Shown here: piece after piece, positions 1-64,000 of the stretch
Numbering within the stretch: position 1 is the first letter of the stretch
Layout of the letters: each line of letters begins with the position of its first letter
Program-made: the position numbers and the translations under genes
Assembly (NCBI GenBank): GCA_946699065.1
Contig: CAMPDV010001775.1
Coordinates: forward strand, 36,653-100,652
Origin: Loxodes magnus
Taxonomy: Eukaryota > Ciliophora > Karyorelictea > Loxodida > Loxodidae
Direction of reading: 5' to 3'
DNA length: 64,000 bases
Notes under the pieces: generated by a model
What the model saw: the letters and a program-made list of their open reading frames with translations, nothing else
The model's database searches: none
Told to the model about the DNA's origin: nothing

Positions 1-501
1 TCTTCATTTAACTTTTTAGGTAAAATTCTTTTAAAATAGTGAAAATAGATATTAAGAAGAAAGTATCTTAAAGCAACTTAGAATAAATCAAAAGTTCTGA
101 TATCTTAACTTTCTTTATTTGGCTTTTTTAATTTCAATAAAAATTTAATATTTTTTGGATTAAAAAGATATGCTGGAACTAATTAAAAGTTTCCTTTTAT
201 TAATTTTCATTAGTTACTCTTTGCTTATTAATTTAAATAAATATTATTTTTATTTTTTAACATATCTTTATAAAATCATTTAGGGATGAACAAAGTCGGA
301 AAACACATTAGTCAAATATATCATTGATATGGCAGTAGTTTGTTGAAACCACGTAATTAATTAATTAATTATTATGGCTAGTTAGGCTTTATTTGCATAA
401 AAGAAAATCTAATTTATTTATAAACACTTATATCAATAAACCCATAGCTATTTAATTGAATATCTTAGAATGTTTTCATTTCTATTTTCTTAAATTTAAA
501 A
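1..501. other. AT-rich 5' flank of receptor copy 1
   Basis: No gene is seen here. The part from 378 to 501 is nearly identical, inverted, to 14393-14516 upstream of receptor copy 2, so the duplicated unit includes about 120 nt of 5' flank and possibly the promoter. A short TTAA run lies at about 356-370. Confidence 0.5.
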
Positions 502-2984
502 ATGATTTTATTGCTAGCGCTTTTTTGTGTACTTATAAAAGCAAGCTCATTTAATATAGCCATTATAAGTTCCAACCACACTATTCCTCACCTTTCTGAT
601 TTCCTTTGCAAGTTTATTCAGCAAAGCAAATTTAATTCCAGTTACATCACATTTCCTTTGACTATAGATTTTGAGAACTTGTAAATGGATGAGCTGGAAG
701 AAAAGATGGAAAGTTTAAAAATCTAAGCTATTTTAGATATAACATTCAACCTTTTATACACACAAAAACTTTCCTACCTTGATTACTTAGTTTTCGTTGC
801 TTATAGAAGTGATTTTTATTTCTCAAAGTAGAATATTTATTGAATAATGCCTAGCTACTAATAAGAAGGTTAAGCTTTACAATCTTTATTTTTGGAGCTG
901 AACTTCAGAAAAATAACTTAAATTAACTAATAAGAGGCTAGATTCTACAAAGCTGCTGATTTCTTAAGCAAGAGCAAGTAACTTATAAGTACTTCAGTGA
1001 ATATTCCTTTAGACTCCTATTATGGACTAAATCAAGCTTAGTGTAATAATAGCTATATTTAAGAGAGACTTAAGGTAGAAGTTTCTAAAGCAATTAGGAT
1101 TTATGGCTCATCTTATGTTTTTATGTAAGCAGATGTGTGCTGATAAGCTTATATACTTAATTTCGCTACTTTCTATAAATTAGCGGGAGATTAATATGCT
1201 TGAGTTATAGGACTAGAATCTTCCAATTTAATAAAGCCTGATATTACTTCCTTAGTACAAAATAAATCAAAAATTAATTTAAGTATTTTAGATAATGGAA
1301 TTATAGCATTAACTCCTAAAAGTTTCATTCCTGCTAACTATTTTGAACTAACAGCTTATTATGCTAAATATCTATTCACTTTTATAGATCATTTTTAGAA
1401 TCAAGCTACATCATAACAAGAAAGTACCTTTAAATCTTTTTTCCCTTAAGTCTAGCATTTTATTTTTACTAATCGAAACATTAACTTACAGTTTTCAGTT
1501 TACAATCTATAAAATAGAGTTCCTGTAGAAATCTACGAAATTAAAGCCAAGCAAGTAATAAAAAAGGCTGATATAATTTGGCCTGGGCCAAGCTAAAATC
1601 CTCCTACAGGAATTTAAACAATAGAGATGTCTTATTCAACCAATGATAAAGAACCTAATGGTTAAGAAAGTTTTAAAGCAATAATACTTCCTCCTTTACA
1701 TATTCCCTGTATAGTAGACTTCATAAATAAAGATAAAGAGTTACTTAGTAATTAGATACTAAAAGCAAATCCATTTTCTTATGGAGGAATGTATTTAAAC
1801 ATAAATTTTACTTTATAAGCATTTAAAGAAAGATATTTTGAGATAGGATTCGCACATTAAGCGAGTATTATTATAATAAGCTGATTACCAACATATTATG
1901 TTCTATAAGCAATGAATATAAAAATCCCTTATACAATAGCAAGTAGAGAAGATTAATTATAAGAAACTAGTAAATTCTAAAATGCTATTAATAATTATAT
2001 TTCTTGGCGATTATTTGCTGAGATGTATATTTAATATTTAGAAAGAAATGATTGAAATAATTTTGGTATGGTTTTTGAATAAGTTGAGCCAGCTAATGAA
2101 AAGATTCATAACTAAATTCAATAATGAGCTACTTAAAATAATAAAAATATAATTAACTTTAATAAGACTTTGATGAGCTATGCCTAAAGATTAAATCAAA
2201 CTATTTATGATGAGATAGCTTTTCTAATTCTATAAAAAGAAATTAAAATCATTCTTTCTTTTCCTGCTCTAAACTCAATTAAAAGATTGGCTAATAAATT
2301 AATAGAACTTGGATGATAGCCAGGCGATACTGAGTTTATTATTTTATATACCGCAAATGTGATAGAAAATGCAGCTTAAGATTATAATTAGCAAAGTAAT
2401 ATAAGAAAAGTTATTCGTGGCTCTATTACTATTACGCCTGCTGAGTATGTAGGTGAACTGGGATAATAAATGATTTAACTACAATATGCATGTGCTAATA
2501 TCAGCCCTTCTCCTTGCTATTATGTAGAATAACCTCTTATCATTGCTCATGGCTTGTAAAACTGTATCGATGAAGGCTAAGATTACACTAATCCTAGTAT
2601 TCTATCATAAAACATGAGATCAGTTAAGTTTACAGGATGTAGTGGAAAAGTAAAATTTTAATAAAATGTAAATTTTAGAGATAATCTTAACTATAACTTT
2701 ATTAATAATTTTTATGATGAAAATTGGAAACTTCATTTAGTTCCGTTTCTTGAATACTGTCCTACCTGCGCTATTGTATGAAGTTTCCTTACTAAATATA
2801 CATATTGAAACGATAACTCGACAGAAACTCCATCAGATACTTACGAAATATTTGATGAAAATTGTGATTTTACAGAAAGATGAGTATCATATTTTGATAA
2901 AGGATATTAGTTAAACTTAATAGTTAGCATTGTTAGCTTATACTTTTATAATTCTAATAATAGGATTTAAAATTTGAAATAAAA
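378..2984 (+). repeat. Long inverted repeat (receptor ectodomain unit, copy 1)
   Basis: This segment matches the reverse complement of 14516 down to about 11910, and from about 490 also that of copy 3, almost base for base apart from a few short diverged patches. Homology at this level stops abruptly at about 2984, inside the coding sequence just after the first membrane segment; beyond it the copies are still related but clearly diverged. Confidence 0.85.
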
Positions 2985-4591
2985 TAAGATTCAATTAAAT
3001 GAATAAAGAAGTATGAATGTCAAATGATGACTAAGTCTTCTTTTTTATACTTTTGATTTAGTTTATCTAATATATTGCAATTGGTCCTAATTTGAATGCT
3101 TTATTTCCTAGACCATTAGAAATATTTATCTAAACTTTTACTCTTGATTTGATCAATTACAAGTTTCCTATACTTGTAAACTGAATAGTTATCTTTATCT
3201 TTTGAGTAATAGCAGTTATAACTATTATCTTAATATTAGCATTTTTATTTAAATTTGAGGTTATTTTTGAATAAAAATTAGGATTTTTAAAGTTTATAGG
3301 AAGTATTTCTTACTATTTCACTTATGCTTTAATAGAAATTACTTTTCTACCTATTATTTTTATTTTAACTGAACCATTTTAATGTCTTTAAGGAAGAGAT
3401 AATAACTTGGATTCAACTTTAGATTGAGATGAAAGCTTCTTAAAATTTGATTGTTCAAAGGCCTGCTTTTCAAATTTCCATACTATGTCAATATTATTTT
3501 CAAGTACCATTTTAATTATTTATTTACCTTTAGTAATGCTAGTTTAACCTCATTGACAAGATCTACATGAGCACCTGCATATTAAGCAAAAATCTAGTTT
3601 TATACTTATAAGAATTTATTTCTAAATATGTATAAATGTCTTAAACAAACTAACTAAGTACAAGTTTTACAAAATCTAAGGACTTTTATTTTCAGCAGGA
3701 ACATTCTTATTTGCTATACTGATTTATATAACGAAACCTTATGCTTATATGAAAATAAACGCTATTTAGATTACCCTTTTTATTTTCATTTCTTAGATAT
3801 CTTTATAAGCTACTTTAGGTCTAATTTTTGATGATTCAAATGTACCTTTTATTGTGTTTATAATAGAATCAGTTTTAGTAGTCATTGTTGGGATTTTTTA
3901 TATAAAACATTTTCCTAACTATTTAAAGTAGCTGAAGCCAGATTTAATTATGCTATTTAGGTTTGCTTTTAGACCTTGAGCAGATATAAATTTATTAACT
4001 GATCATATTAGCATTCAAAAGAAAAGAGTGATAACAATGAGAAAAAGTCTATTTAAGAACGTAGAATAAGCAAGTTCCTTGAATGAAAAAGAATTTAAAG
4101 ATTTGTTATTAAAAAATAAAATTTTCACTCCAATGAAAATCAAAAACTAAGACATATAAGAAGAGAGCTTAGAATGAGATTTAGCTAGTGAAGATTTAAG
4201 CGAAATTCCAGTAAAAGAAAATTTTAAATAATCAAAAAATAAAAATATAAAAGAGGATTTGCTTACACAATAAGAAAAAAGCAATGAAGATTATAAAGCG
4301 AATAACTCTAATCTTGATGAAACTAGAGACATTTTAAAAAATTAAGATATTATAAACTTTCATCCAGGATAATAAAAAATAATTAATTAAAAGAATTTCT
4401 AAGAAGAAATTCAGGTTTCAATTTAGGAAGAAAGTAATAAAACTTCAGAATAGAATAAGAGAAATTCAAAAACAAAAAACTCAAATGAGAATAATATTTC
4501 TGCAAGTAAAAATAGCAGTTAAATAATTTCCTAAAAGGATAGATAGGAGGCAAACCAAGAAGAGGAGAAAGAAAAAAGTTAAACTAGTTGA
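502..4591 (+). pseudogene. Receptor-like polytopic membrane protein, copy 1 (frameshifted)
   Basis: With TAA/TAG=Gln and TGA=Trp this reads as a large surface protein. It opens with a signal peptide (MILLLALFCVLIKASS), then about 780 residues resembling a periplasmic-binding-protein type I (ANF-receptor, Venus-flytrap) ectodomain: a FNIAIISS start, a WNNFGMVFEQ element and a terminal FTGCSGKVKF element like the TG-V-F signature of that family. After it come 7-8 hydrophobic segments, an FRFAFRPW block and a low-complexity Q/E/K tail ending at TGA 4589-4591. In-frame TGA falls where Trp fits (NDWNNFG, RWVSYF). Against copies 2 and 3 it lacks 5 nt at about 2928 in the first membrane segment, so the frame breaks there; the gene is either a pseudogene or carries an assembly error. 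Ectodomain nearly identical to the other copies, membrane part much diverged. Family assignment is by pattern only; a class C GPCR or receptor-channel is possible. Confidence 0.7.
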
Positions 4592-6299
4592 AATATTATG
4601 AAAATATTTAATTTTTTATTTAGCTTTAATATAATTTATTTATTTCCTTATACTCAAACATTTTAATAGCAACTATCTTTTAACATTGTGAAACTTTTTA
4701 TTTTATTTTATATTTTAAAACATATTATAACTCCTCTTTTTAATTACTTTGGACTTAAATAATAATAAAGTAGCGTCTCCTTAATTAAATAAGGTTTATT
4801 ATGAAATAGATATTAATAATTATTTTTTATTTTGAAAAGTTAATTTATATACATTCAGATACCCCTATATTTACCTATTAAAATAGAAGTATTTTAAAAG
4901 ATTTAAAGAAAGAAAACTTATAAATAATTAAATATCTCTAGTTATTTATTTTAATGCATAATACTCTTAAGATTATTTTTTTATTCCAATAGAATAAAAA
5001 ATCTAAATAAAATCTTTTTAACTATTTTCAATTAAATTATTATCAAATCTATAACTATTTCTCATATATATTCAAGTCAGTTAGTTAACGTATATTAAAA
5101 AAATTGTTTATCTATTTCAAATTTTTAAATTAAAGCGAGTTTAAAATTAAATCTTCCTAGGCCCGCCCTTTATAATGATAATTATTTGATATGATATTAT
5201 AATAAATTATAGAGAATGAAAATTATAATTCATAGGATTAAATTTTAGATCTAACGCTCTAAATATTTGCTATTGTTAAACTTTTAGTTTTCAATTATAG
5301 TTTAAAAATTCCTAGAGAGAAAAACTAATTTCTGCTTTTCTCATGTATCTAAATCTTTATAAGTTGAGTACTTAACGCTTTCTATTTTATCTTGCTTAAC
5401 TTCAAAATGCTCTTTATTGTAAAAGTGTAAAAATAAATCCCAATTAAAAAGATTACTTACGAATATTATATAAGCTAGATAAATAAATCAAAAAAGATGA
5501 ATTTATTTTAAAAAGTTACTAAAATAAAGCAAGATTAGATTAAAGCTTTTATGATTTTTTAATCTAGCTATCTATAGTTAGAGAAAAAGTTATTATTACA
5601 TCTTAAAATTAGATAAACAATTTTAAATAGCTTCAAATATTAAATCTAAATAGCATTTATCAATACTTATTAAATATAATATATAGCAAGACTCTATTTA
5701 AAAATAAATAATAGATTTGAATTCATTTCAAATGTTTAATATAAATCCTTCTAAGTAAATATAATACAAGTAAACATAGTAATTAAAATAAGATGAACAT
5801 ATAGAAGTTTATAAGTGAAGATATATATAAAATTATTATAATTAGTAGTTAATAGACTTAAAATATTTATGAAGTTGATATAAGCTTATAATTTTTTTAG
5901 CATTAAGTATTTACATCAAGAATGTTTTGCTTTTAAAAAATAATTAGAAGTTTCTCTGATCAAAAATTTAGTTAAGCATAGCTTCTATCAATTCTTTAAA
6001 TTTAATTTATATCATTTATTAAGGAAATTAACAGGCTATAATAATAACTTCAGTTATCCTTTTATTAATTCATAATTGAAAAACTTATAGATGCTTGAAA
6101 ACTAATATTTCCAAAAAAAAATTAAATCTTTTATTTTTCTTGAAAGAAAATAAAAGACTAAAATCTAAATTCTTAGTTTATTTATTTTGCACAATTATAT
6201 AAGTACAATAGCTATATTATTCTATCACTTATTAAGAATGAATTTAATTATTTAAATTCGTTAGGATATTAGAAGAAATCACTCTAATAAAATTTTTAA
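4592..6299. other. AT-rich gene-free stretch
   Basis: I see no supported gene, RNA or repeat between the end of receptor copy 1 and the LINE remnant. All frames are open under the reassigned code but carry TGA at about the rate expected by chance and show no recognisable motif. Confidence 0.5.
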
Positions 6300-8410
6300 T
6301 GAAATGGAGTTTCTGATATAAATCATATACTTCATTTTAATTATGTTCATAAAGCTAATAAATCATTCTTTTCATCTTCCAACTCTTTCCCGTTGCTTCT
6401 TGTGCTTTCTTGATGTTCTTTTTTAGGCTCCATTTAATTATTTGTGCTCTGTCCTACAATTTAAATTCTTTTTTTTAGTAGATTCATATGCAAATTTTTT
6501 ATTTAGAGGTCTATATCCGTATATTTACGAGGATTAATCTGCTAGTTTGAGTAGAAATGATCATAAATTATTATTTTTCCAAGAAATTTATCGGAAAGAT
6601 TTCTAAGTGAGTCCAAATAATAGATCATTCGAAGATTTGCTTAAATGAGTCTATGCTTCCACATTGATAGAGCTTGTTTTTAACAGGATAATGAAGTGCA
6701 AATAAATCATATTGAAAGTTATAAGATTGAGTACGCAACTTAAAGATTGAAATTATTTCTTTCCTATATTTTTTGAAAAGTTTAGTATAATTTATCTCAG
6801 GAAAATTCTGAATTCCTTCAAGTTGTTCTCTAAATATCTGTACAGTGAGAATGTTTCTATAGTGTAGAGTTGTTTCTCAATAAAATTGTTCTTATTTATC
6901 TCAATAAATTTATCAATAGAAAGTTAGTTAGAAATTATGAATTAGTTGCCATTATTAATTCCATAAAATTAAAACATCATTTTTACTTACTAAATTTACA
7001 AATATTTTTAGTTTCTAATGAACTCAAAAAGTCTACCTATATCAGATTCCGGATAAATCCTAGCTTTTTTCCGTATTTTAAAGTAGAATTAGAAAAAGCG
7101 ATTAGCTATTATATGTTCAAATGGTAATCAGTTAAAGTCTATGTAACAAACCTCATTAAAGACATTGATAGAAGACTTTAAATCCCCCTTGCCAATATAC
7201 GTATACTCTTGTTTGACTTCTCTTTCATACTCCATGAGTCTCTTATTATATTTTTAAAGAGTCAGCTCCCTACCTTATTCAGCTTTAAATATGCGATAAA
7301 GCATTTTGAAGTGTCTATGAGTCACATTCTTTTATCTACTGAGAGTATAAAGGCATTTTATCACTGATTTCAAATAAATTTAAGTTCTTTATTTCCAGCA
7401 TCTGATTAAATGCCCATTTCTTGTAATATGACTCAAAATTAAGTCACTTGGATCCTCTTCTTGATACGATAATCTTCCAGTTTTAAATTAAATTCAATTT
7501 TTTAGCTCTTATTTTTTTAACAAGTTGAGATGCTTCACATTTACTAGTTTTTATTTACAGAAGAATTCACTGAAAAGTTCTGTTGCATTAATCTATAAGT
7601 TATTGTATCCTTTAAGCAGAAAAAGAAAGGAATATAAGGCCATCTGCCCATGTTCTACATATGAATCTCATATTATGCAGATTAATGCTTAGTTGTGAGT
7701 TTCTTTCCTACAGATGTCTGATTACTATATCACAGTATAGAAGTAAGAGTTTAGAACTATGTAAACTCCTTTTCATAACTCCATTATTGTAATGAACTCT
7801 TCAAGTATAACCATCGATGAGAAAGAGAAAATTAAGTTATTGCAGAAAGACCCTAGTGCCAATATCAATCCCAACGGAAGTTTTAATCTCCTAAGATGTT
7901 GAAAAAATGTAATTCTCTCAATGCATCAAACATCTTTTAAACATATATAAGAGTGACAAAAATCTTTGTTGAGCCTTTTCCTTCACTCTAATAGAGGACA
8001 ATTATCTATTGCAACAATCATATTTAATGAGCTGTTAGTCTCTTCTTGAGGAATCCCTTTTATGATGGATGTATTAGGTTGTATTCTTAAAGAATTTTAT
8101 AATTTCTTTCTAATAAAGACTTTCGTAGACCTTCAGTATGATAATAATAAGTGAAAATGGTTTTCAGTTTTTTCAATTGATCTTATTCTCTTTTTTGAAA
8201 GCAGAGATGATAATGGATGTATTCAGCTTTTATGGAATTCTTTAGAGTCTTAAAATATTATTTATAAAACACTGTACTATTAATTTATCTCTTCTCCAGA
8301 ATACTTGATTGGTTCATCCTTTATTCCATCTAGCCCAGCTGCCTTACTTTTGGAATATTCTTTTATTATAATATGAATAAATACTGTCAGACATGAATAA
8401 AATAAAATTT
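6300..8410 (-). mobile_element. Degenerate 5'-truncated LINE reverse transcriptase
   Basis: Read on the minus strand this is the reverse transcriptase and C-terminal part of a non-LTR retrotransposon ORF2. At 8313-8345 is the block SKAAGLDGIKDE, the LINE K-A-P-G-P-D-G-I motif, followed by the EN-x-R-x-x-LLS region as ENHFHLLLS. Motif A at about 7920-7949 reads LIYVQKMFDAL, where the first catalytic Asp of F-I-D-x-x-K-A-F-D is Tyr. Motif C at 7626-7653 reads TWADGLIFLS, where the second Asp of A-D-D is Gly; the typical segment after it (LLD...W.....KTSKC) follows. These blocks lie in different frames, so there are several frameshifts. No endonuclease domain is found upstream; sequence becomes AT-rich intergenic beyond about 8410, the usual 5' truncation. 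The 3' edge near 6300 is approximate. It cannot encode an active enzyme. Confidence 0.8.
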
Positions 8411-10235
8411 AAGAAAGCTCTCTAATTTTAATATGATATCTTAAATTTATTCAATACCAAAGTTCTAGTTTATTTATTATGATAAAAGTCATATTCTTCT
8501 AATTAAACTATTTCACTTTAAATATAGCAAATGTTTTAATTGTTTCCATATATGTTTTGGTAGCTATATTAATATCACATTAAACTAATAATAGTAAACT
8601 TAACTAAGATTTAATTTGAATTTATTTTATTTGGAGATGACTAACTAAGAACTATTTAGTAAATAAAATATAAGAATATCGATAAATTTAATATTTTATT
8701 TTATTACTTTATCCTTTTACATGCTTATATACATTGCTATTTTAAGAAAGAAAAATAAACTAAGAACAGCAAAAATTATATTAATAAAGTAATCTCTTTT
8801 AATAATTATTTCTTTATCGCTTTTATTTATCACTTTAAAATTAAGATTTTTTAGTTAAAAATCTAATTCAAAATTTAATTTTTTCGATGAAAAGATAGTA
8901 AGAAAGGATAATTTTTATGGCTAATAATTTTAAAATGATGAAGAAGAGCTATCAGAGCAAATTACTAAAGAAACTTTATTTTTAATCTTTTTTGATTTTT
9001 TACTATAAAGGATAAAATTCTCTTAATTTAAGATTTTTAATTCAATTTTTGCTTAGCTTAAATAATTTAGTAATTATCTAATTTCAATTTCTAATTATGT
9101 GGATTTATTTAAGTTTAAGCAACCGAAAATAATCTCTAAAGATCATATCAAGCTTACTGAATAATTAAAAATAATTATTATTTTTTAAATTAGATTTACT
9201 ATTTTAACTTCAAGAGTGACTACACTCAAATAGAGGTATATATTTAACATTTTTACTCTTTTATCTAAAAAAAATTTGCAAAGCTTTTAGAAAAAACTTA
9301 TTATCTATTTAAGTTCTATTATCTTAAAAATTATCGTTGAAAAATATTTAAGATATAAACAAAAATAAACTTTAAACCAAAATTAAGACTTTTATAGTAA
9401 TTAATCATTAAGCTAATATTCTTAGAAAGAAATTACTTCTTAAACAAAAGTTTTCTTTAATCAGAATTTAAATTTTTTAAACATTTTAAGCCTAATTTAT
9501 TACATAAGCTTTTATAATTCCTTTTATTTTTAAATTTATGAAGCAAATATTAAATTTTTTCTAATTTACTTAGTACAAATTTGGTAAGCTTTGAATTTAA
9601 ATTATTTTAAATAGTATAATATCATAGAACTACTATTTTTATCTTGCGAATTTTATAAGAATAATCTTATTATTTTTAGTTAAAGTTAGCTAAATAACTG
9701 ATTTTTTTCTTGCTTTCATTCGTAAAGTTTTTTAAAAATTTGCTAATAAATTATTATATTAGCTTATTTAACTAATTTATTTCGCTTGCTTTTATTGTAA
9801 ATTCTATCTTGAGGCTTCATTGGCTTAATTATTATTAAGAATTATATTATATAGGTATTATGCTAAAAATTAATAATTTTTTATAAATTATAAAGTTTAT
9901 TTAAATGAAAGAAAGCCTTCTAGTTAAGAATTTCATTTGATAGAAATTTCATCTATAATGAAATTTAATTTCGTTAGTTTAAACTTTAAAATACTCTTAC
10001 TTATTTAATAAGCATCTAACGATTGCTTTATTAAATAAATATTTAAGATGACTTTAATTATGAATACGATAATCCTTAAGATAATTTTCTATTTATTACC
10101 TTTTAAATTTATAAGGATTTCTTTCGAAATTCTTCCTCACTACACTAACTATTTTTAAATCTAATGTAAGATTCTTAATTTATAATTAGATAGACAAAGA
10201 TTAAATAATTAAGCAAACACAAAAAAAATTAAATA
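8411..10235. other. AT-rich stretch, includes nonstop extension of copy 2
   Basis: No independent gene is seen. Because receptor copy 2 lost its stop codon, its frame would run on through 9716-10261 to a TGA at 9716-9718; nothing in that extension looks like conserved protein. Confidence 0.45.
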
Positions 10236-13200
10236 AAATCTTTAATCAATTAATATTTTATTTATTATTCTTCATTCTCTTTTTCGCTTTCTCTCAAGTC
10301 TTCTTTATTCTCTTCAAAACTTTAATTTACTTTTTGCTCAGACCATTTTGATTAGGAATCATCGTAAATTTATTCCTTATAATCCAGAATGCAGTTTTAT
10401 TGCTGTTCGAAACTTTAAATATTACTTTCTTCTTATTCTTCTTATTATATTTATTCTTCTTATTCATCTTGCTACTCTTTTTGAATTTCTTCTGAATTCT
10501 CAAATTAAATTTGATCGAAATTAAAGCTCTAGTTAACTGATGATTTTATTACATCTTTAGTCTCTTCTAAATTCTCATCTTGCTTAAGAATAAATTTTTT
10601 TACTTCTTTTACTTCTTTCCCTTGCTTTACTTTTTCTTTTAGCTCTAAAATTTAAGATTAAAAATCGGATTAAATATTGGTTATGTTTTAATTATCAAAA
10701 ATTTAAGAAGATATTTCATTCCTATCTATTACAATTGGAATATTTTTAACATTCATCAAAGACTAAAACTTAGCGCCTAATAATACCTATCTAAATCGCA
10801 TTTATTGATTGGTTTCTATTGTATTGATATTCTCTAATAAACTACTTCTGCTCATATTAACTCTTAACTTTTATATTTTTATGTGTTTTGCTAAAATTGA
10901 TACTTTTGCCCATGGTCTAAAAGCAAATCTGAAAAGATTCTCATAGTCTGGCTTTAGTTACCTCAAGTAATTAGGAAATCTTTTTTAAAGAAAACTCCAA
11001 GTAGCAATAAAAATTAAAACTCCACCAATAAAAGATATAAAAATAGGTATTCTATCATTAACAATTAATCCTATTGTAGCTAGCAAAGAAATATAACTTA
11101 CTAGTGAAAAAGAAATTACTTATATAGCATTAATTCTATCAAATGTATAAGGCTTCATTATAAAAATTAGGCAAGCAAACAAAAATGTATCAGCAGCATA
11201 AAAAAAGCCTTAGAAGTATTAATATTTTTATTTAGTTGTTCTGTTTAAAGCATTTATACAGATCTAGAAATAAACTCTTATTAGTATGAACTTTGACTTC
11301 TATTTAATATGCAGACTTTCATGAAGATCTTATCAGTGAGGCCATATTAACATTACTAAGGGTAGGTAAATTATTAAACTGATACTTGATAATACTAACG
11401 ACATTATGTGAAAATCTTAAAAGCATGCCTATGAGCAGTCAAAAGTTGGGAAACTTTCGCTTCAGTCTAAAGATTAATCCAAATTATTGTCTCGTCCATA
11501 AAGGCATTAAAAAGGCTCCGTTAAAATATAAAGTATTGGAAGAAAGGTAATTTCTATCAAGGATTAAGATAAATTGTATGATAGGTTTCCTATAATTTTT
11601 AGTATAAAAAATCTTTATTCGAAAATAACTTCAAACTTAAATAAAAAAGCGAAAATAAATACTAAAGTTAGAATCGAAATACCTAAAAAGGTGAAGTAAA
11701 TTATTCAGTAAACTATAATAGGAAACTTAAAATGTATTAAATCCAAAGTAAATGATTTAACTACAACATCTGCTACTTTTGGAAATAGGGATTACAATTC
11801 AGGACCCATTGATAAATACTAAATAAACTGTATTCCAAGAGTAAGCATGAAGAATTGATCATCATTTGACATCCAAACATCTTGCTACAATCTTTAATAT
11901 TCTCTTTTATTTCAAATTTTAAATCCTATTATTAGAATTATAAAAGTATAAGCTAACAATGCTAACATTACTATTAAGTTTAACTAATATCCTTTATCAA
12001 AATATGATACTCATCTTTCTGTAAAATCACAATTTTCATCAAATATTTCGTAAGTATCTGATGGAATTTCTGTCGAGTTATCGTTTCAATATGTATATTT
12101 AGTAAGAAAACTTCATACAATAGCGCAGGTAGGACAGTATTCAAGAAACGGAACTAAATGAAGATTCCAATTTTCATCATAAAAATTATTAATAAAGTTA
12201 TAGTTAAGATTATCTCTAAAATTTACATTTTATTAAAATTTTACTTTTCCACTACATCCTGTAAACTTAACTGATCTCATGTTTTACGATAGAATACTAG
12301 GATTAGTGTAATCTTAGCCTTCATCAATACAGTTTTACAAACCATGAGCAATGATAAGAGGTTATTCTACATAATAGCAAGGAGAGAGACTGATATTAAC
12401 ACATTCATATTGTAATTAAATTATTTACTGTCCCATTTCACCTACATACTCAGCAGGTGTAATAGTAATAGAGCCATGCAAAAGTTTTCTCATGTTACTT
12501 TACTATTTAGGATCTTAAGAAGCATTTTCTATCACATTTGCGGTATATAAAATAATAAACTCAGTATCGCCTGGCTATCATTCAAGTTCTATTAATTTAT
12601 TAGCTAATTTTTTGATTGAGTTTAGAGCAGGAAAAGAAAGAATGATTTTAATTTCTTTTTATAGAATAAGAAATGCTAATTCATCGTAGAAAGTTTAATT
12701 TATAGTTTATATTCGAGGTATCAAAGTTTTATTAAAGTTTTGTATATTTTTATTATTTTTAATAGCTCATTACTTAACTTAATTATGAATTTTTTCATTT
12801 GCTGGTTCTATTTATTCAAAAACCATACCAAAGTCATTTCAATCATTTCTTTCTAAATATTAAATATACATCTCAGCAAATAATTGCCAAGAAATATAAT
12901 TATTAAAAGCATTTGGAAATTTACTAACATCTTATAGTTGATCTTCTCTACTTGCTATCATGTATGGTATTCTTATATTAATTGCTTAAAGGACATAATA
13001 TGCTGGTAGTCAACTTATTATAACAGCACTTGCTTAATGCGCTATTCCAATCTCAAAGTATCTTTCTAAAAAGGCTTATAAAGTAACATTGACATTGAAC
13101 TATAAACCTCCATAAGAAAATGGATTTGCTTTTAGTATCTAATTACTAAGTAACTCTTTATCTTTGTTTATGAAGTCTACTATACAGGGAATATGTAAAG

Positions 13201-14405
13201 GAGGAAGTATTATTGAATAATAGCTGCTTTAACCATCAGGCTCTTTATCATTGGTTGAATAAGACATCTCTATTGTTTAAATTCCTGTAGGAGGATTTTA
13301 GCTTGGCCCAGGTCATATTATATCAGCCTTTTTTATTACTTGCTTGGCTTTAATTTCGTAGATTTCTACAGGAACTCTATTTTATAGATTGTAAACTGAA
13401 AACTGTAAGTTAATGTTTCGATTAGTAAAAATCAAATGCTAGACTTAAGGGAAAAAAGATTTAAAGGTACTTTCTTGTTATGATGTAGCTTGATTCTAAA
13501 AATGATCTATAAAAGTGAATAGATATTTAGCATAATAAGCTGTTAGTTCAAAATAGTTAGCAGGAATGAAACTTTTAGGAGTTAATGCTATAATTCCATT
13601 ATCTAAAATACTTAAATTAATTTTTGATTTATTTTGTACTAAGGAAGTAATATCAGGCTTTATTAAATTGGAAGATTCTAGTCCTATAACTCAAGCATAT
13701 TAATCTCCCGCTAATTTATAGAAAGTAGCGAAATTAAGTATATAAGCTTATCAGCACACATCTGCTTACATAAAAACATAAGATGAGCCATAAATCCTAA
13801 TTGCTTTAGAAACTTCTACCTTAAGTCTCTCTTAAATATAGCTATTATTACACTAAGCTTGATTTAGTCCATAATAGGAGTCTAAAGGAATATTCACTGA
13901 AGTACTTATAAGTTACTTGCTCTTGCTTAAGAAATCAGCAGCTTTGTAGAATCTAGCCTCTTATTAGTTAATTTAAGTTATTTTTCTGAAGTTCAGCTCC
14001 AAAAATAAAGATTGTAAAGCTTAACCTTCTTATTAGTAGCTAGGCATTATTCAATAAATATTCTACTTTGAGAAATAAAAATCACTTCTATAAGCAACGA
14101 AAACTAAGTAATCAAGGTAGGAAAGTTTTTATGTGTATAAAAGGTTGAATGTTATATCTAAAATAGCTTAGATTTTTAAACTTTCCATCTTTTCTTCCAG
14201 CTCATCCATTTACAAGTTCTCAAAATCTATAGTCAAAGGAAATGTGATGTAACTGGAATTAAATTTGCTTTGCTGAATAAACTTGCAAAGGAAATCAGAA
14301 AGGTGAGGGATAGTATGGTTGGAACTTATAATGGCTATATTAAATGAGCTTGCTTTTATAAGTACACAAAAAAGCGCTAGCAATAAAATCATTTTTTAAC
14401 TTAAG
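10236..14405 (-). repeat. Long direct repeat, partner of 29710-33836
   Basis: The two segments, both minus-sense, are near identical over about 4.2 kb, including the short 3' flank ending in the shared TCTTTAATCAATTAATATTT block. They differ mainly in the low-complexity C-terminal tail through in-frame indels. This indicates a recent segmental duplication or ongoing conversion. Confidence 0.85.
10262..14392 (-). CDS. Receptor-like polytopic membrane protein, copy 2 (stop lost)
   Basis: One unbroken frame starts at ATG 14392 with the same signal peptide as copy 1 and runs about 1376 codons. Domains: signal peptide; PBP type I-like ectodomain to about residue 790; then hydrophobic segments including LNLIVMLALLAYTFIILII, FPIIVYWIIYFTFLGIS, IMSLVLSSISLIIYLPL and VISFSLVSYISLLATIG (7-8 in all); the NYLRQLKPDYENLFRFAFRP block; and an acidic Gln-rich cytoplasmic tail with EEQ repeats. 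Under standard rules it would look like a 60-residue ORF. A 4-nt insertion next to the position of the copy 3 stop moves the terminating TGA out of frame, so translation would continue to 9716 unless the TAA TAA at 10262-10267 can terminate. Function is probably sensing of an external ligand; the ligand is unknown. Confidence 0.75.
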
Positions 14406-14516
14406 AAAATAGAAATGAAAACATTCTAAGATATTCAATTAAATAGCTATGGGTTTATTGATATAAGTGTTTATAAATAAATTAGATTTTCTTTTATGCA
14501 AATAAAGCCTAACTAG

Positions 14517-17500
14517 TTTTAATATATAATTGATTATGTAGTCCCTACAAAATGTTTATTATAATAGAAATAAATCAAATAAAGGCTTTTCAACCTACTT
14601 TTATTCCTAAAATAACAAAACGTAGATATATTAAACTAAAAAATAATAAAAAAAAACAAATAAGCTTAACTGGTAAAACAGTAGTAAAGATGTTTACTAA
14701 TGAAATAATTTTTTATTTGACTCTAATAATTTTTCAATGTAAAATATCATAAATTTATTATTTAAATTTAATTTAACTTAACTTAAAAAAAATAGTTTTA
14801 GGTAAAAAGTTTTAATTTATTTTAAATAAATTTAAATATTTTCTATTTAAACAAAAATTTTTTTTTTAAAATTATTGATCAGCTATGCTGGGATTATCAT
14901 ATCATATAAGCAATTTATTTATTTACTCCTAGCGAAAAATTTAATGATAAATTTATTTATTATTAATATTAATTTTAAATAATTAGTTTTGGTATATCAA
15001 TTTTTAATGTAAGAGAATGAATAAATAAAATAAAATTAATAATAATCTAAAAAAATAATAATTGTTGTCTTAAATAAGGATATTTTTCTATAAATAAGAG
15101 TCAGCTGATATAAAAATAACTCTAGGCTTTAGTAAACAACTTAATTAATTTTAGGTTCTTTATTGTAACTAGTGAGATAAAACTATACAAATGTATTAGC
15201 TTACTAGGAGTATTTAAATGATTTTTACACATATCAATAAAAAGAAACTACACATAATAACTTAAACATCTTTATAAATGATTTATTAAGTTATTAAATT
15301 GAGATCTTTTATTATTCTTATATGTTCATGTTAAAGAAGTTAATTTAATAAGAGTTTTTAAATTAAAAATTCTAAAATTTTAACTTTAATATCTCATCTT
15401 AATTCTAATGGCTATGACTAAATTCCCGCAGAGACTTTATGATTTACTAATATTTATAGAATTTAATATTTTAGTATAGAATCTACATCACTTAAGTTAT
15501 AGTATAATATTTTTAATTTGAAGAAATTAATGCAAAATAGTGATCACTTGCTTTTTTCACATTATATTAAGATATAATAGCTTTACTTTTTATATTAGAT
15601 GTAGAGTTAACTTCTTGATGATTCAAACGCTTTTAGGTATCATTTGGAAAATTAAAAATAGTTAAAAGGAAATTAAATAACAAATCCAAAAAAAGCTTAA
15701 AAAATCATTAAAATAATTACTATTACAAAAAAACTTTCTAACACTTATAAAAATTAGAGAAGATTGTAATCAAACATTTCTAACTGAAGTTCAAATATTA
15801 AATAAATCTTTAGAGCTTTGCTAAATAAGCACTTAAACCTATCTTAAAAAACCAACTAAATGATTTAAAATATTCAAAATTAATGTTTAAAACTTAAATA
15901 ATTACAATTAATTATGTTGCTTTTATATGTAAGAAATATTAAAATTTTATTGAAAATAATACAATATTCAAAAAACCAGCAACCTCCTTTTGAAATTATT
16001 TTTTTATATTCCTTTTAAATAATATATATTCTTAATTTATTATGAAACATTTTAAAATTTAAATAAATCTAATAAAATAAATATAAAATTTAAAATAAAG
16101 AAATATACAAATAATTTATTTTTAAGCAAAAAAATTCTTAATAAATTAAAAATTTTATCGACTTAAGAAATTAAAATAAATTAAAACATTTTTTTAATTT
16201 TTATATCTTTAAACTTAAAAATTTATAATGATAAATTTAAAGCTTAATAATGCTAAAAAAATTGAATTGTCAATTCATTAATTTTTCCCTTAAAATTATT
16301 ATTATATTACTTTAATAATATAATATATAGAGCTGTATTTATTTCTTGGAACAAATATCTAAACTTTGAAGTAAAGTTTGTTTAAAATTTTTAAGAAAAA
16401 TAATTATTAATTTTACTAAAAAAGGAAAAATAATATCATCAAATTTTATTAAGTTTATTATTAAATTTTCTATTCATTTATTTTAAAAAAAAGAATATAA
16501 TTTTGACTGTTTTTATAAAATATTTATTTTATAACTTATAAAAAAATATTTTAGAAGAATTTTTAATATTGAAATAGAATTTTAAAAATAATAAAAGATA
16601 AAAAATAAATAAAAGACATTAAAGCACTTTAAAAATAAACATAAATAAAATTATTTTATTAAGATATTTTTAATTGAAAAACTATTAAAAATATATTTAA
16701 GTGAGTATATAAAATTAAATTAATTAATTATATAATTTAAGCAAGTTTAAAAATATCTAAAAATTAAGTTATTAATTTTAAATTTAAATTTTCTAAATAA
16801 AAATAAATACAAGGAGGATATATTTAAATAAATTTAAAAGGTTCTAAAATACTTATTTCTATTTAAATAAAAATCTTCATTATTTAAAATATTAATTCTT
16901 ATTTTTGGTATAAAATTTGTAAAAAGAGACAAAAATTTAAATAAAAATTTTTATAATTTCCTCTTAAATTTTTTAATTAAAAAAAAGAAGTTTTTTGATA
17001 AAATTAAATTTATTTGGCTTAAAAATTAAATTTTAGATTTTTATTTATTTAATTTTAATAACTTGGATTCTTTTAGTAATTTAATGTAATAATTTTTTAT
17101 TCAAGTTTTATTTTAGCTCCTATTTTATTTTATTTAAAGTTATTTTAGTAGTAAATTATATAGAAAATGTAATAATTTTTTTTACAACATTAAATTTAAG
17201 CAGAAATGAAATTATAAATAATAAAAAATTTAGGATTATTTTATTTTATATCTAACTTTAGTTCAATAAACTCTCTTGCTCTATTTTAAAAGATAATTAA
17301 TTATTATCTTTTATTTAATCTATTTTACATTTCTTTTGCTATTTTTTAACTTTATAATTTTTTTATTAATTTCAACTTTTTATAAAATATCACTTATTTT
17401 AATTATTAAACTTATTTTTTGTTCACTTTTATTTAAATTTTAAATCTTATGCTTTTGTAAAATATTTTTCTACAATTATTTTAATTTTTAGCAAATATTT

Positions 17501-20500
17501 ATATTTGTTTAATTCTAAGCTATTTAAATTTAATAATTTTTTATATAACTTGCAAGACATTTATAGATATTACCTTAATAATTTTTGATTTCTATTATAT
17601 TTTCAAAAGCATCCTCTTATTCAACTTTTATATTTTTTATAATTAAGAATTGAGTAGTTTATCTTGGTATAGATCAAAAAGCAATTTTATTATATTTTTC
17701 AATAATAGTTATAAAATTTAAAATATAATGGTTGTTAAGCGAATTTTGTTATTTTTTTAATAAAAATTTAAACTAAAATATGATATTATATATATTTAAA
17801 TTTTATTAAAGAATAAAGATTTATTATTATTATATCCGTTAAAATGTTCTTCGCATAAAAGATATTTACAAATTAAAACTTAATTTCTTTTATTTAAAAA
17901 ATTAATTTGTATTTAGTTAATTTATTAACTAATATTTATTTTTTATATTATTTTACTACATTTAAATATGTTCGTCATAAAATAATTTAAAACATTCTTT
18001 TTATTTGTTTAATAAATATTTGAGAATCTTAGAATATTCATATAATCAAATATTTATTACTAAATTCTTTAACATTTTTACCAAAATTTAAAGACCAAAA
18101 ATCTCCTAAAATATTCTGAAAATTTGCCGCAGCTCTATAGATTTCATTATATTTAAATACTAGTTTATTCTAATATTTTTTGAGAGATCATCTAAAATAC
18201 AATAAAAATATAAAAATTTTATTATAAATTTAACAAAAATTGTTTTTAAAAATAATAAAATTAAAAAAATATAGCCATAAATACTAAAAATTAAATATAA
18301 AGTTACTTTTATCATTTATAATTTTATTAGTAATAATTTATTAAAGAAAAATGAAAATGATACCTTTTAAATAAATTTTAGAAAGAAATTTATTTTACTA
18401 AAGTTCATCTAACAATTGTAACTCAATTTTTTGTTATTTAACATAAAAATCCAAATGATAGAGAAATAATACCTATCTATCTTTAAAAAATAATTAATTT
18501 TTTGTGGAAAATTTAAATTTTAAAGAATATTTTGTATATTAAAAATTTAATAGAAATTTTCATTATAAGTTATGACTTGCAATATAATGAGAAGGAATAT
18601 AAAAAGATAGAACTTTTATTAATCAAATAAATATTAAAAATAAAAATAATTTAGATATCCTTAATTTTTATATAAACTAAAGAAAATTAAAATTAAAAAG
18701 AAAGCAAAAAAATAATTAAGTGTTTAAAGAACTTGGTTTTAGTATTTTTGCATTTAGAAAAGAAGTTATAATATTTAGTTGAAGATATTTTTAAATAAAT
18801 TAATAATTTATTAGTTGAAAATTTTCTCATATTTTGAAGAAGAAAATTTTTTTTTAAATTGAATAAATAATTTATATTTATTTAATTTGAATTAAAATTT
18901 AATTAATTTCAAACAATTATAAATAAACTAAATTAGAAAATTTTTATGACTGAAATATTAATTGGCATTTACAACTTATAAAGACTTCAACTAGAAAATA
19001 GTTCATATCTTGAAAAAAATAAAAAGCTATCTTAGATATATCGAAGATATCTAGAAATAAAATCTAGTAATTATTATTGTTCAAATAAAAAATAAGTATT
19101 TAAGAAAATTTAGAAAATGAAAAAATTTTATTTATTTCACTTTATTTATTTTTTTAATTTTTAAAAATATAAAAGTTTATTTACATCATATAATTATTTA
19201 ACAATATATAATCAATCTTTAAAAGTTAATTTAACTTAGATTTAATTTTATATTTTTTTCTATCTTCAAGTATAAAAACTGATATAATTTTCCTAGTAAA
19301 ATTATTAGTCTTAATATTCAAATTCCTTATATAATTTAATCTTTTTTCATAAATTTAGAATTAAAAAGTTAATTTAATCTTTAAAAATCCTTAGTATTAG
19401 AGAGTTTTAATATAATATCCAAATTTCCTCCTTTAATAAAATAAATACGAAAATTTTATTATACTATATATAGGTATTGACTAAAAAATAAAAAGATTCT
19501 TCTGTAAGCGACTATTCATTTTTATAAATAATAAAAAGCTTCAAAAATAAGCTTTTATTCATAATTTTTATAAGCTTTATCTTATAATTTTATTTATTAT
19601 TGATTCACTTAAAATATATCTAAATTTAAACTATTTTTCTATAATAATAACTATCTAAATTTTAATTCTTTTTAAATTTTTTTTAACAATTAGATTATTT
19701 TTAATTAGGCTATAAAATGGAAAGCGATAAAAATCTATAAAATCCCTCATATAATTTATAATTGTTTAAAATTATCCAATTACGAAATTCATACTTAATA
19801 CATTTTAAGATTAATTTTATATTTCTTTGTATGTTTAGTTATCAATTTTTATTTTTGTCTAGTTATATAAAGCTATATTTAATATCCCCTTTAAATAAAG
19901 TTTTATTTTATTAGACTAAAGTTAATTAAAAAATGCTAAATCAATTTTTAAATTTCACCTATAAAATTTTATTTTTCCTATATTTTACTAAGAATATATA
20001 AAATGTAAAATTTCTCTATGTACTATTAAGTTTGATTATTCCTTTAGCAACATCAAAAAGATAGTAAAAATAAGTTTAACTTATACAACTTAGAAGCATT
20101 TTTTTAATTACGTTTTATCGTTTGCTTGTTTTATCTCTGAATTTATTTGATGCTTTTATTCGATTTATTTACATCAGATTTCTCTTGATAATTAAAAATA
20201 AGCAATATATAAGATTGAATATTTAGAGATTTTAAATCAATAAGTGTGTATTTAGAATACTAGTGGTAGAAATGAACTGAAGGAAGCATTATTAAGTATT
20301 TTGCATAAATTTCAATTTTTCTATCACACGAATATTGGTATGAAAGAACAAAATTCATAGTGTATTTTAAGTTCTATCTGATTTCCAGAATATCATTTGA
20401 GGTAATTTATTTTTAGTTTTTGCTTTTTTTTTCATTCTGAATTTGAAATTTAAACTCCTGTGACTTTATCAATTTTTCTAAAAACTAAAACTTTTTATTT

Positions 20501-21703
20501 TTAATTTAAAAAATAAGAAAATAAGATTGGAGTACTCTTTTAACTAGAGATATAAATTAACCTAATAAAGCTTATTTTAATTATAAATTTTATAGAGGTA
20601 TGAACAACTATTTGGATATTATTTATTCCAAACTAAGAAAGAAAGGCTTAGAACATTATTAAACTATTTGAAACTAATAAATAGATTTGCATTCAAAATT
20701 TTTGATTTACCTTTGTATTTAAATAATAATGTGATCCTAGAAAACTTAAATAAAACACATAAATAAAAAATTTTATTTTAGTTTTTTCAGTTTCCTTTTA
20801 GCTAAATTATTTCTTTCTTTTATAGATATTTAAAATTTCTTGTAAATTAAGGTTTCATTACGTTAGATATAAGTTAAAAAATAGTTATATAATAAAGATT
20901 CCTAAGCTTTCTATTCATATTATTAATTTCCAACATTCATAAAATATATTAGCATCTTTATTAAAAGGGAGATATTGCTCTCTTCAATCTTTATATATAA
21001 CTAAATAATAATTATCTTTCATAAATTTAAGAGAAATATTCAAGATTTGCTTACTAAAAAAATTAATTAAAATGATAAGTCACACAAAAATAAATGCTTA
21101 ATTTAAATTAGATTCTTTCTTTGATAAATGAGAATTTAAAAATATACAAAATCGATATAATAAATTTAGAGTATCCTTTATTTAAATCTTTATTCCAAAT
21201 AAATTTATTATAATCTTCAAACAGTATAAAGAATTTATAATAATGAAGAATCACAGTATAAAGATCTTAAAATAAATCTTCAACTTCTTATTATTCTTCG
21301 TTGTATTAGAACTAAAAGCTTTAATATATAATAATTTATTATTCATATTTAACTTTTAGTCTAATCAAAGTACACTAAAATTAAAATTTATAAAGAAATT
21401 AAATTTCAATTATAAGTGCTTAGAAAGCCTTTATAATCTATTTTAGTCAATTCAAATAAGCTTTAAAGAAATATTTAAAGATATTTGTGAGGTCTTCTAT
21501 ACATCTAATATGCTTTGTAAAAATAGTAAAAAGCCTATCATAATTTTTAATTTCTTTCTATGATATAGTCTTTTAGTATATTTTAGATTATAATAGATAT
21601 AAAGGCTTTATATAGTCTTTTAAACTAAAAGATAAACTTAAGTTTCATAAAATTTAAAATAATTAAGGTAAAAGTAAAAGTCGTTTATTATCTTTACAGC
21701 TGA
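14517..21703. other. Long AT-rich gene-free stretch
   Basis: About 7 kb of very AT-rich DNA with no supported gene. A slightly less AT-rich part at 20090-20460 can be read on the minus strand, but without a motif, paralog or clear start, so I do not call it. Short standard-code ORFs at 14552-14752 look accidental. Confidence 0.5.
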
Positions 21704-22588
21704 TCATTATTTGGAGTATTCAAAATTTCCATAGTTACCTTGGTATCTCAGTAAATATTAATTATATAAGTTAAATTTCTCCTAGTTCCAGCTACCATAT
21801 TATAAAGGAAATGTATAATCTTAATATATTGCTTTTTGCTAACTCCAGAAATTATTCTAATTTTAATTTTATTGATATTCAAGTTACTAATAATCAACTT
21901 AAAACTTATTGTGAGAAACATTCTAAATCTACTGAGCCATTTATTTTTAATTTGTTTAACATTTATTTTTTTAAAACGGTGTAAAAGCACTTTTTATGCT
22001 AGATTAGTTCTCCTAAGGTATTTTATTATTGATTTAAGATTCAAATAATTGTCGTTAACACATTACTTATTCGACTTATTATAAAACTTTTTCTTATTAC
22101 TACTTATCTTATTCAATTTGCTTTAGATTTTCTTCTTGTTAAGTTAAATTTATGCTTTGACTTTCAGTTTGATTGCGAGTTTATGTTTGAGCAGGGTTTT
22201 GGGAAAGAGTTAAAGTTCTCTTGCATAAGTTTTTTCTTTTTTTATTTTTGTTTTTCATTCTTTACGTTTTTCTTAATTAAGAGTAGTAATGATTTTTTAT
22301 TGCGTTATCTGTTCTGCCTGGTAAATGTTTAGCAATTTTTGCCCAACTATTTCCAAGAAGTTTATGCTACTATTCAAATATTTCTTCCTCTTCTTTAGTC
22401 CAGTCATTTTTTTAAACATCTGGATCTAAATGATTATACCACCTTTCTCTGCATTACTTTCCAGTTCTTTTAGCAAACTGAAACTCATCAACAAGCTTCT
22501 AAGAAATAATATTCCAAGATTTAAGTCCGAATTAGTCAACTAAATTAGTGATAGCTTAATCTTCTTTTTCACTCCAAGATCTGCGCAT
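21704..22588 (-). CDS. R2R3 Myb-like DNA-binding protein
   Basis: A 294-residue nuclear transcription-factor-like protein. Two Myb repeats occupy residues 1-108: repeat one has Trp5, Trp25 and Trp50 (RRSWSEKEDQ ... RTGKQCRERWYNHLDP), repeat two has Trp63, Trp82 and the recognition-helix sequence PGRTDNAIKNHYYS, with Tyr in place of the third Trp. These spacings are those of animal and plant R2R3 Myb domains, which bind DNA through the third helix of each repeat. The rest is Gln/Asn-rich and disordered. Start ATG 22588 sits directly before the first repeat; the terminal codons are TAA (Gln) then TGA at 21704-21706. All Trp codons are TGG here, and TGA appears only as the stop. It is divergent from the gene at 22874 across a 285-nt shared upstream region. 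Confidence 0.93.
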
Positions 22589-22599
22589 TTATTTATTAT

Positions 22600-22621
22600 T
22601 TACTGAATGAGCGTTCAGTAA
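22600..22621. promoter_or_regulatory. Perfect hairpin in divergent upstream region
   Basis: TTACTGAA and its exact complement TTCAGTAA flank a 6-nt loop, 12 nt upstream of the Myb start codon and in the 285 nt shared with the divergent gene at 22874. It could be a dyad operator, possibly autoregulatory, or an RNA hairpin in the Myb 5' leader. It is not a consensus Myb site. Confidence 0.4.
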
Positions 22622-22873
22622 TTTAAACAAAATTAAATTAAATAAAGTTAGTTTAAATCATTTTTAATTCAATCTGTTTAAATTAAATTCTAACTTTCCC
22701 CTTTTCTTTATTTGCTTCTTATAACTTACTTTTATCAATCCTTCCTTTAAACTTTACTATAGTTCTTCTTTAATTTAGTCTTTTATGCTGAAACTGCTTA
22801 TAATTTGAATAGACAAATTAATAGCTTATTATCTCTACATAGGTTATTCCCTTTTGACTTCTTTTCAGTTTCA

Positions 22874-25560
22874 ATGGAACGAGAATTTTTGTAGTACTTA
22901 GTTCAACTAACATAACTTAATTGAACGTCAACTATTTAATATTAGGATATAAAGGATTAGAAAAGGTAGATCAGCATTCTAATAGACTCTCTTAATAGTA
23001 ACTAAAGCATTTATTTAAATAATCCAACACCTTTAGTTTTTAATTCTTTTTATTACTTTAGTGTATTCTACAGTGTATTATATAAAGACCTTTATAACTA
23101 TTTCCTTAATCTATAATATTAACTGCTTGAAATCAATAAGTTTCTGATAACTTTAGAAAGCTTAAGGTTATTTAAGTAGTTTAGATTACTAAATTCGTTT
23201 TATATCTCAAACAATTTTTTTAACTAGTTATTTATTAAGATATAACTACAAAATAAAGGCATCATGAAACTTTTAAATACTCTACTTAATAAAAATAACC
23301 ATTCCTTTTCTTCTTAATCTCTTCATATTATTTTATTTCTATCTATTATTATAAATTAACTCTACAGACCTACATCTTAAGAAATAGAAGCTACTAAAAG
23401 AATAATATTGTCATTCCTTTTTATATAATGAGTCTAGGAATTAACAATACTATTTATGTTTATCTGTCCTAAGTTATGGATGTATTTAATTGAAATTATA
23501 TCTTTGCTATAGTTATTAATATTTATATTAATATCATTAGGATAGTAAGAGTTGGTTTATTATATTCTTTGTTTATATCTGAGGAAAGAGGTAAATTGTT
23601 AGTTTCCTTTGTTTATACTTAAAAATAATAAACCATTTTTTAAATTTCTAGTTAAAGGATATTAAATTAGTTTCTATTTTGATTACTCTTTAAGTCTTAA
23701 ATTTCAGAATCTAGGCTATTGAACAAGTTAAATAGGTTTTAAATCTAACTAGGACTAAATTGCAAAAGGGAGTAACTCTTGAAAGCATAATAATAGGAAT
23801 TAATGAAGAAAAAAATTAAATGATTGAAGATAAAATTAAGCTTTAAAGAAAGATTAAGAGAATAAATATAAATGATATAATTAATAATAATAGCTATGCT
23901 TTACACTTTAGAAGAGATAAGTATTTTTATACAACTTTAAAATTGGAGCTTACATGAAGTTTAATTGAAATAATAAATATAGACTACACAAATTTAAACT
24001 AAAGGAATAGAGTAGATTAGACACATGTAAATTAAATCTACTAAGTATGATGTATATTATGTAAATAATCTTAGTTATTATACAATTTATTTATTAAGAA
24101 CAATAGCAAAATAGCAAATCATAAAGTCATGTAGTTTCATTAATCCATTAGTTTATCTTACCGTTTTATCCAAAATCAGGCTTAATTAAAAGCATAACAT
24201 AAGTTAAGTTCTTTTTATTTTTTCGTTTTACTTTTGGAAAAAAGCTTTGATTTTTTTGTTTCTCTTATAGTGGGAATCATAGCTATTTTTATTTGGCATA
24301 AAGGCGAGGATATTAAATTGTCTGTGATTTCTAGGACTAAATTATCTTAAGATATTATTAAACCTTCAATAAATAGCTAACTAAAATTTTCTAAATTCTA
24401 TCATAATATTTTCCTAGAAATCTAATTTTACTATATCTCAGGTACCTACCTATAACATCAAGAAAATAAAGCTTATTAAAATTAAATAAAATCATATTCT
24501 AATTAAATTTAATAGCCAAGCTATAAAGTCTAGATTATATTTATAAGAATAAATATTTTATTATAAAGCTTGGTATTGAAATAAGTAATAGCAACTAGAA
24601 ATTTAATTATTGCTTAAAGGAACTTTAATAAATCATGTTAGTCTTTATTTATACAATTTTAAAATGTCTGCTGCAATTTAAAAATTTTAAAGTTTTTAAG
24701 AAAGTTTTATTATTAAGAGGAAAATTGATAATAAGAAGAGGAACGAAGAGAAAAGTGCTAGTAAAAATAAGAATGATTTAGTCTACAATAAGAAGAATTA
24801 ATAGTTTGCTTATTAAAATAAAAAATTAACTCTTATGCAGTTTCATAAAATAAGTAGTTGGCTTATTCTTTACTTAAAGATTTTAGCAAGTCTTTATTTA
24901 AGTTAATAAACTAATGATTACAAGATCATATCAATTTATATAGAAATAATTATTATTTTATAAAGAGCATAAAAGAAACTAAGTTTAAGATAAAATTACA
25001 TAAGAATATTCCAAAATGCTAGAAACCATAATTTATTCTTAAAATATTTTTAATTAAAATCTCTTATATCTCTGATTGATATATTAATAGCTGTAGTCGT
25101 AAAAAATTCTATCAGTTATGTGCAAATACTTTCTGGTTAACTTTATCAAAATTTTCAAGCTTATCTTTCATTATAATATCGAAATTTTAAATTTGGTTCC
25201 TTTTATTATATTAATTTTATTTTTAGATCAAGCTTGATAGAACTAAGCTCTACAGAGAAAATTATATAAAAGTTTAATAAATATTTTATAGTTTTTATAC
25301 TGAATTTTACAAGTATATTCTAAACAAAGAGAAAACATTAATTTCTAGTTTCAATCTTTCTTTTATTTTATAATGGTCTCGAGAGATGCAGAAAGAGAGA
25401 AAATTTCATTAAAAAAAATGATATTTAACTAAGAAAAAAAAGCGAAATTTAGAGTAGAATTTCTTTTATTTACACTAAAATAAAAACAATAGTTCATTAT
25501 TCAAGCAAAGATCGATAAAATAAAGATTATTAATAGATTTGCCTCGTTTATACAAGCTGA
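22874..25560 (+). CDS. Predicted multi-spanning membrane protein, unknown family, three exons
   Basis: ATG 22874 begins a frame that, with two short introns, gives about 880 residues ending at TGA 25558-25560. Exon 1 (22874-23669) has hydrophobic stretches such as LHIILFLSIIIN and EIISLLQLLIFILISL. Exon 2 (23695-24572) has KLQKGVTLESIIIGINEEKN, ALHFRRDKYFYTTLKLEL and a strong membrane segment FFVSLIVGIIAIFIW. Exon 3 (24592-25560) carries no in-frame TGA over 323 codons and has a basic K/N-rich start. The two frame changes are each explained by a GT-AG intron of 25 and 19 nt, sizes like others in this window. I do not recognise the family; a channel or sensor is possible. Divergent from the Myb gene. 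Exon joins and even gene unity are inference. Confidence 0.45.
23670..23694 (+). other. Candidate 25-nt intron
   Basis: GTTTCT...TTTAAG, phase 1. Removing it joins ...FLVKGYQ to ILNFRIQAIEQVK in one frame. It is the only GT-AG pair of suitable length I found at the frame change. Confidence 0.4.
24573..24591 (+). other. Candidate 19-nt intron
   Basis: GTATTGAAATAAGTAATAG, phase 0. Removal connects exon 2 to the long TGA-free frame that ends at 25560. Confidence 0.45.
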
Positions 25561-28500
25561 ATAAAAGAAATTTTTAAATATAAAATTAAAAAGAAGAAAC
25601 TATCTACTATTTTATATTATTCTAGATTAAATTTAATTTGTGAATGCATTATTTCTCTTCAATTTAGCTAGGATTTAATTTCTAAATTTATCATTATAAT
25701 TGTATTTAAATTTGCTATTTTTAAGTTTTGCTTGCTTTTTAATTTTATTCCAAAAGAAAGGATATAGAAAATATAAAAATCTGAAAATTAAAATGTAGCT
25801 CAGGTAATTCTAAATTGTAATGAACCTATTTTATCCTAATGTTTACTATTATATGATTCCTTAACTTCTTTTTATCTTAAAGCTATTTCTCAGTTAATTT
25901 ATTGAAATAGAATTTATTTAATGAAATTTCCTTTTTTATAGTTATCTAAGGAAAAAAAGTTTATTTTATAAAAGAAATTTTTAATATGATTTATTCAGTG
26001 AAAAAGGTTTTAGATGGATTATAGATAATAGATAGATGCATATTATCAAATTTTATAAGCTTTATTTTTATTTATTTATTCAATAAATAAAAACTTAAAA
26101 ATAATGAAAAACAAATCTTCTATGATATTCAGATTATATAATTAGGATAAATTTACTAAATAAGCAAATATTAGCTAGATCTGCTATAAAAAATATTAAC
26201 TAAAAATTATTAATACTTATTAAAACAAGTCAGAGATGCTTTATTATTCAAATAATTTAACTTTCTAAGATTTATTTTGAGAAAGGTTTTGATAAGCATT
26301 TGATTAGATTAAATTATATAATTTTCTCGTTTCAGCTTATTATAATGATTTTATATCACTTAAATTTGATAATTTTATACTTAATTTAATTGTTGATTCA
26401 CTAAATAAAAAATTTATTTTGTTATAAGCTCATTCTCTCTTTACTTAGATTAGAAATATTTTAACTCTATACATTATATAAAGGTTAATAAAAATAGTTT
26501 ACAATTCATCTATCTCGAATATATATATCTATGTTTGATCATAGTTGAGATAAAATTTCTTTAGTAAGCTAATTCAGATATATAAGGTCTATAACCTTGT
26601 AATTATTTTAAAATAAATGATAAATGCTACTAGTTAATTTTATATAATAAAGTATTCAATTTATTAAATAGCTTTTATTATAAATAACATTTTAGATAAT
26701 CTTCAATTTTAGTTAATAAAACTTATTAAATAATTAGATTTAATTATTTAAGTAGCAGCATTTTAAATAACACTTAAATATAAAAAATAAATAGAAATAA
26801 TAAGAATCTATGAATGAGTATAGATAAGAAAGATGTATTTCCATTTTGAAAACTTCTTAGAATATAAAAAATAATTTTTATTAATTTCATTTTTGAAGCT
26901 CATATTACTTTTATTTTGTCTTCTTTCTTTTCAGGAAATTTCGTTGATAATTTTATAAAAAAATTAAAAGCTTTTTCATTCCTTTAATGGTAGCGCAATG
27001 AAGTATTAATTTAAAATAACTAAGAAAGTAGAATAAATTGATTAAAAATGTTTTCGTTAGTTAAGAATTTCTAGTTTCAAATATACTCTTAAATAATAAA
27101 TTTTAAAATAAAAAAACAATTAAAAGGAAAGACACGTAAAATTTAAAAATAGCTAAGAAATTGTTTTTTATTAGTTATTAAGTAGAAGAGACTTCATTAA
27201 GATTCTTAAATTTTTTTTAATTAATTTAAATGAAATGAGTAGAATCTTAACTTAAAAATTTTGAAAAACTTTATAATTTTTTATTTAAATATAGCATCCA
27301 AGTAGATAAGATTTATTAAAATTTTAAAATCATAGATAGTGAAGTCTTATCAAGAATTATTTAAAAAATTAATTTTAATTAATAAATTATCAAAATAATT
27401 TAAAAAAGATTTATAGAAATAAATGATTATTAAAAAGAATTAATTAACTTATAAAAATTAGTTATTTATTCTTATTTGATCATTAAATTAAGAATAAATA
27501 AATCAAAAGCATTTATTTAAATTATTTGCTTATATAATTGTTTTTAAAGATATTAATACTTATAATAAAAGTGATTTATATTTTGTAATAAGTTAATATT
27601 TTTTAAAGATTGGTAAAAATATTAAGGAACAAATAAAAAATTTTAAAATTTGAGATTTCAGCAACCTTCATAACTTTAACAATTTTTTAAAATAAATTAA
27701 AAAAATTTAAATTAATAATCTTTAAAAGTTTAAAGTATTGCTACTAAAATTAAATAACTAATTTTATATAATTAAATAATTTATAAAAGTACCTTTTAAT
27801 GAAATTAAATTTTAGGTAATTTAGCTTCCTTTTATAAAATAATATTTATTTTTAATTAAATAGTTAATTATTTTGGAAATAAAAAAATATTAAATATTCA
27901 AACATAATTAGTAAATTTTTATTAAGTATTCTTTTAAGCTTAATTGAAAGCTAACTTTATATTTTGAAGTTTATAATTTTTTAGTTAAATTTCATCGAAT
28001 AAAATTGAAAATAATAAATTAAGAAACAAAGATTTATTAAAAATTTTCATATAAATAAATTAAATGGTTTACCTTTTAACTTAGCATTTGCAAATTAACT
28101 AATTTTAAATAAAATATGAAAATTAAATGCTAAAGTTTAAATTAAAATAATTAGAAAAATGTTTATTAAATTAGTTAAACCAAAGATTTTTGGAGATGGA
28201 ATTAAATCATAAAAGCCGTTATATTAAGCTGAAAGAAAAAGATTATATGATTTATTTAATCCAATAATAAAAAAATTTAAAAATGCTTTTAAATAAATTT
28301 ATATTAATAAATTATGTGTTTCCTTCAGTACGCATATAAATAAATAAAACATCATAATTTACTACATAACTTATTAAATAAAAAATAAAAATAAAATAAA
28401 AATAATTTTAATTAATCATATAAACAAATTTTTTTAAAGTTAATAAATGCGAGTTGAATCATAAAATAATAAATTAAAGTTATTAAAAATTTAAAAAAAG

Positions 28501-29709
28501 TTTAAAAATGTAATCTAAGCAGATATAAAATATTAATAAATGATTATTTAAATAATTAATTCTTTTTTATTATTAATATTATTTATAATATTTTAGTAGT
28601 AGCTTTCTTGATTCAATAATATAAAAAATTAAATGAAATTTTTTAGTGTAACATTAAATTTATATTTTACTTTTTAGGTTAGTGTTTTATTTATTTTATG
28701 AATTTATTTTGAAAATTTTATTAGCTTAATAAAAAAATAATAAAATAAACAAAAAAAGTATTAAAAATTAAAAGTTAGATAAAAGAATTTCTAGTTTACT
28801 CTGATTAAATTAAGAAATGCAATAATTTATTTAAATAGGATTAAAATCTTGAAGATAAGGCTTTTTTTATTTCCTAATGTAATAATCTTTTAGCAAATAT
28901 ATTAAAAGATAAAAAATATTAACTTATTTCTTATGATTTCTTTTAATTTTTAAGTTATAGAAAACTTAATAAAAATATAAAATAAAGTTATATTTCTATA
29001 TAAACATAATATAACTTTATATCTATACATTTATAGTAAATATAATTAATTATTAAATTTAAATGATAAGCATTTTTCTATTTAGATTTTAATACTTTAA
29101 TTAATTTTTTAAATCTAAATTAAATAGTTTAAAAAGAATTTCGAAAACTAAAGAACTTAAAAATAATATTTACTTTTAATTTAAACTAAATTTAATCTTA
29201 TTATACTACAACTAAATAAATAAGCTGTTTTTTTGATTTATATGATTTTACTTTTATCAAAAAAACAATTTTTAAATATTTATTTTTTTCTTTTAATTAT
29301 AGAATTTTTTTATTTAATCGAGAAATGTAAAATGGTTTGAAAATCTTATCTAAATAAATAAAAATTTAATTTTAAATAATTAATATATTAATAGTTTTAA
29401 ATAATTAAGATATAAGAACACTTTATTATTAATTAAATTCTTAAAATTTAAAACTCTTTTAATACGTATTAAATGTATTTAAATATTAAATTTTTATTAA
29501 TAATCTATAAGCATTTTTTAAATTTACTAAACTTCTTGAAAATTTATAACTTAGAAATAAATTTATCTTTTAGATTTAAAAAATAAAAGGATTATATTTT
29601 ATTTCACTTTAATTCTAATAAAATTTTAAAATCTTATTAATTTTATTCATAAATAAAGAATATTGTAATTTAAATAGATCATTTAAATTAAGAGGGAAAA
29701 AGTTAACTA
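25561..29709. other. AT-rich gene-free stretch
   Basis: About 4 kb of very AT-rich sequence between the membrane-protein gene and the 3' end of receptor copy 3. In-frame TGA codons become frequent after 25900. No motif or RNA gene is recognised. Confidence 0.5.
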
Positions 29710-32700
29710 AAATCTTTAATCAATTAATATTTTATTATTCTTCATTCTCTTTTTCGCTTTCTCTCAAGTCTTCTTTATTCTCTTCAAAACTTGAATTTAC
29801 TTCTTACTCAGACCATTTTGATTAGGAATCATCGTAAATTTATTCCTTATAATACAGAATGCTGTTTTATTGCTGTTTGAAATTTTAAATATTACTTTCA
29901 TCTTATTCTTCTTATTATTTTTGAATGTCTTCTGTCTCTTCACGCCAGTTTTGAATCAAATAAAAGCTCTGGTTAACTGATGATTTTATAGCATCTTTTG
30001 TCTCTTCTATATTTTCTTCTTACTTAATTATAAATTTGTTTATGTCTTCTCCTTGCTTAATTTTTACTTTAAGATCTAAGTTTTAAGATTAAAAGTCGAT
30101 TTAAATGTTAGTTATGTTTTATTTATCAGACAATGTAGAAGACAATTCATTTTCATCTATTACAATTGGAATATTTTTAATATTCATCAAAGACTAAAAT
30201 TTAGCGCCTAATAAAAGTTCTTTGAATTTCATTTATTGATTGGTTTCTATTGTATTGATATTCTCTAATAAACTACTTCTGCTCATATTAACTCTTAATT
30301 ATTATATTTTTATGTGTTTTGCTAAAATTGATACTTTTGCTCATGGTCTAAAAGCAAATCTGAAAAGATTCTCATAGTCTGGCTTAAGTTACTTCAAGTA
30401 ATTAGGAAATCTTTTTTAAAGAAATCTCCAAGTAGCAATATAAATTAAAATTCCACCAATAAAAGATATAAAAATAGGTATTCTATCATTAATAATTAAT
30501 CCTATTGTAGCTAGCAAAGAAATATAACCTACTAGTGAAAAAGAAATTACTTATATAGCATTAATTCTATCAAATTTATAAGGCTTCATTATAAAAATTA
30601 GGCAAGCAAACAAAAATGTATCAGCAGCATAAAAGAAGCCTTAAAAGTATTAATATTTTTATTTAGTTGTTCTGTTTAAAGCATTTATACAGATCTAGAA
30701 ATAAACTCTTATTAGTATGAACTTTGACTTCTATTTAATATGCAGACTTTCATGAAGATCTTATCAGTGAGGCCATATTAACATTACTAAGGGTAGGTAA
30801 ATTATTAAACTGATACTTGATAATACTAACGACATTATGTGAAAATCTTAAAAGCATGCCTATGAGCAGTCGAAAGTTGGGAAACTTTCGCTTCAGTCTA
30901 AAGATTAATCCAAATTATTGTCTCGTCCATAAAGGCATTAAAAAGGCTCCGTTAAAATATAAAGTATTGGAAGAAAGGTAATTTCTATCAAGGATTAAGA
31001 TAAATTGTATGATAGGTTTCCTATAATTTTTAGTATAAAAAATCTTTATTCGAAAATAACTTCAAACTTAAATAAAAAAGCGAAAATAAATACTAAAGTT
31101 AGAATCGAAATACCTAAAAAGGTGAAGTAAATTATTCAGTAAACTATAATAGGAAACTTAAAATGTATTAAATCCAAAGTAAATGATTTAACTACAACAT
31201 CTGCTACTTTTGGAAATAGGGATTACAATTCAGGACCCATTGATAAATACTAAATAAACTGTATTCCAAGAGTAAGCATGAAGAATTGATCATCATTTGA
31301 CATCCAAACATCTTGCTACAATCTTTCATATTCTCTTTTATTTCAAATTTTAAATCCTATTATTAGAATTATAAAAGTATAAGCTAACAATGCTAACATT
31401 ACTATTAAGTTTAACTAATATCCTTTATCAAAATATGATACTCATCTTTCTGTAAAATCACAATTTTCATCAAATATTTCGTAAGTATCTGATGGAATTT
31501 CTGTCGAGTTATCGTTTCAATATGTATATTTAGTAAGGAAACTTCATACAATAGCGCAGGTAGGACAGTATTCAAGAAACGGAACTAAATGAAGTTTCCG
31601 ATTTTCATCATAAAAATTATTAATAAAGTTATAGTTAAGATTATCTCTAAAATTTACATTTTATCGAAATTTTACTTTTCCACTACATCCTGTAAACTTA
31701 ACTGATCTTATGTTTTATGATAGAATACTAGGATTAGTGTAATCTTAGCCTTCATCAATACAGTTTTACAAGCCATGAGCAATGATAAGAGGTTATTCTA
31801 CATAATAGCAAGGAGAGAGACTGATATTAACACATTCATATTGTAATTAAATTATTTACTGTCCCATTTCACCTACATACTCAGCAGGTGTAATAGTAAT
31901 AGAGCCATGCAAAAGTTTTCTCATGTTACTTTACTATTTAGGATCTTAAGAAGCATTTTCTATCACATTTGCGGTATATAAAATAATAAACTCAGTATCG
32001 CCTGGCTATCATTCAAGTTCTATTAATTTATTAGCTAATTTTTTGATTGAGTTTAGAGCAGGAAAAGAAAGAATGATTTTAATTTCTTTTTATAGAATAA
32101 GAAATGCTAATTCATCGTAGAAAGTTTAATTTATAGTTTATATTCGAGGTATCAAAGTTTTATTAAAGTTTTGTATATTTTTATTATTTTTAATAGCTCA
32201 TTACTTAACTTAATTATGAATCTTTTCATTTGCTGGTTCTATTTATTCAAAAACCATACCAAAGTCATTTCAATCATTTCTTTCTAAATATTAAATATAC
32301 ATCTCAGCAAATAATTGCCAAGAAATATAATTATTAAAAGCATTTGGAAATTTACTAACATCTTATAGTTGATCTTCTCTACTTGCTATCATGTATGGTA
32401 TTCTTATATTCATTGCTTAAAGGACATAATATGCTGGTAGTCAACTTATTATAACAGCACTTGCTTAATGCGCTATTCCAATCTCAAAGTATCTTTCTAA
32501 AAAGGCTTATAAAGTAACATTGACATTGAACTATAAACCTCCATAAGAAAATGGATTTGCTTTTAGTATCTAATTACTAAGTAACTCTTTATCTTTGTTT
32601 ATGAAGTCTACTATACAGGGAATATGCAAAGGAGGAAGTATTATTGAATAATAGCTGCTTTAACCATCAGGCTCTTTATCATTGGTTGAATAAGACATCT

Positions 32701-33836
32701 CTATTGTTTAAATTCCTGTAGGAGGATTTTAGCTTGGTCCAGGCCATATTATATCAGCCTTTTTTATTACTTGCTTGGCTTTAATTTCGTAGATTTCTAC
32801 AGGAACTCTATTTTATAGATTGTAAACTGAAAACTGTAAGTTAATGTTTCGATTAGTAAAAATCAAATGCTAGACTTAAGGGAAAAAAGATTTAAAGGTA
32901 CTTTCTTGTTATGATGTAGCTTGATTCTAAAAATGATCTATAAAAGTGAATAGATATTTAGCATAATAAGCTGTTAGTTCAAAATAGTTAGCAGGAATGA
33001 AACTTTTAGGAGTTAATGCTATAATTCCATTATCTAAAATACTTAAATTAATTTTTGATTTATTTTGTACTAAGGAAGTAATATCAGGCTTTATTAAATT
33101 GGAAGATTCTAGTCCTATAACTCAAGCATATTAATCTCCCGCTAATTTATAGAAAGTAGCGAAATTAAGTATATAAGCTTATCAGCACACATCTGCTTAC
33201 ATAAAAACATAAGATGAGCCATAAATCCTAATTGCTTTAGAAACTTCTACCTTAAGTCTCTCTTAAATATAGCTATTATTACACTAAGCTTGATTTAGTC
33301 CATAATAGGAGTCTAAAGGAATATTCACTGAAGTACTTATAAGTTACTTGCTCTTGCTTAAGAAATCAGCAGCTTTGTAGAATCTAGCCTCTTATTAGTT
33401 AATTTAAGTTATTTTTCTGAAATTCAGCTCCAAAAATAAAGATTGTAAAGCTTAACCTTCTTATTAGTAGCTAGGCATTATTCAATAAATATTCTACTTT
33501 GAGAAATAAAAATCACTTCTATAAGCAACGAAAACTAAGTAATCAAGGTAGGAAAGTTTTTATGTGTATAAAAGGTTGAATGTTATATCTAAAATAGCTT
33601 AGATTTTTAAACTTTCCATCTTTTCTTCCAGCTCATCCATTTACAAGTTCTCAAAATCTATAGTCAAAGGAAATGTGATGTAACTGGAATTAAATTTGCT
33701 TTGCTGAATAAACTTGCAAAGGAAATCAGAAAGGTGAGGGATAGTATGGTTGGAACTTATAATGGCTATATTAAATGAGCTTGCCTTTATAAATACACAA
33801 AAAAGCGCTAGCAATAAAATCATTTTTTAACTTAAG
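29710..33836 (-). repeat. Long direct repeat, partner of 10236-14405
   Basis: Near-identical to the copy 2 segment in the same orientation. Homology fades within about 15 nt upstream of the start codon, unlike copies 1 and 2, which share about 120 nt of 5' flank. Confidence 0.85.
29720..33823 (-). CDS. Receptor-like polytopic membrane protein, copy 3 (intact)
   Basis: The best-preserved copy: one frame of 1367 residues from ATG 33823 to TGA 29720-29722, with no lesion seen. Signal peptide as in the other copies with one Leu-to-Phe change (ALFCVFIK), PBP type I-like ectodomain to about residue 790, 7-8 membrane segments, then a tail ending KENEEQQNIN. The tail is shorter than in copy 2, lacking part of the Gln/Glu repeat and differing through in-frame indels, which shows that the tail evolves freely while ectodomain and membrane domain stay fixed. 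Trp is encoded by both TGA and TGG, but only TGG occurs in the tail. Likely a surface receptor; ligand and partner unknown. Family assignment rests on pattern similarity to ANF-receptor/class C receptors. Confidence 0.8.
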
Positions 33837-36800
33837 AAAATAAAGTAGAAATGTTATTATACTTGATTTTTTATTTATAGTTATAAGATTTATTGATATG
33901 AGTGTTTATGATTAAATTAAATTAAATTAAATTTTCTTGCAGTTTAGATCAAAGCTTTATATCCATCATAATAAATAAATTAATAATGTGGTTCCAACAA
34001 AAATTCTACTACATCAATTATAGATTTGATTATCGTTTTTTTTATCTATGATTGTTCCCTTATTAATTTGGTGAAGATATATAAAAAATTTAATTTTAAC
34101 TAATAAAAATTAATAACTTATAAAATTAAATAAATACAATTTTTATTTTAATGCAATGAATCCTTTAATCCAAATAATATTAGATTTTTTTGTTATTTTG
34201 AAATGAAAAAAATTAATAAGTTGAATATTAGAAAATTTTATTTATCAAGTTCTTTTATTAAATTTTTTACTTTAATCTTTTTTTATTATTTGAAAAATGC
34301 AAACAAAAAAGGCTAAAAAAAGATTTATTTTAGTTTAAAGCTTCTTCAAGCTGAAGAATGAAATTTAAATTATTAATTATTAACTTTGATTTAAATATTG
34401 GTATTTTTTTAATTATAATTTTCATGCCAAAATAAAAGAAAAAATTATGAATATTATAATATTACAATAATGCTTTAATTAAATTTAGATATTAAATCTT
34501 AGCACTGAAAGTTTTATATAATTAATTGCTATAAATATAAGCCTTGCGCAAATTATAACAAAAATTTAAGCACTTTACTGAAATAGTTGAGATATACTTC
34601 GAAGTATTTTATCAAATTATTAAGAATTCTAAATTAATTTTTATTTTCCATAGAAAGGAGAAACTCTTACATTAAAAATAATACATTTCAAAAAATGAGT
34701 TAAAAATTGAAAAGTTGCTAAATTTAAATATTTTATTGTTCTTTCATGCTCATAATTTCAAAATTTTTTTATTATGAGCTTTGAATTGAAAAATATTTTA
34801 TATTTTTATCTTTATTTAATCAGATTTAGGTAAAATATAAACATTTTTTATATAAAATTGTATATATTCTCTTAATCTTTGAAAAGTTATTTTGAAATAA
34901 ATGAATAATTTATTTTACATCATATCAGAATTTTTTATATTTTTGTTTTTGAAATAAATTCTTAAATATTTTTTTAATTAAATATTTTTACATTAAATTT
35001 GAATTTTATTAATTATAAAAAATAAAAAATCAAGTAAAAATATATAAAAAACCCATAAAAATGGAATAGATAAAAATCTAATTTAAGAATATTTTAGGAT
35101 GTAATATGAAAATTCTTCAAAGTATAAATAGCATAAATAAAATAAAAATAATAATTAAAAAATTGTTTTGGTTTGATATTTTAAATTTAATCTAGAAATT
35201 CTCTTAAATATTCAAGTATTTAAAATTAATAATCTTTAAATTTAAATAATAAAAATAAACTGCAATAATTTAAGATGAAATAATATATTAAAAACCTAAA
35301 ATTAAAAAAAACAAATAATCTTTTAGAATAAACTTTTAAAAATTATTCTTTCTAACTATTATCTTTAATCATTTGACTTATATTAGCTTTAATTTATTTC
35401 GAAAAATTATTTAAAAGTTCGTGAAAGTTTAATTAAAAAATAGAAAAATTTAAATACGAAATATACTCAAAATTTCTCTTTATTAATAACAGATATTTAG
35501 AAAATTTAAAATTTTTAATTTATTAAATTAAATAAATAAACATTCTATAACTTTTTGAAATTTTAAAATGAATTTAAAACGAAAATTTAGATATAGTTTT
35601 TAATATAAAAAAGTTAAAATAAATAATTAATGATCTAGTAATTTTGTTAATATTATGAAATTATAAAAATCTTATTTAATAAAAATAAAAACATTTTGCA
35701 TTCTAATTTAAAAAGAAAATAAATTAAAATTTTTAAAAAACTTATTCTAATTTATTAAATAAAGGCTATCTTTATAATTTCATCTATTTCTTTAAAATAT
35801 GCTATTTTAACTTAAGGTTTACTTATATATTAAAAACATTCTTCCAAATAATTAACTTTTATTAGATAAATTAAAGTTTATTTGATTATTTACTCTAAGA
35901 TTTAAATATTTCTTAACCTGCTTAAACATTATTTTACAATTTTTTAAATCTTATGATTTTCCCTAGATTCAATTGCTTCCATTTTCAAAATCTATTTAGT
36001 TATTTCTTATAAGATTAATTTTTCATTTTAAAAGTCTTATTATCTCATTAAGATTTAATAAAGCAAAAGTATATTTAAAAATAAATGCTAGATTTAAGTT
36101 TTAATAAAAAACCTAGGTAAATTAATTGGCCTTTTATATCTCTTTTTATGTAGTTATGAAATTTTACAAAATATAAGGAGGCTAAAGAGGAATGATTTAT
36201 TGAAAAAAATACGTAAAAAGGATGAAATTTATTTTTAAACTTAAACTTTAAAAATCGTTTAAGGCGAGAATACTCCAGCAAAAAAAAGGAGTATGAATAA
36301 CTAATAAATTATTAGAGTCAAAGAATGTTTGAAAGCTCTCTAACTCTCCTTTTTTTCATTTAATTCAATAACAATAGTAATAATGAGGCACTTATGCATC
36401 TTACTTGTTATGAGAGAAACTAATAAAATATTTCAGTAACTTAACTCTTAATTATCTACTTATTAGAAGCTTATCTAATCTTACTAGAAATATATCTAAG
36501 ATTTTGATAATGTAATAAAGATATTAATTATTAAGTTAAAGGCTTTACTAACTATAATTTATTAAAATTATAAAATAAATTTATTATTAAATTACAATCA
36601 TTTTGCTTAGTTAAGATTATTTGATATTGATGCAAAATGAAGGAATAATCTTCAAATTAATAACTATAGTTGAAATTAAAGTTTATGAAACAATTTTTAT
36701 ATTCAATGATTCTTCAACATCTTTCATAATAAAAAAGTAAAGTCTTAAAATTTCTACTAGTTAAGATATTAGAAAAATACTTAAGAGTTATGATCCTTTT

Positions 36801-38614
36801 GTTATATATATCATAGCATTCTTTCTTTTTTCAAGCGAGCAATCTAAAGATATAAGGAGCTCAATGAAAGAAAGACAAATATTTAATAAGCAACAGTTTT
36901 GTTTAAGAAAGAAGTTAATTTTATAAAGATGAAAAAAGAAATAAGTTCAAACTTAAATATCCAAATAATTTCTTAGTTTAGCTTAAATTTCACAATTGCA
37001 AGGTAATATTTAAAATTTAATCCTATAATTCTCTTATCAGCTTTCTTAGATTTAATGTTTGATATCATGGAAAGAGATATTATATTTGTGAGTTAGTTGA
37101 AAATACAAAATTAAATTTAAAAAAGATGAAAATTCATAAATCTATAAGAATAATTATTTGTAAAGATCTAAATTAGACAATAGTCGAATTCCAAGGAAGA
37201 AATTAAATTGATAATAGCAAAAGAAAAATGTGCTTACTGTTAAAAATCAATCGAATGAGAGTTAGATTTAAGTTGAGAAAAAATTGGATTTAAATCTGTT
37301 TCATTAGAAAATATATTTGAAGACTTTTCATTTTGTTTCTCCTAGAGATCAATTTCTAACTATTTTTGTAAAAATTAATTCTAAAAGTTTAGCAAAGGTA
37401 TTTATAAATTTTTCTTTGCTTTGTCTAAAAAATAAAACATTATGAAGAGAAAAAACAAAGTTTAAATCCCAACATGATTCTCGAAAACTATTTGTATATT
37501 AAACTATCTTAAATAACTATTAAAAAGACATATAATTACAATCAAGGAATCCTTTAAAAATTTTGATTCAATCTTAATCAAACATAATTTGTTTATCTAG
37601 TGTTTCATCGAGTAATTGTCTAATCTAATATTAATAAAATCTAAAAGTTTTATTATTTTTAAGGAATAAAGTTTGATTCTAGATTCTTAAGAATCATTTA
37701 ATTTAAAAAGTAAAATAGACTTCTAAGAAATCTTAGCTAATTAATTTTTATTTATTCTCTTATTATTTAATTTTAACTTCTATGTAAAATTTAAATTAGA
37801 AGCTCCTTATTTTAAAACTTAATTTAAACAAATATAAAAGAAGGCTATTGTTAATATATTTCCCTCTTAATTAATTAATTATTCTAAAACTTTAACTATA
37901 AATTTTACAATTTACCTAATTTCAGCCACTACTAGACTTATTTTTCTAATTATCTTTAACTATATTTATAAAATATTAAATAGTACTAGCAAAAGTTATA
38001 TAATAATGTATAAGTCTATTTTTGTATTGGATGATTTATTAAATAGATATTAATTAAGATAGTCCTTTCTAAAGGAACTGATATAAGATAATTAAGCAAT
38101 GAAAAGCTGTTAATTATACAATTAAATTATCTGACTAAAGTTAAATTCTCATTTAATTTTAATTGTTTGAATATTAAATTATTATTACTAGGCTGATAAA
38201 GCAATAGCAATGCATTAATAGATAAAAAGATAAATATTAGATTTATTTTATTAACTCTAGTTGAACAATATTATTTCATGAAGCTTCATATTAATAAATA
38301 TATCATTTAGAGCCTTTAAAGTAATTAGATCTTTAAGATAATAGAAACATTCTTGATAACTATAGAGCTTATAGTTCTTATGTCGTTAGCTATTTAATCT
38401 TTCTCATATATTGATTAATAAATATAGCTTTAAGAATAAATTTTAAAATATTTATCCTGTCACTAGCATAAAATATAAAGCTTAGAGGAAACAAGCAGTA
38501 GTTGAGTATTAAAATTAAAGATAATAATAGTAAGGAAATAAAGATTAAAGAGTGTAAAATTTAAATTAAATAAGAACTAATTTAAATTCTAAATTAAGCT
38601 ATTATATAATAATT
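33837..38614. other. AT-rich stretch with uncertain coding potential
   Basis: No supported gene. From 36864 an ATG-started frame runs toward the kinase gene, but it carries TGA about as often as chance, has no recognisable domain and needs unproven introns, so I leave it uncalled. A weak hairpin (ATACTCC...GGAGTAT) lies at 36270-36294. Confidence 0.45.
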
Positions 38615-41600
38615 ATGAACTATAACTCTTCTAACTAGAAGTCTATTGTTAATGAGAGTAATTATGTCTAAAGAGAAAGCTTAACTAAGGAATAAATATG
38701 GCAAAAATTAAAACGCGAGGATTATCACTTTTTTTCATTATACAAATTAAAAAATAGCTATTGTAAAGATTAAAGATTCTACTATGAGTTCATTAATGAT
38801 AAGGAGATAAATATACACTATACAATATAAAAATTGCAAGTACAAGAAAAGTTGAGAGTGAAAGTTATCTAGTTACTGCTGTGCGGATATAGCTTTCTCC
38901 AAATATTGCAAGCTATCTTTGTTTAAAAATGTAAGAAAAATAAAGCAGTTAGAATATTAATGCAATAAGAAAAGAAATAGAAAAGCTAACTAATAAATAG
39001 CTAAGAAGCATTTTAGTTTATTTATAATAGAAATTTTGAGGATTTATAAAAACTAATTAGCTAGGCAGAAAAAGAATATTAGTTAAGCAGTCATGAAATA
39101 GTACTTTTTTAGGAGAAATAAAATATACTATATATAATTCCTCTAGAGCACTTATTCGGTATTGCAGATATTTAACTTGAGTGAAAAATTGAGCACAATT
39201 TGCTATCTCTTGTAATCAGTACCGATTAAGAAAATGCTTTTGACACTTGAAATTTTGCTTAAAAAATATAAATTTAATAAAATTATCAGTCTTTAGGAAT
39301 AGTCCTATTTCAAATAACCGATAATCCTCCATCTAAATTGACTAACTTTATAAAGTTTCCTAATAAGTAAATACTAGAATATTGTGAGTAGCTTCTTCAG
39401 AATTTAGAAAATAAAGAGAAGTTGATTAAACAGTTAGATGAAATGGATATTCTTTAACTCATTTATGAACATTTTTTGGGGGATTAATTAAAGAATAGTT
39501 AATATGGAATTCTATAGGGATTTATTGAGGATATCTAAAGTTAGCTAGATAAAGAGGAGTTAAAATGCTTAATAAAAGAAAATAGAATATATGATTTTAA
39601 GAAAGAAGTTTAATAAGCTTTAAATCAAAATTAAAAACAAGCTCATATTATTATTTTTATCGATAATCAAAAACGCATTCTATACTGAATGCATTTTGAT
39701 TGCTTGACACTGGAAATTTTCAAATAAAGTGTTTTGTTAAGCAAGATTTCATCAGAGAGATTGTAATATGTTTTTGAGGAAAGCAGCTAAGAGTGGAGAA
39801 TGTAATTATTTAGTTTAATTTAAATTTGAGACGTCAAAATTTAGAAAGCGCTTTAAATGATAATATAAAAGCTTATTTCAATATCCATTTGAAATAGAAA
39901 ACTAAGTTGAATCTTTGGAAACTATAAAATAAATTTCCTGATTATGAATTTATTAAAACCATCGCAGAATCTAATGGCAATGACTAGCAAATGAAAATAG
40001 TTCTAGTTCAAAATAGTAAAAAGGAGAATAGAATCTTGAAATTATTATGGTAAAAAAATAAAACAAGATAAATAGAAGGAGTGATAATAAAATTGTGAAG
40101 TAGACCATTATAATTTAAGAAGTATTGCTGCGAAATTTATGATTATAATAAGAATTAATAAGATGAAATCTTCTGAATAGAAATGGAATATTGCGAAAAA
40201 GGAACTTTATGGGATTTAATAGAAGAGAGAGGCGGCTAATATTTTGACTTAGAAACTTTTTATTAGTTAGCTCAGTTTTTAATAGAAGCTTTTGCCTTTC
40301 TGTAGGATTTGAGCATATACCATTCTGATATTAAACCTGCTAATATTTTTGTAACCTCTTAAGGACACCTAAAAATAGCAGATTTTGGCTATTCTGATCC
40401 ATAAATGAAAATATTAGGTCCAAGTTTTTAAGCCTGAACTGATGGATATTAGTCTCCATAAATGGTTAATCATCAATAAAGAGACTTCTATAAATCTGAT
40501 GCTTTTTCATTAGGAATGACTTTACTTGAATTAGCAACATTGAAAAGCTAAAGAAAACTTTAACTGAATGAGAAATAAAAGAACAATTAAGATTTATTTA
40601 AAAAAATAGGAAGACAAATATAGTATTACTAAATAGAAAGTCAAGAAGGATTTTAAAATGTGCAAATACTTCTTTTTTTGTTACTTCACTGAGATGAAAA
40701 AAAAAGAAAGGATTTTAAATAATTAATTTAAATGAATATTAGAAATATAGAAATCAATTTATAAGATTATACTACTGATAGGATTTTATATGTAGATTCA
40801 GGTTAAAATCTATATTAGGATACAAATTAAAGTTAAATAGTAGATAATGGCGACAATCAAAGCTCATTTACATTATTCTAAAGTTAATGCGGATAAACAC
40901 AAAATACCACTACTTTTTAGAATAATCAAGTTTAAGAAGAAATTTAGACATCATCTTTAAATCAAGAGGCTAATAATTAAAAAATTGAAAGAGCAAATAC
41001 AATAGAAGAAATTCCTTATATGGATTTTGAAAGATTAAATCCTAAATAGCAAAGTTATTTTTATCTCATCTCTTAATTCTAAAAAAAATTAGCAGTTATT
41101 TAAGATAACAAACTAAAAGTGAATGAAATTTATTAAGATAATACAAGTTATGTGGGGTAATTTGATTAAAATAATAATTTAGAAGGGATTGGGAGAATTA
41201 TAACTGAAAGCTATTATTATGAAGGAATATTCAGAAATAACTTTAAAGATGGTGAGGGTATTTTGATAAATTTGAAAGAAAAGTCAGTTCAGGAAGTTAT
41301 CTATGAAAAAAATCTAATAAAAAAAGCCAATTTATATATTTTGAAAACATAAATTAAGAGATTAATATTCCATATTTGTAAGTAAACGATGAGCAATTTA
41401 ACGAAATTCTTAAGTTAATATAAAAGTAAATGAAGACAGATGTTAATTCTAAGGGAAGTTAACATTTTTTGCGGGGCCAGAAAAACATAGAATATATTGG
41501 ATAAGTAAGTGAGTAATGAAAACCTCTTGGAAATGGAAGAAATTTTATAAGTTAACTAGGATATTATGAAGGATATTTTGAAAAAGGATGAATGCCTAAT

Positions 41601-41873
41601 GAGTAAAATTTTATAAGTATCTAGAACTTAAAATAGCTTTCCAATTCTAAAAAATTAAAATAGTAGCTTAACGAGTAAAAATTAAAAGACTTATAATTTA
41701 GAGAAATTAGGTAATACATTATTGATTTGATAGAAAGAGAAAACAGCTAGATTTAAATTAAATCTATTTCTGAAACTTCAAAGAATAGTGAAAATTAGAG
41801 AGAAAAAAGCAAATTTAATCAGCTTAAAATGAAGAAGAGAGAATTTTCTTATGATCTGCTAAACAACTAATGA
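38615..41873 (+). CDS. Protein kinase with C-terminal MORN repeats
   Basis: ATG 38615 (MNYNSSNQKS) opens a protein of about 1064 residues ending at TGA 41871-41873. A ~450-residue N-terminal region of unknown fold precedes a kinase domain. The C-lobe is clear: MEYCEKGTLWDLI hinge, catalytic loop YHSDIKPANIF (about residues 562-572; HRD has become HSD but the catalytic Asp, Lys and Asn remain), KIADFG (Asp about 583), and an activation segment end AWTDGYQSPQMV where the usual P-E is P-Q. The N-lobe is unusual: no glycine loop is evident and the VAIK lysine is uncertain (RILKLL). Downstream are MORN-type motifs (YVGQF...GIGR, YYYEGIFRNNFKDGEG, YIGQV, GYYEGYFEKG), which in other proteins bind membranes or scaffolds, then a coiled coil. 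A 20-nt intron at 39736 fixes the first frame change; the second, near 41283-41326, is unresolved. Confidence 0.82.
39736..39755 (+). other. Candidate 20-nt intron
   Basis: GTTAAGCAAGATTTCATCAG, phase 2. Removal joins ...LEIFKQSVL to EIVICFWGKQLRVENV, leading in frame into the kinase domain. Confidence 0.55.
41283..41326 (+). other. Candidate 44-nt intron or homopolymer indel
   Basis: After the MORN block GEGILINLKE the frame must change to reach ENINQEINIPYLQVNDEQF. A GT-AG removal of 44 nt does this, but so would one missing A in the seven-A run at 41319-41325. The length is unlike the other introns here. Confidence 0.25.
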
Positions 41874-44800
41874 TTTTGGGATTAAAGCATAAAATATATT
41901 TATAATTTCCTTATAAAATAACTAATTAAAATTAATAAAGTATAAATACTACTAAGTATTCACAAATAAAGGATGATATTTAGAGCATTTATTTTATAAA
42001 ATAATTTTTATTTATATTTATTACTAGCTAAATCATATCCTAAGTTTTTATACAAACACTAAATTTTCATAATGATTTGTGTGAAACAGTCAACATAATT
42101 TAGAAAGATAAAAAATTTTAAGATATTATTAATTCTAGTTTATTTAAAGAATAAATATAAAAGTTTAAGAATCCTGAAGGTAAATGCTTAAAAACGAAAG
42201 TCAGATGAATAAAAACAAATTTCATCAAACAGAAAATCTAAAGAGATTATTAATAAAACATTTTTTTAATTGCAAATGTTTTTTAATGTTCGATATATCT
42301 TAAATTTGATTATAAGTTAAGTGGAAAACAAAAATAAAATTAATTAATTAACGAAAAAATTGATTTTAGAAGGAAATTTCTCCTTTCATTTATAAGAGAA
42401 TGAAGAAAAATATAAAAAATAAATTTAAAAATGAAAATAATAATTTTTATAGTAAAAAACTAAATTCTTATAAATAGAAATTTTTCAGTTAAAAAGTAAA
42501 AAATAATGAATTTTGGATTGTATATAAAATAAAAATATAAATATTATTTAACTTATGAAAATGAAGAAATATAAATTCTAGTTTTATAATATATAAAATA
42601 ATATAAAATTAATAATTTAATTTAAATAGAAATAAAAAACATTTTAATATATAAAATTATAAATATAAAGATAAAAGTTCAAATTTGCATTTATTTAGCA
42701 AAAAGTAATTTAAATTATAAAATATTAATTAATAAAATTCTTAGTTGAAGAAAATGCTTAATAAAATACAACATTTTATTTTTACTTTTATTTATCCAAT
42801 CTAGTACTTTTCACTACAAAGAATTTAATTTATTTTTAATTATTAGATATTGAAACTATTTATTTATTTAATTTTGCTTTAAATTAAAATTTTAATTTTA
42901 TTTCCCTACTAAATCTTAAACTTTACTACAGCTAAGTAAATTAATATGAAAATTAATTGTTTAAATTATTGTATTCTCTTGCCCAAGCATCTCATTCTAT
43001 AATATATACAAATGATTATATATTCATTTTTTATTTTTTTTATTTAGAAGCCAAAAAAATTAATAAAAGTTTCTAAACTGAATTTAATTTAATAAATTAC
43101 TAAATAAATCTAAGAAATTATAAAATGTATTATTACTAAATTTTATAAATTTTAAATGGTTTTTATTTTAATGTTAAAGTTAATGTGAAAAAGAATACTT
43201 CTTAATTTTTTTGATATATGTTTATTTTAACTTAAAAAGCTATTTAATTTATTGCATAAAAGATTAAGTATTTATAAGATTATTATAAATCTTTAACTAA
43301 AATTTTATATTTTTATTATTATTGTAGCTTTTTTTAATTTTCGTTACAATTAGTTTAAAGATTTTTTCTCTTATAAAATATAATAAATTAAAATAAATTA
43401 ATTTTCTTATATCTATATCACTTTAAAATGTAATAAATATATAAAATAAACTTTATTTAGGCTTTTGATTTTAAATCTTTGAAAAAATCATAAAATCTCA
43501 CAATTAAATCTTATAAACTTATTTTACTATTTATTCTATTCTGTTTTATTTAGGCTAATTTATTTGTTTAAAACTATTTTATATCTCTAATATACTTTTA
43601 ATAAATTCTTAAATATTAAATCTAATTTTTAGACATTAAATTAAAAAAAGCAAAACTTAATAAAATATAAATAGGTTAAATAATTTTAATATATTAGCTT
43701 TATTATGTTAAGAATATAACTTTAAATATATTTAACATTATTTTATATAGAAAATTAATTTTAATTATACTTATTTATTATGCTTTTACTTTTAATCAAA
43801 GAGAATAAAAAATAGAAAAATTATGAAAAACAAAAAATACATATAAAGAATAAAAATTAAAACATTTAAGATAATATTTTGAAATTATCTAAGTAAAAAA
43901 ATCCTAAATTAGTCAAAATTTTAATATAAAGAATTATTTAGAAATAATTAATAAAAATATATTACTTTAAAAAAAGATATAGTATACTAAGCTGTTATAT
44001 ATTTTTTTAAAAATTCAATTGATAATAAAAAATCTAAAATTTTTTATTTTAGTTCATAGATAATTAAATGTTAAGATATTATAATCTTATATAAATTTTA
44101 TTTTTAATTATATGATAAATTATTTTTATTTAAAATTTTATAAATTATATCAAACAGTTACTATATTAAATATTGTGATTTCACTCTTCATTAAATTTTA
44201 GCATTTTTTAAAAAGGTAGTTTTTATAAAATAAAATCGAATTAAAAATTTTAAATAATTAAAAATATGTTTTAAAATGATTACCTTCTTGTATATAATTT
44301 ATAAAAGCACTTTTAATGAAATAAAAGTTTTAAATATTAAAAAATGATTTTCCTGTTTAAATTATATTTACTAATTATTTTAATCATGCAAGAAAAAAAA
44401 ATTTATTTAATTTATATTCTTAAAATATAATATATTTTTAATAAAATAATCAATTTTTTATTATTTAGTTTTTACTCTTTTCATTAAGTAAAAAACATAA
44501 TAGTTAAAAAAATTTCTAAGATTTAATCTTATAGATAAGACAAATTTATTAATTTTTGCTTTAATTTACAATTAAAAAATTAAATATTTATATCTTAAAT
44601 TATACTAAAAATCTTAAATTTTTATTTCAAATAATTGTAAAAATTTAATTAGCAAATATTTAAGTTATTTATAAATTATTTTTATCTAATAATTTTAGAC
44701 TATAAGTTTCAATATATTTATAATTTATTCTAAATATACTATATTCCATTTGCTATGTAATTTTATTAAATAAAATTTTTCATTAAATTATGATAAATTT

Positions 44801-47499
44801 ATATTATCATTCAATCAAATTGTTTTAATAATAAAATATTTGTTAAGTTATTTATAATTTAAAAAATAAAAGAAAAGTATTAACTTAATTTAAAAAGAAA
44901 TGTAAATATATTAACAAAAATAATTAAATTATTAATTAAATATTATAATTAATATTAAATAGTAGAATAACTATCTGTTATATAAATTAATAGAAATTAT
45001 ATTATTTTTATTATATTTTACTAAAAGTATTTATTATATTTTAAATTATTTATTTACAATTTAAAATTTATTAAACCTTAATCATGTAAATTAATAAGAA
45101 ATATTAATTTTTATATTTTATTGCATTCTATTAATTATCTATATTTAATTTTAAGTAATTACTTTTATTTATTTAAAATATGCAAAATTAACTTTAAACA
45201 TTTTAGTAAAGTTAATATTTTGAAGGGCCCTTGGAAATTATTTTTGATGAAAAATTGATGAATTTATTTTTAATAGTAATTAGTTTTAAGTATAAAATTA
45301 CATTTAAAAATATCTTAAACAAAAATTTAAAAGTTATATAAAAAGTATTATTTAAAAGGTTTTTATTAAAATATTTTTTATTATTTTAAAAAATTAAATC
45401 AAGTTATACTTTTTTTGTTATTACTAATTTTTATAAAATTTTGCAAATAAAGGTATTTTATTTTAGTTAATAAAAAATATTTAATTTGAATAAATATATT
45501 AAAAAATGAAAACTTTTATTGCTTTTTATGAGTTTTAAAATTTTAAATAAATAAAATCTTAATTAAATATTATAAAAACTATAAGTCTATATAAGTAGAA
45601 TTTAAGTTTATATTCTTACATCTATTAAAATATAACAAACTATTTATTAAGTTAGAAAGAGAGACATTATAACTATTTAGTATTTAATTCTTTATTTAAT
45701 TATTTTCATCTCAAATTAATTCTCTTTAAGTTAAGCTGAAAATTGTAAAGCTAAAAAGAAATATTTACCTTTAAATTTAACAAATCTATCAAGCCTATCT
45801 TTTTTAAAGCATCCAAATTAGTAGTTTAATAAGAATTACCAGATTTTTATTATCTTAGTTTTAACAAAAGCTTATTTACGATTTAAACATTTAAAATTTG
45901 ATTTTTCCTTTCCTTTCCTTTTATTTAAATTTTAATTCTTAATCTTTAAAAAAATTAATTAAACATCTAAATCTAAGATCAAACAATTTTACTTATAAAT
46001 AACTTTTTTAGCTTCAAATTTAAATTTCTATTAATATTTGAAGAGAAACTTTCAGTCCAATCTATTTACATTTCCGAGAAAAGTTCTTCAAAATTCAGTT
46101 AACATTTTTAAAAAATTAACTTAGAAATAAATTTTATCTTTAAGCCTTATAAAAGAATAACTTAACTTTCTTTTAATTTGATTCTATTTAAATATTTCTA
46201 TCAAAAATGATATAATTAAGAAAAATAATTATGTAGCTATTAAAAATATTTAAAAGCATATTTAGAAATAATTTATTCCTTCTTCTCACTTGTTAAAAGA
46301 TTTTACTAGAAATAAATATAAACTTTATTATCATTCAAATAATATATTAAAAACAAATATAAGTAAAGATGATATTCCAAAATTTATAATTTAATTCTAA
46401 AAAATAATTAAAAGATAAAACTTAAGATTAAAGTTTAGTAGAGATTTAGTAATATTTAAATACATTTAGTTTAAGTTAGATCTTAGAACCTTTTAAAACT
46501 ATTTTTTAATTATTTATTCCAATTAAATATGTTTGAACCAAATAATTATCAAAATTTAAAATTAATTTCCTCTTTCTCCAAATTTGTTTATTTTTCAGCC
46601 TAAAAATTATTGACTGTCTTTTTATAAAGAAAGATATATATAAATAAAAGCAACTAGTTTATACAAATTATAAGAACTAATAGATCTCCTTTAAAAAGGA
46701 GAATAGATTATAAAATTAAGCTACTAATAACTAAAACATTAATTTTCTCTTTATTTTCCAAAGAAATTTAAATTATAATAGGAATATTTCATATTTAAAT
46801 AATTTAATTAACTATGAAATAATAATTTTTTAATTTTAAGAAGCTAATAACTTTATACAGTTAATAAATATAAAATTATTAATAATAGAGTAACTATTCA
46901 GATTTTTCTTTAATTAAACTTAATAAAAGTTTTTAAAATTTTAATATATGCAAATCTTTATAGTTATATTTAATTATCAATAGGGATACTAAAAAATAAA
47001 AAATAATAGCTATAATGAAATTGAAAAGAGAAAATGGAGATGTAAGTTTCTTTTTAATAATAAATTTAATCAACTTGAAATATTTTACAAGAAAAAAAAT
47101 TAGTGTTGAAATAAAAGAATAATCTAAACTTATAAGCAATTTAAATCGATAAAATTATATAATATACTCAATAATACTTTAGAACATTTTATTATTATTA
47201 TTTATGCTAAGGATATTCTTTATATCTTTTGATTGCTATTTTCCTTAAAAAGATAAATAAATTATATAGAAAGTGTATTTATTCTAGTTTAATAATAAAT
47301 TATAAAAAAGAATATTCATTTTATAAATATTAATGCTAGATTATGAACTAATTAAGAAGAAATTTTTATAAATAGCTTTTAATTAAAGTAATAAACTAGA
47401 AATTTCAGCTTAAAGCTTTACTACTTTAACTAAAATTAAGAAGCCAGGAATTAATAAAACAGATTAAATAAATCCTAGAATTTATTAAAATGCTCATAA
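41874..47499. other. Long AT-rich gene-free stretch
   Basis: About 5.6 kb of the most AT-rich DNA in the window. No gene, RNA or repeat family is recognised; the isolated GGGCCC at about 45225 stands out only by composition. Confidence 0.55.
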
Positions 47500-50458
47500 T
47501 CACTCACTGGATACTTTTACCAAAGTATTATAAACTTCAGCACCGAATTCCTTTATTTTTTGTTATATCTCCGGTAGAAAATTCTCGTTTTCAATAAATC
47601 TCAACATTTTAGCACCTGTAACAAGCTGGTGTGAAATACCATCATAATTTCTCTATAAATGAATTAGCTTACACTATATTTTTTCAAATAATTTCATTTT
47701 TTAATGTCGTTTCTTATCATCTAAAATTCATTTTAATCTCTTCCTGTTGTTAAAAAGAGAAAGATAATTTAGATCTAAATTATACTACCGAAAATTAGTA
47801 AGTTATCCACATTTGCTTCTGTTGTTAATTCAATTTTACACTTTTGAGAATTAGCGCAAAACTTGGCAATAAATGTTTTAGTCAAAATAAAGAAAATAAT
47901 CAACATTATTGACTAAAGTCTATTTTAAAAATTTACCTTCTTTCAGCATTAGAGCTGTTATTGAAGTTTTAGATCCTAATTTTCTCATACTAAGTTAAAT
48001 TTTCAAAATCTTTGCTGTCCTTTATGTTTATAAAACTTTTGGCTAGTCAGTTGTGCAAAGAAACTGGCAACTAATAAAGGTTATTCTTCAGATTTGATAT
48101 TCATTACTAAAATATTTAATTAAAATATTCCAACTGAAGAGAAAAATTTTGTGATTTAGTATTATCGTCACTTTTGCTTTCTTTACCAATTAAATCCTAA
48201 AAATTTACTTTTTCTTCATAAATTAAATTTTAAAATGTCTGCTTGGAAAGAATTCTCAACCATTTGACTAATATTTTTTGGTTTTATTTTCAGTCTTCTT
48301 TTTACTGAAACATCTCACTTTATTAGTTAATTTGCTCTTCTTGAATTTATTAGAGAAGTTATTAATCTTCAATTCCAAAATTAGATTATTATTTAAAGAT
48401 TAATTCAGAATTACCTTTTTAAGTTTAGAAGTCTTAATTCTCTTCTAATTTCTAACTTTCAGCTTCTTAAATATAAGGATTATTTGCTAAATCATAAAAG
48501 TAACTGCTGGTCATTCTAAACTGCTAAAGGTTAAAATTATTCTAGTTGAATCGCCATTAATGAATCTTTGAGTGTTTTTATGGAGAGTAGGTACTTTAAG
48601 ATTGTAAGATTTTTTAATTTTCTATTTAGTTTTCTTAATGAAGCTTATTTTTTTATTTATTCAAGTTATTAGTTTTTGTCTTTTTTTCCTATTATTGAAA
48701 TCTAATTTTTTTTTACTTTTATTTTTTAATCTCAACCTTTTCTTCCTAAATATCAGTGAGTTTTTCTTTATTATATTTCATATTGTAGAAATCGCACAAT
48801 TCTTTAAAATTTTAAGGAATTTTTGATTAGATAGAGTTTAAATCTTTAGATTCATATTGTTAATTATTTTCTTCTAAGCTGGAAATTTCTATTTATAAAT
48901 TTGTTTTTTAATTATTTTTACTAAAGCTTTGTTCTTTGCCTAGTGAAAGAAGAAATTGATCAATTGACTATTATTAATTTTAATCTTTTTCTTAATTATT
49001 TTTTTCTTAACTTTAGATTTATTTCTTTTCATTTCTCTCTTCTTCAATTAATAGCTTTTCATTTTCTTTAGTTTAAAAGTCTTAGTTATGTTAATTAACT
49101 CCTGTACGATAAGTAAATTTTCTGGGATTTTTTCTTATAATTTATGTTGAACTTTAAGAATTTTTATTTATTGTCCTTATTGGCGATATTGATTTATGTT
49201 TTTCAGATTATTATTAAGTAAGCGGAAGTTAGAAAGTTTGGTTCTTTTGAATAACTTATGGGCTTAATTAAAACTTGTAATGGGGATTAAGATTTTATTC
49301 AATATTAGTCTATTAAAGCTTGTTTTGAGAAACGATATTACAACTTCCTTTTTTACTGGCAATTTGATTAGGATTGAGGTTTTTATATGATTTCATAGAA
49401 TTATTTATCGATCTTATTTGTTGTTCAAACTCGGATTCGGAATTATCTAAATCTTCATTTTGAGCAGTTTATTATTGAATCTCACTATTTAAAGTTTTCT
49501 CTGGACTTTCAGTTATTTCAATATAGAAGGAAACAGGTTATGTTAAAATTTTTTAAGTCTGCAAATTTATTTCCTTTTTTTAAGAGCGAAAATCGCTCAA
49601 CTTTTTCAAATCCTTCTAATTTATTATTTTTTGGGATTTTGCACGCTTTCTTTCGAAAGATTCCTCTACTTCACACCAATTTTTATTAATATCTCGAAGT
49701 TTAACCTTTTTAGGTATGTGTGCAGTATTGGATATTCTTTATAAGGACTATGCAACTTAGGCACTTAAAGGAGATTTAGATTCTTGATTTTCATAAATTA
49801 TATCTAATTCACTATTAGGGGAAATTAATGGGATTTGCAAGCAGAAAATGTTTTATTGCAAATTTTATTAATTATTTTTTATGTTTTAATTTTGAGTTAA
49901 TAACTTTGGTGCTGAAAGGGTATGTATGCTCTTTAGCTTATTTGAGATGTTTGGTAAAGTATTATTTATAAATTAGCTTTAGGGTGTAATTTTTTCAGAA
50001 CTAGAGTTGATTTTAAGTTTAGACTTATTTTTTATATTAGACGGAATGTTTCCTGCTGAGACATTAAGCTAATGTGAGTCAAAATCTTTCCAGACTCCTT
50101 GAATTAAATTTTAATTATTTGAAGGAAATTTTTAAGTTTAGGTGCTAGAATTTTATTTTAATTAGTTGTTAAATGGGCTACTTAAGCTGCTATCGTAACT
50201 TTGATTTAAATTATTTTTATTTTGAAGCTTATTCCTCTACTGAAAATGATCCTTTAGAGATTTAGTGGAAGCTTAATTAATGCTTTTGATGACTAAAGTA
50301 GAGCTAATATTTTGCAATAATTCATTTTAGTCATCTGGCAGCTTATGAAGTCTCATTTATTATCCCGTAGTGTTTCTTTTTCGTATAGCTCTCTACTACT
50401 GAAGCATATTCTATAATTCCTTTGCATCAATTTTCAATTTCATGTCGCTCTATTTCAT
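47500..50458 (-). CDS. RasGAP-like protein A with long Gln-rich N-terminus
   Basis: From ATG 50458 one frame runs about 590 codons without any TGA, then through two short introns to TGA 47500-47502: 973 residues. Residues 1-620 are disordered, rich in Q/N/K/S. The C-terminal ~300 residues are conserved with gene B and resemble a RasGAP domain: KWLRILSKQTF, the LP-x-x-L segment, KTFIAKFCANSQKCKI (compare F-L-R-x-I-C-P-A-I), NVDNLLIFGSIIQ (compare L-x-L-I-A-K-x-L-Q), and GRDQNEFQMIRNDIKKW (compare F-x-x-K-E-x-Y-M-x-x-x-N-x-F-I). Such domains speed GTP hydrolysis by Ras. I cannot see the arginine finger, so catalysis is doubtful. Paralog comparison supports the frame through third-position changes. 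The RasGAP assignment is tentative; existence of the gene is not. Confidence 0.8.
47653..47672 (-). other. 20-nt intron
   Basis: GTAAGCTAATTCATTTATAG, phase 0, between KYS and RNYDGISHQLV. The paralog at 57230-60163 has a 20-nt GT-AG intron at the same codon, and flanking frames are fixed by synonymous differences between the two genes. Confidence 0.8.
47920..47936 (-). other. 17-nt intron
   Basis: GTAAATTTTTAAAATAG, phase 2, after NAER. Gene B has a 17-nt GT-AG segment at the matching place. Removal keeps gene A in one frame from ATG to TGA. Confidence 0.65.
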
Positions 50459-52532
50459 CTTAATAATTTTATTAATTATATTTAAACCAAGTATTAAATA
50501 TTTTACATTCATCTATATTATGATGTAATTTTTAGTTATTTAAGCTAACTAAAGTGTAGCTATCAAAGAAATTTATTACTCAATTATTTATTTTTCCTCA
50601 TGCTTCTTTATTATTTCTACCCAACTATTTCTTAATTCCATGGACAATATTTTTATCTATCTATTCCTCTATAAAGTATTCTAATGTATAAAGAATAGTA
50701 ACTAAAAGACATAGTTAAAGTAGTTTATCCCATATACTAGGCTAGCAAAGACTAATAACTAAATATAAATCTAAATTAATTTAATATTTTAGTACTAGAT
50801 TCAATTATTTAAGTCTACTTTAATAGTTCTATATCTATATTAAAACTTTTCATCTCTAGTTTAATATACAAATTTTAATAATTAAAGCAAAAGAAATCAA
50901 ATTGATGAATATAAAGAAATTATCAAATTACTAAATTACTAAATTGATAACGAAAGACACCAAGAATGTCTCTTAAGTTACACATTAAGTTAGTAATGAT
51001 TAGAAGAAAAATAAAGTAGTTGTCTATTAAAAATTTAAATTAGCTATATAGCCTAAAATAGTATAAAATTACATATATCTTTGCTGTTCATTTAGATGTG
51101 TTCCCTGAAAGATGGTATTCAATCAATTTTTTTAACTAAAATATTTAAAGCTTTTAATATAAAGCACACATTAATGCCTTATTAGCCTATGAGCTTTAGC
51201 ATAATAATTATACTAAAGTGTTTGTGATTTATATAGGTTATTCTTCTAAGCAAATACTAAAAAATAGAGTTTATAATACTAAATTATATCTATTTTTATT
51301 TTACTAGAAATACTTAAAGGTATTATTATTAAGGAACAATATCTACTATATACTCTTTTGTAGATACATTAACTGAAAATACAATTACTATTCTAATTAT
51401 TTTTATATAGATAATTAGCTAATTTTTATAGAAATTTGAACTAAGTTATTAAATCTTTTTTAATTAGTTATCTAGTGTTTTTATAAAAGACTTAGTATTT
51501 AATCAAATCTAAGGATATTAATAATATTACTAAAATATATTTCTTTATATTTAGTATTTGTTGAATAAATGGGATTAATAGTTATTTTCAGTAGATAATT
51601 GAAGAAACTAATTTAGAATATTAAAATTTAAGATTCTTCAAGTTTGGATAATTTACATTTGAAGTTATTTTTGCTAATTTTCCAAGCAAAGTATATCAAA
51701 ACTAATCTTTATGTCTCCCAGTTAATGAGAGTTTAAAGATAAAAAAATAGTAAAAATCCTAAATTTTAGCATAAACATGCTATCTTCATTAAGGTTTTTT
51801 AATATAAATAAAAGATAGAGCATCATAGTAAAATGATAAAGCATTGAATAAATTAGATTATACTATAGATATTAATAATAGCAGTTCTTTTTAACTAAAT
51901 TACTTTATTATATAACTAAATGCTTATATTTACCAGATTATTATTAAAACTTGCTCTTATTATAATCTTTCTTCATATTATCATTAATTAATGCTTATTA
52001 ATTTTTACTATAAAAGCTAAGATTTAATAATAGAATATAATTATACATTTTATAATTAAAATTGTTAGCCCACTTAATAATATCTAGATGGATAGTATAA
52101 ATAAAAAACTATTCAACTAAAAAGAATTAGTGATGATAATAAAACTTATTACATTAAATATCAATACCATCTCTTTAGAAGCTTAACTATTTTCTTTTAA
52201 AATTAAAAATTAAAAAGGAAGGATTTTTATTATTGACTACTAAAGACTGAGAAATTGGTTTATTATTAATTTTTATAAAATTATCTGAACATTTTTAGTG
52301 ACTTATAATTAGTTTAATCTTATTAGTTGATTAAGTTTCATTTGAGCATAAAAGAAAGAAATCGATGTTGAGCTACTTAATCAATTTTTAATTCTTAGAA
52401 TAAAATTAATTTTTAGTTGCCTTCAAATTTCTTGTAATGGATATGAAGTTAAATTATTTTTATTTTTATTAGATTATTTTTGAAGTTTTCCTATTTTATT
52501 TCTAGTGTCAAATACTATTTTTTAATTTTTTA

Positions 52533-52586
52533 CTTTTGCTACTTCAGCTTCAAATATCGCTTTTGCTACTTCAGCTTCAAATATCG
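52533..52586 (+). repeat. Exact tandem duplication of 27 nt
   Basis: Two perfect head-to-tail copies of a 27-nt unit beginning CTTTTGCTACTTCAGCTTCA. The unit length is a multiple of three, so it would be tolerated in coding sequence, but no gene is supported here. Confidence 0.9.
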
Positions 52587-53240
52587 CTATTTTTATTCAA
52601 AAATATGTTCTATTCGATTTTCATATCCAAGAAATTTAGATGGAGCTAATTTTAGAAGATTTTAAGCTGATTATTTTTTAAAATCAGCTTATTAAATTTT
52701 CTATTTGCTAATATCTCTAATTTAAGAAGAGTATTTAAGAATAAAAGTTATTTATTCTAAGTTAAATTGCTAGTTTGCTTCCTAATTTTTTAAGATTTTA
52801 AGCATAAACAATTCTTTAATTTTTTTCCTTTAGTTGCTTACTCTTAATTTTCATTATATAATTTCTTTTCTTAAAACTTTTAAAAAAGTTAAAGTTATAA
52901 GCAATCTAATTTTTTACATTTGCAAGGCTAAAATTCTTAATTCTTCTACTTTTTAAGCAAGTATATAAATATTTATTAATAAGGCATCAAAGTGTAAACC
53001 TTATAGAACATTCTTCGTATAAACAATAAAAAATCTTCGATTGCATTTTCCTACTTATTTAAAGCTTAGTTTAAACTAACTAATGTAAACATTTTCTTAC
53101 ATAATAATTAGCTTTTATATTAAATGTATAAATCTAATGAAAGTTGGACATCTATCATCCTGCTCCCTATTGATAAAATAATAATAATTTAGTAAATTTT
53201 TATGATGTGAAATCATTAACTCTATATATTATGTTGATGA

Positions 53241-53260
53241 TATGATATGATATGATATGA
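53241..53260 (+). repeat. Pentanucleotide microsatellite
   Basis: Four perfect copies of TATGA with partial copies at the edges. Confidence 0.9.
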
Positions 53261-53405
53261 TGCTTTGATATTTTGCACTAAGTTTTTACCATATAGAGAA
53301 TGGTTTAATTTAGTGATATTTTTATAAATCTAAGTGTAGAATATAATAGTTGAGAGTTTATCTATTTTTAGCTTATTATAAAAGAGGAATAACTTTACTT
53401 AGAAA

Positions 53406-54804
53406 ATGGATAACAGAATGCGTATTTATCAGGGAATTTTACTAGAAACTTCTTATTTTATAAAACTCTTAAATGAACAAAAAAATAAGCCAGAGAGTGA
53501 ATAAAGAGGCGACATTAATACGTCTGAATATAAAGAACAGGATAAAAATTGGTTACCTAGAATAACCATTAAATATAATAAAAGGTGTTAAGTTTGTTGG
53601 AAGCCACTTTAGGATTTTAGATACATAATAGTGCAAACATTAGAAATACATAAAGATATTTCTTTTGAGGATTTAAATTGCTTTTTAAAAAAACTGTAAT
53701 GGTATCATGTTAAAATCCTATAATGCCATAATATATCTGAAGAGTTATTTTAAGAAGTCCAAAAAGTTGTTAATGAAAGTTAAGAATAAAAAATTATTCT
53801 TAACTATCAAAGCTAATTCCAAGAATAGTGATTAGCCAAAATTCTCGAAACTAAGCCAAGCAATTATAAAAGAGTGTTTCTACAAGCTTTCAAATTCTTC
53901 ACTGGAAGAGAAATCGCAGGTACCTTACAAAAGGTTTGTAGAGAATGATATTAAATTGGATGAAATTCAGAAATGTGGCAATAAGCATGCTTCAATTCTT
54001 TTCCAGTAGAAGTTGTAAACTAAAGATATAAGGAAATGAAATAAAATTTAAATTTGGAATAGAAATGAAAATTTTTGTATATAAACTTGTATAAAAATTT
54101 ATGCTCCGAATGCTAGAAATTTAGTAATGACTTGTAATAAGATTATATCACTTCTAGAAAGGTATGCTAAGATTGCTTATATGGTCCACTTAGAACTTAT
54201 GAAGAAGCAACTACTGGATTAACTAAATAGCGAAGAGTTCCTGATGAAAATGAAAGGCCACATAAATTTAGAATAATAAATAGCTCAGAGATTCAAAGAA
54301 TATATGGAGTTTCTTATAAATGAGTCATGAGTAATCAAGACAAACTGAAAAGAACAAAAGGTATATAAAAATAAGAAGTTACATATATTTATTTAGTTGA
54401 GCAAACTCTAGATTTCTATCGAAAATAGAGATAAGAAGAAATTAAAATGGCCTTTGAGGACTTAAATATAACGGAAGAATAAAAAGAAGAAATCTCAGGC
54501 CTTAATACTTAAAATATGTATTAGTATGTAAAATCCTAGTTTGGATAAGATATTTTAAGAACTATTACTTGTGAGACTTACTAGTGATTTCATATCTCCC
54601 AAGTTTACACTATGATTTTAAAGCCAGAATTTTTAGAACATCCATAACCTGAAGTTATGAGATAAATATGAAAGTTCATATACGAAGGAAAGCCATCTCT
54701 TCTATAACTTAAAAAAAAATTTGGAACAATTAAGAGAAAAGCTCAAACTGAAGCAAAAAGTGAAGCAAAAATTTAGAAAAACAATTAAATTTCTTAATAT
54801 ATGA
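53406..54804 (+). CDS. F-box-like protein with Cys pairs
   Basis: ATG 53406 starts a clean frame of 459 residues. Residues about 163-197 look like an F-box (L-x-x-V-C-R-E-W ... NSEMWQQACF), followed by KWKFLYINLYKN, the W-x-x-L-Y-x-x-L segment often seen after F-boxes. Two cysteine pairs (CSEC about 233-236, CQDC about 254-257) may bind zinc; CQVC at 61-64 is another. F-box proteins link targets to SCF ubiquitin ligases, which is the likely role. Several conserved Trp positions are TGA codons (REWYQIGW, KWKFLY, YKWVM). Without splicing no in-frame TGA follows for hundreds of bases; a 19-nt GT-AG intron at 54674-54692 switches to a frame with a coiled-coil end (EQLREKLKLKQKVK) and TGA at 54802-54804. 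Confidence 0.75.
54674..54692 (+). other. Candidate 19-nt intron
   Basis: GTTCATATACGAAGGAAAG, phase 2, in the last part of the F-box-like gene. Its removal gives a basic coiled-coil tail and a terminal TGA that is otherwise absent. Confidence 0.5.
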
Positions 54805-55567
54805 GAATATCTAAAATTTGCTTTACTAAATACTCTCTAATTTTATCTTTTAATTGTTGGTCTAAATTTTAATAAAATATAAAGACAAAATAAATTTAGC
54901 ATTGCTTAATAAATTGGTTGAATATGTTTTTTATTATAATTTAATAGCAAAGTTTCTTTGTTGCTAAAATTACCAAACATTTGCAAAAATAAAAAGTTTA
55001 ATTAAAACTTTCCTATTTTTTCTTTAGTAAATTAATGTAAACAATTATTTTTTAATTTTTGTTTATCTCCGTTACATTAGTGCTTTCATAGCGTAGATAA
55101 TTTATTTTTAAGTATTTAAAGGTAATCTGATATAAATAACTAAAAATTATATAAAAGTATTTCTGAATTTTTTTCGTGATGTGAATCAAATGCTAGAAAA
55201 ATAAAAAATTTAACTTTTATAATTTTATTTATTTTATCCCATTAAAATTATAAAAAATTAAGCATTTATCTATAGAAAGTATCAATAGAAGCTTTTAATA
55301 GTTTTATATTTAAGCTAATATATGGAATATATAGTGAATTATTTTTAATATTAGTTTAAATATAAATTACTATCAATTTAATTAGCTTAAGAGTTCTAGG
55401 ATTATAATTTATTATTATAGAAATATAAAGCATCTTTGATTATATTGCTATGCTTTAAATATATTTAACGTTATGATGTAATCATTTACATCATTTTTGT
55501 ATTATGGTGCCCTTCTTTTTTTAATTATTTTAAGCATCTTTTTTATTTTTTTAATAAATTCAATATG
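54805..55567. other. AT-rich intergenic stretch
   Basis: 3' flank of the F-box-like gene and of the tRNA. No feature is recognised. Confidence 0.5.
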
Positions 55568-55572
55568 AAAAA
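55568..55572 (-). terminator. Pol III T-run after tRNA
   Basis: Five T residues on the minus strand immediately follow the tRNA discriminator base, the usual RNA polymerase III terminator. Confidence 0.8.
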
Positions 55573-55644
55573 TTGCCTCACCGAGAATCGAACTCGGATT
55601 GCTGGATTTAAAGTCCAAAGTGCTAACCGTTACACCATGAGGCA
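55573..55644 (-). tRNA. tRNA-Gln(UUA), reads UAA as glutamine
   Basis: A complete 72-nt cloverleaf on the minus strand: acceptor TGCCTCA/TGAGGCA with 7 perfect pairs, D arm GTGT/GCAC, anticodon stem TTGGA/TCCAG with loop CTTTAAA (anticodon TTA), T arm CCGAG-TTCGATT-CTCGG, discriminator A. In the standard code TTA would read a stop. Ciliate tRNA-Gln(UmUA) of Tetrahymena has the same anticodon loop, so I infer charging with glutamine; this agrees with the many in-frame TAA codons. No intron. CCA is not encoded. By wobble the tRNA might also read UAG, though a separate CUA tRNA is usual. Charging cannot be proven from sequence. Confidence 0.93.
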
Positions 55645-57229
55645 TCTTCATTTATACTTGCTTCAAAGAAACTTAAATCGATTTAGTTATTATTCAAAAG
55701 AGATATCAATATATGCAATTTTACAATATTCCTATATAAATCACTACTAAGATAATTTCCTAATAATTTATATCTTCGACCATTGATACTCAACTAATCT
55801 AAGAAATTAAATACGCTGTCTATTTATTTACTTAAGAACTTAGATTTTGGTTTCTCCATTGACTTAATTAAATTTTTTAATTTCAGACTAATGACTAGAT
55901 TTATTAATGCCATTTGTATATAAAAAATAATTTTTTCTAATAAGTAAGATAGATTTTATAGTTTAACAAACCACACTAAAACTTTGAGCATATTATTTTA
56001 ATTTAATAATTTAGGATTATTTAGTTAACTAAGGAGCTAATGTTAATTCTCTATATCCTAAGTTTATATTAAGAGCCTTAATTTATTTTTTATTAACCTA
56101 GCATTTTGTAATAAATGTATTAAGAATCTAATTTATTTTCATATTATCATTACTATAAACAAATATACAAAATTAATTAAAGCTACGATATCTCTTATTT
56201 ATTCGCTTTATGATTATTTAGATTATTAATTATTATGAAGTTTCAATTAACTATTAAATTGATTTTACTCATGTTAGATTAAAATTACATGAATAAACTA
56301 AAAATTATTATATCTTAGCTTTAGTAATTATTAACTCTAATATCTATAAGAATTTTATATTACTAGTCTCTTAACTTAGTTAAAGTGTTAATTTAACTCT
56401 TTTTTGTTTATTAGTCTCGATATCATTAATTGATATTATGATTAATAGTTATCTATGATTAAATAGCCTTAAAAGCTTTTAGTATTATACTAAATTATTT
56501 TAAGAGTCTTTTGCATTTTGTAGTTAGCAGCGATTTTATTAGTTTATCTTTAAAAATATTATCTATCTGATATAATTTATATAACTACTTTATTAGCTTT
56601 AGAAGCTATAGATCCATTAACAAGTAATCTTCTAGTTTATTCTTAACTATAAAACTATTTAAAATTATTTATTTTTAGTGCTAGCTTTTTTTGTGAGAAA
56701 GGAGAAATTAAAATAATTGTTTGGATTAAATAAAATTTAAACTGGTAAATTTGTATTTATAATACTAATAACTAAGTCTTTATATATAATCAACTCTCAA
56801 TTAATATATTTTATATTTTTGCTATTTATCAATAACTAAGTTTATTATAAATTAGTACTTAGTTTATACAAATAGCTTACATCAATTAAACATTAAACTC
56901 AACTAATAAAAATACTTTTTTATATAAATTCTAGATTGAATCATAAGTAGATAGCAAGGCATAATCATATACTTCACATATTTCTTTATACAATTATAGA
57001 TTTTATATCGTCAGTAATTTAATGAAGCGATGGTTTGGTTTAATAGCTCAAAATTAAATTAGTTTTAGTTAATGTTAAGAGTATTAGTAATCTATTTAAT
57101 TTTATACTCTTTTGCATGAGTAGCTTCAATTTAATCATCAATAAGAGGGATTTTTATCAATAAACTATGTGAATTATTTAAGGGAGAAGTATGAAGAAAA
57201 AATAGAATAATATACTAAAATCCAAAAGT
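55645..57229. other. AT-rich gene-free stretch
   Basis: No supported gene between the tRNA and the 3' end of RasGAP-like gene B. Confidence 0.5.
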
Positions 57230-60163
57230 TCATTTCTACTCAGTTTTTTTTAGCGCTGAATAAATAAAAGTTCCGAAATCATAGAGTCTTTGTTTCACTT
57301 CCATACTTAATTGTTCACATTCTATTATTTTTTACATGCGAAGGCCTGTAATAAGGTTATGTGAAACTCCATCATTGCTAATCTGCATTATAAATAGCTT
57401 ACATTCTGTTAATCTAAATGATTTCATTTTATTATATCGTTTTTTAAAAGTTCATGTTCTCCTTTATCTCTTCCAATAGTTAAGAAGCGAAGAAGAATTT
57501 GAACTTATAAGATACTACCGAAAACAAGCAAGTTATCCAAATTAGCTCTTGATGAGTGCTTAATCTTGCATTTTTCAGGATATAAGCAAATATACCTAAC
57601 AAAATTTTTGCTTAAAATATAGAATAAAATGAGCATAATTAACTAATGCCTGAATAAATTACTTACCTCTTCTCAGTTATAGAGTTAGAACCGAAATTGC
57701 TAATTCTATTTTATTCAAATTAACTGAGATTTTCTTATTTTTAGTTTCCTCTATATTTATGAAACTTGATACTAGTCATTGCTTAAAGTTATTAGGTAGC
57801 TACTCGAAATTATAGCGTAAATCAAGCAGTCATTCATTAATTATATCTAGAAAGTATTTGAGTTGCTGTTGAAATTTTAGAAATTGATGTGAAACTTAAT
57901 TTTAATTTTCTTGATATAATAATTAAGAAAAATCAATTTACTATTCATAAAAAAGCTTTTAAACCATACTCTTTGAGTACTTTCTCAGTCACTTAAGTAG
58001 TGTTTTCTGATTTAAAAATTAAATTTCTTGTCTGCTTAAATCCTTAAATGGGATGTTCATACCATTATTCCTTTAAACATTTTAATTAACTTATTTGTGA
58101 TTTATTTTTCTAGATTATTAGCTCAATTTTTCATTTTATATCTCTTCAACATTTTCATTTTCATCTTCATCTGAATCTTATTATAAAAAGGATTAAAGCA
58201 AAGCACTTTGATCTTCGCTAAAAAGAGTTTTTTAGTTATTTTATTCCTAAGTTTAATGCAGATTTTATAGGTCTCCAGAATCTTACTTTTCTTTATCATT
58301 AGGTATTATTTCATTTTTTTATTACTAATTATTTTGGTGCCCTTTTCCTTAATTTCCTTGCTTATTTATACTTTAAGTAATTTACTATCGATTTTACTTT
58401 TGAGAAACTTCATAGAGTTTATTGTAATATTAGCAGAGCTCCTTGAATTCTTTAGGAATTTATTAAGAAATTTTATTCTATAATTTTACCATTAACTACT
58501 GTTTTAGTATTGAGGATTATATTGTCTATTTGGATTCTTAGATATTCTACTAAATTTGATTTTAGTTGATAATTTGCTTATTATTTTGCATTACTTCATT
58601 TTACTTTTTAAGATCAGTGTTTCTTTCAACTTTTGCTTATTTTTTTTCTTCTATTATAGCTTCTTCTTATATCTTATTCTTCGTTAAATCTTCCTGCTTT
58701 TGCTAAGGAATCAGATCTTTTTATTGAATATTTTTTAGTGGACTATTACTTTAATTATGGTCATTCTTAACTTATTAAGATACATCTGCTTTATTTTGGG
58801 ATTTCGATCTATATCTTTTATAAGATATTTATTTCACTTATAATTAATTTTTTTCTTTTATCTGGTAAGTTTCTTATTTAATACTAATATTATACTCTTA
58901 AATTTTGTGTTCATCATAGTGGTAATTAACTACCTTCTATTATTAAAAAGGGATTTTAAGATTTAAATTATTTTCTTAAGCAGGCTATTAGTTACCAGAT
59001 TTATTTTAGACTACTTAGATTTAGTTCTTTATAATATTCTTTTTTGCTTCTGCTTAAAATTCTTTTATTTTATAAGCTTAGTCAATTGCTCTAGCTTTAG
59101 TTATTGCCTCTTAGTTATGTGAGTTAGTAAGTTAAATTCTCAAGTCACTGGATTTTTAGTTTATCTTTTCTGGTTTATTTTGAGATTTTGAAGCTTTTAA
59201 AAGGTCATTGCTACTTTGATAAGAAGTATTTACTTGCTCAAAATTTGAAGTCTTTGATCTTATTTTTACTAATTTATTCAATATGCTTTGCCTCTTTTAT
59301 ATAGGACTAGAGTTTAAGGAAATAGGAGTTTAATTATTAGGATTTTGACTTTTTGAAAAGTTATTTAATCCTTTTGGGTCATTAAAATCCTCCTTCTTCT
59401 TTTAAAGCATTTAGCTTTCTTAATCATTCCTTGTCTTGTAGTCTTTGACTCCATTTTAAGTTTAATACTTCCCAAGCTGCTGCCTTACAAGTATCTAATT
59501 TTTTTCCATGCCAGATGATTTAGTAACTGCTAAATTTTTAGAAAATGGACTATTTTACGAGTGCATTACACTTTCAATATTTTTAGGAGAGTTATGATTG
59601 TATTAAATGATATGCTTAGGAGATACAATATATTGACTATTTTATTAAATACCGTTGATATTGGGCAACTAAATTTCTTTGATTTATTTCTATTGTCGTA
59701 GCTATTTGTTTGGATTCGCTTATACACTTAATTTTATTTTCCACTTAGATTTCTATAATAAGAAGTCCGCCGAAGTATTTAGATATTAATGACCAAAATC
59801 TTATTGAATTAAAAACTTTTGAGTTTACTTAGTTTAAGTATTTTATGAACCAAATTAATAAACTTCAAAATTGTTTTGAATTACTTTCCTGCAAGCATCA
59901 TAACTTTAATTCAAGTCTTCCATTTGTTTTGTTTTAAGCTTTTCATTCAAAATTTCTTTTTAAGACTTTGCATTTACTTAATTAGATTTCTTTGGTATAG
60001 CTGAGGTTTATATACTCTAAAGCAGTTCATTCTAACTTTCTGGAAGTTTATAAAGCTTAAGCTTCTAAGTCTGTTTTCCTTTCTTTTTTAAATTTTCCCG
60101 TTTCTATAGCAAATCCTATAAGTCTTTTTGTTACATAGTTTAGACCATATAATTTTCTTTCAT
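57230..60163 (-). CDS. RasGAP-like protein B, paralog of gene A
   Basis: From ATG 60163 a long TGA-free frame encodes a Q/K/N/S-rich disordered N-terminus of about 650 residues that starts much like gene A (KLYKLPESQNELLQ versus RLHKLPDDQNELLQ). The conserved C-terminal domain follows: LLKWLRKYSKSM, EQLPNNFKQWLVSSFINI, FVRYICLYPEKCKIK, ANLDNLLVFGSILQ, GRDKGEHELLKNDIIKW, then SNDGVSHNLITGLRM, ending at TGA 57230-57232. The FVRYIC...P block is closer to the RasGAP F-L-R-x-I-C-P motif than in gene A. The same 17- and 20-nt introns are present. Just before the 17-nt intron the frame is 1 nt short relative to gene A, so there is a real or assembly frameshift at about 57670-57720. Presumed role: regulator of a Ras-like GTPase; arginine finger not seen. 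Confidence 0.75.
57383..57402 (-). other. 20-nt intron
   Basis: GTAAGCTATTTATAATGCAG, phase 0, at the same codon as the 20-nt intron of gene A, before ISNDGVSHNLI. Confidence 0.8.
57650..57666 (-). other. 17-nt intron
   Basis: GTAAGTAATTTATTCAG, same length and place as in gene A, with a good GTAAGT donor. The upstream frame is off by one base in this copy. Confidence 0.6.
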
Positions 60164-61457
60164 ATTTATAATTTCCACATAAAATAAGAGGACTAAAAAT
60201 GAATTACTAGAAAGTAGATTTAGGAATCTTTCTAGAAATACAACTATAGCCAGTCTATACAACTAAGTATGACTATTAATAAAGATTATCCCTAATATGC
60301 TTTTGCTTTAGTCTTTAATTAGGATTATATATGTATATCAAAATTCTAATTTCGCTATTTATTTTTTTATTATCTCTTTAGCTTTTTTTTGGCTTACCTT
60401 TTATAGTTAAATTAATGGATTTTAATTTAATGATATTTATTTCAGCTAAAATAAGCTAGTTTCATTCTAAATAATTTCACATAGTTAAAATGTTATGTGA
60501 ATTAATTCATACTTTCACTTTTCTATTTAAATTCTATTTATTTAACCCCCTTAAAGAATTCAGATTCATATCTTAAAACCATTATAAAATAAGTTGCATA
60601 GCTAGAAAAATTAAGGAAGGCATATCCTTTAAATATAAGCCTTAATAAGCCAAGAGTTTATTACTTGGTTGATTAAACTGATATATTTGAAATAATTTAC
60701 AAAATACTAAGATAAAATGAAGGTATGATGAATAACTTGATCACGATTCGTATAACTAGTGATATTTAAAATATTACTCTGCTTTAAGAATCTTTAAATT
60801 ATCTCCAAATAGATATAATTTTAATTAATCTTATGTTATAAAAGCTTATACAAATGTAAAACATCAGCTGAGATAAAGAGATTAAGTGGACTATTACAAT
60901 AAATAATTAGTCTTGCTTAGCTATCATTGATAATATATTAATAAATGTTTCTTTCTATTGTATATCGATTCAAATTTTACCCTTGTTAAGCATTATTATT
61001 TTATAATTAAGTAATAAGCTATTAATGAGACTACTTTTACAAAGTAGCTCTTAAATTATTGGCCTTAATTTTAGCTAGTTAATTATCATTCAAGCTAAAG
61101 TATAAAAGTTATTTTTTATAAATAGTTTAAATAAAAAAGAGTTATAGTTTAAGGGGTATTAGTACAATATATATTAATCTCTTTATAGAAAAACTAAAAA
61201 GTTTAAAGATATAGAGCTAAATTTTTTAATTATTTGATTTTTATTTTCCTAGCTTTCATTTTTCTAATGACCAAAGCATTTGAATTTTTCTATTAAAGAC
61301 AAAAAAAACTATTTTAAATTAGTTATATAACTAAATTAAAATAATACAAATAGGATTAATTTAAATAAAATATATTTAAAAGAATGTATTACTACTACTG
61401 GAAGTAATATAGCTATTAAATCCTATTACTATTTAATAAAAATTAGTTAAAAATTAA
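60164..61457. other. AT-rich stretch without a supported gene
   Basis: Upstream region of RasGAP-like gene B and of the small ORF at 61458. I see no feature in it. Confidence 0.5.
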
Positions 61458-61925
61458 ATGGAGTTTAATATCGGACAGCATCTTAGCAAGGCCGAAATTA
61501 AGAAGGCTAGAAGAAAAGCCAATTTAATTTAAAAGTAAAAAAAATTTGCCTTAGAATAATCAAGCTCTTCATCTCCTTCCTAGGGAAAATGCATGATCGA
61601 CCCAGAAACTTCTTGAATAGAAAAAGAATAAGTTGAAAAATTAAATAAAGTTATAGTCAAACAAGAAGAAATTATCTGAAATCTGACAAATTAAATTAGA
61701 GAAATTCTTATTAACCACGAACAACTCAACCTTGAAATAAATTAACTCAAACAATATTAATAAATAATAAATAAATCACAAGATAATAAATTTGGTCCTA
61801 ATCTTAACTGCCTCCATCATCAGTTGTATCAATGTAGATTGAAGATCCTCAAAATAAATTAATAATCTCTCAATCCTAAGAAAAAATAACAGAATAAGAA
61901 AATAGTAAAGAAACAACCTAAATGA
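61458..61925 (+). CDS. Small coiled-coil protein, unknown
   Basis: ATG 61458 begins a 155-residue protein ending at TGA 61923-61925. The start MEFNIGQHLSKAEIKKARRK is basic and helical; a Ser-rich linker follows, then a predicted coiled coil (VEKLNKVIVKQEEII, NHEQLNLEINQLKQ) and a lysine-rich end (PKKKQQNKKIVKKQPK). Two in-frame TGA codons (ETSWIEK, IIWNLT) are read as Trp, so the stop choice rests on the sharp change to AT-rich sequence after it. It is convergent with the zinc-knuckle ORF 75 bases away and shares its lower AT content, so it may belong to the same mobile element. No family recognised. Confidence 0.55.
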
Positions 61926-61999
61926 ACAATAGAATTAAAAGCATTGAAAAAATTTTGAATATTTTTATTTAATTTATTTAATATTGTTTAATAGCGGAA

Positions 62000-62620
62000 T
62001 CATATCCGCCGTTCAAATAATGGGTCTAAAAGTTTAGTCCTTCTCTACCAATGATCTTGAGTTTCTCTTCCTTGCATTTCCTGCCCCATAACTGATTACA
62101 TTTCAGTAATTCTACGCTTGAAAATTCTCCCTTCTCGATCACATCATAGCCTCTGAGCTCTTTGTATCTCTCTAAGTCAGTATTATCTTTTAAATTATTG
62201 AAATTATCTACATTTTTTTTGCAGATGATAACTACTTTTACAAAAGTAACATCGCTTTTTAGGTTTTCAGTTTTATTATTATGTTACTATCGTCCTTTAG
62301 TAAATTTTTTCATTTTCAATGTCCATTCTATTATGCTAGGGAATCAGCTGACTCTATTGTCTTTATTGGCTCTATATTATGTTTTCAAGGAATTAATTTT
62401 AGTCCTAAATCTTCTTTACTTAGGAGTTCGTCTGGTTAAGTTGATCTTTTTAATAATTTCAGAGACCAGTGAATTCTCTTTCCTAATTGGCCATTCTAAG
62501 GTCTAGAATATCATAAAGCCCGTGTTAAATCTGCTCAGTCAGCTTTTCATTTTCCTTTCGTAATTTTCTAACCTCTTCCTTGAGGTTTAACACCAACTTG
62601 ACGAGCTAATCCATGCTCAT
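62000..62620 (-). CDS. Gag/ORF1-like protein with CCHC zinc knuckle
   Basis: On the minus strand, ATG 62620 (MSMDQLVKLVLNLKEEVRKL) starts a protein of about 206 residues. An N-terminal coiled coil of heptad leucines is followed by a Gln-rich linker and, at 62210-62251, CYFCKSSYHLQKKC, an exact C-x2-C-x4-H-x4-C zinc knuckle flanked by basic residues, then an Arg-rich C-terminus. This arrangement is that of retrotransposon Gag or LINE ORF1 RNA-binding proteins; cellular CCHC proteins are an alternative. The frame remains open upstream to about 62810 without an ATG (SEEKPRKQVKSILHQ), so the start may lie further upstream or the element may be truncated. Probable stop TGA 62000-62002, though it could be read as Trp. 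No reverse transcriptase is adjacent. Confidence 0.72.
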
Positions 62621-62828
62621 CTGACCAGTAGGGTTAAATTCGGAGACCTCCTGATGTAGGATAGACTTGACCTACTTCCTCGGTTTCTCTTCCGAGGTGG
62701 GAGTTGTCGCAGTATGGGTGGTTTTTGAAGGTTTATTTGTTTCCTAACACTATAGCCTCCTAATTCTTTGGAGCTGGAAAGGATCCCTTTCGGAGGTTCG
62801 ACGTTTTTTTTAATTTGAAATATTTTGA

Positions 62829-63122
62829 ATATAAGAACTCAAAATAAAATGGAAAGAAAAAAATGCTGATACTGTAGATCATAATGACATATTCTATGAA
62901 GATTTAAAAGTTTTTAAGCCAAACAAAAAATTTAAGAATAAAAAACATTAAGAATTTTATCAAGACTTTATGTAGCAAAGGAAGGGATCTATAAAAGAAA
63001 AATATTTTAGAATTTTAGCAAGGAATCTGTTCATGAGAATTGTCTTCTCAATAAAAAAGACCGTGGTAATCCAACCACGTAAAAAAATAGTGGCAACTGC
63101 GACCAGGTTTCAAGTCCTGTGA
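62829..63122 (+). CDS. Partial ORF, unknown
   Basis: Between in-frame TGA codons at 62826 and 63120 is a 97-codon frame of normal composition: HNDIFYEDLKVFKPNKKF, QQRKGSIKEKYFRILARNLF and a basic end KTVVIQPRKKIVATATRF before TGA. No ATG lies near its beginning, so it is likely a 3' exon or a fragment, perhaps of the same element as the zinc-knuckle ORF. Family unknown. Confidence 0.35.
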
Positions 63123-64000
63123 TCGGCAAACAATTTGATTAACATTAAGTATATTATTATTATTATTATTTAATAAAAAATAAAAAGTAATAACAAATAT
63201 TTTAAGAGTTTGCTCTATATTAAATACTTAGATTTATTAGCAATATTAATAAATTAATAATTATTTTAAAAAGCATTCAACCATTATTTTATTTAAAATA
63301 TTCCTTATAAAACTTAATAATAAAAGTTATGTTTTAAATTAATTTTAAATGAAAATCTAGATTCTATAGAAGAAAGATTATAGAATATAATAACTTTAAT
63401 AACTATAATTATTGCAATATCTTAGTTTATTTTTAACTTTCTTTAATAATTTAATTATTATAAAAAACTTATTTTAATAAGAGAATTATCTTAATTTTTA
63501 GAAAAATTATTTAACTTTTATAAGATTTTTAGATTTTAAATCTTAAGAATAAAAATGAATTTAGAAGGAAAGGTTAATTGTTAAATTGAAAAAGACTAAA
63601 TACACTCTTTTTATTTTAAGTTTCTATCCAGATAGTCTAATACTACGATTAGTTCTTAAAAAGATCAAATAAGAGTTATAGTTATAAAATTATCGATAAT
63701 TATTAGATATTTCTTTCTTCGTGCAAAAAAAATTTTATATCCTAATTTTGTAAGATGAGCTCATGTGGAATCTTAATTAAGATTAAGAACAAAAAATAGT
63801 TAAATAAAAAATGATGGAAAATAGATTTATTTAATTATTATAGATTTCTATAAAGAATAAAAACATATAAAGATTTATTGAATTATCTTAAAAAATTCTT
63901 ATTTTTAAAAGTTTTTTATATAAGTTAGAAATTTCTTTAAATAGTTTGAAATTTACTTAAATTTTAATTTTTTTGGAGTTATAGCATTTTAGCTTTTATT
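63123..64000. other. AT-rich stretch
   Basis: Starts with a short ATT microsatellite at about 63152-63170. No gene is supported up to the window end. Confidence 0.5.

Follow-up and report, generated by a model that had tools for sequence, protein, structure and literature searches.

Introns of Loxodes magnus have already been measured by RNA-seq, and a passage of Seah et al. 2024 (PMC11441545) gives them a mean length of 19.3 bp and a mode of 17 bp, with 93% at 25 bp or less and a negligible share below 16 bp. For the heterotrichs Stentor and Blepharisma, passages of two papers put about 95% of introns at 15 bp and the rest at 16 bp (PMC11441545, PMC9942806), and ultra-short introns of about 25 bp are mentioned for Paramecium and Nyctotherus in an extract of a third (PMC5014332). 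As far as the excerpts go, UGA serves as tryptophan or stop in Loxodes, under the karyorelict code (PMC11441545), and as tryptophan in Blepharisma (PMC9942806).

The window analysed here, a 64,000-nt stretch of the L. magnus genome, contains two paralogous genes, A and B, each with a 20-nt segment that we predict to be its second intron (intron 2). Across the family, the 39 distinct sequences found at the intron 2 site are 16-24 nt long with a mean of 19.6 nt, like the published introns of L. magnus with their mean of 19.3. The lengths in all 57 intron-bearing members (16-24 nt) and those at an upstream site (16-19 nt) fall within the tiny-intron class of this species in a search that permitted 12-40 nt. 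The reading of UGA as tryptophan or stop is the same in the A/B family as in L. magnus, and no feature that we tested differs. Heterotrichs, the sister class, have very short introns in common with the A/B family, but their lengths of 15-16 nt do not describe the intron 2 series, in which four of the 57 introns are 16 nt long and none is 15 nt. The introns of Paramecium and Nyctotherus are also very short, though on the figure in that extract longer on average than those of the A/B family. The combination of UAR as glutamine with UGA as tryptophan found in the A/B family fits neither Blepharisma nor Stentor. In Blepharisma the codons other than UGA depart from this combination; Stentor uses the standard code, and in Paramecium UGA is a plain stop.

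An earlier note on the window had placed the 20-nt segments among the shortest spliceosomal introns and near those of heterotrichs. They are indeed very short, but they are not record-short, being longer than the Loxodes mode of 17, and heterotrichs are the sister group of the lineage to which this genome belongs. Given the mode of 17 and mean of 19.3 bp in the relevant passage of PMC11441545, a 20-nt intron is ordinary in L. magnus. The tiny introns of Loxodes are already published and a single 20-nt intron adds nothing new; what remains of interest is the repeated resizing of one intron site within one genome. In literature searches not aimed at the gene family itself, the passages retrieved did not describe the set of introns found in this family. 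The first reading did show that a true tiny intron can be recognised from sequence alone.

Gene structures, genetic code and surroundings

The predicted structures of the two genes, and a tRNA lying between them, are as follows.

47500..47652, minus strand: gene A, exon 3, with the presumed end of the gene at the TGA at 47500-47502
47653..47672, minus strand: gene A, predicted intron 2, 20 nt, phase 0, GTAAGCTAATTCATTTATAG (row L013 of the family set is the gene A copy)
47673..47919, minus strand: gene A, exon 2, with an in-frame TGA as tryptophan (the KKW site)
47920..47936, minus strand: gene A, predicted intron 1, 17 nt, phase 2, GTAAATTTTTAAAATAG
47937..50641, minus strand: gene A, exon 1, rich in Gln and Asn and containing in-frame TGA (tryptophan); start codon at 50639-50641 guessed from the open frame
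55573..55644, minus strand: tRNA with a UUA anticodon, which would read UAA, consistent with UAR as glutamine
57230..57382, minus strand: gene B, exon 3, with the presumed end of the gene at the TGA at 57230-57232
57383..57402, minus strand: gene B, predicted intron 2, 20 nt, phase 0, GTAAGCTATTTATAATGCAG (row L047 is the gene B copy)
57403..57649, minus strand: gene B, exon 2, with in-frame TGA (tryptophan)
57650..57666, minus strand: gene B, predicted intron 1, 17 nt, phase 2, GTAAGTAATTTATTCAG
57667..60163, minus strand: gene B, exon 1, with TGA codons opposite tryptophan codons of gene A; start codon guessed

Exon 1 of gene A may contain additional introns farther upstream. Intron 1 is 16 nt long in two near-copies of gene A (L002 and L008), and at this upstream site 53 of 74 distinct family members have a GTA...YAG segment of 16-19 nt. 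Near 57735 the frame of gene B is interrupted because the copy in the window differs by one nucleotide in length from the B-type copies L038, L041 and L051, through either a mutation or an assembly error.

Under the bacterial table, no closed reading frame in the window reaches 150 codons; with UAA and UAG as glutamine there are long open frames, on which the putative assignment of UAR to glutamine is based. The tRNA listed above, the one tRNA found, is presumed to be of glutamine identity. At the KWLR motif a TGG in gene A stands opposite a TGA in gene B, and further TGA codons pair with each other. Across the 71 family members compared below, the tryptophan column upstream of intron 2 holds TGA in 20, TGG in seven and other codons in 44 (21 of them GGA), and a second column holds 13 TGA and one TGG; the totals for the stretch are 49 TGA and 11 TGG. 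Two further columns contain TGA (three and four cells), the other members having mostly phenylalanine, or asparagine and tyrosine; since no TGG occurs there, these columns support a sense codon and not tryptophan as such. In both genes an in-frame TGA begins 24 nt upstream of the intron 2 donor, so the A/B frames are valid only if UGA is a sense codon, a condition absent from the earlier note. The presumed terminal TGA lies at the same place in A and B, and the last 20 codons contain neither TAA nor TGA. The codon usage of the family thus appears to be that of the karyorelict code (NCBI table 27), with UAA and UAG as glutamine and UGA as tryptophan internally and as the only stop.

A Pfam search with A and B in three frames each returned no family up to E 0.01. 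No solved structure matched exon 2 of gene A up to E 5, and a 101-residue piece of gene A exon 1 gave two weak matches only, the best at E 0.11. Relatives of exon 2 were also sought in viral contigs (321 pattern matches) and genome contigs (591), and none was confirmed. On contigs C387, C1668 and C1775, several A-type genes recur at a spacing of about 14.6 kb, and B-type genes are separated from A-type genes by about 9.7 kb, so that the A/B pair seems to be part of a larger amplified unit.

Elsewhere in the window, a unit of about 4 kb is present in three copies that are 85-96% identical, at 358-3993 (plus strand), 10894-14536 (minus) and 30325-33980 (minus), with one gene per copy weakly matching ANF_receptor (E 8e-05, 4.8e-06 and 5.8e-06). 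The copies have not diverged evenly: some 0.9 kb of the ANF_receptor-like gene (637-1536) is almost identical among them while adjoining parts differ, a pattern that gene conversion could have produced. A protein kinase gene at 38600-41900 on the plus strand (PF00069, E 2e-25) has in-frame TGA codons within the kinase domain, which on visual inspection is followed by MORN-like repeats; a change of frame near 39800 suggests a further intron, perhaps at 39802-39830. A gene on the minus strand at 21682-22650 encodes two Myb DNA-binding repeats (PF00249, E 4e-31), its top solved-structure matches being c-Myb and relatives. Low-GC blocks of about 12-16% lie at 16000-20000, 26000-30000, 34000-36000 and 42000-46000, and two of these blocks have collinear stretches of weak similarity to each other (27394-27813 to 43932-44330, and 28895-29194 to 45492-45788).

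The A and B paralogs compared

Both 20-nt segments begin GTAAGCTA, the 3' end being TAG in gene A and CAG in gene B, and they are identical at 13 of 20 bases. That a 20-nt GT-AG segment lies at the same codon in the two paralogs, as the earlier note had stated, is borne out by the coordinates, the borders and the phase 0 boundary, all of which agree. The exact 20-mer of gene A intron 2 occurs 20 times genome-wide, the window copy counted, and a reversed-pattern control gave no occurrence. When A and B are aligned, exon 2 has a single best frame (BLOSUM sum 236 vs 161 and 107), as does exon 3 (111 vs 40 and 30), and the two best frames are offset by the 20 nt. The earlier note took the frames to be fixed by synonymous third-base differences; the frames themselves stand, but this basis for them holds only in part. 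A and B differ at codon positions 1, 2 and 3 in 32, 16 and 33 cases in exon 2 and in 26, 16 and 29 cases in exon 3, and because positions 1 and 3 are about equally divergent, the frame signal comes mainly from the conserved second position. The claim that the frames are incompatible without removal is right in that the exon frames differ by 20 nt, but the A/B pair alone does not distinguish removal from a frameshift.

We aligned the 3' regions of the two genes jointly; each gene could take GT-AG introns of 13-40 nt anywhere, with no demand for GTA or YAG. This spliced alignment selected 20/20 nt for intron 2 and 17/17 nt for intron 1, whether UGA was scored as tryptophan (score 560) or penalised heavily as a stop (385.5). 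A further pair of 27/17 nt from the tryptophan run (48010-48036 and 57749-57765) was rejected, since the B-type copies L038, L041 and L051 read through it and the B copy in the window carries the one-base length difference; a 36/32-nt pair, confined to the run that scored UGA as a stop, was not accepted.

In an equal-deletion test on A and B, a 2-nt skip near the donor scored 374 and the 20-nt intron 347, and four of 14 decoy borders also exceeded 347 (TA-AT 359, AT-TA 354, TT-AA 354 and GA-TG 353), some of the decoys having many more possible joins. As the 2-nt frameshift outscores the intron, the A/B pair alone is no proof of an intron. In column shuffling, a plain shared GT...AG (15-25 nt, 2 mod 3) appeared in 6.6% of shuffles at the intron 2 site and 6.3% at the 17-nt site; for a shared GTA...YAG the figures were 0.6% and 0.7%, a rarity that favours introns but falls short of proof. 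The gain in coding potential was 42.5 for GT-AG borders against 30.6-47.0 for ten decoys, GT-AG not being preferred. A gene finder based on codon usage, to which explicit introns were later added, had too little power in DNA so rich in AT and was used only for locating likely coding stretches.

The intron 2 site across the family

The assembly containing the window (705,730,643 bases in 7,843 contigs) was searched with exon 2 of gene A, which gave at least 150 matches at E <= 0.001 (every one of the 150 candidates scored, out of 326 at first look). The 98 loci examined comprise eight found by the exact 20-mer, 30 from the exon 2 search and 60 picked from its other 120 matches so as to thin out near-copies. 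Within a 140-nt stretch spanning the end of exon 2, 74 of the 98 loci are distinct; L001, L033 and L057 were removed because their borders were called elsewhere, leaving 71 members. When only GT-AG borders and 10-60 nt were required, A and B again received the 20-nt intron, but several loci received other borders (L032, L034, L036, L037, L044 and L053 among them). All counts use a stricter rule: a GTA start, a YAG end, a length of 12-40 nt and a margin in score over no intron of more than 2.

At the intron 2 junction this rule finds a GTA...YAG segment in 57 of the 71 members. The segments are 16-24 nt long: four of 16 nt, one of 17, eight of 18, 12 of 19, 21 of 20, one of 21, two of 22, five of 23 and three of 24. 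In 54 of the 57 members the donor coincides with the position expected from the exon 2 alignment, and in L065, L073 and L075 it is offset in that alignment by 6 or 12 nt with the junction motif unchanged. The other 14 members lack the segment and continue in one frame through the junction with the flanking coding sequence kept, as in L070 (...NYQNSIS.NNFDGVSNQL...). All three length classes modulo 3 are present with the flanking exons in frame; 12 of the 57 introns are 18, 21 or 24 nt long, and their small margin over no intron (5 to 24) is expected, since such lengths cause no frame shift. Among the 39 distinct intron sequences there are 35 GTAAG, three GTAAT and one GTAAC donors and 26 TAG and 13 CAG acceptors, a tally in which only letters 4-5 and the choice of T or C were free, GTA and YAG being required by the rule.

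This variation in length, together with the presence and absence of the segment among the 71 members, upholds the GT-AG intron reading with which the earlier note began. We are almost certain that the 20-nt segments of A and B are ordinary tiny spliceosomal introns of the karyorelict L. magnus. The spliceosome would remove GTAA...YAG segments of 16-24 nt at the intron 2 position in most members examined, and the introns would lie in the 3' portion of the genes of a large, amplified family read with UAR as glutamine and UGA as tryptophan or stop. The sequences themselves show the position and borders of the segments, their range of lengths, the paralogs without an intron and the use of UGA as a sense codon; we infer that splicing takes place in the cell at these predicted introns.

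Because the A/B pair alone was unable to exclude them, overlapping genes and frameshifting were both considered seriously. If the genes overlapped and no intron existed, the TGA at the KKW site would be a stop, and an ATGA overlap would open a gene of 65-66 codons in the shifted frame. AAATGA is indeed found in both A and B and provides a shifted-frame ATG, open as far as the final TGA, but that first TGA is replaced in 51 of the 71 members (seven TGG, 21 GGA and others) with homologous protein downstream, 14 members have a single frame through the junction, and the segment ranges from 16 to 24 nt. Gene A also has a TAA 13 codons before the KKW-site TGA, and a passage of PMC11441545 reports that in L. 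magnus UAA is depleted over the roughly 20 codons preceding a true stop. A programmed ribosomal frameshift at the intron 2 site in place of splicing would account for the best score obtained with A and B alone, that of the 2-nt skip near the donor, and for both introns of A and of B being 2 mod 3. However, the members with 18, 21 or 24 nt would need no shift, the others would need differing shifts, and in 14 members the segment is absent. The varied length classes with intact exons and the clean absence in those 14 members exclude both readings in our judgement, and we regard overlapping genes as extremely improbable and a frameshift as scarcely credible.

The segments could also be IESs, short segments removed from DNA and not from RNA. 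Short intragenic DNA segments are removable in ciliates, as stated for Paramecium in a passage of PMC9942806, and the length and presence of IESs could likewise vary among paralogs. Against this stand the GTA...YAG borders in A, B and 55 other members, although these follow partly from the construction of the rule, and the intron-less members, which independently place the join at the same spot. Moreover, the assembly searched amounts to 705.7 Mb, against 706 Mbp for the published somatic (MAC) assembly of L. magnus, and mapping against the MAC reference did not detect classical IESs in the L. magnus MIC, both according to portions of PMC11441545. We consider an IES origin highly implausible, and tiny spliceosomal introns remain the preferred reading.

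Length changes at one splice position

The tree of the 71 members uses 117 retained columns, and 17 of its 68 inner branches are open. On this tree, length 20 requires at least seven changes, four of them forced by well-supported branches, and all length and absence labels together require 26. The sister row of gene A (L028) has an intron 2 of 18 nt, and the neighbours of gene B have 18 nt (L039) and 19 nt (L054). The supposed conservation of the 20-nt length between A and B is contradicted by these relatives and by the repeated changes on the tree; A and B have the position in common, and given the many length changes their equal length of 20 nt is probably a coincidence.

Absence of the intron requires three changes on the tree, two of them forced, and one branch of the family is mostly without it. 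The three intron-bearing rows inside that branch (L078, L096 and L097) are all on long branches, and their unsure placement makes the count of losses or gains uncertain. On balance, we lean towards the view that one splice position has been resized repeatedly, only within 16-24 nt, and lost or gained perhaps two to three times. With 57 introns at one position, together with intron-less paralogs, in one genome and between similar exons, the family provides a set for asking what the minimum spliceable length is. If the view above is true, the lower size limit of the tiny-intron spliceosome, and the length pressure it exerts, would be readable from one locus family.
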